A stretch of DNA of 64,000 nt, taken from Hoeflea sp. GTDB taxonomy: Bacteria > Pseudomonadota > Alphaproteobacteria > Rhizobiales > Rhizobiaceae. Location: positions 372,001 through 436,000 of the forward strand of contig NZ_NVXQ01000001.1 of assembly GCF_002733955.1 (NCBI RefSeq). Direction: 5' to 3'. The notes beneath the pieces are model-generated. The model did not search any database, had not been told where the DNA came from, and worked only from the letters and a program-made list of their open reading frames with translations. This document shows, piece by piece, positions 1 to 64,000 of this stretch (position 1 is the first letter of the stretch; each line of letters begins with the position of its first letter). The position numbers and the translations under genes are program-made.

Positions 1-2
1 TC

Positions 3-1961
3 TGGCCGGTCAACCCGAAGCGCGCCGACATTCTCGGCGTGCCGTGCCTTGCCTCCATAGACGACCTGCCGGGCGTGCCTGATGCCAGCTTCATCGGCGT
101 CAACCGCGATGCGACCATCGAGGTGGTCGACCGCTTGAGCGCCATGGGGGCGGGCGGGGCGACATGCTTTGCCTCCGGTTTCCTCGAAAGCGAGAGTGAA
201 GCAACGGGCGGGGCTGATCTGCAGGCACGGCTGATCAGGGCGGCGGGCGCCATGCCGATCCTCGGGCCCAATTGCTACGGCCTGATCAACTATCTCGACA
301 ATGTTACGCTGTGGCCGGATCAGCACGGCGGGCTGCCGGTCGAAACCGGCGTGGCGATTGTAGCCCAATCCTCCAACATCGCCATCAACATGACCATGCA
401 GGCCCGTGGCCTGCCGATTGCCTACGTGATCGCCGCCGGAAACCAGGCCCAGGTCGGAGCCAGCGACATCGCCTCAGCATTGCTCGACGATGACCGGGTC
501 AGCGCCATCGGCCTCTACCTCGAAGGCTTTGGCGACATCCGCGCGCTCGAGGTTTTCGCAGCCAAGGCCCGCGCCAGGGGCAAGCCGGTGGTTGCCATCA
601 AGATCGGCCGCTCCGACAAGGCCCGCGCGGCGACCATGACCCACACAGCCTCGCTGGCCGGCAATGCCGCAGCGGGCTCGGCCCTGCTCAAGCGTCTCGG
701 CATCATCGAGGTCGACACCATCGCTGTGTTTCTTGAAACCCTCAAACTTCTCCACACCCTGGGCCCGCTACCCGGTGCCGCGGTCTGTTCGGTCAGCTGT
801 TCCGGCGGCGAAGCCAGCCTGATGGCGGATGTCAGCGGCGGCACCGCGCTCGACTTTGTCGAATTCGCCACCCCCCAGCGCGCTGCGCTGAAGACCGAGC
901 TCGGGCCACTGGTCACCATCGCCAATCCGCTGGACTACCACACCTTCATCTGGGGCGATGTCCCGCGCATGACCCGGATGTTCTCGACCGTGATGGCCGA
1001 GACATTCGACCTGACGGTCTTCGTTCTCGACATGCCGCGCGCCGACCGCTGCGACCCGTCGGGCTATCAATGCGCGGTCGACGCCATCATCGCCGCAAAG
1101 GCGCTGACCGGTGCCCGTGTTGCCGTGCTCGCCAGCCTGCCGGAAAACATGTCGGATCATTTCACCCGCCAGTTCATGGATGGCGGCGTCGCGGTGCTCC
1201 ACGGCATGAGCGAAGGCATTGCCGCCATTGCTGCTGCAATCGAGGCGGGGCGGATGCACGCGGTGGCCCCCGAGCCTCTGCTGCTGTCACAAGAGGGGCC
1301 CTCAAACACCTCAATCCTGAGTGAAGCTGCCTCCAAAGCCGCACTTTCCGCATTCGGTCTTAAAATACCCCGCGCGGCCTCGGCCCTGTCGATCGATGAC
1401 CTCATGCAGCAGGCCGTGGCTCTTGAATATCCGCTGGCGCTGAAGGGGACCGGACTGGCGCACAAGAGCGATGCCGGCCTGGTTGCGCTTGACCTGTCCG
1501 ATGCGTCGTCCCTGATGGCAGCAGCCGAACGGATGCAGGGCGTCGCAAAGGGCTATCTGGTCGAGGAAATGATCGTCGGCGGACTGGCGGAAGTGCTCGT
1601 CGGCATCACCCGCGATCCGACCGGAACGTTCCTGCTGACGCTCGGTTCCGGCGGCGTGCTGACCGAATTGCTGGCCGATACAGCAAGCCTGCTGCTGCCA
1701 GCCACCCGGTCGGACATCGAAACCGCACTGAACAGCCTGCGGATCGGCCGGCTGCTCGAAGGCTATCGCGGCAAACCCGCAGCCGATATCCATGCGCTGA
1801 GCGATGCGGTGCTGGCCATTTGCGCCTATGCTGCGGCCAACGCAGACCGGCTCTCCGAACTCGAAGTCAATCCGCTCATCGCCCGCGCGGGTGATGCGGT
1901 TGCCGTCGACGCGCTGATCCGTCTCAACGATGCTGAACACAACAAGGAAACACACCCATGA
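3..1961 (+). CDS. Acyl-CoA synthetase, ADP (NDP)-forming family, 5' end outside the window
   Basis: Makes acyl-CoA from a carboxylic acid, CoA and ATP through a phosphohistidine intermediate; cytoplasmic. The frame is open to the first base of the window and the text before the GTG at 39 (WPVNPKRADILG) already looks like the family's CoA-binding domain, so the gene starts upstream. In order: CoA-binding Rossmann domain, succinyl-CoA-ligase-like domains with the phosphohistidine motif MTHTASLAG (around residue 195 of the visible part), then a C-terminal ATP-grasp domain with AHKSDAG and ending ELEVNPLIA. The stop overlaps the next start by four bases (ATGA), so the CaiD-like hydratase is translationally coupled. 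The acid is unknown; the partner gene suggests carnitine, crotonobetaine or another branched or betaine-like acid. Confidence 0.85.
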   Translation, partial: WPVNPKRADILGVPCLASIDDLPGVPDASFIGVNRDATIEVVDRLSAMGAGGATCFASGFLESESEATGGADLQARLIRAAGAMPILGPNCYGLINYLDNVTLWPDQHGGLPVETGVAIVAQSSNIAINMTMQARGLPIAYVIAAGNQAQVGASDIASALLDDDRVSAIGLYLEGFGDIRALEVFAAKARARGKPVVAIKIGRSDKARAATMTHTASLAGNAAAGSALLKRLGIIEVDTIAVFLETLKLLHTLGPLPGAAVCSVSCSGGEASLMADVSGGTALDFVEFATPQRAALKTELGPLVTIANPLDYHTFIWGDVPRMTRMFSTVMAETFDLTVFVLDMPRADRCDPSGYQCAVDAIIAAKALTGARVAVLASLPENMSDHFTRQFMDGGVAVLHGMSEGIAAIAAAIEAGRMHAVAPEPLLLSQEGPSNTSILSEAASKAALSAFGLKIPRAASALSIDDLMQQAVALEYPLALKGTGLAHKSDAGLVALDLSDASSLMAAAERMQGVAKGYLVEEMIVGGLAEVLVGITRDPTGTFLLTLGSGGVLTELLADTASLLLPATRSDIETALNSLRIGRLLEGYRGKPAADIHALSDAVLAICAYAAANADRLSELEVNPLIARAGDAVAVDALIRLNDAEHNKETHP

Positions 1962-2740
1962 CCGGACCTGTGAAAACCCGTATCGTCGGCCACGTGCTGG
2001 AAGTCACGCTCGACCGGCCCAAGGCAAACGCGGTCGATCTGGCGACCAGCCGGATTCTTGGCGAGGTATTCCGCGATTTCCGCGACAACCCGGATCTGCG
2101 GGTGGCGATCCTCACCGGCGCCGGTGAGAAATTCTTCTGCCCCGGCTGGGACCTGAAAGCCGCCGCCGATGGTGACGCGGTCGATGGCGATTACGGCGTC
2201 GGTGGCTTCGGTGGTCTGCAGGAACTGCCGCACATGAACAAGCCGGTGATCTGCGCCGTCAACGGCATCTGCTGTGGCGGCGGGCTGGAAATTGCGCTCT
2301 CCTGCGACATCATCCTGGCCGCAGATCATGCCAGCTTCGCGCTGCCCGAGATCCGCTCCGGCACGGTCGCCGACGCGGCCTCGATCAAGCTGCCCAAGCG
2401 TATTCCCTATCATATTGCCATGGAAATGCTCTTCACCGGCCGCTGGCTCGATGCGACCGAAGCCAACCGCTGGGGCTTCGTCAACCACGTCCACACCGCT
2501 GATCGCCTGATGGTTGAAGCCTGGAAAATGGCCGAGCTGCTCGCCTCCGGTCCACCACTGGTCTTCGCCGCCATCAAGGAAGTCGTGCGAGAGGCCGAGG
2601 GCGAAAAATTCCAGGACACCATGAACAAGGTGACCAGACGGCAACTCAGAACTGTCGACACGCTCTACGGCTCGGAAGACAATATGGAGGGCTTCCGCGC
2701 CTTCTCCGAAAAGCGTGATCCGGTCTGGAAGGGCAAGTAG
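1958..2740 (+). CDS. caiD: Enoyl-CoA hydratase/isomerase, carnitinyl-CoA dehydratase (CaiD)-like
   Basis: A crotonase-fold enzyme of 260 residues, predicted to interconvert crotonobetainyl-CoA and carnitinyl-CoA or a related enoyl-CoA pair. It follows CaiD closely by eye: LDRPKANAVD near the N-terminus, GEKFFCPGWDLKAAADG around residues 50-68, the oxyanion-hole glycines at ICCGGGLEIALSCD (around 105-118), and the ending EKRDPVWKGK. It overlaps the upstream acyl-CoA synthetase gene by four bases, so activation and hydration of the same acid is the likely two-step unit. The assignment to the CaiD branch rests on remembered similarity. Other short-chain enoyl-CoA hydratases remain possible, and no caiA or caiB gene is in view. 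It ends 9 bp from the convergent hutC. Confidence 0.78.
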   Translation: MTGPVKTRIVGHVLEVTLDRPKANAVDLATSRILGEVFRDFRDNPDLRVAILTGAGEKFFCPGWDLKAAADGDAVDGDYGVGGFGGLQELPHMNKPVICAVNGICCGGGLEIALSCDIILAADHASFALPEIRSGTVADAASIKLPKRIPYHIAMEMLFTGRWLDATEANRWGFVNHVHTADRLMVEAWKMAELLASGPPLVFAAIKEVVREAEGEKFQDTMNKVTRRQLRTVDTLYGSEDNMEGFRAFSEKRDPVWKGK

Positions 2741-2749
2741 CGCCGCTAC

Positions 2750-3451
2750 TCAGATCTTGGTGTGCATCTGGTAGCCCGGCGCAAAGGTCAGCCGAACTGA
2801 CGTGATCACCAGCCCCTTGTTCCAGGTGCTGCGGTCGATGACGAACAGGCCTTCGCCTTCCTTGCAGGCAAGGATCTCGGCTTCTCGCGGTCCGGCCGTT
2901 ATCGCCGAAAACGAGAAATCGCCGCCTTCGAACGGAATGTTGGCCACCAGCCATTCATTGGCGCTCTTGACGGTGAGATCGGCCGCCTCGATCCCGGGCA
3001 CCGCCGCCGGATTGATCCAGCGGTCGCCGAACACATAGGGCTTGCCGTCAGCCAGATGCAGCGTCACCAGGTGAATGAGCTTGATGCCCTGTTCGACCTG
3101 CATTCGCGCCTGGATACCCGACGGCGGCACCGCGCGTTCCTGGGTCAGAACTGTGTGGCGGTAGGTCTGGCCCTTGCCTTCGATCTCGTAGCGGATCACC
3201 GGAATGTCGAGCGTTGCCTTGCGCACCGGGTTGAGCGACACCCGGGTGCCTGCCTTGCGGCGGCGGTCGAGCAACCCGGATTCAGCCAGTGCGCGCAGCG
3301 CGCGGTTGACCGTGGCCCGGGCGCAGCCGAATTCGATCGCCAGTTCCGCCTCGTTCGGTATGAAGTCCCCCGGCTTCCATTCGCGGGCATTGATCCGGCG
3401 CAGCACCTCCGCCTGCACCGACTGCCAGCTGTTGAATTCTCCCCCGCTCAA
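2750..3451 (-). CDS. hutC: Histidine utilization repressor, GntR/HutC family
   Basis: Represses hut genes and is released by urocanate in characterised members. It has an N-terminal winged helix-turn-helix (residues about 5-70, with GDFIPNEAELAIEFGCARATVNRALRAL split over the recognition helix) and a C-terminal UTRA effector domain. I place the start at TTG 3451, which overlaps the hutF stop as TTGA and has GGAGAGG seven bases upstream. This gives 233 residues, the usual HutC size. The longer open frame back to 3595 lies inside hutF and looks non-coding. The arrangement hutF-hutC suggests autoregulation through the operator at 4838-4851. Confidence 0.9.
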   Translation of the reverse strand: MSGGEFNSWQSVQAEVLRRINAREWKPGDFIPNEAELAIEFGCARATVNRALRALAESGLLDRRRKAGTRVSLNPVRKATLDIPVIRYEIEGKGQTYRHTVLTQERAVPPSGIQARMQVEQGIKLIHLVTLHLADGKPYVFGDRWINPAAVPGIEAADLTVKSANEWLVANIPFEGGDFSFSAITAGPREAEILACKEGEGLFVIDRSTWNKGLVITSVRLTFAPGYQMHTKI

Positions 3452-4812
3452 ATGGCCTCTCCAAGCTCCTTCATCGTTCTCGCATAGGCCGAGACGATGG
3501 CCTCCCGTTTCACATGTTTGCCGCCCGTCACCATGTGACGCCCCGCCGACCAGACATCTCCTACCATGCGGTCGTCGCCGGCGAATATATAACAATCGAG
3601 AATGGTGTCGCCGCTTCTGCCGATCAGATCCACAGCATCTGCATTCAGCGCCATCATGTCGGCGAGCTTGCCCACGGCCAGCGCACCATTGTTGCGCGCC
3701 GACACGCTGGCCCCGCCCGCATTGATCGCGTCGAACAGCCGCCGTCCGGTGGATTTATCCGGTGTCGCCAGCGCCGCGCGCGAGTGATCGCGCAGGCGCT
3801 GTGAGTAGTCGAGAGTTCTCAGTTCCTCCGACAGCGAAATCCGGATGTTGGAATCCGAGCCAACCGCAATCGCACCGCCGTTGTCAAACCATCGCACGCC
3901 ATCAAAGATGCCGTCGCCGAGGCTGGATTCGGTAATCGGGCATAGCCCGGCCACCGCGCCGCTGCGGGCCAGGCCTTCGGTTTCGTGCGGCAGCATCTGG
4001 GTGCAATGGATAAAGCAATGCCGCGCATCAAGCTCCATCGTGTCGAACACCAGTTCCACCGGCCGCTTGCCATAAGCCGCATGGATTTCCTCGACCTCCG
4101 CGATCTGCTCGGCCAGATGCATGTGCAACGGATTGTCACCCGCCAGCCTGGCGTGATGGGCAAGGTCCTCGGGCGAAATCGCGCGCAGACTGTGAGGCGC
4201 GACGCCGATGCGGCTGTCTGAAGGGAGGTGGGCCAGAGCTTCCGCCGACTTCGCATGTAGCTCGGCATAGGCGTCGAACGTGTTGCCGAAGCGGATCTGC
4301 CCGGGACCCAGCGCGCGCTTGTCGCAGCCGCCATATTGATAATGCACAGGCAGTAGCGTCAGCCCCATGCCGGTGGTGGCGCTGGCCGCCGCGATCCGCT
4401 CGGCCATCTCGGCAAGATTGTGGTAAGCCACGCCGCCGGGCTGGTGGTGCAGATAGTGAAACTCGACATTGGCGGAATAGCCGGCCTCGAGCATTTCCAT
4501 CTGAACGAAGGCGGCGATCGCCTCGACATGTTGGGGCGTCAGCCGGTCGAGAAAGCGGAACATCAATTGCCGCCAGGTCCAGAACGAATCCGATGGGTCG
4601 GGGCCGCGTTTCTCGGTCAGTCCGGCCATGGCGCGCTGAAAAGCGTGGCTGTGGCAATTGGCCGGCGCGGGCAGAAGAACTCCGGTCCTGTAACCTTCAG
4701 CAGGGGTGTCCGGGTCAATGCTTTTGATCAGGCCGTCGGGGCTGATTTCGATCCGTACATTCTCGGCCCAGCCGCTTTCCAGCAACGCTTTCTCAGCCCA
4801 GACAATCGTCAT
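3448..4812 (-). CDS. hutF: Formimidoylglutamate deiminase
   Basis: Converts N-formimidoyl-L-glutamate to N-formyl-L-glutamate and ammonia, the step that defines the HutF-HutG branch of histidine degradation. The 454-residue protein is an amidohydrolase-superfamily TIM barrel with the metal-binding NCHSHAFQ motif (around residue 52), a HMHLAEQ segment (around 233) and the late aspartate in VGSDSNIRIS (around 315). It is the first gene of the leftward hutFC unit and starts 74 bp from hutI on the other strand. hutG lies in the opposite operon, so the complete two-step route to glutamate and formate is encoded here. Confidence 0.95.
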   Translation of the reverse strand: MTIVWAEKALLESGWAENVRIEISPDGLIKSIDPDTPAEGYRTGVLLPAPANCHSHAFQRAMAGLTEKRGPDPSDSFWTWRQLMFRFLDRLTPQHVEAIAAFVQMEMLEAGYSANVEFHYLHHQPGGVAYHNLAEMAERIAAASATTGMGLTLLPVHYQYGGCDKRALGPGQIRFGNTFDAYAELHAKSAEALAHLPSDSRIGVAPHSLRAISPEDLAHHARLAGDNPLHMHLAEQIAEVEEIHAAYGKRPVELVFDTMELDARHCFIHCTQMLPHETEGLARSGAVAGLCPITESSLGDGIFDGVRWFDNGGAIAVGSDSNIRISLSEELRTLDYSQRLRDHSRAALATPDKSTGRRLFDAINAGGASVSARNNGALAVGKLADMMALNADAVDLIGRSGDTILDCYIFAGDDRMVGDVWSAGRHMVTGGKHVKREAIVSAYARTMKELGEAI

Positions 4813-4825
4813 TGTGTCACGCCTC

Positions 4826-4855
4826 TTGACAGGTTTTTATGTATATACTTATAGT
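4826..4855 (+). promoter_or_regulatory. Candidate promoter of hutIHGU
   Basis: TTGACA at 4826-4831, an 18-base spacer and TATAGT at 4850-4855 match the sigma-70 consensus well. The transcription start would fall about 25 bp before the hutI ATG. The spacer contains the GTATATAC palindrome, so a bound repressor would block polymerase directly. Confidence 0.6.
4838..4851. promoter_or_regulatory. Candidate HutC operator
   Basis: GTATATAC at 4841-4848 is a perfect 8-bp palindrome inside an imperfect 14-bp one (TATGTATATACTTA). GntR/HutC proteins bind TGTATATACA-like sites in characterised bacteria, and this is the only such site between the divergent hutF and hutI. It overlaps both predicted promoters, so a single HutC dimer could shut off both operons. 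Confidence 0.65.
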
Positions 4856-4876
4856 CCAATAACACGGACATAACAA
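4848..4876 (-). promoter_or_regulatory. Candidate promoter of hutFC
   Basis: On the minus strand TTGTTA (4876-4871), a 17-base spacer and TATAAG (4853-4848) form a plausible sigma-70 promoter for hutFC. Its -10 box overlaps the -10 box of the hutI promoter and the edge of the GTATATAC operator. Confidence 0.5.
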
Positions 4877-4886
4877 CGGCGAAATC

Positions 4887-6080
4887 ATGCTTCTGATCAA
4901 CGCGACATTGGCGACCATGGATGGTTCGCCAGCTTACGGGCTGGTCGAGCAGGGGGCTGTGGCGATTCGCGACGGACGCATCGCCTGGGCTGGGCCTGCC
5001 GCTGAGCTGCCTGGTGAATTCAAGCTGGATGAAAGCATTGATCTGGAAGGCCGGCTGGTGACGCCGGCGCTGATTGATTGCCATACGCATGTCATTCACG
5101 GCGGCAACCGCGCCCGCGAATTCGAGATGCGGCTTGAAGGCGCGAGCTACGAGGAAGTCGCCCGCGCCGGCGGCGGCATCGTCTCCACCGTCGCCGCCAC
5201 CCGCGCCGCAACCCAAGAACAACTGCTCGCTCATGCCTTGCCCCGTGTCGACGCGATGATTGCCGAGGGCGTCTCGACCATCGAGATCAAGTCCGGCTAT
5301 GGCCTCGACATCGACAACGAGCTCAAGATGCTCCGCGCCGCCAGGGCTGTTGCCGAGAAACGTCCCGTCCTGATCCAAACCAGCTATCTTGGCGCCCACG
5401 CCGTTCCGCCCGAATACAAGGGCCGTCCTGACGCCTATATCGACGAAGTCTGCATCCCGGCACTCGAGGCAGCCCATGCCGAAGGCCTGGTCGATGCGGT
5501 TGACGGCTTCTGCGAGGGCATAGCCTTCACGCCGAGGCAGATTGCGCGGGTCTTCGACAAGGCGAGAGCGCTCGGCATTCCGGTCAAGCTGCATGCCGAG
5601 CAGCTCTCCAATCTCGGCGGCGCAAAGCTGGCTGCTGAGTATGACGCGCTGTCCGCCGACCATCTCGAATATGCCACGGCGGAAGATGCTGCAGCCATGG
5701 CGAAAGCCGGCAGCGTGGCAGTGATCCTGCCCGGCGCCTTTTACACCCTACGCGAAACCGCCGCGCCGCCGATTGACGCATTCCGCGAGGCCGGTGTGCC
5801 GATGGCGGTCGCAACCGATTGCAATCCCGGCTCGTCGCCGATGTCCTCGCTGCTTCTGAGCATGAACATGGCCTGCACCCTGTTCCGGATGACACCCGAA
5901 GAAGCGCTCGCCGGCGTGACCCGCAACGCCGCACGCGCGCTCGGCCTCGAGGATACAGGCCAGATCAAGCCGGGCCTGCGCGCCGACCTCGCCGTCTGGG
6001 ATGTCGAGCACCCGGCGGAACTGGCCTACCGCATTGGTTTCAACCCGCTCTGGAAGCGGATTTTTGGAGGCGCATTGTGA
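4887..6080 (+). CDS. hutI: Imidazolonepropionase
   Basis: Hydrolyses 4-imidazolone-5-propanoate to N-formimidoyl-L-glutamate, the third step of histidine degradation. The protein has 397 residues, near the family norm, with an amidohydrolase barrel: metal-binding [10 protein letters not shown] (around residue 66), [11 protein letters not shown] loop, HAEQLS (around 236), SADHLEYA and the metal-binding aspartate in [11 protein letters not shown] (around 312). It is the first gene of the rightward hut operon, and its stop overlaps the hutH GTG start. Confidence 0.95.
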
Positions 6081-7618
6081 CGCTGACGCTCACCCCCGGT
6101 CGGGCAACGCTTGACCAGCTCGAACAGATCTGGCGCAGCGGCGTTGCCGTGGTTCTCGATGACAGCGCCCTGCCGGGCATCGAAGCGGCGGCCGAGTTGG
6201 TCCGCACGGCGGCTGCCGGTGACGAGGCGGTCTATGGCGTCAACACCGGATTCGGCAAGCTCGCCAGCGTGCGCATCAAGCCCGGCGACACCGCGCAGCT
6301 GCAGCGCAACCTGATCCTGTCGCATTGCTGCGGCGTCGGCGAGCCTCTCGATGTCGCCACCACAAGGCTGATGATGGCACTCAAGCTGCTCTCCGCTGGG
6401 CGTGGCGCATCCGGCATCACCTGGAAGACGCTCTCTGTGATCCAGAACATGCTGCGCGAAGGCGTCACTCCGGTGATCCCGAGCCAAGGCTCGGTTGGCG
6501 CCTCGGGCGATCTCGCGCCGCTGGCCCATATGGCGGCAGCGATGATCGGCGAAGGCGAAGCCATTTTTGGCGGCGAGCGCATGCCGGCTGCCGAAGCGCT
6601 GGCCAAGGCCGGGATCGAACCGGCCGTGCTGGCCCCGAAGGAAGGTCTCGGCCTGATCAACGGCACCCAATTCTCCACCGCTTGTGCGCTGGTCGGCTAT
6701 TTCGGCGCCATCCGCAATCTCGAGGCGAGCGTGGTCTCGTCCTGCCTCTCGACCGACGCGATCATGGGCTCCACCGCGCCGCTCGAAGCAGGCATCCACG
6801 CCTTCCGCGGCCATCGCGGCCAGATCGACATGGCCCGCGCCATGCGCGCCGTGATGCAGGGCTCTGTGATCCGCGAAAGCCACCGCGATGGGGACGCCCG
6901 CGTGCAGGATCCCTATTGCATCCGCTGCCAGCCGCAGGTCGCAGGCGCCGCGCTCGATCTGCTGCGCCAGGCCGGCCAGACGCTGGAGATCGAAGCCAAT
7001 GCCGTGTCCGACAACCCGCTGGTGCTGGTCGCCGAGGGCAAGATCGTCTCGGGCGGCAATTTCCACGCCGAGCCTGTGGCCTTCGCCGCCGACCAGATCG
7101 CCATTGCCATCGCCGAGATTGGCGCCATCGCTCAGCGCCGCGTCGCGCTCATGGTCGACCCAACTCTGTCCTTCGATCTGCCGCCGTTCCTGACCCCGAA
7201 ACCGGGGTTGAATTCCGGCCTAATGATCGCAGAAGTCACCACCGCGGCGCTGATGAGCGAGAACAAGCACCTGGCCAATCCCTGCTCGACCGACTCCACG
7301 CCCACCTCGGCCAATCAGGAAGACCACGTCTCCATGGCCGCCCATGGCGCGCGGCGATTGAAGCGGATGAACGACAATCTCAACGTCATCATCGGCGTCG
7401 AACTGCTCTGTGCAGCCCAAGGCGTCGAGTTCCGCGCGCCGCTCACCACCAGCCCGGCACTGCAGGGCGCAGTTGACCTGATCCGCTCCGAGATCGCCAC
7501 TCTGACCGATGACCGTTTCATGGCGGGCGACCTCGCCACCGCGGCTGCCATGGTCGCAGATGGCAAGGTCCAGTCGCAATGCGCGGTTGCCTCGCTGCTC
7601 GAAGGGGAGGCGGCATGA
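6077..7618 (+). CDS. hutH: Histidine ammonia-lyase
   Basis: Removes ammonia from L-histidine to give urocanate, the first committed step. I chose GTG 6077, which overlaps the hutI stop by four bases and has GGAGG just upstream. This gives 513 residues, typical of HutH. The electrophilic MIO cofactor forms from Ala142-Ser143-Gly144 in [15 protein letters not shown], exactly where the family has it. [11 protein letters not shown] near the N-terminus and the [13 protein letters not shown] segment are also family hallmarks. The longer open frame upstream runs through hutI and is not used. Confidence 0.96.
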
Positions 7619-8415
7619 CCCCGGTCGAGGTCAAACGCGGTAATAGCCCGCTGGTGCTCGGACTGCCGCACACCGGAACCTATGTGCCCGAAGACATTTT
7701 CGCGCGGCTGACGCCACTGGGCCGGACACTGGGCGACACCGACTGGCATGTCGACCGGCTTTATGATGGCCTGCTCGACGGCGTCACCACCGTCCGCGCC
7801 AATTTCCATCGCTATGTCATCGACGCCAACCGCGACCCCTCCGGCGCCAGCCTCTATCCCGGCCAGAACACCACCGGGCTGGTGCCGATGACCAATTTCG
7901 ACGGCGAGCCGCTGTGGCTGAAAGAGCCGGATGAAGCAGAGATCGAGGCGCGCCGGATTGCCTGGCACGCTCCCTATCACGCAGCGCTGGAAGCCGAACT
8001 CGAGCGCGTGCGCGACGCCCACGGCGTCGCCGTCCTTTACGATTGCCATTCGATCCGGTCCAACATCCCGTTCCTGTTCGACGGCACGTTGCCTGATTTC
8101 AACATCGGCACCAACAATGGCGAAACCTGCGCCCCGGTGATCGAGGCCGTTGTGGCCGGCATCTGCGCAGGCGCGGAAGGCTATTCCAGCGTGCTCAACG
8201 GCCGTTTCAAGGGCGGCTGGACCACGCGGCATTACGGGCGTGGGGCCGAAAACATGCACGCCATCCAGATGGAGCTGGCGCAAAGCACGCATCTGGCTAC
8301 CGAGGAGCTTCCCTTCGCCTATGACGAGGCCAAGGCGGAGCGGCTGCGCGTGCACCTCAGGACAATTCTGAATTCAGTTGCTGACCTTGCAGCATCATTG
8401 GGAGGCCAATCATGA
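7615..8415 (+). CDS. hutG: N-formylglutamate amidohydrolase (deformylase)
   Basis: Hydrolyses N-formylglutamate to glutamate and formate, the last step of the HutF route. The 266-residue protein fits PF05013: [14 protein letters not shown] near the N-terminus, [11 protein letters not shown] (around residue 42), [12 protein letters not shown] (around 73) and the metal site LYDCHSIRS (around 142). The ATG at 7615 overlaps the hutH stop by four bases and follows GGGGAGG. The gene itself ends in a four-base overlap with hutU. It is not the arginase-type formimidoylglutamase that some bacteria also call HutG. Confidence 0.92.
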
Positions 8416-10094
8416 CCAATCCGAGACACAACCAGCGCGACATCTATCCGCCGACCGGCACGGAGATCACGGCCAAGAGCTGGCTCACCGAAGCCCCGAT
8501 GCGGATGCTGATGAACAACCTGCATCCCGATGTGGCGGAAAACCCGCATGAGCTGGTGGTCTATGGCGGCATCGGGCGGGCAGCACGCACCTGGAAGGAC
8601 TTCGACATGATTGTCGACAGTCTCAAGAAGCTCAACGACGACGAGACGCTGGTGGTGCAGTCGGGCAAGCCGGTCGCCGTTGTGCGCACCCATGTCGATG
8701 CGCCCCGGGTGCTGATCGCGAACTCCAACCTGGTGCCGCACTGGGCCAACTGGGACCATTTCAACGAACTCGACAAGCGCGGCCTTGCCATGTACGGCCA
8801 GATGACCGCCGGATCCTGGATCTATATCGGCACGCAAGGCATCGTGCAGGGCACCTTCGAGACCTTCGCCGAAGCCGGTCGCCAGCATTATGGCGGCGAT
8901 CTCAAGGGCAAGTGGATCCTGACCGGTGGACTTGGCGGCATGGGCGGCGCCCAGCCGCTGGCGGCCGTGATGGCCGGCGCCTGCTGCCTGGCCGTCGAAT
9001 GCGACGAGACCCGCATCGATTTCCGCCTGCGCACCCGCTACGTCGATGAAAAAGCCAAGACGCTTGATGAAGCCCTGGCCATGATCGACAAGTGGACCAA
9101 GGCCGGCGAGGCCAAATCCGTGGGCCTGCTCGGCAATGCGGCCGATGTCTTCGTCGAGCTCGCCGCACGCATGAAGGCAGGAGGCTCGCGCCCCGACATC
9201 GTCACCGACCAGACCTCGGCCCATGATCCGCTGCACGGCTACCTGCCGCAGGGCTGGAGCGTCGCCGAATGGCGCGAGAAGCAGGAAAGCGACCCCAAGG
9301 CTGTCGAGAAAGCCGCCCGCGCCAGCATGAAAGTCCATGTCGCCGCAATGGTCGATTTCTGGAACGCCGGTGTGCCGACACTCGATTACGGCAACAACAT
9401 CCGCCAGGTCGCGCAGGACGAGGGTCTGGAAAACGCCTTCGATTTTCCGGGTTTCGTGCCCGCCTATATCCGGCCGTTGTTTTGCCGCGGCATCGGTCCG
9501 TTCCGCTGGTGCGCGCTCTCGGGCGATCCCGAAGACATCTACAAGACCGACGCCAAGATGAAGCAGCTGTTCCCGGACAACACCCACCTTCACAACTGGC
9601 TCGACATGGCCCGCGAACGTATCGCCTTCCAGGGCCTGCCGGCGCGCATCTGCTGGATCGGCCTCGGCGACCGCCACCGTGCCGGCCTCGCCTTCAACGA
9701 GATGGTTGCTTCGGGTGAACTCAAGGCGCCGATCGTCATTGGCCGCGACCATCTCGATTCAGGCTCGGTTGCCTCGCCCAACCGCGAGACCGAAGCCATG
9801 AAGGATGGCTCCGATGCCGTCAGCGACTGGCCGCTGCTCAATGCTCTGGTCAACACCGCTTCCGGCGCCACCTGGGTCTCGATCCACCATGGCGGTGGCG
9901 TCGGCATGGGCTTCTCCCAGCATTCCGGCATGGTCGTTGTCGCCGACGGCACCGATGCGGCTGCCAAGCGGCTCGAGCGGGTGCTGTGGAACGATCCGGC
10001 TTCCGGCGTCTGGCGTCATGCCGATGCCGGCTACGAAATCGCGCTCGACTGTGCGCGAGAGCACGGGCTCAATCTGCCCGGCATATTGGGATGA
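8412..10094 (+). CDS. hutU: Urocanate hydratase
   Basis: Converts urocanate to imidazolonepropionate using tightly bound NAD+. The 560-residue length is usual. Seen in order: [18 protein letters not shown] near the N-terminus, the glycine-rich NAD-binding stretch [14 protein letters not shown] (around residue 174), [12 protein letters not shown] (around 274), the catalytic cysteine in [11 protein letters not shown] (around 358-368 here) and [17 protein letters not shown] (around 495). It completes the hutIHGU set, and a TRAP transporter gene follows 37 bp downstream on the same strand. Confidence 0.96.
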
Positions 10095-10131
10095 AAACAA
10101 CAAGGTAAACTCGAAACAGAGAGGAACTGAC

Positions 10132-11220
10132 ATGCAGAGAAGAAAATTCCTGAAGGCCGGCGTCGCCGGAGCAGCCGCAGCTGCAACACTTGCAACACCG
10201 GCCATCGCACAGGACAAGCGCCAGTGGAAGATGGTCACCGCCTGGCCGAAGAACCTGCCCGGCCCGGGTGTTGCTGCCCAGCTTCTGGCTGACCGCATCA
10301 CCACGCTGTCGGGCGGCCGCATCGAGGTCAAGCTCTATGCCGCCGGTGAAATCGTCCCCGGTCCCGGTGTGTTCGACGCCGTCTCCGAGGGCACAGCCGA
10401 ACTCTACCATGCCGTTCCCGCCTATTGGGGCTCCAAGTCCAAGGGCATCCTGCTGTTCGGCTCCCAGCCTTTCGGCCTGCGCGCCGACGAGCAGTTCGGC
10501 TGGATGCAGCACGGTGGTGGCCAGGCGCTCTACGACGAGATGTATGGCCGCTTCGGCGTCAAGCCGTTCCTGTGCGGCAATTCGGGTCCGCAGTGGGCCG
10601 GCTGGTTCCGCAACGAGATCAATTCGGTCGAGGATCTCAAGGGGCTGAAATTCCGCACCACCGGTCTCGCTTCCGAGATGGCCACCAAGATGGGCATGGC
10701 CGCCGAAGCCATGGGCGGGCCACCGATGTTCCAGGCGCTGCAGACCGGCGCACTCGATGCCGGCGAGTTCATCGGACCGTGGACCGACTCCGCGCTCGGC
10801 TTCTACCAGGTCGCCAAGAACTACTACTGGCCCGGCGTCGGCGAGCCGTCTTCGGCCGAAGAATGCGGCGTCAATGCCAAGGCCTATGAGGAACTGCCTG
10901 CAGATCTGCAGCAGGTCGTCTCGCTCGCCTGCGAAAGCCTCTACAACCCGGTCTGGACCGAATACACCACCAAGCATGCTCAATCATTGAAGACACTTGT
11001 CTCCGAGCATGGCGTCAATGTCCGCAAGCTGCCTGACGATGTCATCGTCGCCATGGGCAAGGCGGCCGAAGAGGTTGTTGACGAGTTGCGCCAGAACGAT
11101 GATGAGCTGGTCAAGCGCATCACCGAAAGCTACATTTCCTACCGCGATCTGGTGGGCGGCTACATGACCTATGCCGACAACGGCCAGATGAACGCCCGCG
11201 CTTCCGTGATGGGCTACTGA
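10132..11220 (+). CDS. TRAP transporter solute-binding protein, Tat-exported, linked to hut
   Basis: Periplasmic DctP-type receptor of a TRAP importer. The 362-residue protein opens with a twin-arginine signal (MQRRKFLKAG, then an alanine-rich core and a PAIAQ cleavage region), so it is probably exported folded by Tat. The mature part has the DctP fold with WFRNEINSVEDLKGLKFR around residue 160, the segment that normally carries the carboxylate-binding arginine. It starts 37 bp after hutU on the same strand with GAGAGGA upstream and no visible terminator between, so it is probably transcribed with hut. Histidine, urocanate or another imidazole acid is the inferred ligand; the sequence does not prove it. 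Confidence 0.88.
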   Translation: MQRRKFLKAGVAGAAAAATLATPAIAQDKRQWKMVTAWPKNLPGPGVAAQLLADRITTLSGGRIEVKLYAAGEIVPGPGVFDAVSEGTAELYHAVPAYWGSKSKGILLFGSQPFGLRADEQFGWMQHGGGQALYDEMYGRFGVKPFLCGNSGPQWAGWFRNEINSVEDLKGLKFRTTGLASEMATKMGMAAEAMGGPPMFQALQTGALDAGEFIGPWTDSALGFYQVAKNYYWPGVGEPSSAEECGVNAKAYEELPADLQQVVSLACESLYNPVWTEYTTKHAQSLKTLVSEHGVNVRKLPDDVIVAMGKAAEEVVDELRQNDDELVKRITESYISYRDLVGGYMTYADNGQMNARASVMGY

Positions 11221-11233
11221 CGGCGAAATTCCG

Positions 11234-11261
11234 TCCGGCGCGGGGTGATTCTCGCGCCGGA
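11234..11261 (+). other. Intercistronic hairpin after the TRAP binding-protein gene
   Basis: TCCGGCGCG at 11234-11242 and CGCGCCGGA at 11253-11261 form a perfect 9-bp stem with a 10-base loop. It sits between the binding-protein stop and the small permease. It could protect the upstream transcript or cut read-through; no T-run follows. Confidence 0.6.
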
Positions 11262-11286
11262 TACTTTACCCACAAGAGGGACTGGC

Positions 11287-11799
11287 ATGCAGCGTCTGGC
11301 CGATATTCTCGACGGCATCAGCCGGGCCACGGCAAGCGTGATCCGCTGGCTGGCTCTGTTGATGGTGCTGGTGCAGTTCGCCATCGTGGTGGGGCGCTAC
11401 GTCTTTGGCGTCAACATCATCGCCGTACAGGAAAGCGTGCTCTATATGCATGCGACGCTGTTCATGCTGGGCGCCGCCTACACGCTGCTGGTCGACAAGC
11501 ATGTCCGCGTCGACGTGTTCTATGCCAAGGCGAGCGAGGCCACCCGCCGCCGCATCGACATTTTCGGACACCTTTTCCTGCTGATCCCGTCGATGCTGGT
11601 GCTGCTCTACTGGTCCTGGCCGTCGGTGCGCAATTCCTGGAAAATTCTCGAAGGCCCGATTTCGGTCGGCGGCATCGAAGCCGTGTTCCTGCTCAAATCG
11701 CTGATCCCCGCCTTCTGCATCCTTCTGGTGCTGCAATCGCTTTCATTGTTGATCCGGCTGCTTTTGCCTGACACTGCCGCGCCAAGGGCCGACGCATGA
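11287..11799 (+). CDS. TRAP transporter small permease (DctQ)
   Basis: Four-helix inner-membrane subunit that pairs with the large permease. The ATG at 11287 is preferred over the GTG at 11245 because AGAGGG lies seven bases before it and the GTG lies in the loop of the intercistronic hairpin. This gives 170 residues with hydrophobic segments near 16-38, 48-70, 95-115 and 130-155, and the family-type GRYVFGVNIIAVQE around residue 34. Its stop overlaps the start of the large permease by four bases. Confidence 0.85.
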   Translation: MQRLADILDGISRATASVIRWLALLMVLVQFAIVVGRYVFGVNIIAVQESVLYMHATLFMLGAAYTLLVDKHVRVDVFYAKASEATRRRIDIFGHLFLLIPSMLVLLYWSWPSVRNSWKILEGPISVGGIEAVFLLKSLIPAFCILLVLQSLSLLIRLLLPDTAAPRADA

Positions 11800-13346
11800 G
11801 CCAGTATCTCGATCTCGTCATGTTCGCCGCCCTGATGGGCGCCATTCTGCTCGGCTTCCCGGTCTCCTTTTCAATCGCCGGTGTGGCGATAGTTTTTGCC
11901 TATCTCGGCTGGGCGCTGGGCGCGATGGACATCACGCTGATGGGCGCCACCGGACAGCGCGTCTTCGGTCTGATTTCCAACCAGGTGCTGATCGCCATTC
12001 CGCTGTTCGTGCTGATGGGGGCGGTGCTGGAGAAGAGCCGCATTGCCGAGGAGCTGCTCGACACCACGGGCCGGCTGTTCGGGCAATTGCGCGGCGGGCT
12101 TGGCATTTCCGTGGTGCTGGTCGGTGCGCTGCTTGCCGCCTCCACCGGCATTGTCGGCGCCACCGTTGTTGCTATGGGCATGATCGCACTGCCCACCATG
12201 CTGCGCTCGGGCTATGATCCGCGCGTTGCCTCCGGCATTGTCTGCACCGCCGGCACTCTGGGCCAGATCATCCCGCCCTCGACGCTGCTGATCATTCTCG
12301 CCGACGTCATGTCCAATGCCTATCAGCAGGCGCAGTACGAGCAGGGCAAGTTCTCCGTCGAGGCGCTGTCGGTCGGTCAGTTCTTCGCCGCGGCAATCGT
12401 TCCCGGGCTGACGCTGGTGCTGCTCTACCTGATCTATATCCTGCTTCGCGGCCTGATCCGTCCGAACGACATGCCGCCGGCCACGCTCGATACGCCAAAG
12501 CCCGACCGGCGCGAGGTCGTTTCGGCCATCGTGCCGCCGGTGCTGCTGATCATCGCCGTTCTTGGCGCCATCCTCGGCGGCGTCGCCACCCCCACCGAAG
12601 CCGCTTCCGTCGGCGCAATCGGCGCACTGCTGATGGCTGGCATCAGAACCGGCACCAATCCGAAGATCATCCTCGGCGGGGCTGCAGCGCTGATCGCACT
12701 GGGCGTGCTTGCCGGTCTGTTTCCGGTGCGGCTGCAGCGCAACGATCTGGGTGCCGTGTCGCTGACGGCAGGCGGGTTTTACATTGTCCTCACCATCATC
12801 GGCGCGGTGGCGATCCTGGCGGCCCTGCGCGGAACCCTGCGCACCCGCACCCTGCATGCGGCGGTCGATTCAACACTGACCATGACCGCCATGATCTTCG
12901 CCACCATTTTGGCGGCGGGCATGTTCTCGCTGGTCTTCATCGGGCTTGGTGGTGAGGAGCGCGTGGCGCATATTCTGGCCAGCATGCCCGGCGGTCCGAT
13001 GGGCGCGCTGCTGTTTTGCATGGCCTTCGTCTTCGTGCTCGGTTTCTTCCTCGATTTCGTCGAGATCTCGGTAATCGTGCTGCCCTTGATCGCACCGCCG
13101 CTGATCATGATGGGGCATGACCCGATCTGGCTCGGCGTGCTGCTTGCCATCAACCTGCAGACCAGCTTCCTGACGCCACCCTTCGGCTTCTCGCTGTTCT
13201 ACCTGCGCGGTGCTGCGCCACCCGAAGTCACCACCGGCCAGATCTATGCCGGCGTGGTGCCGTTCATCGGGCTGCAGATCATCGGCATCTCGCTGGTCTG
13301 GCTGTTGCCGCAACTGGCCACCTGGCTTCCAGACGTGATTTTCTAG
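11796..13346 (+). CDS. TRAP transporter large permease (DctM)
   Basis: Ion-coupled translocation subunit of the hut-linked TRAP importer. At 516 residues it is longer than the usual 425-residue DctM. The extra length lies in the middle, where additional hydrophobic segments (about residues 285-345) follow the conserved ATPTEAASVGA motif. The N-terminal half has the family motifs FPVSFSIAGVA, GGLGISVVLVGALLAASTGIVGA and GTLGQIIPPSTLLI. The C-terminal half has QTSFLTPPFGFSLFYLRG (around residue 450). Long DctM variants of this kind exist. Nothing marks it as broken. Confidence 0.9.
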   Translation: MSQYLDLVMFAALMGAILLGFPVSFSIAGVAIVFAYLGWALGAMDITLMGATGQRVFGLISNQVLIAIPLFVLMGAVLEKSRIAEELLDTTGRLFGQLRGGLGISVVLVGALLAASTGIVGATVVAMGMIALPTMLRSGYDPRVASGIVCTAGTLGQIIPPSTLLIILADVMSNAYQQAQYEQGKFSVEALSVGQFFAAAIVPGLTLVLLYLIYILLRGLIRPNDMPPATLDTPKPDRREVVSAIVPPVLLIIAVLGAILGGVATPTEAASVGAIGALLMAGIRTGTNPKIILGGAAALIALGVLAGLFPVRLQRNDLGAVSLTAGGFYIVLTIIGAVAILAALRGTLRTRTLHAAVDSTLTMTAMIFATILAAGMFSLVFIGLGGEERVAHILASMPGGPMGALLFCMAFVFVLGFFLDFVEISVIVLPLIAPPLIMMGHDPIWLGVLLAINLQTSFLTPPFGFSLFYLRGAAPPEVTTGQIYAGVVPFIGLQIIGISLVWLLPQLATWLPDVIF

Positions 13347-13806
13347 CACCGGCCCCGCCGTCTGGTGCGCCGCGGCAGACTTCAGCCCATCCCTCCTGTC
13401 TTTCACTACACCCAAATTGTGGGATGATAGCGCTTGGGGCGCTGAGTCTTGAGCCGTATTTCATAGGAAAGAGCCGATTGACAGCCGAAGTCAAGCTATA
13501 TAGCTTTCAATTGTCCAACAAATAAAAAGCTGCTTGTGAACGGCATCGAAATCAGGATCATGGGGGAGGGCCGAGGGAGACGGCCCGGAATATCTGCATC
13601 TGAACAAACACTGGCGCGGCACGGAGGCTGGCGCAAGTGAAACCGGCAGAATGACCCGCATAGCGGTCACTTGGAGCCAGCTGATGCGATTGAATTACCG
13701 CCCGCCGGCGCTGGGAGGCACCTGTCGGGCATATCGGGAGAAGATCGCCACAGGCAGTGGCATCTGGGAGGGTGCGGTCGCCGCACCATTAGGAGGAGAA
13801 AGCATA
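13347..13806 (+). other. 460-bp non-coding stretch upstream of the second TRAP operon
   Basis: No convincing gene. It holds TTGACA and a 14-bp palindrome (13478-13506) and a GGGCCG/CGGCCC hairpin with a seven-base loop at 13568-13586. It ends in a very strong ribosome site (AGGAGGAG) just before the ATG at 13807. The 300 bases between palindrome and start would make an unusually long leader. I compared it with cobalamin and guanidine riboswitches and could not make either fit. Confidence 0.5.
13478..13506 (+). promoter_or_regulatory. TTGACA element with adjacent perfect palindrome
   Basis: TTGACA at 13478-13483 is followed nine bases later by AAGCTATATAGCTT (13493-13506), a perfect 14-bp palindrome with an AT-rich centre. 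It would cover the spacer and -10 region of a promoter reading toward the TRAP operon. The binding protein is unknown; a GntR- or LacI-type dimer would fit this symmetry. Confidence 0.4.
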
Positions 13807-14841
13807 ATGAACAAGGGAACCGTCCTTTCCACAGCCTTCATTTGGCTGGCGTCATTGACCATGATCGCAGCGACATCGACGACCGCGCTGTCGCAGGAAT
13901 TCAATTTGCGCATGCAGACGCATTACGCGCCGGAAACCGTTTCGGGCAAGCTGGCCCAGGGCTTCATCGACAATGTCGAAACCATGTCCGGTGGCCGGGT
14001 CAAGATCGAGATGTTCTGGTCATCCGCCGTGGTCGCGACCGTTGAAGGCTTCGATGCTGCCGCAACCGGCATCATCGATGGCGAGATGCATGGTGGCGCC
14101 TATCAGACCGGCAAGAACCCGGCCTTCCAGTTCGTCGGCGACCCGATGGGCGGCTATGACAACCCCTATGAGCTCTACAGCTTCTTCTACAATGGCGGTG
14201 GCCGTGAAGCGGCGAACGAACTTTACGAAGCCTACAACATGCACCTGGTCGGCTGGTGGGCCGGTGGCCAGGAAGCCATGTCGTCCTCCAAGCCGTTGCG
14301 TGGCCCGGAAGACTTGAAGGACTGGAAGTTCCGTTCGCCTCCTGGTCTTGAGACCGAGATTTTCGCCGAACTCGGCGCATCGCCGATCGTGATGGATTTC
14401 ACTGAAATCTTCACCGCTCTGGAAACCGGCATCATCGACGGCGCCGACGCATCAAGCCTGGCCAACAATGTCGGGCTGGGGCTTTACGACATCGTCAAGC
14501 ATGCAACGTTCCCCGGCTTCCACTCGATGCCGGTTGACCACGTGACCTTCAATCTCGATGTCTGGAACAGCTTCCCTGACGATATCAAGGCAATCATCGA
14601 CACGGCAACGCAGGCCTTGGCCCTGCAGACCACAATGACCTTCGATATCGCCAACCTTGAAGCGGCCACCAAGCTCAAGAGCGAAGGCGTGACCCTCTAC
14701 GACTGGAGCCCGGAAGACCGCGCCTCGTTCCGCGCCGGCGCCATGCGTGCCTGGGATGGTTGGGCGGAGAAGACACCTGAAGCCAAGGCGCTTGTGGAAG
14801 CCCATCATGACTTCCTGCGTCGTACCGGCAAGATCGAGTAG
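13807..14841 (+). CDS. TRAP transporter solute-binding protein (DctP family)
   Basis: Periplasmic receptor of a second TRAP importer, 344 residues. It has a Sec signal (residues 1-30, ending TTALSQ) and a DctP fold with ALETGIIDGADASS (around residue 205) and EDLKDWKFRSPPGLETEIF (around 172), where the conserved carboxylate-binding arginine is expected. The ATG at 13807 follows AGGAGGAG. The same frame is open back to 13651 but that stretch is the untranslated leader. The ligand is not evident; the genes for the two permeases follow directly. Confidence 0.87.
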   Translation: MNKGTVLSTAFIWLASLTMIAATSTTALSQEFNLRMQTHYAPETVSGKLAQGFIDNVETMSGGRVKIEMFWSSAVVATVEGFDAAATGIIDGEMHGGAYQTGKNPAFQFVGDPMGGYDNPYELYSFFYNGGGREAANELYEAYNMHLVGWWAGGQEAMSSSKPLRGPEDLKDWKFRSPPGLETEIFAELGASPIVMDFTEIFTALETGIIDGADASSLANNVGLGLYDIVKHATFPGFHSMPVDHVTFNLDVWNSFPDDIKAIIDTATQALALQTTMTFDIANLEAATKLKSEGVTLYDWSPEDRASFRAGAMRAWDGWAEKTPEAKALVEAHHDFLRRTGKIE

Positions 14842-14871
14842 TCTGTACAAGGCGCTTTCAAATGACGAGAG

Positions 14872-14892
14872 GCGGGCTCCATCGGAGCCCGC
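14872..14892 (+). other. Intercistronic hairpin after the TRAP binding-protein gene
   Basis: GCGGGCTCC (14872-14880) and GGAGCCCGC (14884-14892) make a perfect 9-bp stem with a three-base loop, followed by TTGTTC. It lies between the binding-protein stop and the small permease and may act as a partial terminator or an mRNA-stabilising end. Confidence 0.65.
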
Positions 14893-14934
14893 TTGTTCGC
14901 CTCAGGCATTGAAAACAGGGCAGAGGTCTCAAGC

Positions 14935-15747
14935 ATGAAAGATCGCGGGGAAAGCGTGTGGTTGGGTCCGCTTCGCCAGCCTATGCGCAAGCTGATGATT
15001 GCCAGCATCATTGCGACTGGAGCCCTGGCGCTCTTCCTGATAGCCGGCACCTTGTTTTTCGGCACCGGCATCGGCCTGAAACAGTTTCTGTCACCCGGCG
15101 AGACGACGTCTGTTGCCATCACCATGATCGCAGGCACCATCGCCTTGCTGTCGGCCAGCATTTACCTCTCCGACACGCGCGGCATGATCGAATCGAAATC
15201 AGAAGGTTTTTTCGACGTTGTCAGCCTGATTTGCTCACGCCTGTCGATGATTGCAACGGCCCTGATCGTGCTTGTGATGTTCTACGAGGTGGTCTCGCGC
15301 TACGTCTTCACCAAGCCAACGCTGTGGGCCAATGAGCTGTCGCTCTGGATCGCGGGGTTCGTCTTCCTGCTTGCCGGGCTCTACGCCATGCAGCAGCGGA
15401 GCCACATCCGGATCTATGTGGTCTATGACCTGTTCCCGCGTTGGCTGCAAAAGCTGTCCGATGTCGTGTCGGTGCTTCTGATCTGGGCCTTTACCTTCAT
15501 GCTGATCTGGGGTGGCTACAATGAATCCCGCGACAAGATCCTGCGCTGGGAAACATTCGGCACTGCCTGGGATCCGCCGATCCCGGCCACCATCAAGCCC
15601 GCCATTCTGTTCATCATCCTTCTTGTCGCGATCCAGGCGCTTTCCAACCTGATTGCCGACTGGAACAAGATGCCGGAACACCATTCGCCCATGGATGAAA
15701 TCGACGAGAGCGAAATCGAAATCATTCGCCGCAGCATCAAGGACTAG
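14935..15747 (+). CDS. TRAP transporter small permease, long form with extra N-terminal helices
   Basis: DctQ-type subunit of 270 residues, about 100 more than a plain DctQ. Residues 20-85 add two hydrophobic segments before the usual four-helix domain, which begins near residue 100 and carries FYEVVSRYVFTKPTLWANEL (around 117-136), the standard DctQ motif. The start at 14935 is supported by AGAGG upstream; the open frame extends to 14893 without a better site. The large permease begins four bases after the stop. Confidence 0.82.
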   Translation: MKDRGESVWLGPLRQPMRKLMIASIIATGALALFLIAGTLFFGTGIGLKQFLSPGETTSVAITMIAGTIALLSASIYLSDTRGMIESKSEGFFDVVSLICSRLSMIATALIVLVMFYEVVSRYVFTKPTLWANELSLWIAGFVFLLAGLYAMQQRSHIRIYVVYDLFPRWLQKLSDVVSVLLIWAFTFMLIWGGYNESRDKILRWETFGTAWDPPIPATIKPAILFIILLVAIQALSNLIADWNKMPEHHSPMDEIDESEIEIIRRSIKD

Positions 15748-15751
15748 TTGG

Positions 15752-17350
15752 ATGGATATTGGCACACTTTCGCTGTTGCTGTTGATTGGTCTTTTCGTGC
15801 TCCTGGCAATGGGCATGCCGTTGGGCTTTGCCTCCGCTGCGCTGGCTGGTGCGGTGCTGCTGATGAAGTTCGGGCCGGATCTGTTGTTCAGGGATTTCGG
15901 GCGCGGCCCGTTTGCGGTCCTTGGCCAGGCGATCTATCGCCAGATGACCAATTACGTGCTGATATCAGTGCCGCTGTTCATCTTCATGGCCGCCTTGCTC
16001 GAGCGAAGTGGCATTGCCAAGGACATGTATTCGTCACTCAATGTCTGGCTTTCGCGGACCCGCGGCGGTATCGCCATCGTCACCTCGGTGATGGCGGTGA
16101 TCATGGCCGCCATGTCCGGCATCATTGGTGGTGAAGTCGTGTTGCTGGGCTTGATTGCCCTGCCGCAGATGTTGCGCCTGGGCTACAACCAGAACCTGGC
16201 CATTGGCACCATCTGTGCCAGCGGATCGCTGGGAACCATGATCCCGCCCTCGATCGTCCTCATTTTCTATGGCCTCATCACCGAAACCTCGATCAAGGCG
16301 CTGTTTACGGCCTCCTTCCTGCCCGGCTTGATGCTGGCGTCGTTCTTCATCATCTACATCGTCATCCGCACCCAGTTGAACCCCGAACAGGCGCCGCTTC
16401 CCGAACCTGATCCTGATGATCCCGAGGGCCGCGAGAAGCTGGCCTTGTTTGGCGCCTTTCTCACGATCATGGTGATGGGCGCTACGGCCTTGCTGCTTGT
16501 AAGGGCCGTGTTCCAGACCGTCACCGGCGGCAATGCGGTGCTGGAAGGCGTTGATCCGATCCCGCTCGGCATGGTGACACACATTCCCTATTTTCTCGGA
16601 ATTCTTGTCGCCGGGGCCCTGGCGCTCCAGTTCGGTTTCGGCCGTGAACGGGTCTTGACCGGCTGGGCCATGGGCAAGGGACTGGTAGCCCCGATCGTTG
16701 TCATCGGTGTCGTGCTCGGGTCGATCTATGGCGGTATTACCGGCATCACCGAAGCCGCCGCAATGGGTGTCATTGCGGTGTTTCTGATCAGCCTTGCCCG
16801 CGGTGAGATGAGCTTTGACGTGGTCTGGGATTCACTGATGCGGACGATGAAATCGACCGGCACGATCATCTGGGTCACGATCGGCGCTGCAGCCCTTGCC
16901 GCGGCCTATACTCTGGTCGGCGGACCGACCTATGTCGCCAACCTGATCATCGGTGCCGAATTGCCGACGATGGGCGTCATCCTGCTGATGATGCTGATCT
17001 TCCTCATCATGGGCATGTTCATGGACTGGGTTGGCATCGTGCTCTTGATCATGCCGGTGTTTCTGCCCATCGTGCAGCGCCTGCCGGTGGAGGAAATCGG
17101 CTTTCTAGGTTCGATCGATCCGAAATATGTGGCGATCTGGTTTGGCGTGGTATTCTGCATGAACATGCAGGTGTCGTTCCTGTCCCCGCCTTTCGGACCG
17201 GCGGCGTTTTACCTCAAGTCGGTGGCGCCGGCCCACATCACCCTGATCGACATTTTCCGCGGTTTCCTGCCCTTCATCGGCCTGCAACTGCTGGCATTGG
17301 CGACCTTGCTGGTGTTCCCGCAGATCGTCACGGTATTCATCGCCGGCTGA
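15752..17350 (+). CDS. TRAP transporter large permease (DctM), long form
   Basis: Translocation subunit of 532 residues for the second TRAP importer. Family motifs include GMPLGFASAALAGAV near the start, TRGGIAIVTSVMAVIMAAMS (around 95), GSLGTMIPPSIVLI, GGITGITEAAAMGV (around 330) and MNMQVSFLSPPFGPAAFYL (around 470). Like the hut-linked DctM it has an extended middle with extra hydrophobic segments. The ATG at 15752 follows the DctQ stop directly. The gene ends three bases from the convergent DUF1989 gene. Confidence 0.9.
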   Translation: MDIGTLSLLLLIGLFVLLAMGMPLGFASAALAGAVLLMKFGPDLLFRDFGRGPFAVLGQAIYRQMTNYVLISVPLFIFMAALLERSGIAKDMYSSLNVWLSRTRGGIAIVTSVMAVIMAAMSGIIGGEVVLLGLIALPQMLRLGYNQNLAIGTICASGSLGTMIPPSIVLIFYGLITETSIKALFTASFLPGLMLASFFIIYIVIRTQLNPEQAPLPEPDPDDPEGREKLALFGAFLTIMVMGATALLLVRAVFQTVTGGNAVLEGVDPIPLGMVTHIPYFLGILVAGALALQFGFGRERVLTGWAMGKGLVAPIVVIGVVLGSIYGGITGITEAAAMGVIAVFLISLARGEMSFDVVWDSLMRTMKSTGTIIWVTIGAAALAAAYTLVGGPTYVANLIIGAELPTMGVILLMMLIFLIMGMFMDWVGIVLLIMPVFLPIVQRLPVEEIGFLGSIDPKYVAIWFGVVFCMNMQVSFLSPPFGPAAFYLKSVAPAHITLIDIFRGFLPFIGLQLLALATLLVFPQIVTVFIAG

Positions 17351-17353
17351 TTT

Positions 17354-17944
17354 TCAGGCGGCATCCTCGATCCGGTAGTCGATCGGCTTGTAGCGGAAAT
17401 TGTTCGACTGTCCGGCGGAGCAGGCGGTCATGGCGACGATCAGGTCCATTTCGGCCCGGAACACGGTCTTCTGTCCCGGCTTGCTCTTCGGCGGCAGCAC
17501 CTTGATCTCGCCGCTGTCGCTGTCGACCGCCACATGCATGAACACGTTGAATGCGATCGGGATTGCGTCCGGTCCAATGCCATAGGGCGCCAACGCATTT
17601 TCCAGATTTCCCTGGCAACCATGATGCGGGTCCTTGTCCCCATAGATGATGCTGAACGTGTCGCGCGAGCACGGGGTCAGGCTGAAGTCGTGCCGGCCCA
17701 CTTCGTCCTCGACGATCCTGAGCATCGGCACCGACCGGTTCGAGTACAGGATGTCACCTGTGGTCAGGAACATCCGCCCGGCATAGTCGATCGAACGGCC
17801 GGAGGAGAGGTACTCGCGTGTATCGTCCTTGTTGTAGGCAACGAGATCGGAGACTTGTTCGCCTTCCGGATCGACAACCGTCAGCAGCTGGCCTTTCTTC
17901 AATTCGAACGCTGTGCCGCTGCGAGGGGGAATGCGATTGGTCAT
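17354..17944 (-). CDS. DUF1989 / urea carboxylase-associated family protein
   Basis: A 196-residue cytoplasmic protein of the family found beside urea/guanidine carboxylases. Two characterised members form carboxyguanidine deiminase (CgdAB), so a role in a guanidino or amidino compound is a reasonable inference. Family landmarks are GEQVSDLVAYNKDD (around residue 28), a cysteine- and histidine-rich centre with TPCSRD and HHGCQGNLENAL (around 90-118), FNVFMHVAVD (around 132) and the late MTACSAGQSNN (around 173). Its start lies one base after the stop of the YqcI/YcgG gene, so the two are one transcript. No urea carboxylase, allophanate hydrolase or guanidine carboxylase gene is in the window, which is unusual for the family. 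Confidence 0.85.
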   Translation of the reverse strand: MTNRIPPRSGTAFELKKGQLLTVVDPEGEQVSDLVAYNKDDTREYLSSGRSIDYAGRMFLTTGDILYSNRSVPMLRIVEDEVGRHDFSLTPCSRDTFSIIYGDKDPHHGCQGNLENALAPYGIGPDAIPIAFNVFMHVAVDSDSGEIKVLPPKSKPGQKTVFRAEMDLIVAMTACSAGQSNNFRYKPIDYRIEDAA

Positions 17945-17945
17945 C

Positions 17946-18605
17946 TCAGGCTACTTCCTTGTGTGCAAAAGGGCATTTCCATTCGGGATCGACCGCGCGT
18001 CCGCTGTATTGACGGGCCTCCGAGGCTTCGCCGTGGTCATTGAGCATGGGGTTGATACTGCCGGCCAATGCCTCATCGCGCTTGCGGATAATCTCTTTCA
18101 TCTTGTCGAAGCGGCCATCGGCGCGCAGCTTCTCGAACTGCAGATGCGAATTGAACACCAGAGCCGGTTTTTCGAAACGCCGTGCCGGACGCGACGCGTT
18201 GGGGTGCAGGCCGATTACAAAGAACGGTTCGCCGCCAATCGAGAGCGAGAAGTGAGGCGACTGCGGATCGGGGTCAACAGCCTCGTTCCAGGACTGGCCA
18301 CTGACAACGTCAAGATTGTGCAGGCACTGCAGCCGGTTCCACAACGCTTTCTCGAAAGCCTCTTCATCAAGCCCGTCGGGCCCATCGAAAATTACCACGA
18401 ACGAGCGCACGATCGGGCTCTGATGGTCGAGCTTGTCGCTGAAATCACGAAGCGCCCGGTGGATCTCCACATCGTCGGTTGCGCTGTCGATCTTGCCGAC
18501 CGGCAGCACCGAGAGGGCATCACGGGCCAGCGCGGATTTTGCGCCGACACAGGGAAACTCGGCGTTCTGGATAAATTGCTGAAACGACTTGGAAATGTCG
18601 GTCAT
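17946..18605 (-). CDS. YqcI/YcgG family protein (GntA-like heme N-hydroxylase family)
   Basis: A 219-residue protein of PF08892. The characterised relative GntA is a heme-dependent enzyme that N-hydroxylates a guanidino compound in guanitoxin synthesis. Family marks visible are FPCVGAKSAL near residue 20, PFFVIGLHPNASRPARRF (around 127-144), LVFNSHLQFEKLR, GSINPMLNDHGEASEARQYS (around 185-204) and the terminal CPF. Start ATG 18605 is my choice; a GTG at 18620 is possible because neither has an ideal ribosome site. It leads the DUF1989 gene with a one-base gap. Substrate and reaction in this organism are unknown; oxidation of a guanidino or amino group is an inference from the family. Confidence 0.78.
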   Translation of the reverse strand: MTDISKSFQQFIQNAEFPCVGAKSALARDALSVLPVGKIDSATDDVEIHRALRDFSDKLDHQSPIVRSFVVIFDGPDGLDEEAFEKALWNRLQCLHNLDVVSGQSWNEAVDPDPQSPHFSLSIGGEPFFVIGLHPNASRPARRFEKPALVFNSHLQFEKLRADGRFDKMKEIIRKRDEALAGSINPMLNDHGEASEARQYSGRAVDPEWKCPFAHKEVA

Positions 18606-18760
18606 CGGTACGGGTCTCACTCTCCAAGGGCCTCTTCAGGCGGGTTGCAGAGCTTAACGAGTTGCACGGGAGGAAGTTCCCCGGGGTGCTGCGTAAAAGT
18701 CACGGAACAAGCAGCGTGGTGCCGCGTTGGGAAACATACGCAAACGCCGGAGAAGCCGTG

Positions 18761-19042
18761 ATGAGTGAGCCCCTGTTTGAAATCGAAAGCTGGAGAGGCG
18801 CCTGGTACTACAAGCTTGGTAGCCGCTACACAGGCCCGTTCAAACGCCGGGAAGCTGCGGTTGCGGCGGCACGGGTGGAAGTCGATCCGCTCCTGGCGCC
18901 GAAGAGCTCGAGCCTGCGCGCCTCACTTGCGGGGCAGCGTCCGTCTGATTTGAATGGTCGCGGCATTGACAGCGGGAAGCCCGAGCACCCATTCTCTTTG
19001 GGAATGAGCTTCAGGATACCAGGCGTCGGAGGGCACGCGTGA
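18761..19042 (+). CDS. Small uncharacterised protein
   Basis: I do not recognise this 93-residue protein. It begins MSEPLFEIESWRGAWYYKLG, then SRYTGPFKRREAAVAAA, which could form a small WxxW-type beta unit plus a helix; the rest is low in structure. There is no signal or membrane segment. The ATG at 18761 has CGGAGAAG before it. The same frame is open to a TTG at 18662, which I consider non-coding. Its stop overlaps the GTG start of the EEP enzyme (GTGA), which supports it being a real, co-translated gene. Confidence 0.55.
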   Translation: MSEPLFEIESWRGAWYYKLGSRYTGPFKRREAAVAAARVEVDPLLAPKSSSLRASLAGQRPSDLNGRGIDSGKPEHPFSLGMSFRIPGVGGHA

Positions 19043-20121
19043 TCGCAGCTATTCTATTTCTGCTTGCCGCAGTCTGCTTGGTGGCGAGCCTGCTGCCGTT
19101 GCTTCCTTTTGGCCATGGCCTGATCCGCTCGTTTGATTTCGGCCGGTTGCAGGCCATTGGCGTTTCCTCACTTGTTATCCTGGCAGTGCTGGTTGTTGGC
19201 CTGAATTCAATGAGCCTGATCGCTGCTGCGGCGATGGCTGCCGTGGCTGTCGTCATTCAACTTGTTTACGTGGTTCGCTTTACCCCCTTGTGGCCCGTCC
19301 AGACAGTGCGGTTCGAGGGTGACAGCCAGAGCGAGCCCACGATTTCCGTGCTGGCTTGCAACGTCAAACAAGGCAACCGCGACTACCAAAAGGTGATCGA
19401 TCTGATTGAAGAGCGTGAGCCCGATGTCGCGATTTTCATGGAGACAGACAAAGGCTGGGCCGATGCTCTAAGGGCAAGTCTTTCAAAATTTCGCGAACGG
19501 ATCGAGCAGCCTCAGGATAACAGCTATGGCATGATCCTCGCCAGTCGCCTCAAGCTTGGCGAGCACGAAGTGCGGTTCCTGCTCAACGATGAGGTGCCAA
19601 GCATCCACTGCGTGGCGGAATTACCGGGCGGACGGGAGATCAGGATAATTGCTGTGCATCCAGAACCGCCGGTGCCGACCCGCGACACGCTCGGGCGGGA
19701 TGCGGAGATCCTGGTTGCGGCCAAGCATGCGCGCGATGAGCCGTTGCCAGTCATCGTGACCGGAGACCTCAACGATGTGGCCTGGTCGCGCACGACGCGA
19801 CGGTTCCTGCGGATTTCGGGTTTGCTCGATCCACGCCAGGGCCGCGGCATGTACAATACGTTTGACGCCCGGCGCTGGTATCTGCGCTGGCCGCTTGACC
19901 ATGTTTTTCACTCGCAGGATTTCGAGCTGGTTTCGATCGAGCGGCAGAAATTTGTCGGATCTGATCATTTTCCAATGTTTTACCGGCTGGCACTCACCTC
20001 TCGCAATGCCAATCAACCATCCCCGTCTCCGTCGCGGGATGACTATGATGAAGCCGAGGAAGCCGTTGAGGTGGAAAGCAATCGGTCCCGGAAGCCGGCA
20101 GGCAGTGACTGGGAATCCTGA
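19039..20121 (+). CDS. Membrane-anchored endonuclease/exonuclease/phosphatase family protein
   Basis: A 360-residue protein with two to three N-terminal membrane segments (about residues 2-25, 36-55 and 57-80) followed by an EEP-fold catalytic domain. Catalytic features are the glutamate in AIFMETDKGW (around residue 135), VTGDLNDVAWS (around 240) and the terminal SDHFPMFYRL (around 315). Members of this membrane-anchored group act on phosphodiesters in the periplasm; nuclease or lipid phosphodiesterase activity cannot be separated by sequence. A charged tail rich in Asp, Glu and Ser follows residue 325. GTG start overlaps the small gene upstream. Confidence 0.82.
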   Translation: MIAAILFLLAAVCLVASLLPLLPFGHGLIRSFDFGRLQAIGVSSLVILAVLVVGLNSMSLIAAAAMAAVAVVIQLVYVVRFTPLWPVQTVRFEGDSQSEPTISVLACNVKQGNRDYQKVIDLIEEREPDVAIFMETDKGWADALRASLSKFRERIEQPQDNSYGMILASRLKLGEHEVRFLLNDEVPSIHCVAELPGGREIRIIAVHPEPPVPTRDTLGRDAEILVAAKHARDEPLPVIVTGDLNDVAWSRTTRRFLRISGLLDPRQGRGMYNTFDARRWYLRWPLDHVFHSQDFELVSIERQKFVGSDHFPMFYRLALTSRNANQPSPSPSRDDYDEAEEAVEVESNRSRKPAGSDWES

Positions 20122-20205
20122 GGTGACAGTGCAAGCGAATCCGCTTCCTGACGAGCCGGAAACGCCGGCTGCCGCAGCACCTGTCTTTTTTATGGGAGCG
20201 CAGCG

Positions 20206-21012
20206 ATGAACTGGATCTTGTTGGTAGCAGGCATCATCATCCTGGCCACGGTCGCGCTCGACATTGCCTACACGACGGTCAGCGCCAATCGCTCGGGCCC
20301 CATTACCCATAAGATAGCCACCAGCCTGTGGCGCTGCTTCACACTGATCGCCCGGTTTTCGAGGCGGGGAATCGGGTTGCGCTTTGCCGGTCCGTTCGTG
20401 ATGAGCGGCCTGGCGCTGTGCTGGATCGCCATGACCTCGATTGGCTGGTTGCTGATCTTTCGCAGTGATCCGGACGGCCTGGTTATGAAATCAGGCGAAC
20501 CTGCCAACTGGTTGCAAAGCTACGCTTTCATTGGCAGTGCCTTGTCGACCGTCGGCTCGTCCAATGTTCAGGCAGCTACTGCGATATGGGACAACCTGGC
20601 GATGCTCGCAGCGGTCAACGGGATGATCGTACTCACCCTTTCGGTCACATTCGTTCTCAATGTGACCCAGACAGTGGCAGCCGGACGCAGCTTTTCCGCT
20701 CTCATTGGCGTGCGGGATCCGGCTGATGCGGCAAATGATGATTTGTTGATGCCGGCATTGGCCAACATCTGCACCAAATTGAATGCCACACCTTTGGCGC
20801 TCTACTACACGCCCCTGCATCATGAAAGAAGTGTGCCGCTCAGCCTCAAATGGCTGGCGGAGCGTGTCTCCGGGGACACGCCGAGAGCGCGCAATTATCG
20901 CCAGCTTCTGCGCGAGCTGCCATATCTGGACATCGACGCGGAGGCTGACCCGGATCAGTTCCTCACGGCTATGGACGAATGGGCCTCGCGCTACACCATC
21001 GACAGCCGCTGA
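20206..21012 (+). CDS. Potassium-channel-like membrane protein with a degenerate filter
   Basis: A 268-residue membrane protein with helices near residues 4-24, 62-86 and 130-155 and a re-entrant-looking loop at FIGSALSTVGSSNVQAAT (around 107-124). Placement and the STVG motif resemble the pore loop of two-helix ion channels. The canonical TVGYG filter is absent, reading TVGSS, so selectivity is uncertain. The C-terminal 110 residues are soluble and end DEWASRYTIDSR. The ATG at 20206 follows GGGAGCG. It may be co-transcribed with the EEP enzyme 84 bp upstream. Confidence 0.6.
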   Translation: MNWILLVAGIIILATVALDIAYTTVSANRSGPITHKIATSLWRCFTLIARFSRRGIGLRFAGPFVMSGLALCWIAMTSIGWLLIFRSDPDGLVMKSGEPANWLQSYAFIGSALSTVGSSNVQAATAIWDNLAMLAAVNGMIVLTLSVTFVLNVTQTVAAGRSFSALIGVRDPADAANDDLLMPALANICTKLNATPLALYYTPLHHERSVPLSLKWLAERVSGDTPRARNYRQLLRELPYLDIDAEADPDQFLTAMDEWASRYTIDSR

Positions 21013-21027
21013 GCGAAAATTGAGGGA

Positions 21028-21073
21028 CTGCAGACCGGGCGCCGGGGCCGGCGCACCGGTCAACAGTCTGCAG
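21028..21073. terminator. Candidate two-way terminator between convergent genes
   Basis: CTGCAGAC (21028-21035) pairs with GTCTGCAG (21066-21073), and inside it GCGCCGG (21039-21045) pairs with CCGGCGC (21048-21054). This nested, very GC-rich structure fills the gap between the channel-like gene and gabD. There is no clear T-run on either side, so termination is inferred from position. Confidence 0.4.
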
Positions 21074-21074
21074 C

Positions 21075-22553
21075 TCAGATGCCGCCGAGGCAGAGATACT
21101 TGATCTGCAGATAGTCATCGATGCCGTATTTCGAGCCTTCGCGGCCCTGGCCGGATTGCTTGACGCCACCGAACGGCGCGACTTCGGTCGAGATAAGGCC
21201 CGTGTTGACACCGACCATGCCATATTCCAGCGCCTCGGCCACGCGCCAGACCTTGGTCAGGTCGTTGGCATAGAAATAGGACGCAAGGCCGAAGATGGTG
21301 TCGTTGGCCTGTTCGATCACGTCTTCCACGGTGTCGAACTTGAACAGCGGCGCCACCGGGCCAAAGGTTTCGTCGCCGGCCACCTGCATGTCGCGGGTCA
21401 CCCCGGTGAGGATGGTTGGCTCGAAGAACGTGCCGCCCAGATCGTGGCGCTTGCCACCGGTCAAAACCTTGGCGCCCTTCGACTTGGCGTCTTCGATGTG
21501 CTCGACAACCTTGGTCACCGCGTCTTCGCTGATCAGCGGACCGGTGGTCACGCCATCGCCGAAGCCGTCGCCGATCTTCATCTTGCCGACAGCCGCGGCG
21601 AGTTTCTCGGCGAAGGCGTCATAGACGCCGGCCTGGACATAGATCCGGTTGGCGCAGACGCAGGTCTGGCCGTTGTTGCGGTATTTCGAGATCATCGCGC
21701 CCTCGACCGCGGCATCGAGATCGGCGTCGTCGAAGACGATGAACGGCGCATTGCCGCCAAGCTCCATCGAGGTTTTCTTGATCTGGTCAGCCGACTGGCG
21801 CATCAGGATGCGGCCGACTTCGGTCGAGCCGGTAAACGTGATCTTGCGCACCTTGTCGTTGGAGCAGAATTCCTGGCCGATCGCAGCACTCGATTTCGAG
21901 GTGATCACGCTGAGCAGGCCCTTGGGCAGACCGGCCTCTTCGGCAAGCTTTGCCATCGCCAGGGCGGACAGCGGGGTTTCCGCAGCAGGCTTGGCGACGA
22001 AGGCGCAGCCGACGGCCAGCGCCGGTCCGAGCTTGCGGGCGATCATCGCGTTGGGGAAGTTCCACGGCGTGATCGAGGCAACCACGCCGACGGGCTGCTT
22101 CATCACGATGATGCGCTTGTCGGGCTGATGACCGGGAATGGTGTCGCCATAGACCCGCTTGGCTTCTTCGGCAAACCACTCGATGAAGCTGGCGCCATAT
22201 AGAATCTCGCCCTTGGCTTCCGGCAGCGGCTTGCCCATCTCGGCGGTCAGGATCGCACCCAGATCATCGGCATTGGCCACCATCAGGTCGTAAAGCTTGC
22301 GCAAAACGGCGCTGCGTTCCTTGCCGGTTTTTGCGGCCCAGTCCTTCTGCGCCACATAGGCTGCATCGATTGAGGCCCTGGTTTCCTCGACGCCGAGGTC
22401 GGGAAGCGCGGTGATCAGCTCCCCGGTCGACGGATTGAGGACGTCAAAGGTCTTGCCGCTCGGTGCGGTTTTCATCCAGGAGCCGGCGACATAGGCCGAG
22501 GTCACGAGAAGGCTTGGGTCTTTCAGCATCTCTGCGAGGGGTTTGCTGGTCAT
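21075..22553 (-). CDS. gabD: NAD(P)-dependent succinate-semialdehyde dehydrogenase
   Basis: Oxidises succinate semialdehyde to succinate, the second half of GABA degradation. The 492-residue aldehyde dehydrogenase shows SITPWNFPNAMIARKLGPAL (around residue 160), the cofactor loop FTGSTEVGRILM (around 238), the catalytic glutamate in ELGGNAPFIVFDDAD (around 265) and the catalytic cysteine in NNGQTCVCANRIYV (around 299). The C-terminus ends YLQIKYLCLGGI as in GabD proteins. It normally pairs with gabT. Only the tail of a gabT-like gene remains upstream, overlapping this ATG as ATGA. Confidence 0.92.
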   Translation of the reverse strand: MTSKPLAEMLKDPSLLVTSAYVAGSWMKTAPSGKTFDVLNPSTGELITALPDLGVEETRASIDAAYVAQKDWAAKTGKERSAVLRKLYDLMVANADDLGAILTAEMGKPLPEAKGEILYGASFIEWFAEEAKRVYGDTIPGHQPDKRIIVMKQPVGVVASITPWNFPNAMIARKLGPALAVGCAFVAKPAAETPLSALAMAKLAEEAGLPKGLLSVITSKSSAAIGQEFCSNDKVRKITFTGSTEVGRILMRQSADQIKKTSMELGGNAPFIVFDDADLDAAVEGAMISKYRNNGQTCVCANRIYVQAGVYDAFAEKLAAAVGKMKIGDGFGDGVTTGPLISEDAVTKVVEHIEDAKSKGAKVLTGGKRHDLGGTFFEPTILTGVTRDMQVAGDETFGPVAPLFKFDTVEDVIEQANDTIFGLASYFYANDLTKVWRVAEALEYGMVGVNTGLISTEVAPFGGVKQSGQGREGSKYGIDDYLQIKYLCLGGI

Positions 22554-22682
22554 GAGGCAGTGGCTCCAATATCTAGATGAACGTCACGTATGGACGCTTC
22601 GACAAGGTCCGACAAAGAACGAATGACATTGGCATAGACGCCGCAGGCAAGAAGGATCAAGCCCTTTTCCCACGCGTGGGCG
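22550..22682 (-). pseudogene. gabT: Remnant of 4-aminobutyrate aminotransferase (C-terminus only)
   Basis: The minus-strand frame reads WEKGLILLACGVYANVIRSL followed by about 20 further residues to a TGA stop that overlaps the gabD start. The first part matches the conserved C-terminal GabT stretch (KGLILLSCG-x-Y-x-NV-x-R), while the cofactor-binding body of the enzyme (about 380 residues) is absent. The 130 bases up to the beta-mannosidase stop contain no further homology that I can see. The ATGA overlap is typical of an intact gabT-gabD operon, so a deletion that joined the mannosidase region to the gabT tail is likely. Confidence 0.7.
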
Positions 22683-22814
22683 CTGTGGCCGTGCAAAGTC
22701 GTGGCTCCGCATGCCGGTTTTGACAGCGAAGCATGGTCCGGGATTGCCGGTCCGCTCTCGTTGGTGGTTGAGCTTGCGCTGCGCAATGCCGTCACGGCTA
22801 CCAAATTTGTGTCG

Positions 22815-25262
22815 TCAAAGATGCCTGATCTTCACATCGCCATGCACCCCGCCACGGGCGCGGCTGCGATGCACCACTTTCGGGACACCCGGAAGCAGGG
22901 TGAAGCCGTTGTCCGACCAGATATCCGAGCCGCCATGATCCAGCGTGACGAAAAGCGCTGGCCGTTCCGCGGTCAGCGAGATGCTGTCGCCATCGTCTTC
23001 GACATGGATGTTGGGATCTGCGAAGCGGTAGTCCTTCGGACGCAGCGGCAGGTAGTCGTTTTCTCCCGTGTGCAAGCCCTCGGCATCCTGCCAGCTGAAC
23101 GTGAGGAACTCGTCTTCGCCAAGGGTGCCGCAGGGAATCCGGGCGATTTCCACCGCGCCATCGGTCGGGCAGGGGCGGGCCCACACCCCGGCCTCGGCCA
23201 TTCCGCCTGTTACGGACACCCGGCATGCGGTGGCATGCAGGTGCACCGTCTCGGGTGTGTCATTGACCGCCCAGAGCACGATATCGCCGGTTTTGTCGTC
23301 GGGTTGTGCCGTTACCAGCACCGGGGCGTAGAACTTGCGCGCCAGGTAATGGGTGAGTTTCCAGCCGCCGCCATATTCCAGCGACGCCCAGCTCGCCACC
23401 GGCCAGGTGTCATTGAGCTGCCAGTAGAGCGTGCCCATGCAGCGTGGCTTGGCCGAGCGCCAGAACTCGATTGCAGTCTTCATCGCCAGCGCCTGGCTGA
23501 CCTGGCTGAGCCAGGTCATGTCCTCGAATTTCTCGGGAAAGCGGAAATAGCGCGCCAGCGTCTCGACGATGCGGCTGTTGCCGCCGGGATTGCGCTGGTG
23601 CACATCCATGACACGTGAGGAGACATTGCGGTCGTCTTCCTCGGTGAAACTCCCGATGAGCCGGTTGGAGGGAAAGGACTGGAACCCGAATTCCGAGCAG
23701 AAGCGCGGCTGGACGCTGCGATAGTGCTCGAAATCCTTTGACGAGTGCCAGACATCCCAGAAGTGCATGTCGCCGGACGTGTCGTCGTGCCAGCCGTCGC
23801 CGAAGTTGAGCCGGCCGACCGAAGGCGAAGACGGCCAGAAGCCGACATCCGGCTGCGCTTCGGCAATGGCGTCTTCAAGCGCCATGTTCAGCCGCGCATA
23901 GACGGCGAGATAATGGTCTCGGTTGGCCTTGCTTTCCTCGAACCAGCTGAGCGCCCCGATCACTTCATTGTCGCCGCACCACAAGGCGATGCAGGGCTGC
24001 GACGACAATCGCCGGATCTGCTGCTGTGCCTCAAACCGCACCGAGTTGAGCCAGTCGTGATCATGCGCGGGATAGAGATTGCAGGCGAACATGAAGTCCT
24101 GCCAGACCATCAGCCCCAGCTCGGAGCACATGTCGTAAAACCAGTCCGGTTCGTACTGGCCGCCGCCCCAGACCCGGATCATGTTCATGTTGGCCTCGAC
24201 CGCCGAGGTCAGCAGGTCACGCACGGCTTCCGGCGTGGCCCGTGCCGGCAATGCGTCGGCGGGAATCCAGTTGGCGCCGCGCATGAAGATCTCGCGACCG
24301 TTGACCTTGAACGCAAACCGGTTACCGGTCTCATCGGCGTCGGTGACAAGCTCGACCTGCCGCAGCCCGATCCGCAATGTCCGGTGCTCTGCGCCAAATC
24401 GCAGCTTGAGGTCATACAGGTGCTGGTCTCCGTGACCGGCCGGCCACCACAGCTGCGGAGCCTCGATCTTCACGGTCATCCGTGTCGATCCCGCACCCGG
24501 CCAGACGGGGGCTGAGTGGCGCACCGTCTGGTGGTCGCAAACAAGCTCGGCCTCCACCATGCCTGCTTCGAACCCGGTGTAGTGCAGATCGACTTCCAGC
24601 GTGACGGAACCGCCCTGGTGCTGCTGGCGCACCATCACGTCGTCGAGCCGGGCAACGGTGCTGCGCTTCAGCGTCACAGGCCCGCACAGGCCCAGCGGAG
24701 ACAGGGCGATGTTCCAGTCCCATCCGGCGTCGCACTGCGGCTTGCGCAGGAAATTGTAATGCGGCAGCCGGTTGTTCCACGCGATATAGGGCACCGTGTA
24801 GGGCGAGGAAGCGGCGAGGCGCTTGGCTTCAGCAGAGTTCGAACGGAAGATCACCTTCAGGCAATTCCGGCCTGTCGTCAGAGCGTCGCCCGCCTCAAAG
24901 TCATGCCGCAGGAAGCGGTTTGCGGCCTTTCCGAGAAGCACGTCATTCAACCAGACTTCGGCGACGCAATCGATGCCGTCAAAGCTCAGTGTCCATTGCC
25001 CGGCCTGTTTCGAGGCGAGATCGAAGTCCAGCCTCGCCGTCCATTCGCTTTCGTGCACCCAGTCCAGCGAGGTTTCGCTGTCGCGCCAGTAGGGATCACC
25101 AATCAACCCGGCATCAAGCAATGCCGAATGCACATCGCCCGGAACCGGCAATGGCACGTGGTTCGCTCCGTTGCTCACGCTCCATCCCTGCGACAGGTCG
25201 ATCCTGTCCGCGCTTGCCTCCGAGCTGTCCGTCCTGCCCATCTTGCCCCCCATGAACCGCAC
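22815..25262 (-). CDS. Glycoside hydrolase family 2, beta-mannosidase-type
   Basis: An 815-residue GH2 enzyme predicted to release terminal beta-mannose from manno-oligosaccharides. It has an N-terminal jelly-roll domain (VPGDVHSALLDAGLIGDPYW around residue 40-60, typical of beta-mannosidases), immunoglobulin-like domains, then a TIM barrel with NMNMIRVWGGGQYE (around 356). The acid/base glutamate is in ALWCGDNEVIG (around 424) and the nucleophile glutamate in RFCSEFGFQSFPS (around 520). No signal peptide is clear, so it is probably cytoplasmic. The start could be the ATG at 25262 or one of two internal ATGs within the next 20 bases. No transporter for manno-oligosaccharides adjoins it. Confidence 0.88.
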   Translation of the reverse strand: MRFMGGKMGRTDSSEASADRIDLSQGWSVSNGANHVPLPVPGDVHSALLDAGLIGDPYWRDSETSLDWVHESEWTARLDFDLASKQAGQWTLSFDGIDCVAEVWLNDVLLGKAANRFLRHDFEAGDALTTGRNCLKVIFRSNSAEAKRLAASSPYTVPYIAWNNRLPHYNFLRKPQCDAGWDWNIALSPLGLCGPVTLKRSTVARLDDVMVRQQHQGGSVTLEVDLHYTGFEAGMVEAELVCDHQTVRHSAPVWPGAGSTRMTVKIEAPQLWWPAGHGDQHLYDLKLRFGAEHRTLRIGLRQVELVTDADETGNRFAFKVNGREIFMRGANWIPADALPARATPEAVRDLLTSAVEANMNMIRVWGGGQYEPDWFYDMCSELGLMVWQDFMFACNLYPAHDHDWLNSVRFEAQQQIRRLSSQPCIALWCGDNEVIGALSWFEESKANRDHYLAVYARLNMALEDAIAEAQPDVGFWPSSPSVGRLNFGDGWHDDTSGDMHFWDVWHSSKDFEHYRSVQPRFCSEFGFQSFPSNRLIGSFTEEDDRNVSSRVMDVHQRNPGGNSRIVETLARYFRFPEKFEDMTWLSQVSQALAMKTAIEFWRSAKPRCMGTLYWQLNDTWPVASWASLEYGGGWKLTHYLARKFYAPVLVTAQPDDKTGDIVLWAVNDTPETVHLHATACRVSVTGGMAEAGVWARPCPTDGAVEIARIPCGTLGEDEFLTFSWQDAEGLHTGENDYLPLRPKDYRFADPNIHVEDDGDSISLTAERPALFVTLDHGGSDIWSDNGFTLLPGVPKVVHRSRARGGVHGDVKIRHL

Positions 25263-25461
25263 TTTGTTGTGGGATCGATGTCACGTCACGCCGCTCTCGG
25301 CAAGGTCTTGCCGGTTCAGTTCTGTCCTCGGGATGTCCGTGCCTGGAAGCGGAGACCAAGTTTGAATTGACGCGAAAGGGTTTGTCGGGCTTGATTTATC
25401 TCAGTGGTTGTTTTGTTCCGGCTAGATAGTCAACGGACCGCAATCTCAAACGGAAAACAGC

Positions 25462-25947
25462 ATGCGCAGAATAGCCTTATATCTGTTTTTGATTCCAATC
25501 ACGCTTTGCGGGGTTGCCGAGGCTATGGACTGGCGGCACTACCAGAACGCCCGTTTTGGTACCAGTGCGGAAGTTCCAGACGGCTTCACGCTCATGCCTC
25601 CACCGGAGAACGGTGATGGCCAGCGTTTTGAAGCGCCGGACGGTGGCACCATCAGCATCTACGGGGCCTTTGATTTCACGTCCGGTCTAAGCGAGTACCG
25701 CGCTTTCTCGCGGCAGGTGCTGGAAGAGAACGGGTGGAGGCTCACCTATACGCCCTCTGGTGACAACTGGTTTGTGCTCTCCGGCATCAGCAACGGGCAG
25801 ATCCTCTATCAACGCGTCGAGCGGCCCGCAGGTTGCGCAGGTGACATCCTGCACCACATAGAGTTCCGGTATCCTGCCGAAGACGAAGATATATGGAAAC
25901 CGATTGTCACCCATGGCGCGAGGTCGCTCGACGGCCCCTGCGATTGA
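25462..25947 (+). CDS. Secreted protein of unknown function
   Basis: A 161-residue protein with a clear Sec signal (MRRIALYLFLIPITLCGVAEA, cleavage near residue 21). The mature part begins with an aromatic segment (DWRHYQNARFGTSAEVP) and contains two cysteines near its C-terminal half plus one at the end that could form a disulfide. It resembles the many small periplasmic proteins of alphaproteobacteria that begin with a tyrosine-rich FGTSxxxP motif, but no function can be assigned. About 200 bp of non-coding DNA precede it; the neighbours face the other way. Confidence 0.7.
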   Translation: MRRIALYLFLIPITLCGVAEAMDWRHYQNARFGTSAEVPDGFTLMPPPENGDGQRFEAPDGGTISIYGAFDFTSGLSEYRAFSRQVLEENGWRLTYTPSGDNWFVLSGISNGQILYQRVERPAGCAGDILHHIEFRYPAEDEDIWKPIVTHGARSLDGPCD

Positions 25948-26000
25948 TTAGGAGCTGGCCGCAACCATTCAGTGCTTTGTGATCCGCAATTGTAGGGAAA

Positions 26001-26810
26001 TTACAATTCCCAGGTGGCCCGCGATGGACCCTGGCCCATCATGCGCTCGAGTTCCTGCACGACCGAAAGCAGCTTGGGGCCGACCTCGGACTGCATGCGC
26101 GAGACCGACAGGACATCAGGCATGCCGCCACAGGTGAAGATGACGGGTTCGCTCAGGTCGCGGGAATGGAACGGGACCGCCACCGCATGGATGTTGGCCG
26201 CGAAATACTGGTCGGGGTCCGTGACCACGAAGCCCGCGGTCATGAGCTGGCCGCGCCCGTTGCGGCGAACGTCCTGAGCCCGTTCCGGTGTCAGTCCGCG
26301 GTCACCATCCGCATCGGTCACGGCCTGGTTGAAGCTGTCTTCCGGCAAGGCCGACAAAAAGGCATGACCGGAAGATGTCCCGTTGAAAGGCAGACGGTGC
26401 CCGACCTCAAGCCACACAGACGCAACGCCGCGCGGCCGCCAAGTCTTGACGATCAGCATCTTCTGATGATCCCGCACCAGAAGCAGCGCCAGCGTTCCGG
26501 TCTCATCGGCGAGCCGCTGCATCAGCGGTGCTGACAGGTCGACAAAGGAAATCGACGCGCTTGCCATGTTGCCAAGCGCCAGCAGGGCAGGGCCCGGCCG
26601 GTAGCGGTCATGCCGGCGGGCATGGTTCAGGTAGCCCAGCGATTGCAGCGTGAACGTCAGCCGCGAAACCGTGGATTTCGGGATTCCCGTGCGTTCCGAA
26701 ATCTCGGCATTGCCCAGGCCGTCATCCGAAGGCCGGAAGGCCCGCAGCACGCTCAGCCCACGGGCCAGGGTCGTTGCGAACCTCCGGTCGGTCTCGATTT
26801 CATCAGCCAT
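26001..26810 (-). CDS. IclR family transcriptional regulator
   Basis: A 269-residue regulator with an N-terminal winged helix-turn-helix (residues about 12-70, with GNAEISERTGIPKSTVSRLT) and a C-terminal IclR effector domain (about 85-255). It is the last gene of the leftward TRAP operon, 31 bp after the large permease, so it probably controls that operon and itself. A near-perfect IclR-type operator lies at 29839-29853 before the binding-protein gene. The effector is probably the TRAP substrate or its metabolite. AATTGTA/TACAATT around the stop codon (25988-26008) could form a weak hairpin. Confidence 0.88.
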   Translation of the reverse strand: MADEIETDRRFATTLARGLSVLRAFRPSDDGLGNAEISERTGIPKSTVSRLTFTLQSLGYLNHARRHDRYRPGPALLALGNMASASISFVDLSAPLMQRLADETGTLALLLVRDHQKMLIVKTWRPRGVASVWLEVGHRLPFNGTSSGHAFLSALPEDSFNQAVTDADGDRGLTPERAQDVRRNGRGQLMTAGFVVTDPDQYFAANIHAVAVPFHSRDLSEPVIFTCGGMPDVLSVSRMQSEVGPKLLSVVQELERMMGQGPSRATWEL

Positions 26811-26841
26811 GCTTTTTCTTTCGCTCGTCGACAGACGAAGA

Positions 26842-28179
26842 TCACATCGAATTCGGAATGAGGAGCGAAATGACGGGGAATGAAATGATCAAGATGAGCA
26901 CGATCACGTCTACCGTCAGAAAGCGCATGATTCCCGCAAATATCTTATCAATTGAAACTTCCTTGCCAACGACATTGGCAATGACGAAGACATTGAGGCC
27001 AACCGGCGGTGTGATCAGGCCGATCTCCAGCAGCTTGATGACGACGACGCCGAACCAGATCAGGTCAAATCCGTAGGTCTCGACCAGTGGAACCATCAGC
27101 GGCAGGGTAAGCACCATGATGCCGATCGGATCAAGGAACATGCCCAGAAGCAGATAGATCACCGCAATCACGGTCAACAAAAGGATCGGCGAAAGCTGCG
27201 CATCCGTTACCGTGTTGACGATTGCGGGAGCAACCCCTGTCAGCGCAATGAATGCCACGAAGATCTTGGCCGCGGCCGCGATGAGAAAGATGCTTGCGGT
27301 CTGGACGCAGGTCTCGCGCAGCGAGGCAATCAGTCCTGCGATGTCGAGCTTGCGCTGCATGAAGCCGATGACCACGGCAGCCGCGACACAGATTGCTGCT
27401 GCCTCCGTGGCCGTGAAGAACCCGCCGTAGATACCGCCGACGATGATGACGAACAGCGAGACTGCGGGCCAGGCGTCCAGTGCCGCCCGGCCACGTTCGC
27501 GCATGGTGATACGGCCGGTGAATGCCGGTGCCGACGCGGGGTCGCGCTTCACCCAGATCCAGATGACGAGCACGAACCCCAACAGCGACAGGATCCCGGG
27601 AAGGATCCCCGCAAGGAAAAGCGTGCTGATCGAGGTTTCTGTGAAAATGCCGTAGATGATGAACAGGACCGAAGGCGGAATCAGCGATCCGAGCGTACCG
27701 CCTGCGGCAACGCTCGCGGTGGCGAGGCGCTTGTCATATCCCATGCGCAGCATCTCGGGGCAGCAGATACGCCCCATGGTCGATGCACAGGCGACGGAGG
27801 ATCCGGTGATCGCCGAAAAGCCGCCGCAGCCGACGACCGAGGCCATCGCCACGCCGCCCGGAACGCGCGCCAGCCAGACCCGGGCCGCGTCATAGATCTT
27901 GGTGGTGATCTCGGCGCGGTAGGCGATGTGCCCGAGCGCGATGAACAACGGGATCATCGACAGGTCATAGGAATGGATCAGGTCGAAGGAATTGGAAAAG
28001 ACCAGGGATGTGGTCGGCTTGAGCGCACGGTCAGGCGTGAAGGCGCCGGTGCGGAATGCAAAGATGACAAAGGTGCCGACAGTTGCCACACCTGCAAGGG
28101 CGAAGGCGATCGGGACCCGGATGGCCAGAAGGCCCAGGACGGCTGCAAAAGCGCAGATGCCAACCAGTGTTCCGTCCAT
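26842..28179 (-). CDS. TRAP transporter large permease (DctM)
   Basis: Large membrane subunit of the third TRAP importer, 445 residues, close to the classical size. Motifs: RVPIAFALAGVATVG near the start, ARVPGGVAMASVVGCGGFSA (around 105), GGTLGSLIPPSVLFIIYGIF (around 158), GGFFTATEAAAICVAA (around 255), MFLDPIGIMVLTLPL (around 355) and GLITPPVGLNVFVI (around 395). It overlaps the small permease stop by one base and is followed by the iclR gene. Confidence 0.9.
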   Translation of the reverse strand: MDGTLVGICAFAAVLGLLAIRVPIAFALAGVATVGTFVIFAFRTGAFTPDRALKPTTSLVFSNSFDLIHSYDLSMIPLFIALGHIAYRAEITTKIYDAARVWLARVPGGVAMASVVGCGGFSAITGSSVACASTMGRICCPEMLRMGYDKRLATASVAAGGTLGSLIPPSVLFIIYGIFTETSISTLFLAGILPGILSLLGFVLVIWIWVKRDPASAPAFTGRITMRERGRAALDAWPAVSLFVIIVGGIYGGFFTATEAAAICVAAAVVIGFMQRKLDIAGLIASLRETCVQTASIFLIAAAAKIFVAFIALTGVAPAIVNTVTDAQLSPILLLTVIAVIYLLLGMFLDPIGIMVLTLPLMVPLVETYGFDLIWFGVVVIKLLEIGLITPPVGLNVFVIANVVGKEVSIDKIFAGIMRFLTVDVIVLILIISFPVISLLIPNSM

Positions 28180-28694
28180 TACACACCCTCCTCATGCGCT
28201 GGGTTCGGCGCAAGTATGTGACCACCGGCGCGGATGGTCCGGATGTCGCCGATCACCATCAGCAACAGCCGCAGCCAGCAAAAGGAGATGCCGACGAGAA
28301 AGATCACGCGCCCCGGCCATTTCGGCAGATTGAGCTGGCCAAAGAAGAAGGCCCCACTGTTGAACGTGTGGACGACTTCGCGCCAACCGGCAAAGATCAG
28401 GGGCGACAGGGCCAGCAGGCCAAAAATGCCGCCAAACACCACGAGCCAGTTCTGGACCCGGTGCGGCATCAGGTTGCTGAGAAACTCGACAACGATATGC
28501 GCGCGTTGCGTCGTTGCGATGGCAAGCGGCAGCACGATCGCGACCACCATGAGTTCACGCACCATGACGATGGTGTCGGGGATGCCGGAGTTCAGCGTCA
28601 CCCGCAACACGACACTGGCGGTGATAAGCGCTCCCAGGCCGAAAACGGCGCAGACGGCCAGATCGAGCAGTAGCCTTTCGACACGATGCAACAT
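28179..28694 (-). CDS. TRAP transporter small permease (DctQ)
   Basis: Small membrane subunit of the third TRAP importer, 171 residues with four hydrophobic segments (about 14-34, 44-66, 82-104, 124-146). I use the ATG at 28694, which has GGGAGGAGAGG a few bases upstream; the frame is open to 28724. The stop overlaps the DctM start by one base. Confidence 0.85.
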   Translation of the reverse strand: MLHRVERLLLDLAVCAVFGLGALITASVVLRVTLNSGIPDTIVMVRELMVVAIVLPLAIATTQRAHIVVEFLSNLMPHRVQNWLVVFGGIFGLLALSPLIFAGWREVVHTFNSGAFFFGQLNLPKWPGRVIFLVGISFCWLRLLLMVIGDIRTIRAGGHILAPNPAHEEGV

Positions 28695-28728
28695 TACCTC
28701 TCCTCCCAGAGTCTGACGGCGCAACAGG

Positions 28729-28758
28729 GGTTACGGCGCGAGCATGCGCGCCGTAACC
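28729..28758 (-). other. Intercistronic hairpin after the TRAP binding-protein gene
   Basis: GGTTACGGCGCG (28729-28740) and CGCGCCGTAACC (28747-28758) form a perfect 12-bp stem with a six-base loop, between the binding-protein stop and the small permease. It is the third such hairpin at the same relative place in this window and the longest. Confidence 0.7.
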
Positions 28759-28774
28759 TTTGGTTTGACGGATA

Positions 28775-29821
28775 TCAGTTGCGGGTCCAGGGGTAACCCT
28801 GATTGTCGCGTTCTTCCGTGTATTTGGTCACCAGTGCGCGATACTGCTCCAGCAGGGCAGTGCCGTCGAGGCCGGCCGCATTCGCGCGTTCCACCCAGTC
28901 GTTGACGTATTTCGCGCCTTTTTCGACCAGCTTGTCACGCTCTGCCGTATCCAGTTCGATCACCTCGACCCCGGCATCCTTCATGGTCTGGATCGCGGCT
29001 TCGTTGTCAGCCGTGATCAGCTCGCCGAGCTTGTCGGCCATGGCGACACCGGCCTCGTTCATCGCAGCCTGGGTGTCCGCATCGAGCGCGTCGTAGGCGT
29101 CCTTGTTCATGAAGATGCCGAGCGCGCCGACCTGGCCCCAGTCGAGCAGGGTGTAGCTGGTCATTACTTCCTGCTGCTTTAGCGCTGCGACCGCATAGGA
29201 ATAACCCTGCGAGCAATCGAGCAGGCCCGAATCCAGACCCTGATAGGCATCGTAGATCGACATCGAGACGAGGTTGGCGCCGAAGTCGCCGAATGCCTTG
29301 CCGTAGGCGCCGACACCGCGCACCTTCAGGCCGTCAATATCTTCGACGGTGCGGATGGCCGTGTCCTTGCAGCCAATGTTGACCGCAGACGTCGTGAACG
29401 TGCCGAGATAGACCAGGTTCTGATCTGCAAGGCTGGCCTTGATCGCATCGGAACTGCGCATCAGCTCGTCCGTGGCGCGCATGCCGACCCAGGCGTCAGC
29501 GTTGCGAAGCGGCAGGTCTGCAATGCCGTAACCCAGCATTTCCTGCGGGAAATAGACCGCGATCACGGTGCCGAGATCTGCAACGCCGTTGGCAATCGAC
29601 TGCGCTGCCGCACTTGCCTTGAACAGCGCGCCGCCCCACTGGACGTCGATCTTGACTTCGCCGTTGGTACGGGCAGTGACGTCGTCAGCGAAGGATTGCA
29701 GCGCCGCAGCGCGGGCGCCGCGGTTGGGGCCGGCTTCTCCCAGAATAAGTGTCGTTTCAGCGGCGGCCATGCTGGTGGCGGCCATGAGCGCAACTGTCGC
29801 TGCAACAATAATCTGTTTCAT
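28775..29821 (-). CDS. TRAP transporter solute-binding protein (DctP family)
   Basis: Periplasmic receptor of the third TRAP importer, 348 residues with a Sec signal (MKQIIVAATVALMAATSMAAA). The DctP fold is visible, with DIDGLKVRGVGAYGKAFGDF (around residue 165), which contains the binding arginine, and YDAYQGLDSGLLDCSQG around 190. Two cysteines (NIGCKD and LLDCSQG) could form a disulfide across the binding cleft, a feature of some DctP subgroups. The ATG follows GGAGAGGAG. It heads the operon binding protein, small permease, large permease, iclR. Confidence 0.88.
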   Translation of the reverse strand: MKQIIVAATVALMAATSMAAAETTLILGEAGPNRGARAAALQSFADDVTARTNGEVKIDVQWGGALFKASAAAQSIANGVADLGTVIAVYFPQEMLGYGIADLPLRNADAWVGMRATDELMRSSDAIKASLADQNLVYLGTFTTSAVNIGCKDTAIRTVEDIDGLKVRGVGAYGKAFGDFGANLVSMSIYDAYQGLDSGLLDCSQGYSYAVAALKQQEVMTSYTLLDWGQVGALGIFMNKDAYDALDADTQAAMNEAGVAMADKLGELITADNEAAIQTMKDAGVEVIELDTAERDKLVEKGAKYVNDWVERANAAGLDGTALLEQYRALVTKYTEERDNQGYPWTRN

Positions 29822-29838
29822 AAGTTTCTCCTCTCCAA

Positions 29839-29853
29839 TTCTGCTATGCGGAA
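29839..29853. promoter_or_regulatory. Candidate IclR-type operator before the third TRAP operon
   Basis: TTCTGCTATGCGGAA (29839-29853), read on the minus strand as TTCCGCATAGCAGAA, is a 15-bp palindrome with one mismatch and a three-base centre. TTCCGC-N3-GCGGAA is a common form of IclR-family sites. It ends 17 bp before the dctP-like start, and the operon's last gene is an IclR regulator. A second, shorter inverted repeat (CGGAA-N5-TTCCG, 29849-29863) overlaps it. Confidence 0.6.
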
Positions 29854-30269
29854 TTCACTTCCGTCATGCCGAAAAGTAACCCCGAAATCAGGCTAAAGCA
29901 ACCGGTATGATGTGTGCTCGCTGCCGGTCTTGCAGCAGGGCCCGCGGAAACTGCTGTCATGAGCGGGAGCGACGGAGAGCCGCGGCAATTGTGCGGCAGA
30001 CAGGAACAGCCCTGTTGTGGCTTGGTTGCAGTTTCTACCGGGATTGGCTGTCCGGGATTCGCGGCTGCTTGAGGTCCGGAGCAAGCATGCGGCCAGACGC
30101 CCCCGGCGCCCGTAGCTGGCTGCTTTCTCGCAATTCGCTGAGGCCGGTGCCGTCGCCAGCAAAGCCGGCTCGCAGTTTCGCGCAGCCTTTGCGTTGACAA
30201 GTTGAAGGCCGGATCATTGCTGAGGGTCTATTGGGGCAGGATCAGGCGCATTGGCATATGGCTGTTCCC
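29854..30269. other. Non-coding stretch upstream of the third TRAP operon
   Basis: Over 400 bp without a credible gene. Open frames on both strands here are short and lack ribosome sites. It should hold the minus-strand promoter of the TRAP operon near the IclR-type operator, but no clear -35/-10 pair stands out. Confidence 0.4.
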
Positions 30270-30297
30270 GAAAAAAGTTCGGGGCCCGAAGGCCCCG
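30270..30297 (-). terminator. Rho-independent terminator of the glycerol operon
   Basis: Read on the minus strand, CGGGGCC, a TTCG tetraloop and GGCCCCG (30297-30280) are followed by AACTTTTTT (30279-30271). It lies 37 bp past the glpV stop, the last gene of the leftward operon. This is the cleanest intrinsic terminator in the window. Confidence 0.9.
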
Positions 30298-30334
30298 ATC
30301 ATGAGTTTGGTCGTTTCGGCCTTTGCCGGTCAGA

Positions 30335-32056
30335 CTACTGCCAGCTCTTGACCAGTTCGTCGTAGTTGACGGTGATCGGCTGTTCTTTTTCGTTTTCGAT
30401 CTTCAGCTGTGGAGCGAGGTTGCCCTTCGAGACGGCATCCGCGTTCCAGTACTCCAGATCGTGCTCTTCCGCCATCTTCGGGCCGATGTCGCCCTGGACG
30501 CCGGCACGCTCGAGGCGTTCCATCACCTTTTCCTGCTCGGCACACAGCGAGTCCATGGCTTCCTGGGCAGTCTTGGCGCCCGAAGAAGCATCGCCGATGG
30601 CCTGCCACCAGAGCTGCGCCAGCTTCGGATAGTCAGGCACGTTGGTGCCGGTTGGCGACCACTGAACGCGTGCTGGCGAACGGTAGAACTCGACCAGACC
30701 ACCGAGCTTCGGTGCGCGTTCGGTGAAGGAGTCGTGAGCCAGTGTCGACTCGCGGATGAAGGTGAGGCCGACATGGCTCTTCTTCACGTCGACCGTCTTG
30801 GAGGTGACGAACTGCGCATAGAGCCAGGCGGCCTTGGCGCGATCCTCAGGCGTCGACTTCATCAGCGTCCAGGAACCTGCGTCCTGGTAACCGAGCTTCA
30901 TGCCTTCCTTCCAGTAGACGCCGTGTGGCGAGGGGGCGAAGCGCCATTTCGGCGTGCCGTCCTCGTTGACGACCGGCAGACCTTCCTTGACGAAGTCGGC
31001 GGTGAAGGCCGTGTAGGTGAACATCTGCTGGGCGATTTCACCCTGCGACGGGACAGGGCCCGATTCACCAAAGGTCATGCCCTGGGCTGCAGCCGGCGCG
31101 TATTTTTCCATCCACTCGAGATACTTCTCGATCGAATAGACCGCAGCGGGTCCGTTGGTGTCGCCACCGCGAGCAACGCAGGAGCCGACCGGACGCGAGT
31201 TCTCGTCGACCTTGATGCCCCATTCATCGACGGGAAGGCCGTTCGGGATGCCCTTGTCGCCATTGCCGGCCATCGACAGCCAGGCATCGGTGAAGCGCCA
31301 GCCGAGCGACGGGTCCTTCTTGCCGTAGTCCATGTGGCCATAGACCTTCTTGCCGTCGATTTCGCGGCCGGTGAAGAACTCTGCAATGTCCTCATAGGCC
31401 GACCAGTTCACCGGTACGCCAAGATCGTAGCCGTATTTTTCCTTGAAATCGGCCTTGTTCTTCTCGTCGTTGAACCAGTCGTAGCGGAAGAAGTAGAGGT
31501 TCGCGAACTGCTGTGTCGGCAGCTGGTAGAGCTTGCCGTCGGGTGCGGTCGTGAACGAGCGGCCGATGAAGTCCTCCACGTCCAGCGTCGGGCTTGTCAC
31601 CTCGGAGCCTTCATTTGCCATCCAGTCGGTCAGGTTGCGAACCTGCTGGTAGCGCCAGTGCGTGCCGATGAGGTCGGAATCGTTGACATAGGCATCGTAG
31701 ATGTTCTCGCCCGACTGCATCTGCGTCTGCAGCTTTTCAACCACATCGCCTTCGCCGATCAGGTCGTGCGTAACCTTGATGCCGGTGATCGCGGTGAAGG
31801 CCGGGGCCAGCACCTTGGATTCATATTCATGTGTGGTGATGGTTTCCGACACCACCTTGATGTCCATGCCGGCGAATGGTTCCGCGGCGTCAACGAACCA
31901 TTGCATTTCGGCTTCCTGGGCAGCCCGGTCGAGCGTCGACATGTCGCCGATTTCCGCATCAAGGAAGCTCTTGGCTTCTTCCATTCCGGCCTGTGCGACT
32001 CCGGCGCTGAACATGAGCGCCATGGCCGCTGTTGATAACAGTAGATGTCTCCGCAT
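30335..32056 (-). CDS. glpV: Glycerol ABC transporter substrate-binding protein
   Basis: Periplasmic receptor of the GlpSTPQUV-type glycerol importer described in Rhizobium. It has 573 residues, the large size typical of this receptor, with a Sec signal (MRRHLLLSTAAMALMFSAG, cleavage near AQA at residue 23). The mature protein is a class-F-like extracellular solute-binding fold with TGIKVTHDLIGEGDVVEKLQ (around 89-108). Start ATG 32056 is set by GGGAGGA just upstream; the longer frame to 32176 runs into glpU. Assignment to glycerol rests mainly on the gene order, including the DUF2160 gene next door. Confidence 0.85.
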   Translation of the reverse strand: MRRHLLLSTAAMALMFSAGVAQAGMEEAKSFLDAEIGDMSTLDRAAQEAEMQWFVDAAEPFAGMDIKVVSETITTHEYESKVLAPAFTAITGIKVTHDLIGEGDVVEKLQTQMQSGENIYDAYVNDSDLIGTHWRYQQVRNLTDWMANEGSEVTSPTLDVEDFIGRSFTTAPDGKLYQLPTQQFANLYFFRYDWFNDEKNKADFKEKYGYDLGVPVNWSAYEDIAEFFTGREIDGKKVYGHMDYGKKDPSLGWRFTDAWLSMAGNGDKGIPNGLPVDEWGIKVDENSRPVGSCVARGGDTNGPAAVYSIEKYLEWMEKYAPAAAQGMTFGESGPVPSQGEIAQQMFTYTAFTADFVKEGLPVVNEDGTPKWRFAPSPHGVYWKEGMKLGYQDAGSWTLMKSTPEDRAKAAWLYAQFVTSKTVDVKKSHVGLTFIRESTLAHDSFTERAPKLGGLVEFYRSPARVQWSPTGTNVPDYPKLAQLWWQAIGDASSGAKTAQEAMDSLCAEQEKVMERLERAGVQGDIGPKMAEEHDLEYWNADAVSKGNLAPQLKIENEKEQPITVNYDELVKSWQ

Positions 32057-32118
32057 TGCAGTTTCCTCCCGACTTGCGAAACGGAAACGGCGGTATTGCC
32101 GCTTCCGGTATTCAAACC

Positions 32119-32400
32119 CTAGACGAAGCGGAACACGCCGATGGCGTAGACCACGGACAGGGCAAGAGCCCACCACAGGTTCGGACCGACAAGTCCGAGC
32201 CAGGCGAGATGGATAAACGCTGATCCCAAGAGCGAGACGAACAGACGGTCGCCGCGCGTGGTTTCAAAGCGCAAGATTCCGACCCGCGGCGATCCGCCGG
32301 GGACAAAGTACTCCCAGACCCCCATGCCGATGAGCAGCATGAGAATGACAAGAAAGAAGATCGCGGTAGGTCCGGTCCAGGCCATCCATGACAGATCCAT
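32119..32400 (-). CDS. glpU: DUF2160 small membrane protein of the glycerol transporter
   Basis: A 93-residue membrane protein with segments at about residues 10-30, 52-70 and 73-92 and the motif MDLSWMAWTGPTAIFF at its start. DUF2160 proteins occur almost only between glpQ and glpV of glycerol ABC operons. Their role is not settled, and an accessory subunit of the permease is likely. Its presence is the best single sign that this ABC system carries glycerol. It lies 12 bp after glpQ. Confidence 0.85.
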   Translation of the reverse strand: MDLSWMAWTGPTAIFFLVILMLLIGMGVWEYFVPGGSPRVGILRFETTRGDRLFVSLLGSAFIHLAWLGLVGPNLWWALALSVVYAIGVFRFV

Positions 32401-32412
32401 AACCCAGCCTCC

Positions 32413-33297
32413 TCAGACCCGGCCCAGGGCAAAGCCCTTGGCGATGTAGTTGCGGACGAACCAGATCACCAGTGCGCCCGGGATGATGGTCAGCACGCCC
32501 GCGGCCGCAAGCACACCCCAGTCGAGCCCGGACGCCGAGACCGTGCGGGTCATGGTGGCGGCAATCGGTTTGGCGTCGGTCACCGTCAGTGTGCGCGCAA
32601 TCAGCAGTTCCACCCATGAGAACATGAAGCAGAAGAACGCCGCCACGCCGATACCGCTCGCAATCAGCGGCATGAAGATCTTGACGAAGAATTTCGGGAA
32701 CGAATAGCCGTCGATATAGGCGGTCTCGTCGATCTCCTTGGGCACACCGGACATGAAGCCCTCGAGGATCCACACGGCCAGAGGCACGTTGAACAGGCAG
32801 TGCGCGATGGCCACTGCGATATGAGTATCGATCAGCCCGAAGGCGGAATAGAGCTGGAAGAACGGCAGCGCGAACACGGCGGGCGGCGCCATCCGGTTGG
32901 TCAGCAGCCAGAAGAACAGGTGTTTGTCGCCCAGGAACCGGTAGCGCGAGAAGGCGTAGGCAGCGGGCAGCGCCACCGCCACCGCAATTACCATGTTCAT
33001 CACCACATAGATGATCGAGTTGATATAGCCGCTGTACCAGGACGGATCGGTGAAGATGACCATGTAATTGGCAATCGTCGGGTCGCGCGGCCACAGCGAG
33101 AAAGCCCCGAGGATTTCGGCATTGGTCTTGAAGCTCATGTTGATGAGCCAGTAGATCGGCAACATCAGAAGAAAGATGTAGATCACCGGGACCAGGAAGG
33201 AAAACCGTGCGATGGCATTGGACCGCCGCGTCCGCCGCGCCATGGCGGCGGTGGCATCGAGGCTTGTCTGTGAGGCGGTGGGGATGGAATTTGTCAT
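32413..33297 (-). CDS. glpQ: Glycerol ABC transporter permease (MalG-like)
   Basis: Inner-membrane permease of 294 residues with six hydrophobic segments, the first at about 35-55. The EAA loop that docks the ATPases reads EIDETAYIDGYSFPKFFVKI (around 192-211). ATG 33297 follows GGGAGAGAG. It ends 12 bp before glpU and pairs with GlpP to form the channel. Confidence 0.87.
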   Translation of the reverse strand: MTNSIPTASQTSLDATAAMARRTRRSNAIARFSFLVPVIYIFLLMLPIYWLINMSFKTNAEILGAFSLWPRDPTIANYMVIFTDPSWYSGYINSIIYVVMNMVIAVAVALPAAYAFSRYRFLGDKHLFFWLLTNRMAPPAVFALPFFQLYSAFGLIDTHIAVAIAHCLFNVPLAVWILEGFMSGVPKEIDETAYIDGYSFPKFFVKIFMPLIASGIGVAAFFCFMFSWVELLIARTLTVTDAKPIAATMTRTVSASGLDWGVLAAAGVLTIIPGALVIWFVRNYIAKGFALGRV

Positions 33298-33310
33298 GGT
33301 TCTCTCTCCC

Positions 33311-34177
<867 letters not shown>

Positions 34178-34178
34178 C

Positions 34179-35249
<1,071 letters not shown>

Positions 35250-35258
35250 GGTCTGTCC

Positions 35259-36335
35259 TCATGCCCCCACTGGCTGGGTGCGAACCGTCTGCCCATTGCG
35301 GTCGAAGACCATCAAGTGAGCCGTATCGAGATGCACATCCATCATTTTTCCGGCCTCGATATCGTGGATGCCCTTGGTCAGCATCACCCATCGCTGGTCT
35401 TCATGAATGAGGTGCACATAGCTTTCCGATCCGGTGATCTCGGTCACCATCACCTCGGCGGAAAGCGGTGTGGTGCCGGCACCGGCAACCGGCGAGAGAT
35501 TGTGCGGACGGAAACCGAGCGTGCAGGGCCCGTCTGCCAGATGCGAAAGCCCGCCGGGAACCGGGATGTCGCGCACGCCCTGTTTGACGAACATGCCTTG
35601 CTTCTTTTCCATCGGCAGCAGGTTCATAGGCGGGTCGGAGAATGTCTGTGCGGTCACCAGGTCAACCGGATTGCGGAACACCTCGACAGTCGGGCCGAAC
35701 TGCGTGACCCGGCCTTCACTCAGCGTCGCAGTCGCGCCGCCGAGCAGCAGCGCTTCCGATGGTTCGGTCGTCGCATAAACGAAAATGGCGCCCGATTCCG
35801 AGAAGATCTTCGGCAATTCGGCGCGCAGCTCCTCGCGCAATTTGTAATCCAGATTGGCCAGCGGCTCGTCGAGCAGCACCAGGCTTGCCTTCTTGACGAT
35901 GGCGCGCGCCAGCGCCGTGCGCTGCTGCTGCCCGCCCGAAAGGTTGAGCGGCGTGCGCTGCAGATAGGGCCCGAGCCTGAGCAGTTCGGCGGCGCGGGCG
36001 ACTTCGCGCTCGATCGTCGCCTTGTCGGCGCCGGCAATCCGAAGCGGCGAGGCGATGTTCTCGTAAACGGTCATCGCCGGATAGTTGATGAACTGCTGGT
36101 AGACCATGGCGACGTTGCGCTTCTGTACGGCCAGCCCGGTGACATCCTTGTCGTCGCTCAGGACGCGCCCGTGCGTCGGGCGGTCGAGGCCGGCCATGAT
36201 CCGCATCAGGCTGGTCTTGCCCGAAAGGGTCGGCCCCAGCAGCACGTTCAGCGAACCGCTTTCCAGCCGCAGCGAGACATCACTGATGTGGGATTCCCCG
36301 TTGGAAACCTTGGAGACGTTGTCCAGTTCCAGCAT
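35259..36335 (-). CDS. glpS: Glycerol ABC transporter ATPase lacking the H-loop histidine
   Basis: First gene of the leftward operon, 358 residues. Walker A is unusual: GPTLSGKT (residues 34-41) has Leu where the fourth-position glycine belongs. Signature LSGGQ (132-136) is intact, Walker B LVLLDEP has Asp156 and Glu157. The switch region reads VYATTEPSEAL, with Thr190 where ABC ATPases have histidine. A TOBE-like C-terminal domain follows. The protein therefore supplies a good signature to GlpT but a poor nucleotide site of its own. Confidence 0.87.
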   Translation of the reverse strand: MLELDNVSKVSNGESHISDVSLRLESGSLNVLLGPTLSGKTSLMRIMAGLDRPTHGRVLSDDKDVTGLAVQKRNVAMVYQQFINYPAMTVYENIASPLRIAGADKATIEREVARAAELLRLGPYLQRTPLNLSGGQQQRTALARAIVKKASLVLLDEPLANLDYKLREELRAELPKIFSESGAIFVYATTEPSEALLLGGATATLSEGRVTQFGPTVEVFRNPVDLVTAQTFSDPPMNLLPMEKKQGMFVKQGVRDIPVPGGLSHLADGPCTLGFRPHNLSPVAGAGTTPLSAEVMVTEITGSESYVHLIHEDQRWVMLTKGIHDIEAGKMMDVHLDTAHLMVFDRNGQTVRTQPVGA

Positions 36336-36448
36336 GTAGAAGAAGCCCTCCCAAGCCTCGCCTCCGGATTGCGGGGCGGACGCACCTTGAACCCGCTGCC
36401 GGTGCTTGCCGCGGGTGAGTTTAAGTCCTGCATTCCCGAATTCAAGAA

Positions 36449-36477
36449 AGTTAAAAGGAACCGCAACCGAATGTCAA
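36449..36477 (-). promoter_or_regulatory. Candidate promoter of the glycerol operon
   Basis: On the minus strand TTGACA (36477-36472), a 17-base spacer and TTAACT (36454-36449) could form a sigma-70 promoter 114 bp before glpS. Repeated TTTCG/TTCG-type words around it (36455-36502) resemble sites bound by DeoR-family GlpR repressors, but no glpR gene lies in the window. Confidence 0.35.
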
Positions 36478-36865
36478 ACGAAAAGAACCGAAACAAAATG
36501 CTTATTGCCGTACACGCCGACAGCGCGCTGTAGGCGGGTGCTTCGCGATGCAGGGCGCGTGTCAGTCTCTGTCCTCTTGTCGACCATTCCTGCTTCCGAA
36601 GGTTTCGCGGTTGCTGACCCGGGACAACGGGTCAAGATGAGCAGTCTGGCGCTGCTTACGCCGATGGTCGTGCTCCTGGATTGGACCTCGATCACGCTCG
36701 CCCTGACTTCCATTCTTCCCTCAAGCTGGTGTTTCACTGTCAGCCATTTGCGTGGTTTGGGCCAGACTTGATCAATCCGTTGCACCACTTTAACAATTGA
36801 TCTGCTTTGGAGAGCACTCGCGACACCTGCCCAGGGGCGCATGTGGGCTAACCTGTGGACACAGC
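36478..36865. other. Non-coding region between the glycerol operon and the peptidase gene
   Basis: About 390 bp with only short, unsupported open frames. It includes the upstream part of the glycerol promoter region and presumably the promoter of the rightward lipoprotein gene. I see no RNA gene or repeat. Confidence 0.35.
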
Positions 36866-37927
36866 GTGAAACGTATCCTGCTTCAATTGATCCTGGTGAT
36901 GGGACTGGTGTCCGGCCTGGCCGGATGTACCACCATGTCCTACTACACGCAGTCGCTCAATGGTCATCTGCAGATCATGGCAGCACGGCAGAATGTCGGA
37001 AAACTGATCAGCCAAGCTTCAACACCGGAGCCATTGCGGGCGCAGTTGGCGTCAGCACGCGATATCAGGCAGTTTGCTTCCGACGAGCTCGATCTCCCTG
37101 ATAACGCCAGCTACCGTTCCTATGTCGATATCGGGCGGGACTATGTGACCTGGGCGGTTTTCGCAGCACCGGAATTCTCGCTCACGCCACGGGTCTGGTG
37201 TTTCCCCGTGTTTGGCTGTGTGCCTTATCGGGGATACTTTTCCAGGGACACCGCGATCAGGACGGCTCGTGAGCTTCAGGGAGAGGGGCTGGACGTCCAC
37301 GTCTCCGGCATCACCGCCTATTCAACATTGGGCTGGTCGCACGATCCGCTGCTCTCAACGATGTTTGACGGGGACAAGACCTATCTTGCGGCCCTGGTGT
37401 TTCACGAACTCGCCCATCAGCGCGTCTATGTGAACGACGATACCGCCTTCAACGAGGCTTTTGCGGTTGCGGTGGAGGTTACCGGCGTAAAGACTTGGCT
37501 GCGCGCCGCTGGTGATGCGGCCGGGTTGCGCCGTTATGAAAGCGGCTTGAAGCGAAGCGCAGACTTTGTTGCTCTGGTAGCAAGAACACGCGGTGAACTG
37601 GCTCAGCTCTATGGCAGTCCTGGCACGGTGGAGAGCAAGCGAGCTGCCAAAGCAGCCGCGATCGAGCGGTTGCGGCGGCGCTACCGGCAGATGCGCGACG
37701 GGCGCTGGAATGGATACCATGGGTATGATGGCTGGTTCGCAGCTCCGATCAACAATGCAAAGCTTGCTGCGACGTCGGTCTACAGCGATCAGGTTCCTGC
37801 ATTTGTTCGCTTGTTCGAGCTGTGCGCAAGCGACTATCCCCGCTTCTATGCCGAGGTTGCACGGATCGGTGCGTTGGACAAGGCTGAGCGGGCCCGGGCG
37901 CTTGCGCAAGCAGAGACCTGTGCTTGA
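36866..37927 (+). CDS. Lipoprotein zinc metallopeptidase, putative aminopeptidase (PF10023-like)
   Basis: A 353-residue predicted zinc peptidase anchored as a lipoprotein. It has a lipoprotein signal ending at LAGC (residues 18-21) and a zinc-binding HELAH motif in LVFHELAHQRVY (around 190-200), with the third ligand probably the glutamate in FNEAFAVAVE soon after. The pattern matches the putative aminopeptidase family PF10023. The start at GTG 36866 places the signal correctly; the open frame extends to 36797. It is isolated from its neighbours and sits at the inner face of the outer membrane or the outer face of the inner membrane. Confidence 0.75.
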   Translation: MKRILLQLILVMGLVSGLAGCTTMSYYTQSLNGHLQIMAARQNVGKLISQASTPEPLRAQLASARDIRQFASDELDLPDNASYRSYVDIGRDYVTWAVFAAPEFSLTPRVWCFPVFGCVPYRGYFSRDTAIRTARELQGEGLDVHVSGITAYSTLGWSHDPLLSTMFDGDKTYLAALVFHELAHQRVYVNDDTAFNEAFAVAVEVTGVKTWLRAAGDAAGLRRYESGLKRSADFVALVARTRGELAQLYGSPGTVESKRAAKAAAIERLRRRYRQMRDGRWNGYHGYDGWFAAPINNAKLAATSVYSDQVPAFVRLFELCASDYPRFYAEVARIGALDKAERARALAQAETCA

Positions 37928-38060
37928 ACCGGAGTGAACCGGGTCAATATTGGCAGGCACTGGCGTGTGAAAAAATGCATCAAGTAAGGGCAGTCGATAC
38001 AGTATAGAGATGTCCGTCTGAGCTCATGGCGCCCAAACAGTCGATTCGCAAAAGGGCTTC

Positions 38061-38570
38061 ATGGTCAGCTCGCTCGTCCTGGACGACGCGGCTGACACTC
38101 CCCAGGTGGTCACCGGCGATGACGATGACAACATTCTGGCTGGCGGAGACGGTGCAGATACCCTCTCCGGTCTCGGCGGTGACGATCTGCTCTCGGGGGG
38201 TGCCGGCGACGACTTCCTGACCGGGGGGCTGGGTCGGGACACCCTCAACGGCGGTGATGGAGCTGACAGCTTCATCTTCGATGACGGCGCACTGAGTGAT
38301 GCCGCTCTGGGCATAAAGGACCTGATCGCCGATTATGATTTTGGTGAAGGCGACCGGATCGATCTCTCCGCCCTGCTTGTCTCCAGCCCGGTTGCCGGCC
38401 ATGAGATGGATTACCTGCAGATGAATGGCAGCGTTCTGGAGGTTGATGTGGACGGCACAGGCGACGCAGCCGGTTTCGTGCAGATCGCGGAATTCTCCGC
38501 AGTCCCGGTGTCTGGTAGTCTCGGCATCCTTCTGGACGATCAGCCGGCACCGACAATGGTGGTCATCTGA
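38061..38570 (+). CDS. Small RTX calcium-binding repeat protein
   Basis: A 169-residue acidic protein with about five glycine/aspartate nonapeptide repeats of the GGxGxDxLx type (residues about 25-70, for example GGDGADTLSGLGGDDLL). A C-terminal part follows with FIFDDGALSD and GEGDRIDLSALL, the pattern next to the type I secretion signal of RTX proteins. It has no N-terminal signal, so export by a type I system encoded elsewhere is likely. Only this module is present; an in-frame TGA at 38019 blocks an extension upstream. It could be a free-standing small RTX protein or the surviving tail of a larger one. Confidence 0.65.
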   Translation: MVSSLVLDDAADTPQVVTGDDDDNILAGGDGADTLSGLGGDDLLSGGAGDDFLTGGLGRDTLNGGDGADSFIFDDGALSDAALGIKDLIADYDFGEGDRIDLSALLVSSPVAGHEMDYLQMNGSVLEVDVDGTGDAAGFVQIAEFSAVPVSGSLGILLDDQPAPTMVVI

Positions 38571-38600
38571 CCGGCGGCAGGTTACGGGCTTGCAGAGTGG

Positions 38601-38638
38601 CTCGGGGGGGTGGTCATCGGCCCGGTGACCATCCCGAG
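38601..38638 (+). terminator. Candidate hairpin after the RTX gene
   Basis: CTCGGG (38601-38606) with CCCGAG (38633-38638) and TGGTCA (38611-38616) with TGACCA (38626-38631) form a long interrupted stem 30 bp after the RTX stop. No T-run follows, so terminator function is uncertain. Confidence 0.35.
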
Positions 38639-38768
38639 ATCAGACCGGTTGCCGGGGTATAGGACAGCGGAGAGCCTCTGATCCGGGCTCTGCGATGCCC
38701 TCTGAAAAGGCAATCCTGCTGCCGCGACCCCGGCATGATGGCCGGGTCAAAACCGGCAACCGGACCAG

Positions 38769-40046
38769 ATGGAAATTGAAAGCCGAACCATGTTACCGTG
38801 GAAGCATGATCCGCGAACAAGCATCATGCCAAACTGGCGGCGACACCGCGTGATGGCGTCGCATCACAATCTCTACCTGGTTGCGCTGTCAATCATAGTC
38901 GCCATCCAGGCCAGCTATGTCGGTTTGAATCTTGCGATTCGAATCCCGGGAGCCTTTGCGCTCAATCGGCGCCTGCTGATCGCGGCATCAGCGATCACTC
39001 TGGCCGTGGGGATCTGGAGCATGCACTTCATCGGCATGCTGTCGATGTCCATGACCTCACAAATCGATTATCTGGTGCTGCCGACGCTGCTGTCCTTCCT
39101 GCTGTGCGTGCTGGTGACCGGGATCGCCATTTACCTGGCAAGCCTGCGCTCACCGCACTTGCTTGCAATTGCGGCCGGCGTGATGGGAGTGGGTATCACC
39201 ATCATGCATTATGTTGGCATGATCGCTCTGCGTTCCAGTGTTCAATTGAGCTATGACCCGGTCTATGTGGTTGTGAGCTTCCTGATTGCCGTGACGGCCT
39301 CGGGTCTGGCACTCTGGCTGGCGTTTTCCGCCGAGCGGCGGCCGCCGCTTTTTCTCTGCGCCACGTTTCTGGGCTGCGCAGTGTCCGGCATGCACTACTC
39401 TGCGATGGAAGGCACCAGCTTCGACTTCGCACTGGCCTCGCAGCTGACATCGACATCGTTCATCTCGAGCGACACCCTGGCCGTGATCGTCAGTATCGTC
39501 GCCTTTGCCGTGTCCGGCATATTCATGCTGACACTGGTGCCCAAGCGCGTGGGGCTGAACCCGGAGGAGGCCGGGGACAAGAGCGGGGATGACAGCGCGG
39601 CTGATACCGGTGACAAAGCCGAAGACGGCTATGAAGGGACCAAAGCCCCGCCTGTTGAACGGGTTCGTCTGGTGGACGCGGCATCAATCAGCCTGCTGCC
39701 GATCGAGAAGAACGGAAACCGCTTTCATATCGCTGCCAGCGAAGTCGTCTCGGTGCATGCCAATGCCCATTACACCTACGTCTTCAACGGACGCGACGAC
39801 CTGTTCTGCTCGTTGTCGATCAGCGAAATCTACGAACGCATGCCCAAGCCGCCGTTTTACCGCACCCACCGCAGCTACATTGTCAATCTGGCGCATGTCG
39901 GCCGGGTGAAGAAATCAGGCGACGCGGCGGTCGCCGAACTCGATTCTCCTGTGCGGCGGACAGTGCCGATCAGCCGCGCCCGTGTCGCCGATCTCCGGCA
40001 GGAACTTGCCAGCTACCAGACACGCGAGCACTCGGGAGTCGCCTGA
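38769..40046 (+). CDS. coxC: MHYT sensor / LytTR response protein, CoxC-like
   Basis: A 425-residue membrane regulator. Residues about 30-255 contain seven hydrophobic segments with three MHYT-type motifs (SMHFIGMLSM, IMHYVGMIAL, GMHYSAMEG) whose Met and His residues may bind copper and sense CO, O2 or NO. An acidic linker (260-300) leads to a C-terminal LytTR DNA-binding domain (about 315-415, with YRTHRSYIVNLAHVGRVK). This is the architecture of CoxC and CoxH in Oligotropha carboxidovorans, and it lies directly before coxM, so it probably controls the cox operon. The start is uncertain: 38769 is the longest, but ATGs at 38790 and 38826 are possible. Confidence 0.8.
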   Translation: MEIESRTMLPWKHDPRTSIMPNWRRHRVMASHHNLYLVALSIIVAIQASYVGLNLAIRIPGAFALNRRLLIAASAITLAVGIWSMHFIGMLSMSMTSQIDYLVLPTLLSFLLCVLVTGIAIYLASLRSPHLLAIAAGVMGVGITIMHYVGMIALRSSVQLSYDPVYVVVSFLIAVTASGLALWLAFSAERRPPLFLCATFLGCAVSGMHYSAMEGTSFDFALASQLTSTSFISSDTLAVIVSIVAFAVSGIFMLTLVPKRVGLNPEEAGDKSGDDSAADTGDKAEDGYEGTKAPPVERVRLVDAASISLLPIEKNGNRFHIAASEVVSVHANAHYTYVFNGRDDLFCSLSISEIYERMPKPPFYRTHRSYIVNLAHVGRVKKSGDAAVAELDSPVRRTVPISRARVADLRQELASYQTREHSGVA

Positions 40047-40052
40047 ATTTTA

Positions 40053-40144
40053 CGTCAGCCATGTTGACGCAGTTCGTGCGGACAGCTCGTATTTCGTGAA
40101 AATATGCAGTTCTGGCGCCGCCGGACTGTTTCGCTTGGCGCCAA
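40053..40144. promoter_or_regulatory. Repeats in the coxM upstream region
   Basis: Two elements lie in the 200 bp between coxC and coxM. One is CGTCA-N7-TGACG, a perfect inverted repeat at 40053-40069. The other is the word TGGCGCC twice, at 40113-40119 and 40136-40142, 23 bases apart, the second inside the palindrome TTGGCGCCAA (40135-40144). LytTR proteins usually bind paired direct repeats about two helical turns apart, so the second pair is a candidate CoxC site. Confidence 0.35.
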
Positions 40145-40246
40145 TTGCCTCTCTTCTATCAGTTGCTGAAGGCCGCTCAAGACATCGTCGTTCACGATGG
40201 ATCACTTGGCCGGTTGTTCATTTGGCAAGCTTTGGGAGGAGCTTAA

Positions 40247-41113
40247 ATGATACCAGGCGCATTCGATTATCATCGCCCTGCAACCGTGGAAGATGCTGTG
40301 GGCTTGCTTGCAAGGCTCGGCGAGGAGGCGAATATTCTTGCCGGCGGTCACAGCCTGATCCCGCTGATGAAGACCCGGCTCGCATCGCCCGAACATCTGG
40401 TCGATCTTTCCGGCATTGGCGATCTCAAGGGCATTTCGGTCCAAGGCGAGGAGATCGTCATCGGCGCCATGACCACTCAGTTCGAACTGATCACGTCGAC
40501 CGAACTTGAACAGCATCTGCCGATCATCGCCGAAACCTCGCGACTGATCGCCGATCCGCAGATCCGTTACAAGGGAACCTTCGGCGGCAATGTCGCCAAT
40601 GGTGATCCGGGCAATGACATGCCGGCCCTGATGATGTGCCTCGGGGCAACCTATGCGGTCACCGGCCCCGATGGCAGCCGCGACATCGCTGCCCGCGACT
40701 TCTACCAGGGTGCCTATTTCACATCGCTGGAACATGGCGAGATCCTGACAGCCGTGCGTATCCCGATCCCGGCAGCAGGCCATGGCTATGCCTATGAGAA
40801 GCTCAAGCGCAAGGTCGGCGACTATGCCACCGCCGCAGCCGCCGTCGTCATCACCATGGAAGACGGCAAATGCACCAGCGCCTCGATCGGCCTGACCAAC
40901 GTCTCGGAAACACCGCTCTGGGCATCAGTGGCTGCAGATCTGCTGGTCGGCACCAGCCTCGACAAGGCGTCGGTGGACGCAGCCGTTTCCGCCGCCGAAG
41001 CCATTACCGAGCCTGCCTCCGACATGCGCGGACCTGCCGAGTACAGGACCAAGATGGCTGGCGTCATGATGCGGCGCGCACTTGAGCGGGCCCAGTCCCG
41101 CGCCAAGGGTTGA
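40247..41113 (+). CDS. coxM: Carbon monoxide dehydrogenase medium subunit (FAD)
   Basis: FAD-binding subunit passing electrons from the iron-sulfur CoxS to the quinone pool. It has 288 residues, the exact size of the O. carboxidovorans protein. FAD-binding motifs are the first glycine loop [11 protein letters not shown] (around residue 32) and [14 protein letters not shown] (around 109). The ATG follows GGGAGGAG eight bases upstream. It is the first gene of the structural cox operon, 200 bp after coxC, and ends 14 bp before coxS. Confidence 0.95.
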
Positions 41114-41127
41114 GGGGGAGATTACCA

Positions 41128-41628
41128 ATGACAAAATCACACATCGAACTGACCATCAACGGCAAGAAGGTGGAAGCTCTGGTCGAGCCCCGCACCTTGC
41201 TGATCCACTTCCTGCGCGAACAGCAGAACCTCACCGGAGCCCATATCGGCTGCGATACCGGCCATTGCGGCGCTTGCACCGTCGAGATGGATGACATGTC
41301 GGTCAAGAGCTGCATGACCTTCGCCGTCCAGGCCAATGGCGCTGACATCACCACCATCGAAGGCATGGCCAATCCTGACGGAACGCTGAGCGCGCTGCAG
41401 GAGGGTTTCCGCATGATGCATGGCTTGCAATGCGGTTTCTGCACGCCCGGCATGATCCTGCGGGCGCATCGGCTGCTTCAGGAAAATCCGGCGCCGACCG
41501 AAGATGAAATCCGCAATGGCATCGCCGGCAATCTTTGCCGCTGCACCGGCTACGTCAACATCGTCAAGGCGATCCAGTACGCAGCTGCGAAGATCAACGG
41601 AACACCGTTTCAGGAGGCCGCAGAATGA
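41128..41628 (+). CDS. coxS: Carbon monoxide dehydrogenase small subunit (2Fe-2S)
   Basis: Iron-sulfur subunit with two [2Fe-2S] clusters, 166 residues as in the reference enzyme. The plant-ferredoxin cluster is in [18 protein letters not shown] (around residue 38-55) with a further cysteine in VKSC; the helical domain holds CGFCTPGM (around 101) and [12 protein letters not shown] (around 135). The ATG at 41128 follows GAGGGGGAG. The stop overlaps the coxL start as ATGA. Confidence 0.95.
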
Positions 41629-44054
41629 ACGACCAGACCAAGATTGATCAGGATCGCGCCGAACGGACCGAAAAACTCCAGGGCATGGGCTGCAAGCGCA
41701 AGCGGGTTGAAGATGTCCGCTTCACCCAAGGCAAGGGCAGCTATGTCGATGATCTGAAACTGCCGGGCATGCTGTTTGGCGATTTCGTCCGCTCACCGCA
41801 CGCCCATGCGCGGATCAAGAGCATCGACACCAGCCGCGCCAAGGCGCTGCCGGGCGTGGTCGCCGTGCTCACCGCCGCCGATCTCAAGCCGCTGGGACTG
41901 CATTACATGCCGACGCTGGCCGGTGATGTGCAGGCGGTGCTGGCCGAGGAGAAGGTGCTGTTCCAGAACCAGGAAGTGGCCTTCGTCATTGCCGAGGACC
42001 GCTACATCGCGTCGGACGCCACCGAGCTTGTCGATGTCGATTACGAGGCACTGCCGTGCATTGTCGATCCGTTCAAATCGATGGACGAGGATGCGCCGAT
42101 CCTGCGTGAAGACATTCAGGACAAGATGGAAGGCGCGCACGGCCCGCGCAAACACCCCAACCACATTTTCGAATGGCAGATCGGCGACAAGGACGCCACG
42201 GACAAGGTGTTTGCCGAAGCCGATGTGACCATCAAGGAAATGCTGGTCGATCACCGCACTCATCCCTCGCCGCTGGAAACCTGCCAGTCGGTGGCGTCCT
42301 TCGACAAGGTCAAGGGTGAACTCACACTTTGGGGCACTTTCCAGGCGCCACACGTGATCCGCACCGTGGTTTCGCTGATCTCGGGACTGCCCGAGCACAA
42401 GATCCATGTCATCGCACCCGATATCGGCGGCGGCTTCGGCAACAAGGTCGGCGCCTATGCCGGTTATGTCTGCTCGGTGGTCGGCTCGATCGTGCTCGGC
42501 GTGCCGGTCAAATGGGTCGAGGACCGGATGGAAAACCTCTCCACAACGTCCTTTGCCCGCGATTACCACATGACCACGGAACTTGCGGCCACCAAGGACG
42601 GCAAGATCCAGGCCATGCGGGTGCATGTGCTGGCCGACCACGGCGCCTACGACGCCTGCGCCGATCCGTCAAAATGGCCGGCCGGCTTCATGAATATCTG
42701 CACCGGTTCCTACGACATCCCGACCGCGCATCTGGCCGTTGACGGTGTCTACACCAACAAGGCCTCGGGCGGAGTGGCCTATCGCTGCTCGTTCCGCGTC
42801 ACCGAAGCAGTGTTCGCCATCGAGCGTGCGGTGGAACTGCTGGCCCAGAAGCTCGGCATGGATGCGGCTGAACTGCGGATCAAGAACTTCATCAAGCCCG
42901 AGCAGTTCCCCTACCAGTCGGCGCTTGGCTGGGAGTATGACAGCGGCGACTATCACACCGCCATGAAGAAGGCGATGGACACCATCGGCTACAAGGAGCT
43001 GCGGGAAGAACAGGCGAAGAAGCGCGAAGCCTTCAAGCGCGGCGAGACCCGCGAATTGATGGGCATCGGCATCTCGTTCTTCACCGAGATCGTCGGCGCC
43101 GGCCCGTCGAAGAATTGCGACATTCTCGGCGTCGCCATGTTCGATTCAGCCGAAATCCGCATCCATCCAACCGGTTCCGTGATCGCCCGCATGGGCACCA
43201 AGAGCCAGGGCCAGGGACACGAGACCACCTACGCCCAGATCATCGCCACCGAAATCGGTATTTCAGCCGACGACATCATGATCGAGGAAGGCAACACGGA
43301 TACCGCGCCCTATGGCCTGGGCACCTACGGCTCGCGCTCGACGCCTGTGGCGGGAGCGGCAACGGCGGTCGCGGCGCGCAAGATCAAGGCCAAGGCGCAG
43401 ATGATCGCCGCCCACATGCTGGAAGTGCATGAAGGCGATCTCGAATGGGATGTCGACCGCTTCCGGGTGAAAGGCCTGCCGGAAAAGTTCAAGACCATGA
43501 AGGAAATCGCCTGGGCGTCCTACAATTCGCCGCCTCCCAACATGGAGCCGGGACTTGAGGCGGTGAACTATTACGAGCCGCCGAACATGACCTATCCTTT
43601 CGGCGCCTATTTCTGCGTCATGGACATCGACGTCGACACCGGTGTTGCCAAGACGCGGCGGTTCTATGCGCTCGATGATTGCGGCACGCGCATCAACCCG
43701 ATGATCATCGAGGGGCAGGTGCATGGTGGCCTCACCGAAGCCTTCGCCTGCGCCATGGGCCAGGAGATCCGCTACGACGAGCACGGCAATGTCATGGGCG
43801 CGTCCTTCATGGACTTCTTCCTGCCCACCGCCGTTGAAACACCGCACTGGGAGACCGATCATACGGTGACCCCTTCGCCGCATCACCCGATCGGCGCCAA
43901 GGGCGTGGGCGAAAGCCCGCATGTCGGTGGCGTGCCGTGCTTCTCCAACGCGGTGAACGACGCCTATGCCTTCCTCGACGCCGGCCATATCCAGATGCCG
44001 CATGATGCCTGGCGGCTGTGGCAGGTTGGCGAGAAGCTGGGACTGCACACTTAA
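41625..44054 (+). CDS. coxL: Form I carbon monoxide dehydrogenase large subunit (Mo-Cu)
   Basis: Catalytic subunit oxidising CO with water to CO2 at a copper-sulfur-molybdenum centre. It has 809 residues, the size of the O. carboxidovorans protein. The form I signature AYRCSFR is present and its cysteine falls at residue 388, the residue that holds copper through S-selanyl/sulfur in the reference enzyme. The glutamate of [13 protein letters not shown] falls at residue 763, the catalytic base. These two exact matches separate it from the form II (AYRGAGR) proteins of uncertain function. The ATG overlaps the coxS stop by four bases. An open frame upstream lies in coxS. Confidence 0.97.
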
Positions 44055-44070
44055 GGTCGGGGACTGTCCG

Positions 44071-44946
44071 GTGAAAATCCCCCAGGAAAAGGTCGCGACA
44101 GAACTGGCCGCGGTCGGGTATATCCCCGATCGCGACCTCGCCACCGCTTTGTGGCTGATGGACAGCCTCAAGCGTCCGCTGCTTCTCGAAGGCGAGGCCG
44201 GCGTCGGCAAGACCGAGGTCGCGCGTGCGCTGGCGCTGGCCCATGATACCAAACTGATCCGGCTGCAGTGCTATGAGGGGCTGGACCAGAGCGCGGCGCT
44301 CTATGAGTGGAACTACCAGCGTCAGCTGTTGGCCATCAAGGCGCGCGAGGGCACCGATGCGGCATCCGTCGAGGAGCACATCTTCAGCGAGACCTATCTG
44401 ATGGAACGGCCGCTGCTGGCCGCGATCCGGCAGGACAAGGCGCCGGTGCTTCTCATCGACGAGGTCGACCGGGCGGATGAGGAATTCGAGGCGTTCCTGC
44501 TGGAACTGTTGTCGGACTTCCAGGTCTCGATCCCGGAGTTGGGGACCATAACTGCAACCACCATTCCCCGCGTCATACTGACTTCGAACGGCACCCGCGA
44601 ACTCAGCGATGCGCTTCGGCGCCGTTGCCTCTATCACTATGTCGATTATCCCGATGTCGACCGCGAGGCCCGGATCATCCTGTCGCGCCTGCCCGGCATC
44701 GACACCGACCTGGCCTTGCAGATCGCCAATATGGTGAGCCTCGTCCGCAAGGAAGACCTGCGTAAATCTCCGGGTGTCGCCGAGACCCTCGACTGGGCGG
44801 CGACAATCGCGGGGCTGGACATCCGGCATCTGCGCGACGAGCCGGAAGCGGTTCATGAGACGCTGATGTGCCTGATCAAGACCGCCGAGGACAAATCCCG
44901 CATGACCCGCGAAGTCTCCGACCGCCTGCTCGGCAAGGTGGCTTGA
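44071..44946 (+). CDS. coxD: MoxR-type AAA+ ATPase for CO dehydrogenase maturation
   Basis: A 291-residue ATPase. In O. carboxidovorans CoxD helps build the copper-sulfur part of the active site. Walker A is GEAGVGKTEVA (around residue 38), Walker B LLIDEVDRADEEFEAF (around 132), then a sensor region TSNGTRELSDALRRRC (around 170-185). The start GTG 44071 lies 16 bp after the coxL stop and is followed by the KIPQEKVATEL beginning seen in relatives; the longer frame goes into coxL. It ends one base before coxE. Confidence 0.92.
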   Translation: MKIPQEKVATELAAVGYIPDRDLATALWLMDSLKRPLLLEGEAGVGKTEVARALALAHDTKLIRLQCYEGLDQSAALYEWNYQRQLLAIKAREGTDAASVEEHIFSETYLMERPLLAAIRQDKAPVLLIDEVDRADEEFEAFLLELLSDFQVSIPELGTITATTIPRVILTSNGTRELSDALRRRCLYHYVDYPDVDREARIILSRLPGIDTDLALQIANMVSLVRKEDLRKSPGVAETLDWAATIAGLDIRHLRDEPEAVHETLMCLIKTAEDKSRMTREVSDRLLGKVA

Positions 44947-44947
44947 G

Positions 44948-46135
44948 ATGAGCGCGGCGCTGGCATCTGAAAACCCGCTTAGCGCAGGCGCCAGAACGAA
45001 GTTGAACGGCTTTGCCCAGACCCTGCGCGACAACGGCTTTATTCTCGGGCTGGCCGAAACCCGCGATGCCCTGACGGTCCTGGCAAGCGGTCATGCGGGC
45101 CGGCCGTCGCGCTTGCGGACGGCGCTGAAGACCCTGTTCTGTAGCCGGCAGTCGGACTGGCAAAAATTCGACGAGCTGTTCGATGCCTACTGGTTGAGCC
45201 GCGGCATGAAGTCGGCGACGCGCATTTCCGGGGCGCCGCAGACATCGCCGCCCGGTCTGCAGACCCAGGCGGCGGGCCGACGTAGCCTTGGTGAAAGCGA
45301 TCAGGCCGACCATGTCGAGCGCGGGGAGGGGAGCGAAGTTTCCGAAACCGGACAGTCCAGACGCGAAGGCGCGTCGCGAACCGAGTTGCTGTCGAAAACC
45401 GACTTCAGGCATCTGACCGAGCCCGAGGATCTGGCGGAAGCGCACCGGCTCGCCGAGAGGTTGGCCAGGAGCATGCGCGCCCGGCTGACCCGTCGGATGC
45501 ATGCGCGGCGCTCGGGGCAGCGGCTCGACCTCAGGCGGACGATCCACAAGAGCATCGCTTACGGCGGCACGCCGCTGGAACTGGTGCAGCGCAAACGCAA
45601 GGACAAGCCCCTGCGCCTTGTCGTGCTGCTCGACGCGTCGGGGTCGATGAGCCTGTACTCGGCCGTCTTCCTGCGCTTCATGCATGGGGTCCTCGACAGC
45701 TTCCGCGAAGCCGAAGCCTTCGTCTTCCACACCCGCCTGATCCACATTTCGCCGGCGCTGAAGGAGCGCAATCCGCAACGCGCCATGGAACGCATGTCCT
45801 TGCTGGCGCAGGGCACTGGCGGCGGCACGCGGATCGGCGAGAGCCTGGCCACCTTCAATCGCTGGCATGCAGAGCGCTGCATTCATTCACGCACCTGCGT
45901 GATGATCGTGTCCGATGGCTACGATACCGGCCCGGCCGAAGACCTGGGGGCCGAAATGCAGGCCTTGCGCCGCCGCTGCCGCCGCATTGCCTGGCTCAAC
46001 CCGATGATCGGCTGGCAGGGCTATGCGCCGGAGGCCGCAGGCATGAAGGCAGCTCTGCCCCATGTCGACCTGTTTGCCCCGGCACACAATCTCGAAAGCC
46101 TGAAATCCCTTGAACCCTATCTGGCGAGGATATGA
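44948..46135 (+). CDS. coxE: VWA-domain protein CoxE
   Basis: A 395-residue partner of the CoxD ATPase in metal-centre maturation. The C-terminal von Willebrand A domain starts near residue 215 and its metal-binding MIDAS motif is VVLLDASGSMSLY. The N-terminal half is helical, with an arginine-rich stretch (LARSMRARLTRRMHARR around 168-184). MoxR ATPase and VWA pairs act together as chaperones. Its stop overlaps the coxF start by four bases. Confidence 0.9.
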   Translation: MSAALASENPLSAGARTKLNGFAQTLRDNGFILGLAETRDALTVLASGHAGRPSRLRTALKTLFCSRQSDWQKFDELFDAYWLSRGMKSATRISGAPQTSPPGLQTQAAGRRSLGESDQADHVERGEGSEVSETGQSRREGASRTELLSKTDFRHLTEPEDLAEAHRLAERLARSMRARLTRRMHARRSGQRLDLRRTIHKSIAYGGTPLELVQRKRKDKPLRLVVLLDASGSMSLYSAVFLRFMHGVLDSFREAEAFVFHTRLIHISPALKERNPQRAMERMSLLAQGTGGGTRIGESLATFNRWHAERCIHSRTCVMIVSDGYDTGPAEDLGAEMQALRRRCRRIAWLNPMIGWQGYAPEAAGMKAALPHVDLFAPAHNLESLKSLEPYLARI

Positions 46136-46956
46136 TCATGCCGCACCAGTCCGACATTCTGGACCTGATGAATGATTACAAGTCGAGGGGCGAACCCTTC
46201 GCGCTGGCGACTGTCGTGCGCACGGTGTCTGTCACCGCAGCCAAGGCCGGCGCCAAGGCGGTGATCCTGGCCGACGGCACCATCACGGACGGCTGGATCG
46301 GGGGTGGCTGCGCCCGCGGCGCAGTCCTCAAGGCGGCGCGGGAAGCGCTTGCCGACGGCCAGTCGCGGCTTGTCAGCATTCAGCCCGAGGACCAGCTGAG
46401 CGAGCACCAGGTCAAGCCCGGCGAGCTGCGCGAAGGTGTCCTCTACGCCAGGAATCACTGCCCGAGCCAGGGCACCATGGATGTGTTTGTGGAGCCCGTC
46501 TTGCCCAGACCGAACCTTCTGATTTGTGGCGCTTCGCCCGTCGCCGTCGCGCTCGCCGATCTGGCCCGGCGCATGGCTTTCTTCGTCACCGTTTGCGCCC
46601 CGGCCGCGGATCACGGAAGCTTCGCCGAAACTGATCGTCTGATCGACGGATACGAACTGCCCGCCGATGGCAGCGAGCGCGATTATGTGGTGATCGCCAC
46701 GCAAGGTCGCGGTGACAGCGCTGCGCTGAAAGCAGCCGTGCAGATGCCTTCCAGATATCTCGCCTTCGTTGGCTCACGCAAGAAGGCAGCCGCGCTGAAA
46801 GCTGATCTGACGGCAGCGGGGATACCGGCCGCAGCCCTTGAAGCCATCCGCGCCCCGGCGGGCCTGGATATCGGTGCCATCACGCCCGACGAGATCGCCT
46901 TTTCGATCGTTGCCGAGATGATCGAGATCCGCCGCCGCGGCCAACGCACGCTTTGA
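46132..46956 (+). CDS. coxF: XdhC/CoxF family maturation protein
   Basis: A 274-residue XdhC-like protein, a class that inserts or sulfurates the molybdenum cofactor of xanthine-dehydrogenase-type enzymes. The N-terminal XdhC domain has FALATVVRTVSVTAAKAGAK and IGGGCARGAVLKAA (around residue 57-70). The C-terminal Rossmann-like domain has LLICGASPVAVALADLARRM (around 125-144) and FVGSRKKAAALKA. ATG 46132 overlaps the coxE stop; an in-frame ATG two codons later is equally possible. Confidence 0.88.
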   Translation: MIMPHQSDILDLMNDYKSRGEPFALATVVRTVSVTAAKAGAKAVILADGTITDGWIGGGCARGAVLKAAREALADGQSRLVSIQPEDQLSEHQVKPGELREGVLYARNHCPSQGTMDVFVEPVLPRPNLLICGASPVAVALADLARRMAFFVTVCAPAADHGSFAETDRLIDGYELPADGSERDYVVIATQGRGDSAALKAAVQMPSRYLAFVGSRKKAAALKADLTAAGIPAAALEAIRAPAGLDIGAITPDEIAFSIVAEMIEIRRRGQRTL

Positions 46957-47014
46957 AACTCATTCGCACCTACAGGCCATCCGTTGGCCCACACACTGGC
47001 AAGGATACACCAAG

Positions 47015-47533
47015 ATGGAAATGAACGGATCACAACGCATCGAAGCCTCCCGCGAAGCGGTCTACGCCGCGTTGAATGACGTCGACGTCTTGCGCCAATG
47101 CATTCCGGGTTGCGAGTCCATCGAGAAGACCTCCGAGACCGAGATGAACGCCAAGGTCACGCTCAGGGTGGGGCCGGTCAAGGCGAGTTTCAACGGCAAG
47201 GTGACGCTGTCGGATCTCGATCCGCCCAACGGCTACACCATCAGCGGCGAAGGCTCCGGCGGCATGGCCGGATTTGCCAAGGGCGGCGCCAAGGTGGACC
47301 TGGTGCCCGATGGCGACGCGACAATCCTTAACTACACGGTGGCGGCAGAGATCGGCGGCAAGATCGCCCAGCTCGGCAGCCGCCTGATTGACGGCACGGC
47401 CAAGAAGCTGGCCGGCGAGTTCTTCTCCAGGTTCAGCGAGATCGTCGGTTCCCCGCCGCCGGCAGAGGAGCTGCCGCCCGAAGAAGCGGCTGCAAAGAAG
47501 GGCTGGGTCGGCCGCCTCCGCGATTCCCTTTGA
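47015..47533 (+). CDS. coxG: CoxG, membrane recruitment factor for CO dehydrogenase
   Basis: A 172-residue START/SRPBCC-fold protein that in actinobacteria and Oligotropha tethers CO dehydrogenase to the membrane and links it to the quinone pool. It begins MEMNGSQRIEASREAVYAAL, contains LRQCIPGCESIEK (around residue 29-41) and VGPVKASFNGKVTLSDLDPP (around 54-73), both family marks, and ends with a hydrophobic-basic stretch KKGWVGRLRDSL. It is the last cox gene, 58 bp after coxF. coxB, coxH, coxI and coxK are not present in this cluster. Confidence 0.9.
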   Translation: MEMNGSQRIEASREAVYAALNDVDVLRQCIPGCESIEKTSETEMNAKVTLRVGPVKASFNGKVTLSDLDPPNGYTISGEGSGGMAGFAKGGAKVDLVPDGDATILNYTVAAEIGGKIAQLGSRLIDGTAKKLAGEFFSRFSEIVGSPPPAEELPPEEAAAKKGWVGRLRDSL

Positions 47534-47583
47534 TGCGACAATCCTGAAGCTGCTGGTGTTCACCGGAGTTTGCAAGCGCGAGG

Positions 47584-47606
47584 TCGAGCGGCGCTCAGCT
47601 CGATTT
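47584..47606 (+). terminator. Weak candidate terminator at the end of the cox operon
   Basis: TCGAGC (47584-47589) and GCTCGA (47598-47603) with an eight-base loop are followed by TTTAA. It lies 51 bp after coxG and overlaps the stop codon region of the convergent regulator gene. Confidence 0.3.
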
Positions 47607-48359
47607 AACCTGCCTGTCTGTCCACCGTGTATCGGAAAAATCGGCTACTGGAAGTGCCGCTTTGACGTCGGATCCGTCGATCAGCATGTCTGGCCCGGCA
47701 ACCGCCTCGAGCGCCTTCAGATCTGTGATGATGATGCGCATGCCATCGGTGGCGACGCCATCGGATTGAAGCGACTTGATCGCGCGTGAAAAGTTCTCCG
47801 GCGTCATGCCGAGATAGGACGCCAGCAACCGTTTTTCGATCGGCAGGGTAAAGCTGGCCGCATTGCAGGCCACTCTTGACTGCCCGCAAATATAGGCGGC
47901 GACCCGTTCCCTGGACGTGCGCAGCTTGAGGCTTTTGGCGTGACGCACCACCGAGCGGTAGCAACTGGCCAGCTCGCTGATCGTTGACATTGCGAAATCG
48001 GGGTCGATCCTAAACGTCGCCCGCAGATCCTTGGCAGGTATCATCACGATGCGGCATTTCTCGATGGTGCGCGCCGACATCAGATAGGGTGCGTCCTTGA
48101 TACAGGCGGCGAGGATGAAGCTCGAAACCGGCCGCACAACCGCCATTGTGGTCTCGCGTTCACGCCAGCCCGAAAACAGTTCCACCGTGCCTTCCATGAC
48201 CACATGCAGAAAGTCGGCAGGCTCGCCCTGGCGGATCATTTCCAGCTGTGCGGGAAAACTCTGCGCATAGGCCGCCTGGGTCAGCGTTTCGAAATTCTCC
48301 TCAGCCATATCCCGGAACAGCGGCAGTTTGCGAATCTCGGGTTTGTCTTCATCCCGCAT
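47595..48359 (-). CDS. Crp/Fnr family regulator without iron-sulfur cysteines (NarR/DNR-like)
   Basis: A 254-residue regulator with an N-terminal cyclic-nucleotide-type beta-barrel (about 15-125, with FPAQLEMIRQGEPADFLHVV) and a C-terminal winged helix (about 150-225, with LASYLGMTPENFSRAIKSL as recognition region). The N-terminal cysteine cluster of FNR is missing, so oxygen sensing through [4Fe-4S] is unlikely; nitrite, nitric oxide or heme sensing as in NarR or DNR fits better. ATG 48359 follows GGGGAG; the frame is open to 48395. It diverges from narK, and two FNR-type boxes lie between them. Confidence 0.83.
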   Translation of the reverse strand: MRDEDKPEIRKLPLFRDMAEENFETLTQAAYAQSFPAQLEMIRQGEPADFLHVVMEGTVELFSGWRERETTMAVVRPVSSFILAACIKDAPYLMSARTIEKCRIVMIPAKDLRATFRIDPDFAMSTISELASCYRSVVRHAKSLKLRTSRERVAAYICGQSRVACNAASFTLPIEKRLLASYLGMTPENFSRAIKSLQSDGVATDGMRIIITDLKALEAVAGPDMLIDGSDVKAALPVADFSDTRWTDRQVKSS

Positions 48360-48421
48360 GCCGTGTCTCCCCTCCGATATGCCGACCACGGGCAATCTAC
48401 TGACAATCTTCGCAGCGCGAC

Positions 48422-48435
48422 TTGATATTTATCAA
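48422..48435. promoter_or_regulatory. Perfect FNR/NNR-type box
   Basis: TTGATATTTATCAA at 48422-48435 matches the consensus TTGAT-N4-ATCAA in all ten positions. It is 63 bp from the regulator start and 200 bp from narK, so it could serve the regulator gene, narK, or both. Confidence 0.8.
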
Positions 48436-48514
48436 ATGGCCCATTGATCAATTCCTGCCCGAAAAATGACCAAAGGCAATTCCGGTTCGATTGGGCCGGA
48501 CCAGGCTGATCCGT

Positions 48515-48528
48515 TTGATCTGTGTCAA
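48515..48528 (+). promoter_or_regulatory. Second FNR/NNR-type box upstream of narK
   Basis: TTGATCTGTGTCAA at 48515-48528 matches nine of ten consensus positions. It lies 107 bp before the narK ATG, leaving room for a class II activated promoter with a leader of about 70 bases. Confidence 0.65.
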
Positions 48529-48634
48529 CGGCGCGCGGTCTCCCGCCGTGAATTTGTGTGTGATCCGGCCCTCACGCCGGCGTCGAAAATACACGTGCGC
48601 AGGGGTTGCCTGCGCCGCCACGCGGAGACACACA

Positions 48635-51358
48635 ATGCTGGAAAAGGTGAATGTACCCGACAGTGAACGCACCCGTGCTCTTGGATTGAGCACGATCGCG
48701 TTTACCGCCTGTTTTGCGGTCTGGACCATCTTCTCGATCATCGGAATCGAGATCAAGGCGGAGCTGGGGCTGACCGAGTTCCAGTTCGGCCTGCTGGTCG
48801 CCACCCCCATTCTCACCGGGTCGCTGAGCCGGTTGATCCTCGGTGTCTGGACCGAGAAATATGGCGGACGCATCGTCTTCACCTCGCAGATGCTGCTGAC
48901 CGCGGCGGCAACCTGGATGCTCACCTGGGCCAATTCCTACACGATGTATCTCATTGCGGCGCTCGGCATCGGCCTTGCGGGCGGATCGTTCATCATCGGC
49001 GTGGCTTACGTCTCGCGCTGGTATGATGCGGGCCGGCAGGGCACGGCGCTGGGGATTTTCGGAGCCGGCAATGTCGGCGCTGCGGTCACCAAATTCGTCG
49101 CGCCCTTCATCATGGTGGCCTATGGCTGGCATGGCGTCGCCCATGTCTGGGCCGCGGGCCTGGCGCTGATGGCGGTGATCTTCTTTGTCTTTGCCAAGGA
49201 CGATCCGACGCTGGTGGCACAACGCAAGTCCGGGCGGAAATCGCCTTCGCTGGCCGAGCAGTTCGCGCCGCTGAAGAACCTGCAGGTGTGGCGCTTCTCG
49301 CTCTACTATTTCTTTGTCTTCGGCGCCTTCGTCGCGCTGGCGCTGTGGATGCCGCATTATCTGGTCGACGTCTACGGTCTGGACATACGCACGGCCGGCA
49401 TGTCGGCTGCAGCCTTCTCGCTGTCGGCATCTCTGTTCCGCGCCTATGGCGGGCATCTCTCCGACCGGTTCGGGGCGCGGGCGGTGATGTACTGGACCTT
49501 CGGCTTCTCGCTGGTCCTGTTGTTCATGCTGTCCTATCCGCCGACCGACTATCTGATTCAGGGCAAGGACGGCCCGATCGCCTTTACCACCGAGATGGGT
49601 CAGTGGCCCTTTGTCATCACGCTATTCGTGCTCGGCTTCTTCATGAGCCTGGGCAAGGCTGCGGTGTTCAAGCATATCCCGGTCTATTATCCCAACCATG
49701 TTGGTGCCGTGGGCGGCCTGGTCGGCATGATCGGCGGGCTTGGCGGTTTCGTTCTGCCAATCAGCTTCGGCGCCCTGCTCGACCTCACAGGCATCTACAC
49801 CAGCTGTTTTGCGCTGCTGTTCGTCATCGTTGCAATATCGCTGGCCTGGATGCACCTGTCGATCCGCGCCATGGAGCAGGCTGCCCACGGTCCGGCCCTT
49901 GGACGCTTGCCGCAGCTGCCGGAAATGCAGGACATCCACGATCCAGAGCGGGTCGCGCAAACCCGTGTGCTGCAGGAGTGGAAGCCCGAGGACAAGACCT
50001 TCTGGGAGAGCAAGGGCCGCGCCATCGCCCGCCGCAACCTGTGGATCTCGATCCCGGCGCTGCTGCTGGCCTTCTCGGTCTGGATGGTCTGGTCGGTCGT
50101 GGTGGCGCGGCTGCCGGCGATTGGTTTCGACTTCACCCAGGGCCAATTGTTCTGGCTGGCGGCCTTGCCTGGCCTGTCGGGCGCGACCTTGCGGATCTTC
50201 TACAGCTTCATGGTGCCGATCTTCGGTGGCCGGTTGTGGACGACGATTTCCACCGCATCGCTGCTCTTGCCCGCACTGGGAATCGGCTACGCGGTGCAGA
50301 GCCCGGAAACGCCTTACCTGATCTTCCTCGTTCTGGCGCTGTTGTGCGGTTTCGGCGGTGGCAACTTCGCCTCGTCGATGGCCAACATCGCCTTCTTCTA
50401 TCCGAAGGCCGAAAAGGGCAATGCACTGGCCTTGAACGCAGGTCTGGGCAATCTCGGCGTCTCGGTGATGCAGTTCGCTGTGCCGCTTGTGATTACTGCC
50501 GGCGTCTTCGGGGCCATGGGCGGGCAACCGCAAGCCCTGTCGGATGGCGGGCAATTGTGGATGCAGAACGCGGGCTTCATCTGGGTGCCCTTCATCATCG
50601 CCGCCACCATCGCCGCCTGGCTCGGCATGAACGACATCGCCGATGCCAAGGCAAGCTTCAAGGAACAGGCGATCATCTTCAGCCGCAAGCACAACTGGAT
50701 CATGTGCGTGCTCTACACCGGCACCTTCGGCAGCTTCATCGGTTATTCCGCCGGTTTCCCGTTGTTGACCAAGCTGCAGTTCCCTGAGGTCAATGCGTTG
50801 CAGTTCGTGTTCCTCGGCCCGCTTGTGGGGGCGCTGTCACGCGCCGCGACAGGATGGATCTCCGACAAGTTCGGCGGCGGAAGGGTCACCTTCTGGACCT
50901 TCCTTGGAATGATCGCTGCCGTGTTCGGAGTGATCTTCTTCCTGGGCATCAAGGAGCAGCCGGGCGCGTTCTGGGGATTTTTCTCCTGCTTCATGGCGCT
51001 GTTCTTCCTCACCGGAGTGGGCAATGCGTCAACCTTCCAGATGATCCCGGTCATCATGGCGCGCGAGGTTCCGCGTCTTATGAAGGAGTTGAAGGGCGAC
51101 GAACTGCAGAAGCAGGCCGGTCGCGAGAGTGCGGCGATCATCGCCTTTACCTCGGCCATCGCTGCCTACGGCGCATTCTTCATCCCGAAAGCCTACGGCA
51201 CCTCGATTGCCATGACCGGCGGACCGGTGGCGGCACTTTGGGGTTTCCTCGCCTTCTACCTGATCTGCGCGGTGCTGACCTGGGCCTTCTACACAAGACC
51301 CGGCGGGCTTCTGTTCGAAGTCGAACGCAATGTTGCCGCCACGCCCGTCACAGCCTGA
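48635..51358 (+). CDS. narK: Fused NarK1-NarK2 nitrate/nitrite transporter
   Basis: A 907-residue inner-membrane protein made of two major-facilitator transporters in tandem, as in the Paracoccus NarK fusion where the first half is a nitrate-proton symporter and the second a nitrate/nitrite antiporter. First half, about residues 15-440, has GAGNVGAAVTKFVAP and GMIGGLGGFVLPI (nitrate signature regions). A hydrophilic link at about 440-510 leads to the second half, with GFGGGNFASSMANIAFF and GLGNLGVSVMQFAVP. ATG 48635 is chosen from the hydrophobic start and the CGGAGA site; the frame is open further up. narG follows 17 bp later. Confidence 0.92.
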   Translation: MLEKVNVPDSERTRALGLSTIAFTACFAVWTIFSIIGIEIKAELGLTEFQFGLLVATPILTGSLSRLILGVWTEKYGGRIVFTSQMLLTAAATWMLTWANSYTMYLIAALGIGLAGGSFIIGVAYVSRWYDAGRQGTALGIFGAGNVGAAVTKFVAPFIMVAYGWHGVAHVWAAGLALMAVIFFVFAKDDPTLVAQRKSGRKSPSLAEQFAPLKNLQVWRFSLYYFFVFGAFVALALWMPHYLVDVYGLDIRTAGMSAAAFSLSASLFRAYGGHLSDRFGARAVMYWTFGFSLVLLFMLSYPPTDYLIQGKDGPIAFTTEMGQWPFVITLFVLGFFMSLGKAAVFKHIPVYYPNHVGAVGGLVGMIGGLGGFVLPISFGALLDLTGIYTSCFALLFVIVAISLAWMHLSIRAMEQAAHGPALGRLPQLPEMQDIHDPERVAQTRVLQEWKPEDKTFWESKGRAIARRNLWISIPALLLAFSVWMVWSVVVARLPAIGFDFTQGQLFWLAALPGLSGATLRIFYSFMVPIFGGRLWTTISTASLLLPALGIGYAVQSPETPYLIFLVLALLCGFGGGNFASSMANIAFFYPKAEKGNALALNAGLGNLGVSVMQFAVPLVITAGVFGAMGGQPQALSDGGQLWMQNAGFIWVPFIIAATIAAWLGMNDIADAKASFKEQAIIFSRKHNWIMCVLYTGTFGSFIGYSAGFPLLTKLQFPEVNALQFVFLGPLVGALSRAATGWISDKFGGGRVTFWTFLGMIAAVFGVIFFLGIKEQPGAFWGFFSCFMALFFLTGVGNASTFQMIPVIMAREVPRLMKELKGDELQKQAGRESAAIIAFTSAIAAYGAFFIPKAYGTSIAMTGGPVAALWGFLAFYLICAVLTWAFYTRPGGLLFEVERNVAATPVTA

Positions 51359-51375
51359 CCTGAAAGGAAAACAAG

Positions 51376-54300
51376 ATGAGCCATTTGCTCGACAGACTGA
51401 ATTTCTTCGCCAGCAAGCGCGTCGATACATTCTCGGACGGTCATGGTGAAACCACCATCGAGAACCGCGACTGGGAGGACGTCTACCGCAAGCGCTGGCA
51501 GCACGACAAGATCGTGCGCTCGACCCACGGGGTGAACTGCACAGGGTCCTGCTCCTGGAAGATCTACGTCAAATCCGGCGTCGTCACCTGGGAAACGCAG
51601 CAGACCGATTACCCGCGTACCCGGCCGGAATTGCCCAACCACGAACCACGCGGCTGTGCCCGGGGCGCCAGCTACAGCTGGTATCTCTATTCGGCCAACC
51701 GGGTGAAAACGCCGCTGGTGCGGTCGCGACTGATGAAGATGTGGCGCAAGCTGCGGGAAACCCAGTCGCCGGTTCAAGCCTGGACCACGATCCAGTCGGA
51801 CCCGGCCATGCGCGCAGACTACGTGACCAAGCGCGGCAAGGGCGGCTTTGTCCGGGCGTCATGGGACGAGGCCACGGAAATCACTGCCGCGGCCAACGCC
51901 TATACCGCAAAAAAATACGGCCCGGACCGGGTCTTCGGCTTCTCGCCGATCCCGGCCATGTCGATGGTCTCCTATGCCGCAGGAACACGTTACCTGAGCC
52001 TGCTCGGCGGCACCTGCATGTCGTTTTACGACTGGTATTGCGACCTGCCGCCGGCCTCGCCACAGACTTGGGGCGAGCAGACCGACGTGCCGGAATCAGC
52101 TGACTGGTACAATGCCGGCTTTCTCATCTTGTGGGGCTCGAACGTGCCGCAGACGCGCACGCCGGATGCGCATTTTTACACCGAGGCCCGTTACCGCGGC
52201 ACCAAGTCGGCGGTGATCTGCCCGGACTATTCCGAGGCCTCGAAATTCTCCGACATCTGGCTCAACGCCAAGCAGGGCACCGACGCGGCGCTCGGCATGG
52301 CTTTCGGCCACGTCATCCTGCGGGAATTCCACCTCGACCGTCAGGCCGAGTATTTCGAGGATTACTGCCGCAAATATTCCGACATGCCGATGCTGGTGCA
52401 GCTCGACAAGCGCGGCGGCTCCTACATTCCGGGCCGGCAGCTGCGCGCCTCCGACTTTGCAAAGAAGCTGGGCCAGACCAACAATCCCGACTGGAAGACG
52501 GTCGGGATCGACGAGGCCACCGGCAACGTGGTGGTTCCCAATGGCTCGATCGGTTTCCGCTGGGGCGAACATGGCGACTGGAACCTCGAGGAGAAGGCCG
52601 GCGGAGAAACAGTCAAGCTGCGGATGAGCCAGATCCTCGATAGCGATCACGATACGGTTGTCGGCGTCGAGTTTCCCTATTTCGGCGGCGCTGCCACCAA
52701 TGGGTTCGAAGTCTGCGATCATCCCGATGTGCTGACCCGCAACGTGCCGGTGAAGAAGATCAGGCTGGCCAATGGCAAGATCGCCATGGTCGCTACCGTG
52801 TTTGACCTGTTCTGCGCCAATTACAGCCTCGACCGGGGGCTGGGCGGCGGCAATGTCGCCAGGTCCTACGATGACGATGTGCCGTTCACCCCGGCCTGGG
52901 CGGAAAAGATCACCGGCGTCCGCCGCGACAAGATCATCCAGGTGGCGCGCGAATTCGCCGACAATGCCGAAAAGACCAATGGCAAGTCGATGGTGATCAT
53001 CGGTGCTGCGATGAACCACTGGTACCACATGGACATGAACTACCGCGCCGTCATCAACATGCTGGTGATGTGCGGTTGCGTCGGCCAGTCCGGCGGTGGC
53101 TGGGCGCATTATGTCGGCCAGGAAAAACTCAGGCCGCAGACCGGCTGGACCCCGCTGGCCTTCGCCCTCGACTGGGCCCGCCCGCCACGCCACATGAACT
53201 CGACATCGGCCTGGTATGCCCATACCGACCAGTGGCGCTACGAGACGGTGACAGCGGCGGAGATCCTGTCGCCGACAGCGCCGGAAGGCGACTGGAAGAC
53301 GCTGAGCCTGATCGACTACAACATCCGTGCCGAACGGATGGGCTGGCTGCCATCCGCGCCGCAGCTCAAGACCAACCCGTTGGAGGTTGGCCGCGCCGTC
53401 AAGGCCTCGGGCAAGGAGGCTGCGGCCTATGTCGCGGAGAAGCTCAAGTCGGGCGAGCTGGAAATGTCGTGCGAGGATCCGGACGCACCGGAAAACTGGC
53501 CGCGCAACCTGTTCGTCTGGCGCTCCAACCTGCTCGGCTCCTCCGGCAAGGGGCACGAGTATTTCCTAAAGCATTTGCTCGGCACCGATCACGGCGTCCA
53601 GGGCAAGGATCTTGGCGAGGAGGGCCGGCAGAAGCCGGTTGAGGCCAAGTGGCATGACCAGGCGCCGGAAGGAAAACTCGACCTTCTGGTGACCATCGAC
53701 TTCCGCATGTCGACGACTGCGGTCTACGCCGACATCGTGCTGCCCACGGCGAGCTGGTACGAAAAGGACGACATGAACACGTCCGACATGCACCCGTTCA
53801 TTCATCCGCTGCAGGCGGCAGTCGACCCGGCCTACGAGAGCAAGACAGACTGGGAGATCTTCAAGGCGATCGCCAAAAAATTCTCGGAGGTCTCGCCGGA
53901 AATCCTCGGCGTCGAAACCGACGTGGTGCAGCTTGCCCTGCACCACGACACGCCGTCGGAACTGGCGCAGCCCGAAGTGCTTGACTGGAAGCAGGACGAA
54001 TGCGAGCTCATTCCGGGCAAGACCGCGCCGGCCTATATCGCGATTGAACGCGACTATCCCAATATCTACAAGCGCTTCACTTCGCTGGGGCCGTTGATGG
54101 ACAAGGTCGGCAATGGCGGCAAGGGGATCACCTGGGACACCAAGACCGAGGTCCACCACCTCAAGGCGCTCAACGGCACCGTGACGGAGGAGGGAGCTTC
54201 CCAGGGGCTGGCAAAGATCGAGACAGCCATCGATGCCTGCGAGGTCATCCTGATGCTGGCGCCCGAAACCAATGGCGAAGTCGCGGTCAAGGCCTGGGAT

Positions 54301-55122
54301 GCGCTGGGCAAGCACACCGGTATCGATCACCGGCATCTGGCCGCAGCCAAGGAAGACGAGAAGATCCGCTTCCGAGACATTGCCGCCCAGCCGCGCAAGA
54401 TCATCTCGTCGCCAACCTGGTCGGGGATCGAGAGCGAGGAGGTCTGCTACAATGCCGGTTACACCAATGTGCACGAGCTGATCCCCTGGCGCACGGTTTC
54501 CGGCCGCCAGCAGCTCTACCAGGATCACAAGTGGATGCAGGCATTCGGCGAGTTCTTCGTCACCTGGCGTCCACCGGTGGATCTGAAAACAACAGGGACG
54601 GATATCAATCTCTCCGAGCGCGATGGTGAACCGCATGTGGTGCTCAACTTCATCACGCCGCACCAGAAATGGGGCATCCACTCAACCTATTCGGACAATC
54701 TGATGATGCTGACGCTCAATCGCGGCGGCCCGGTGGTGTGGATTTCCGAGGTCGATGCCCGCGCCGCGGGACTGGTCGATAACGACTGGGTCGAGGTCTA
54801 CAACTCGAACGGTGTGCTGACGGCGCGTGCGGTGGTCAGCCAGCGCATCAAGGAAGGCACGCTGTTCATGTATCACGCGCAGGAAAAGATCGTGAACACG
54901 CCGGGATCGCAGATCACCGGCAAGCGCGGCGGCATCCACAATTCGGTGACCCGCACCACGCTCAAGCCGACCCACATGATCGGCGGCTACGCGCAGCTTT
55001 CCTACGGTTTCAACTACTACGGAACCGTGGGCTCCAACCGCGATGAATTCGTCATCGTCCGCAAAATGAAAAAGGTCGACTGGCTGGATCGCCCGGCCGC
55101 CCAAGTGGAGGCAGCTCAATGA
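51376..55122 (+). CDS. narG: Respiratory nitrate reductase alpha subunit
   Basis: Catalytic molybdenum subunit reducing nitrate to nitrite on the cytoplasmic side, 1248 residues. The N-terminal FS0 iron-sulfur ligands are His51, Cys55, Cys59 and Cys94 in STHGVNCTGSCSWK and EPRGCARG, one residue offset from E. coli. The molybdenum aspartate is in RTPDAHFYTEARYRG (around residue 260). No Tat signal, as expected for NarG. Ribosome site AAAGGAAA precedes the ATG. The stop overlaps narH by four bases. Confidence 0.97.
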   Translation: MSHLLDRLNFFASKRVDTFSDGHGETTIENRDWEDVYRKRWQHDKIVRSTHGVNCTGSCSWKIYVKSGVVTWETQQTDYPRTRPELPNHEPRGCARGASYSWYLYSANRVKTPLVRSRLMKMWRKLRETQSPVQAWTTIQSDPAMRADYVTKRGKGGFVRASWDEATEITAAANAYTAKKYGPDRVFGFSPIPAMSMVSYAAGTRYLSLLGGTCMSFYDWYCDLPPASPQTWGEQTDVPESADWYNAGFLILWGSNVPQTRTPDAHFYTEARYRGTKSAVICPDYSEASKFSDIWLNAKQGTDAALGMAFGHVILREFHLDRQAEYFEDYCRKYSDMPMLVQLDKRGGSYIPGRQLRASDFAKKLGQTNNPDWKTVGIDEATGNVVVPNGSIGFRWGEHGDWNLEEKAGGETVKLRMSQILDSDHDTVVGVEFPYFGGAATNGFEVCDHPDVLTRNVPVKKIRLANGKIAMVATVFDLFCANYSLDRGLGGGNVARSYDDDVPFTPAWAEKITGVRRDKIIQVAREFADNAEKTNGKSMVIIGAAMNHWYHMDMNYRAVINMLVMCGCVGQSGGGWAHYVGQEKLRPQTGWTPLAFALDWARPPRHMNSTSAWYAHTDQWRYETVTAAEILSPTAPEGDWKTLSLIDYNIRAERMGWLPSAPQLKTNPLEVGRAVKASGKEAAAYVAEKLKSGELEMSCEDPDAPENWPRNLFVWRSNLLGSSGKGHEYFLKHLLGTDHGVQGKDLGEEGRQKPVEAKWHDQAPEGKLDLLVTIDFRMSTTAVYADIVLPTASWYEKDDMNTSDMHPFIHPLQAAVDPAYESKTDWEIFKAIAKKFSEVSPEILGVETDVVQLALHHDTPSELAQPEVLDWKQDECELIPGKTAPAYIAIERDYPNIYKRFTSLGPLMDKVGNGGKGITWDTKTEVHHLKALNGTVTEEGASQGLAKIETAIDACEVILMLAPETNGEVAVKAWDALGKHTGIDHRHLAAAKEDEKIRFRDIAAQPRKIISSPTWSGIESEEVCYNAGYTNVHELIPWRTVSGRQQLYQDHKWMQAFGEFFVTWRPPVDLKTTGTDINLSERDGEPHVVLNFITPHQKWGIHSTYSDNLMMLTLNRGGPVVWISEVDARAAGLVDNDWVEVYNSNGVLTARAVVSQRIKEGTLFMYHAQEKIVNTPGSQITGKRGGIHNSVTRTTLKPTHMIGGYAQLSYGFNYYGTVGSNRDEFVIVRKMKKVDWLDRPAAQVEAAQ

Positions 55123-56642
55123 AAGTCCGCGCTCAAATCGGCATGGTGCTCAATCTCGATAAATGCATCGGGTGCCACACCTGCTCCGTCACCTGCAAGA
55201 ATGTCTGGACCAGCCGGGAAGGCGTCGAGTACGCCTGGTTCAACAATGTCGAAACCAAGCCCGGCATCGGTTATCCCAAGGACTGGGAAAACCAGAAGCG
55301 CTGGAACGGCGGCTGGACCCGGACCAAATCCGGCAAGCTGCAGCCCAAACAGGGCGGCAAGTGGCGGATCCTGGCCAATATCTTCGCCAATCCGGACCTG
55401 CCGGAAATCGACGATTTCTATGAGCCGTTCGATTTCGATTACGACCACCTGAAATCGGCGGCGGAGATGGAAGCGTTTCCGACGGCACGGCCGCGCTCGA
55501 AAATCTCCGGCGAACGGATGGAGAAGATCGAGTGGGGCCCGAACTGGGAGGAAATCCTCGGTGGCGAATTCTCCAAGCGCAGCCAGGATTACAACTTCGA
55601 GGGTATCGAGAAGGAAATCTACGGCGAGTACGAAAACACCTTCATGATGTATCTGCCGCGGCTGTGCGAGCACTGCCTCAACCCGGCCTGCGTCGCCTCT
55701 TGCCCCTCCGGTGCGATCTACAAGCGCGAGGACGACGGGGTCGTGCTGATCGACCAGGAAAAATGCCGCGGCTGGCGCATGTGCGTCTCGGGCTGCCCCT
55801 ACAAGAAGATCTACTACAACTGGGAGAGCGGCAAATCGGAAAAATGCACTCTGTGCTATCCGCGCCTGGAATCCGGCCAGCCGACCGTGTGTTCGGAAAC
55901 CTGCGTCGGCCGCATCCGCTATCTCGGCGTGATGCTCTATGATGCCGACAAGATCTCCCAAGCCGCAGCCACCGAGAACGAGAAGGAGCTTTACGACGCC
56001 CAACTCGGCGTGTTCCTTGATCCCAACGACCCGGAGGTGATTGCCGCAGCACGCGCTGAGGGCGTTCCGGAAGACTGGATCAAGGGGGCGCAGAACTCGC
56101 CGATCTGGAAGATGGCGATGGAATGGAAGATCGCCTTTCCGCTGCATCCCGAATACCGCACGCTGCCGATGGTCTGGTATGTGCCGCCGCTGTCGCCGAT
56201 CCAGAATGCGGCCGAAGCGGGCGCTATCGGCACCATCGACAACATGCCGGACGTTCGTTCGCTGCGCATTCCGGTGCGCTATCTTGCCAACATGCTGACC
56301 GCCGGCGACGAGGAACCGGTGGTCGCAGCCCTCGAGCGGATGATGGCGATGCGGGCTTACATGCGCTCGAAGACGGTAGATGGCGTGGTCAATCTCGGCG
56401 TCGCAAACCGCGTTGGGCTGACCCCGCAGCAGATCGACGACATGTACCAGTTGATGGCGATCGCCAATTACGAGGATCGGTTCGTCATTCCGACAACCCA
56501 CCGGGAAATGGTCGAGGATGCCTATGACCTGAAGACCGGTTGCGGCTTCACCGATGGCAATGGCTGCTCGTCAGGCACGTCCACCAGCAAGCTTTTCGGC
56601 GGCGGCAAGAGCTTCCGCTCACCCACGGAGTTCCTGTCATGA
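55119..56642 (+). CDS. narH: Respiratory nitrate reductase beta subunit
   Basis: Electron-transfer subunit of 507 residues with four iron-sulfur clusters. The four cysteine groups are visible: CIGCHTCSVTCKNVW (residues 16-30), CEHCLNPACVASCPSGA (around 184), CRGWRMCVSGCPYKK (around 217), where a tryptophan replaces a cysteine as in the 3Fe-4S site, and CTLCYPRLESG with CSETCVGRIRY (around 244-265). It overlaps narG and narJ by four bases each. Confidence 0.97.
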   Translation: MKVRAQIGMVLNLDKCIGCHTCSVTCKNVWTSREGVEYAWFNNVETKPGIGYPKDWENQKRWNGGWTRTKSGKLQPKQGGKWRILANIFANPDLPEIDDFYEPFDFDYDHLKSAAEMEAFPTARPRSKISGERMEKIEWGPNWEEILGGEFSKRSQDYNFEGIEKEIYGEYENTFMMYLPRLCEHCLNPACVASCPSGAIYKREDDGVVLIDQEKCRGWRMCVSGCPYKKIYYNWESGKSEKCTLCYPRLESGQPTVCSETCVGRIRYLGVMLYDADKISQAAATENEKELYDAQLGVFLDPNDPEVIAAARAEGVPEDWIKGAQNSPIWKMAMEWKIAFPLHPEYRTLPMVWYVPPLSPIQNAAEAGAIGTIDNMPDVRSLRIPVRYLANMLTAGDEEPVVAALERMMAMRAYMRSKTVDGVVNLGVANRVGLTPQQIDDMYQLMAIANYEDRFVIPTTHREMVEDAYDLKTGCGFTDGNGCSSGTSTSKLFGGGKSFRSPTEFLS

Positions 56643-57331
56643 TCCGCACCTTCAAAGCCCTCTCGGCCTTGCTGAGTTATCCTTCCACCGAACTGCAGGA
56701 AACCATCCCGGCGATCGGGGATGTGCTCCGCTCGGAGGCCATCGTGTCAGCCAAGGCGCGCGATGCCATCGAGCCATTGCTGGCCGAGTTCGAGACCGGC
56801 GACATCTTCGACCTGCAGGAGCGCTACGTGCTGCTGTTTGACCGGTCGCGGACACTGTCGCTCAACCTGTTCGAGCACATTCACGGCGAGGGCCGCGACC
56901 GCGGCGGGGCGATGGTCGATCTTCTCGAAACCTACCGCGCCCAGGGATTCGATCTCGTCGCCACCGAACTGCCCGATCATCTGCCGGTGCTGCTCGAGTT
57001 CATCTCGACGCTTTCGCTGGGAGAGGCACTCGAGTTGCTGGCCGATGCCGGTCACATCATCGCAGCACTTGCCGAACGGCTGACCCGGCGCGAGACGCCT
57101 TATGCGTCGGTACTCGTCGCGCTGTCGGAAATCGCCGAAGCATCAATCCAGACCGTAGAAGCCCAGGCGCTGATCGCCGAGAAGGACGACGACCCCGAGG
57201 ATCTCGAGGCGCTCGACGCCGTCTACGAGGAAGCCATGGTGACCTTCGGCCCCGATCCGAACGCCGGTTGCCCGGTCAGCCGCGATATTCTGGCCCGTAT
57301 GGATCAGCCGCTCCGGCCGGCTTCAGCCTGA
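56639..57331 (+). CDS. narJ: Nitrate reductase assembly chaperone
   Basis: Cytoplasmic TorD-type chaperone that holds NarGH until cofactor insertion and membrane docking. The protein is all-helical, 230 residues, beginning MIRTFKALSALLSYPSTELQ with FEHIHGEGRDRGGAMVDLLE around residue 78-97. ATG 56639 overlaps the narH stop; the longer frame lies in narH. narI follows 18 bp later. Confidence 0.94.
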   Translation: MIRTFKALSALLSYPSTELQETIPAIGDVLRSEAIVSAKARDAIEPLLAEFETGDIFDLQERYVLLFDRSRTLSLNLFEHIHGEGRDRGGAMVDLLETYRAQGFDLVATELPDHLPVLLEFISTLSLGEALELLADAGHIIAALAERLTRRETPYASVLVALSEIAEASIQTVEAQALIAEKDDDPEDLEALDAVYEEAMVTFGPDPNAGCPVSRDILARMDQPLRPASA

Positions 57332-57349
57332 CACGAAAGGACGAATACC

Positions 57350-58051
57350 ATGACCTACTTCATTTTCGGGGTTCTTCCCTATCTGGCGCTCACCGTGCTG
57401 GTTGTCGGCTCCATAGCGCGCTATGAACGCGATCCCTTCACCTGGAAATCCTCTTCCAGCCAGCTGTTGCGCCGCAAGCAACTGGTCTGGGGCTCGATCC
57501 TGTTCCACGTCGGCATTCTGATCGTGTTTTTCGGTCATCTGGTCGGCATGCTGACGCCGGTGGAGATCTTCCATGTGCTGGGCATCAGCTATGGCTTCAA
57601 GCAGCTTCTGGCGATTGTGGTCGGCGGCATCGCGGGCGCCATGGCCATTGTCGGCGGCGCCATGCTATTGCACCGGCGGCTGTTTGATCCGCGGATTAGA
57701 GCCAACTCGTCCTTTGCCGACACAGGCATACTGGTGCTTCTTTTTGCCCAGATCATCATCGGCATGGGCACCATCCTGGTGTCGATCCAGCATCTGGATG
57801 GTGGCGAGATGGTCAAGTTCATGGACTGGGCGCGCGCGATTTTCACCATGCGGAAGGATGCCTGGCACATCGTCGCCGACGTTCACTGGATCTACAAGCT
57901 GCACATATTGCTTGGTCTGATCATCTTCATCCTGTTCCCGTTCACCCGGCTGGTGCACATGCTCTCGGTTCCGGTGCGCTATGTTTTGCGCCCCGGTTAC
58001 CAGATCGTCCGCACCCGCAAGCACAAGGCAAATCTGGGACAAAACTCATGA
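57350..58051 (+). CDS. narI: Respiratory nitrate reductase gamma subunit (cytochrome b)
   Basis: Quinol-oxidising membrane subunit with two b-type hemes, 233 residues and five hydrophobic segments. Heme-ligand histidines appear in FHVGILIVFFGHLVGM (around residue 45-60) and in DAWHIVADVHWIYKLHILLG (around 168-187). The overlap with the downstream parvulin gene is four bases. Confidence 0.95.
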   Translation: MTYFIFGVLPYLALTVLVVGSIARYERDPFTWKSSSSQLLRRKQLVWGSILFHVGILIVFFGHLVGMLTPVEIFHVLGISYGFKQLLAIVVGGIAGAMAIVGGAMLLHRRLFDPRIRANSSFADTGILVLLFAQIIIGMGTILVSIQHLDGGEMVKFMDWARAIFTMRKDAWHIVADVHWIYKLHILLGLIIFILFPFTRLVHMLSVPVRYVLRPGYQIVRTRKHKANLGQNS

Positions 58052-58842
58052 AACAGACATTCACCGATATCTCCGTCAACGGCGAAGCAATCTCTCCGGA
58101 ACTGATCGCCACGGAAGCGCAGAACCATCCGGCGCCGAAGGGCAAGCCCGGCATGGCCTGGATGGCGGCGGCACGGGCACTGGCCGTGCGCACGCTGATC
58201 CTGCAGGAAGCAAAGCGGCGTGGGATCGGCCCCGATCCGATGGAGCTGGCGCCGGGGCTTTGGGAGACGGAAGAAGAGGCGATCATCAGGCAGGTGCTTG
58301 ACGAGGCTGTCGAGGCGAAAGCGCCAACCCCGCAAGCGGTCCGCGCAGCCTATGACGCCAATCCGGAGCGCCACCGTTCACCGGCGCTGTTTGAAGCCGC
58401 GCATATCCTGTTTGCCGCCCGGCCCGAAGATGTGGTGGCGCGCAAGGTGGCAAAGGACCAGGCCGATGCCGTGCTGGCAAAAATCAAGCTTGAGCCAAAA
58501 GCCTTCGACGCGCTGGCGCGGGATCATTCGGCCTGCTCGTCGCGCGCCAATGGCGGCAGGCTCGGGCAGGTTTCAGAAGGGGACACGGTGGCCGAGTTCG
58601 AGGCAGCACTTTTGAGCCTGGCGCAGGGCGAGATTGCGGATGAGCCGGTGGAAAGCCGTTACGGGTTTCACATCATCCGGCTCGATGCCCGGGCTGATGG
58701 GGAGATTCTGCCGTTCGAAGCGGTGGAGACAGCGTTGCGCTCGGCGCTGGAGAAGGCCGCCTGGGTGCGTGCCAGCCGAGCCTTTGTCGATGCGCTCGCC
58801 AAGCAGGCAAGCGTCACCGGTATCACGCTCAAGGCCGCCTGA
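58048..58842 (+). CDS. Parvulin-type peptidyl-prolyl isomerase of the nar operon
   Basis: A 264-residue PpiC-type isomerase without a signal peptide, so probably cytoplasmic and NifM-like. N-terminal helical part (about 1-110), then a parvulin domain (about 120-215) with FEAAHILFAARPED, DHSACSSRANGGRLGQVSEG and ESRYGFHIIRLDAR, the last carrying the active-site histidine. It overlaps narI by four bases. Related genes close nar operons in several proteobacteria, so a role in folding a nitrate reductase subunit is likely. Confidence 0.85.
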   Translation: MKQTFTDISVNGEAISPELIATEAQNHPAPKGKPGMAWMAAARALAVRTLILQEAKRRGIGPDPMELAPGLWETEEEAIIRQVLDEAVEAKAPTPQAVRAAYDANPERHRSPALFEAAHILFAARPEDVVARKVAKDQADAVLAKIKLEPKAFDALARDHSACSSRANGGRLGQVSEGDTVAEFEAALLSLAQGEIADEPVESRYGFHIIRLDARADGEILPFEAVETALRSALEKAAWVRASRAFVDALAKQASVTGITLKAA

Positions 58843-58955
58843 GCGGTTCCATCCAATGCTGCCGTGGCGTTTCCCGTCGCGGCAGAGCCACCCAATCAGG
58901 CGGACCGGGCGCAATCCGCGTTTGACCGTCCGCTGCATTTCAGGAGCATTTCGTC

Positions 58956-59447
58956 ATGGCGCTTGCCTTTGTCAGAACCGTTGAACGCGGCCTGACCGAC
59001 CGGTTGTTGTCGGACTTCGCCAGCCATTTGCAGGCACGCGGCTGCAGCCTTGCTGGCGTTGTGCAGACCAACAGCGACCGTCCCGGCTCACATCACTGCG
59101 ATATGGATGTGCGGGTCTTGCCTGCCGGGCCGGTGATCCGGATCAACCAGGTGCTGGGCGAGGAATCGCGTGGCTGCCGCCTCAATCCGGTGGCGCTCGA
59201 AGAAGCCGTTGCACTGGTCGAGACCGGGCTTGAACGATCGCCGGGCCTGCTGATCATCAACAAGTTCGGCAAGCACGAGGCCGAGGGCAGGGGCTTCCGG
59301 CCGCTCATCGCCGAAGCCCTCGCCCGCGGCATCCCAATCCTGCTTGGTGTCAACGCGCTCAACCAGCAGGCTTTCGAGGAGTTCAGCGACGGCTATGCCG
59401 AAGAGCTGGCGTCGTATCTCGAAGGCCGGATCTGGTGGTTTGAATAG
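58956..59447 (+). CDS. DUF2478 family protein
   Basis: A 163-residue protein of the DUF2478 family, which is related to P-loop nucleotide-binding proteins and is often near molybdenum or nitrate genes. Family features are GCSLAGVVQTN (around residue 29), GCRLNPVALEEAVALVE (around 73) and LLIINKFGKHEAEGRGFRPL (around 98-117). No true Walker A motif is present. It follows the parvulin gene by 113 bp on the same strand and may belong to the nar transcript. Its function is unknown; molybdenum supply to NarG is a guess from context. Confidence 0.78.
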   Translation: MALAFVRTVERGLTDRLLSDFASHLQARGCSLAGVVQTNSDRPGSHHCDMDVRVLPAGPVIRINQVLGEESRGCRLNPVALEEAVALVETGLERSPGLLIINKFGKHEAEGRGFRPLIAEALARGIPILLGVNALNQQAFEEFSDGYAEELASYLEGRIWWFE

Positions 59448-59449
59448 CC

Positions 59450-59639
59450 CTGAGTTTTCTAGACAACCTCGGTCTGACGGCCAGCCGCTTCGAGACCTCC
59501 GCGACAGCGTAGCCCCGCTCGGTAATCTGAGCGACCGCATCCGCTGCAAATCATCACTGAAATTATCTTTGCCCATAATGGCCTCCTTGCCTCAAACTTA
59601 GGGAACCTTGAGCTACCCCCCTCAATTTGGGCACTGACA
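59450..59639 (-). pseudogene. Truncated, frameshifted IS3-family orfA remnant
   Basis: The minus strand starts with ATG 59576 and reads MGKDNFSDDLQR, then shifts frame and continues DAVAQITERGYAVAEVSKRL before homology ends. Both pieces match the N-terminus of IS3-family OrfA proteins of the FSDEFKRDAV type. A possible element end (TGTCAGTGCCC on the minus strand) lies at 59639. The rest of the element is missing. Confidence 0.7.
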
Positions 59640-59652
59640 TAAGCTACGATTT

Positions 59653-59679
59653 GAACCGCCCCGGATTTACCGGAGACCG
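59653..59679. repeat. Left terminal inverted repeat of the IS3 element
   Basis: Begins TGAACCGCCCCGG and ends CCGGAGACC; pairs with the right end with two mismatches (A/G at the 14th and 18th positions). Confidence 0.9.
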
Positions 59680-59690
59680 TTTGGTTTAAG

Positions 59691-60595
59691 TTATGCGGCC
59701 ATGGCTGCTTCGTCCAGCATGGCGTAGTAGCGTTGTTCGGCTTCGGCTGGCGGAATGTTTCCGATGGGTTCCAGAAGGCGGCGGTTGTTGAACCAATCCA
59801 CCCATTCCAGCGTGGCGAACTCCACGGCTTCGAAGTTGCGCCACGGTCCTCGCCGGTGGATCACCTCGGCCTTGTAAAGACCGTTGATCGTTTCGGCGAG
59901 AGCATTGTCATAACTGTCGCCGACACTTCCGACCGAGGGCTCTATGCCTGCCTCCGCCAACCGCTCGGAATACTTGATCGACACGTATTGGACACCGCGA
60001 TCTGAATGATGGATGAGACCGCCGCGTTTGACGGGCCGCCGATCATGAAGCGCTTGGTCGAGGGCATCGAGGACGAAACCTGCATGTGCCGTTCGGCTCG
60101 CTCGCCAACCGACGATGCGGCGGGCGAAGGCATCGATCACGAAAGCGACGTATACGAAGCCCTGCCAGGTGGCCACATATGTGAAATCGGAAAGCCACAA
60201 CATGTTCGGTGCGGGAGCACAGAACTGCCGGTTCACGCGGTCGAGCGGGCACGGCGCGGCCTTGTCCGACACGGTGGTTTTGACGGGCTTGCCGCGAATG
60301 ATGCCCTGAAGACCCATCACTCTCATGAGCCGAGCGACAGTGCAGCGGGCGACATCGAAGCCTTCCCGCTGTAACTGCCGCCAGACCTTGCGAACGCCAT
60401 AGACCTGGAAGTTCTCATTGAACACACGGCGTATCTCGATCTTCATGGCCATGTCGCGCCGGCGCGGGCAGACAGGCGACCCACGTCCGTGCGCTTGGCT
60501 ACGACTTCGTAGTAGGTGGATGGGGCAATCGGCAGCAGTCTGCAGATCGGCTCGACCCCGAGCACCGAACGATATTCGTCTATGAAGGGAATCAT
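59691..60595 (-). pseudogene. IS3 orfB transposase, frameshifted
   Basis: The N-terminal part starts at ATG 60595 ([20 protein letters not shown]) and runs to about 60460, where it reads SARAGATWP and stops. The remaining frame, from about 60452, begins MAMKIEIRRVFNENFQVYGV and holds the integrase core: first Asp in WLSDFTYVATW, second in HHSDRGVQYVS and Glu in DNALAETINGLYK. Restoring one C in the GCGCC-GGCGCG run (about 60456-60468) gives RARRDMAMK and a 301-residue protein of normal length. The deletion rather than programmed frameshifting is the simple reading, since orfA and orfB meet at 60592, well upstream of this site. Confidence 0.85.
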
Positions 60596-60921
60596 CGCTT
60601 CAGTGGGCGGTCGAGCTCCGCCTGGGCAAAATATGCCGAGGCTTTGCGCAAAATCTCGTTGGCCTGACGAAGCTCCCGGTTCTCCCGCTCCAGAGCCTTC
60701 ATCTTCTCCGCAACATCACTCGGCAAGCCTGCCCGCTTGCCGCTGTCGACCTCGGCCTTCTTCACCCATTCGTTAAGCGTATGTGCTGAGCAGCCGATCT
60801 TGGTCGCGATGGAAGACACAGCTGCCCAGCGCGACGGATGCTCGGCTTCATGTTCCCTCACCATCCGAACAGCGCGGACGCGGACTTCAGGGGGAAATTT
60901 GTTCGTCGTCTTGCTTGTCAT
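60592..60921 (-). CDS. IS3-family transposase OrfA
   Basis: A 109-residue DNA-binding protein with an N-terminal helix-turn-helix (about 10-60, with [20 protein letters not shown]) and a leucine-zipper-like helix ([20 protein letters not shown], about 71-90). It ends at a TGA overlapping the orfB ATG. Intact by itself, but it needs OrfB for transposition. Confidence 0.88.
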
Positions 60922-60944
60922 AGACCTTACTTCTCACGAGTTGG

Positions 60945-60971
60945 GGTCTCCGGCAAACCCGGGGCGGTTCA
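60945..60971. repeat. Right terminal inverted repeat of the IS3 element
   Basis: Begins GGTCTCCGG and ends GGGGCGGTTCA on the plus strand; reverse complement of the left end with two mismatches. Confidence 0.9.
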
Positions 60972-61600
60972 CTTGTTGAGAGACGCAGGCTTGCAGGTGA
61001 ATGACAAACGTGTTGAGCGTTTGTGGAAGCGCGAGTGGCTTAAAGTACCAATGAAGCAACCCAAAAAGGGACGACTCTGGATGAACGAACGTTCATGTGT
61101 CCGGCTTCGTCCGATTATCGCGATTATGTCTGGTGGTACGACTTCGTGCATCATTGGACTGACGATGGCCGGGCGCTCCGGACCTTGATTATCTTGGACG
61201 AATATAGCCAGGAGTGCTTTGCGATCCGCGTGGGCCAAAGCTGGACTCTATTGAGGTCATTGATGCTTTGACGGACCTATTCATCCTCCGTGGTCTACCA
61301 GCATACATCCGGCCCTGAGTTCATAGCTGTGGCAGCCAGAGACTGAATCAAAGCCGTTGGGACCAAAGCGGATACATCGATCCTTGTGGTCCGCCCTGGA
61401 AGAACAGATACTGTAAGAACTTCAACGGGAGGATGCGGGATGAATTGCTGAACAGTAAAGTCTTCTAATCGTTACGTGAGTCGCGGATATAATCGAAAGG
61501 TGGAGGCCTCACTACAACACCAAACGACCCCACAGTGCTCTGCGTCACCGCCCACCCTCGACAGCGGCCATCGTCCCGATAGACCAAAGGCCGATCATGC
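60972..61600 (+). pseudogene. Degenerate IS3-family (IS407-like) orfB remnant
   Basis: Plus-strand pieces of a transposase in changing frames: NDKRVERLWKREWLKVPMKQ with PKKGRLWMNE from about 61000, then DYRDYVWWYDFVHHWTDDGR and ALRTLIILDEYSQECFAIRV after a frameshift near 61110. LTDLFILRGLPAYIR follows near 61270, GPEFIAVAARD with a stop near 61310 and a final HYNTKRPHSAL near 61510. At least three frameshifts and one stop make it dead. Its N-terminal third is missing; it begins exactly at the edge of the IS3 element. Confidence 0.8.
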
Positions 61601-61608
61601 GCCAGCTT

Positions 61609-61875
61609 TCAAGTGAGGCCAATCAAGTAAGGCCGCTCGGTGGTCTTGAGCACCTGGTAGTTGGGCTGCTCGTTTTCCGGCAGCGCCGAGACCACCTGGC
61701 CGAGATGGCTGGTCAGGGCGGTGATGGTGGCGGGCACGATCTTGGCGTCAAACTCGAGAGCGAATTTCTCACCGTTAGCCGTGGCAACGGTCAGCGCCAC
61801 GGAGCCATTGTCCGGCCGCGCCTCGCCGGCAAGCAGGGTTTCAAATTTCGGGGCGGTGTTTATGGTCTCGGTCAC
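61609..61875 (-). CDS. Small uncharacterised protein, possibly truncated by IS debris
   Basis: An 88-residue protein starting at GTG 61875 with AGGAGC eight bases upstream. It begins VTETINTAPKFETLLAGEAR, contains ALTVATANGEKFALEFDAKI and ends ERPYLIGLT. I do not recognise the family. The stop lies within 20 bases of the IS remnant, so the original C-terminus may have been replaced; this needs comparison with a relative. A longer open frame to 62010 covers a region with no coding character. Confidence 0.5.
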   Translation of the reverse strand: MTETINTAPKFETLLAGEARPDNGSVALTVATANGEKFALEFDAKIVPATITALTSHLGQVVSALPENEQPNYQVLKTTERPYLIGLT

Positions 61876-62008
61876 TCTGCAGCGCTCCTGTCTTCCCATC
61901 AAGGCCCGGCAGGTTGTGTCCGAGCCTTGGGGATGTAGGCAGTCGGAGGCTGCATTTCCACCACACCGACACCGCTCACACCCCCGCGCCTGGAAAAAAG
62001 CCGCGCAC

Positions 62009-62038
62009 AAAAAAACCGCCAGAGATCTCTCTGGCGGT
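62009..62038 (-). terminator. Rho-independent terminator of the DUF1328 gene
   Basis: On the minus strand an 11-bp stem (ACCGCCAGAGA with TCTCTGGCGGT, 62038-62015) is followed by a run of seven T (62015-62009), 40 bp past the DUF1328 stop. Confidence 0.9.
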
Positions 62039-62077
62039 CGAGGTGCTTCAGCTTGGGAGGGTGAAGAACGTGTCGCA

Positions 62078-62239
62078 CTAGGCGATGGCGACGATACCGA
62101 GGACGGCGAGCAGGAACAGGATCAGCACGATGCCGATCAGCAGTTTCGCGCCGGTCATGGCGGCACCGGACAGGCGGCCAAAGCCCAGAAGGCCCGCGAC
62201 CGCGGCAACAATAAGCAAAATCAGGATCCACTGGATCAT
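62078..62239 (-). CDS. DUF1328 (UPF0391) small membrane protein
   Basis: A 53-residue peptide of two membrane helices joined by a GFGRLSGAAMTGAK turn, the hallmark of DUF1328/YtjA proteins. Start ATG 62239 is set by CGGAGG eight bases upstream. Single-gene transcript with its own terminator. Function unknown; members are often stress- or envelope-related. Confidence 0.88.
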   Translation of the reverse strand: MIQWILILLIVAAVAGLLGFGRLSGAAMTGAKLLIGIVLILFLLAVLGIVAIA

Positions 62240-62331
62240 TGGAAAACCTCCGTTTGGCAATTACGGGGGTCCAACGCCGCCGCTGGCGGTTTGGTTCCAT
62301 GAACGGCCGTGATTTTGGCGGCCTGTCCGGC

Positions 62332-62784
62332 TCAGACGTCCTCGCCGGGCCAGTCGACCAGGTAGTTTTCGAACTCGTCGACATCCACCTCGTTTTCGCT
62401 CACCGTGCTGCCGCGCACCGAAACGCCGGCCTCGTGCACGGTGTTGGGATCGCCCGAAACCAGCGGATGCCACCAGTAGAGATCGGCGCCCTCGCGCACC
62501 AGGCGGTAGCCGCAGGTTGGCGGCAGCCAGCTGATGGTCTCAACCTGCTCGGGCGTCAGGCCGATGCAATCGGGCACCGTGGCCTGGCGGTTTTCATAAT
62601 CCTTGCAGCGGCAGGTGTGGCCGTCGAGCAGGCGGCAGGCGATGTTGGTCCAGGCGATTTCGCCGGTGTCCCAGTCCTCAAGCTTGTTGAGGCAGCAGCG
62701 GCCGCAGCCATCGCACAGGCTCTCCCATTCGGCCTCGGTCATCTGAGCCAGCGTCTTGGCCTTCCAGAATGGCTTGGGGTCCAT
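62332..62784 (-). CDS. YcgN-type cysteine-cluster protein (UPF0260)
   Basis: A 150-residue protein with a dense N-terminal cysteine group ([11 protein letters not shown], around residue 24-34) and further cysteines in [15 protein letters not shown] and PDCIGL, consistent with a zinc or iron-sulfur site of the CxxCxxCC class. ATG 62784 follows AAAAAGGAAG. Family function is unknown. It diverges from the penicillin-binding protein gene. Confidence 0.88.
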
Positions 62785-62917
62785 TGCCGTCTTCCTTTTT
62801 CGTGTCTGCTTGCGCACGAGCGCGCGCTGGCGGCTTGTCCTTTGACTGAAAATGATCCAAAAGCATAGACCAAAGGGGCGAAACTGTGGTGCTATCGTGC
62901 ATCCCGGTCAAAGCAAC

Positions 62918-64000
62918 ATGCGGCAATACATGCCGCCGCCGCCCGCAATGGACCCAAGACCCGTGCAAGACCCGTTCAACCAGGAAAACCGGCCGCGAAA
63001 GCGCTCCAACATCCTTCTCCGCATCGATTCGTGGATTGATTCCTCGATCTGGAATGCCGGTTTCCGCCTCGGCGAGATCTGGGAGGAGATCACCATCTTC
63101 TTCCGCCGCTTCCGCACCCGCGGGGCCTGGAAGGCAGTGTTCGAGATTGCCGGCGAAGGCATGAATGTCGGCGTTGCCGGTTTCGTGCTGCTTTTGGCGC
63201 TGGCGCTGCCGGCGTTTGAGGAAACCGCCGGAAACTGGCGCGCGCGCGATGATTTTGCCGTCACCTTCCTCGACCGCTACGGCAACGAGATCGGTCACCG
63301 CGGCATCATCCACGAGGATTCCGCGCCTGTCGACCAGCTGCCCGACCACTTCATCAAGTCGGTGCTGGCGACGGAAGACCGGCGGTTCTTTGATCATTTC
63401 GGCATCGATTTCCTCGGTCTCGTCCGCGCCATGACGGAAAACGTCAAGGCCAACCAGTTGGTCCAGGGCGGCTCCACCATCACCCAGCAATTGGCCAAGA
63501 ACCTGTTCCTGACCAATGAGCGGACGCTCGAGCGCAAGATCAAGGAAGCGTTCCTGGCCTTCTGGCTCGAAGCCAACCTGTCGAAGAAGGAAATCCTCCG
63601 GCTCTATCTCGACCGCGCCTATATGGGCGGCGGCACCTTCGGGGCGGCTGCGGCGGCGCAGTTCTATTTCGGCAAGGACATCACCGAGGTCTCGATTGCG
63701 GAATCGGCGATGCTCGCCGGCCTGTTCAAGGCCCCTGCCCGCTACGCGCCGCACATCAACCTGCCGGCAGCCCGGGCGCGCGCCAACGAGGTTCTGTCCA
63801 ATCTGGTGCAAGGCAACCTGATGACCGAGGGCCAGGTGATCGGCGCCCGGCGCAACCCAGCCAGCGTGATCGACCGGGGCGACCATGACGCGCCGGATTA
63901 TTTCCTTGACTGGGCCTTTGACGAGGTCAAGCGCATTGCCGGCGGGTTCGAGCAGCACTCCCTGATCGTGCGCACCACCATCGATCCGGGCATGCAGGAA
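62918..64000 (+). CDS. Class A penicillin-binding protein (PBP1A type), 3' end outside the window
   Basis: Peptidoglycan glycosyltransferase-transpeptidase; the first 361 residues are visible and the frame runs off the window. A proline-rich cytoplasmic start (MRQYMPPPPAMDPRPV) precedes a membrane anchor at about residues 83-101. The GT51 glycosyltransferase domain follows: catalytic glutamate in LATEDRRFFDHFGID (around 150), GGSTITQQLAKNLFL (around 186), KKEILRLYLDRAYMGGG (around 225-241). The transpeptidase domain would begin just after the end. The start at 62918 is the first ATG of the open frame and lacks a strong ribosome site; the ATGs four and ten codons later are alternatives. Confidence 0.9.
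   Translation, partial: MRQYMPPPPAMDPRPVQDPFNQENRPRKRSNILLRIDSWIDSSIWNAGFRLGEIWEEITIFFRRFRTRGAWKAVFEIAGEGMNVGVAGFVLLLALALPAFEETAGNWRARDDFAVTFLDRYGNEIGHRGIIHEDSAPVDQLPDHFIKSVLATEDRRFFDHFGIDFLGLVRAMTENVKANQLVQGGSTITQQLAKNLFLTNERTLERKIKEAFLAFWLEANLSKKEILRLYLDRAYMGGGTFGAAAAAQFYFGKDITEVSIAESAMLAGLFKAPARYAPHINLPAARARANEVLSNLVQGNLMTEGQVIGARRNPASVIDRGDHDAPDYFLDWAFDEVKRIAGGFEQHSLIVRTTIDPGMQE

Follow-up and report, generated by a model that had tools for sequence, protein, structure and literature searches.

A putative O2-dependent guanidine-processing module encoded by adjacent YqcI/YcgG and DUF1989 genes in Hoeflea sp.

The window, i.e. the whole analysed stretch of 64,000 nucleotides from Hoeflea sp., contains a compact gene pair encoding a YqcI/YcgG-family protein and a DUF1989 protein, which faces the genes of a TRAP transporter:

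13807..14841, + strand: DctP, TRAP solute-binding protein (PF03480, 161 bits); neighbour, outside the module
14935..15747, + strand: DctQ, TRAP small permease (PF04290, 83 bits); neighbour; start codon chosen, the frame being open further upstream
15752..17350, + strand: DctM, TRAP large permease (PF06808, 228 bits); neighbour, convergent with the DUF1989 gene
17354..17944, - strand: DUF1989 gene, 196 aa; second gene of the pair; predicted zinc-site hydrolase
17946..18605, - strand: YqcI/YcgG gene, 219 aa; first gene of the pair; predicted cysteine-ligated heme guanidine N-hydroxylase

The two genes are separated by the single base 17945, which lies between the last base of the YqcI stop codon (17946) and the ATG of DUF1989 (17944). 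Three bases separate the 3' end of DUF1989 (17354) from the end of the opposing DctM stop codon (17350). Coordinates and Pfam matches thus confirmed the genes, strands and spacing given for the pair and the TRAP genes in a first-pass annotation of this DNA.

YqcI was found in 22 of 398 Pseudomonadota genomes, the only group whose chromosomes were sampled, and the paired DUF1989 subfamily in the identical 22, the two genes being adjacent in all of them; the sampling was even rather than random, and related genomes do not count as independent. In a class sample, the DUF1989 subfamily was present in 9/289 genomes, with YqcI alongside in 9/9. Unlinked genes in relatives would have spoken against the first-pass proposal; the pair was adjacent in 10/10 loci retrieved as close relatives. 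Both genes are under purifying selection, with dN/dS values of 0.02-0.11 wherever computable (6/7 comparisons for YqcI and 7/7 for DUF1989). Adjacency in the close relatives together with these values indicates that the pairing is beyond chance. The gap between the genes was at most 10 bases, overlaps counted, in 41/44 loci (one of 45 gave no start), as measured from whichever start codon lay closest to the upstream stop, a choice biased towards short gaps. The pair was also present on 14 of the 20 plasmid records carrying a YqcI relative. Plasmids of Bacteroidota and Deinococcota carry it, and its bacterial hosts, from soil, plants and water, are unrelated. YqcI of the same class without DUF1989 occurred as a second copy in one genome (G421, locus L079), on one Rahnella plasmid and on two Streptomyces plasmids. 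Among control genomes, Haloferax volcanii had a YqcI-family match without a DUF1989 match, Caulobacter showed the opposite, and Bacillus subtilis matched both families, its genes for them (ycgG, ycgI) probably being close neighbours. None of 90 pattern matches in viral contigs was a relative by tblastn, and phage-borne copies were thus not found. In a literature search that did not extend to most subscription journals, the papers listed for YqcI, for the YcgG family and for DUF1989 had none in common.

Apart from DUF1989, no neighbour recurred in 50 extended loci, and no transporter, regulator or reductase was conserved with the pair. Crude gene picking missed YqcI in five of these loci, four of which (L007, L063, L070, L076) are pairs by other searches, while the fifth (L087) holds a weak YqcI relative only. 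The first-pass annotation had suggested that the TRAP transporter might supply the substrate of the pair, a link that it called only positional and to be judged by whether the operon stays beside it. The TRAP operon of the window lies directly beside the pair in just two cases, the window itself and Hoeflea halophila; four other Hoeflea loci carry a different, hut-linked TRAP DctM at that place, and DctM is absent from the set of recurring neighbours of pair loci outside Hoeflea. Since the transporter is not conserved beside the enzymes, a TRAP-fed catabolic operon was rejected on this comparison of neighbourhoods. The three-base gap and the matching position in H. halophila notwithstanding, delivery of the substrate by this transporter, which is encoded on the opposite strand and whose place is taken by another TRAP in four Hoeflea loci, is very improbable. 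Control by a guanidine riboswitch was likewise rejected, as none of the Rfam guanidine riboswitch families reached the gathering score in any of 33 loci, among which L051 is unpaired; a tRNA was the sole match. Joint occurrence, adjacency and the lack of any other conserved neighbour support well the conclusion that YqcI and DUF1989 form an obligate, self-contained two-gene module.

The YqcI protein scored 207 bits against PF08892 (YqcI_YcgG; curated cut-off 27) and passed the NCBIfam equivalog model for GntA with 280 bits (cut-off 145). Its predicted fold (mean pLDDT 74, below 50 over the last 30 residues) resembles the AglA structure 9ub3 (TM 0.76, E 1.4e-7). The heme-ligand Cys19 is kept in 44/44 paired rows of the alignment, in which, as in the DUF1989 residue table and the trees of both families, L018 and L072 are one gene entered twice. 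The propionate Arg142 and the clamp Phe129/Phe157 of AglA-type enzymes are retained as well. The Hoeflea protein is thus similar to the heme-dependent guanidine N-hydroxylases AglA, GntA and ChmN (PF08892) in predicted fold, heme ligand, propionate arginine and clamp, but differs at the substrate contacts, where Gln177 of AglA is replaced by Asn152 (44/44 paired rows) and Arg179 by His154 (43/44). These replacements suggest that the substrate may differ from arginine-like compounds and may not even be a guanidine. Also in contrast to these enzymes, it is not encoded in a natural-product cluster, and DUF1989 is its constant partner in the genome samples.

The DUF1989 protein matched PF09347 with 192 bits, and its predicted fold (mean pLDDT 76) resembles 3siy and 3oru (TM 0.80; E 2.5e-16 for 3siy). 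Of the zinc-site residues, Cys92 and Cys110 are present in 46/46 rows and Cys175 in 45/46, the remaining frame being shortened; Asp33 is also retained. A profile search of the 398 Pseudomonadota genomes separated the paired proteins as a distinct subfamily (315-350 bits, the next DUF1989 protein scoring 148.5), and in the tree they formed a clade apart from UAAP1/UAAP2.

The known guanidine pathway comprises guanidine carboxylase, the carboxyguanidine deiminase CgdAB (UAAP1/UAAP2, DUF1989 family) and allophanate hydrolase. As proposed, the Hoeflea module would share with it a DUF1989 zinc-site protein acting after an activating step; the activating gene, however, encodes a predicted heme oxygenase here and a biotin carboxylase there, and one DUF1989 protein of a distinct subfamily (at least 315 versus at most 148.5 bits) stands in place of the UAAP1/UAAP2 pair. 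Identity with CgdAB was rejected, given UAAP scores below cut-off (115 bits against 285 required, and 80 against 206), the single DUF1989 gene, its separate clade and the lack of a carboxylase over cut-off. The best match to urea/guanidine carboxylase (TIGR02712) in the Hoeflea genome was partial and below cut-off (573 of 1304 bits), and allophanate hydrolase (733 bits) is encoded on a different contig, in agreement with the earlier observation that neither lies nearby. The carboxylase exceeded the cut-off in just 4/22 pair genomes, leaving 18 in which the adjacent genes occur without it, and a dependence of the pair on the carboxylase pathway was therefore rejected.

On haloarchaeal plasmids the pair occurs in reversed gene order and on separate branches of both the YqcI and the DUF1989 tree, so that the coupling probably arose twice, in bacteria and in haloarchaea. 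On two further haloarchaeal plasmids YqcI is paired with an isochorismatase-family hydrolase. Guanylurea hydrolase GuuH belongs to this family (PMC9800807). The plan of an oxygenase plus a hydrolase is thus alike, although the hydrolase fold family is unrelated to DUF1989 and the haloarchaeal partners are assigned at the level of the family.

Joint occurrence, adjacency, purifying selection, catalytic residues, predicted folds and the lack of a carboxylase in the Hoeflea genome make the following our best reading. YqcI, as a cysteine-ligated heme oxygenase, would N-hydroxylate a small guanidino (or amidino) compound, with electrons coming from general cellular ferredoxin and a reductase. The DUF1989 zinc-site enzyme would then split the N-hydroxyguanidine by hydrolysis and set free either ammonia or hydroxylamine. 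The hydroxylation would turn the inert guanidine into a hydrolysable compound and so take the place of carboxylation, the step ahead of CgdAB in the known pathway, which depends on ATP and biotin. We give this O2-dependent sequence, in which substrate, step order and activity are all predicted, about an even chance of being correct. Against it stand the lack of a guanidine riboswitch, of a conserved transporter or regulator and of a reductase accompanying the pair, the YqcI copies without DUF1989, the Haloferax volcanii and Caulobacter genomes with one family each, and the exchanged substrate contacts. Of the first-pass idea of N-oxidation and processing by two genes without a carboxylase, the enzymatic part gained strong comparative support from co-occurrence, adjacency, an apparent second coupling in haloarchaea, residues and predicted folds; the TRAP link was not supported.

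Among other readings, a non-guanidino substrate such as an amidine, amine or heterocycle is a minor possibility: the exchanged substrate contacts would fit it, but the clamp phenylalanines are kept and the characterised YqcI-family members named in the literature consulted oxidise guanidines (PMC12866846, PMC10849742). It is rather unlikely that the N-oxidised YqcI product is rearranged or dealkylated by DUF1989, with a break at N-O or N-C and no guanidine hydrolysis, as in trimethylamine N-oxide demethylase (Tdm). The DUF1989 domain of Tdm is related (profile E 3.5e-23) and has an N-oxide as its substrate; Asp33, Cys92, Cys110 and Cys175 align with its D198, C263, C279 and C343. However, the Hoeflea protein, at 196 aa, has no GcvT domain, and scores 78 of 1100 bits against the NCBIfam model, and the proposed iron ligands are not conserved: the equivalent of H276, His107, is His in 40/46 paired rows, and Ala or other residues occupy the position of D346.

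Characterised YqcI proteins are biosynthetic, and a Rahnella plasmid cluster combines YqcI with a LysE exporter, a B3/4 editing-type protein and a MOSC protein. DUF1989 might accordingly serve for clean-up in a biosynthetic module, destroying the excess or a by-product of a secreted or signalling N-hydroxy compound made by YqcI; we consider this quite unlikely, since tailoring genes, such as one for an exporter or a ligase, hold no conserved position beside the pair. A role in guanitoxin-type biosynthesis, after the automatic NCBI name, is hardly credible. YqcI does pass the GntA equivalog model, but its constant partner is DUF1989, in unrelated bacteria, and a gnt biosynthetic cluster was rejected because no biosynthetic neighbour recurred in the extended loci (a comparison of neighbourhoods only). 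The name 'guanitoxin GntA' on these genes is probably misleading.

Riboswitches are a sign that guanidine matters to cells. The literature consulted describes the carboxylase route for guanidine, a nickel guanidinase and a single route for methylguanidine. N-hydroxylation followed by hydrolysis would, if true, add a second way of activating the inert guanidine group, a new principle. We put forward, tentatively, an ATP-free, O2-dependent guanidine deimination whose plan was invented at least twice, in bacteria and haloarchaea, with perhaps a third instance that uses a hydrolase of the isochorismatase type. The module consists of two small proteins only and is therefore directly testable. If borne out, the reading would assign a function to two uncharacterised subfamilies, of YqcI and of DUF1989, and would put right an automatic annotation under which common bacteria of soil, plants and water bear the name of a neurotoxin pathway.

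The YqcI/YcgG gene (PF08892) and the DUF1989 gene (PF09347) adjoin in the window, the latter one base downstream of the former, and the DUF1989 stop lies three bases from the end of a TRAP operon. The positions and spacing claimed for these genes by the first-pass annotation were confirmed in the window sequence:

17946-18605, minus strand, YqcI/YcgG gene, 219 aa
17354-17944, minus strand, DUF1989 gene, 196 aa
13807-14841, plus strand, TRAP DctP
about 14935-15747, plus strand, TRAP DctQ
15752-17350, plus strand, TRAP DctM

YqcI of Hoeflea halophila is 98% identical to that of the window, which points to a Hoeflea-like host. Positions 3448-13346 carry histidine-utilisation (hut) genes, one of which encodes urocanate hydratase (8412-10094), and behind them a second TRAP operon (10129-13346).

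Chromosomes were sampled within Pseudomonadota (398 genomes drawn by the tool), and a PF08892 gene was present in 22. A subfamily profile built from 31 pair-linked DUF1989 proteins detected 22 genes at ≥315 bits, in exactly these 22 genomes and each directly adjoining YqcI, while the best DUF1989 outside the subfamily scored 148.5 bits. In the class sample, PF08892 occurred in 13/289 genomes. Nine of these have YqcI-DUF1989 pairs, and they are also the only genomes of the 289 in which the DUF1989 subfamily was detected at E 1e-60 or better. Three of the four unpaired genomes belong to one genus and hold divergent YqcI copies (38-48 bits), two of which are embedded in 6502-aa and 8199-aa frames; the fourth has a weak PF08892 match (L023) missed by the YqcI profile. 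Because five pair genomes are common to both samples, their union comprises 26. Strict pairing is broken in one genome (G421) by a second, unpaired YqcI copy of the same class (L046, L079), and in another (G045) a stop interrupts the YqcI frame. As to control genomes, Haloferax volcanii gave a YqcI match and no DUF1989 match, Caulobacter a DUF1989 match and no YqcI match. The pairing, in 22/22 and 9/9 subfamily genomes of the two samples, bears out the earlier claim of a two-gene unit, and YqcI and DUF1989 almost certainly form a functional module.

Relatives of the window YqcI were found on 20 plasmid records, with DUF1989 directly downstream by coordinates in 14 (hosts: Sphingomonadaceae, Skermanella, Comamonadaceae, Hymenobacter, Chryseobacterium and Deinococcus). 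Neighbourhoods were read for seven of the 14 pair records and Deinococcus, as well as for one Rahnella and two Streptomyces records, where no DUF1989 lay by YqcI; the three remaining of the 20 records are two from Pseudoalteromonas and one from Natronococcus. DUF1989 of the 14 pairs is 52-65% identical to that of the window, the next-best plasmid record 37% (among the best 40 of 513 records). On a Hymenobacter volaticus plasmid (L047, 6662-7147) the DUF1989 frame is short (about 160 aa) and unannotated in the PLSDB table; the adjoining YqcI is intact. The Rahnella sikkimica plasmid NZ_CP019065.1 (L051, 5980-11262) encodes a GntA-class YqcI, an SDR, an orphan protein, a 2Fe-2S protein, a LysE exporter, a MOSC protein and a B3/4 protein of the same family as the canavanyl-tRNA editing CtdA; this small cluster looks like one for synthesis and export of an N-hydroxylated arginine mimic, with self-protection. 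Thioclava and Leisingera plasmids (L097, 4385-7318; L099, 4344-7335) carry YqcI, a cupin and an amino acid permease, with a divergent Lrp regulator.

DUF1989 was the only widely recurring neighbour family of YqcI (43/50 extended loci); the others among the 22 largest listed were Hoeflea-restricted or occurred in at most six loci at varying distances. Partner identities covaried over 43 bacterial pairs (r = 0.85; 30 shuffles averaged 0.02), as joint inheritance predicts, but species relatedness would give the same. In comparisons with Pseudohoeflea, Oricola and five Hoeflea loci, dN/dS was 0.02-0.11, with one YqcI comparison saturated. The transporter, proposed earlier as a possible supplier, did not hold its place: the window's TRAP stands beside the pair also in L008, the hut-linked TRAP DctM occupies that position in L002-L005, and among the 50 extended loci no TRAP DctM appeared in the recurring-neighbour set of non-Hoeflea loci. 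Its adjacency to the pair is accidental.

Halorussus and Halomarina plasmids carry the pair in reversed order, with DUF1989 upstream of YqcI, as do two more records by coordinates. Haloarchaeal plasmids made up 16 of the 40 records listed. In the 10 neighbourhoods read, YqcI was accompanied by DUF1989 in two, by sulfotransferase and adenylyl-sulfate kinase genes in five (L090, L091, L092, L093, L136), by an isochorismatase-family hydrolase with a four-base overlap in two (Natrinema, L095, 3986-5391; Halomontanus, L096, 3986-5445) and by no obvious partner in one. Might the sulfotransferase loci be cassettes for N-hydroxylation and sulfation? All 44 bacterial pair rows group together in the DUF1989 tree (100/96), and the two archaeal partners are placed elsewhere with an unpaired protein (98/93), on long branches that leave their exact place unsure. 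The YqcI tree puts the archaeal partners within a different branch, one that has unpaired members (99/97). Given these separate branches and the reversed order of the genes, the most economical interpretation is that the coupling arose at least twice.

Both proteins were modelled with AlphaFold2 from alignments of 11 rows, at moderate confidence. For YqcI (mean pLDDT 74; <50 at the C-terminus, about residues 190-219), the sole confident Foldseek match in the PDB was the guanidine N-hydroxylase AglA (9ub3; E 1.4e-7, TM 0.76), the next unrelated chain following at E 0.27; the YqcI profile aligned to AglA at E 1.5e-5. AglA has the heme ligand Cys44, the propionate-binding Arg166 and the clamp Phe152/Phe182 (PMC12866846), which correspond to YqcI Cys19 (44/44 paired bacterial rows), Arg142 (44/44), Phe129 (41/44) and Phe157 (44/44). 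AglA Gln177 and Arg179 are replaced by Asn152 (44/44) and His154 (43/44); of the 14 other YqcI rows, 11 have Gln at the first position and 11 have Arg at the second. Since the heme and clamp residues are kept and these two are exchanged, the paired YqcI, very likely a heme N-hydroxylase, probably shares its chemistry with AglA and differs in the rest of the substrate. NCBIfam NF041366 labels it (17946-18605 and relatives) 'guanitoxin biosynthesis GntA', although biosynthetic neighbours do not recur; this is a probable over-annotation.

The DUF1989 model (mean pLDDT 76) confidently matched only the DUF1989 proteins 3siy, 3oru and 3di4 (best E 2.5e-16, TM 0.80). Every one of the 46 paired rows, bacterial and archaeal alike, has Asp33, Cys92 and Cys110, and 45/46 have Cys175, the one exception being a truncated frame. 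In TMAO demethylase these four correspond to D198, C263, C279 and C343, residues whose roles are described in PMC12560246. L115 has all four metal-site residues in its UAAP2 row and none of them in its UAAP1 row, nor are any present in the similar rows of L123, L128 and L134. His107, aligned with H276 of TMAO demethylase, is dispensable in paired DUF1989, being His in just 40/46 rows. A second, unpaired DUF1989 gene lies on a contig that also encodes a 2OG-Fe(II) oxygenase, an allophanate hydrolase, an amidohydrolase and a hydrolase of the isochorismatase family (L088, 4693-5862 and 16370-17050; contig C26 of the window's genome G000, 20450-22084).

In the known guanidine pathway, ATP-dependent carboxylation activates the substrate and CgdAB, a DUF1989 protein, then deiminates it (PMC12508155, PMC11410670, PMC11271267). 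Characterised YqcI-family members N-hydroxylate guanidines (PMC12866846), ChmN using free arginine with a general ferredoxin and reductase (PMC10849742). The first-pass annotation saw no urea/guanidine carboxylase near the pair, and none reached the family cut-off in the window's genome or in 18/22 pair genomes. The constant partner of this DUF1989 belongs to a guanidine N-hydroxylase family, and the activating step may be N-hydroxylation of a guanidino compound by YqcI; candidate substrates are guanidine itself, alkylguanidines, agmatine and amino acids of the arginine type. A guanidine becomes less basic once it is N-hydroxylated. It is somewhat probable that DUF1989 acts on the YqcI product; that it does so by hydrolytic deimination is an even chance at best. 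The literature searched on both families nowhere treated YqcI and DUF1989 together, and the pair is a real two-gene module, probably undescribed so far, which, unlike the carboxylase pathway with CgdAB, would replace carboxylation by N-hydroxylation and then hydrolyse the resulting N-hydroxyguanidine through DUF1989.
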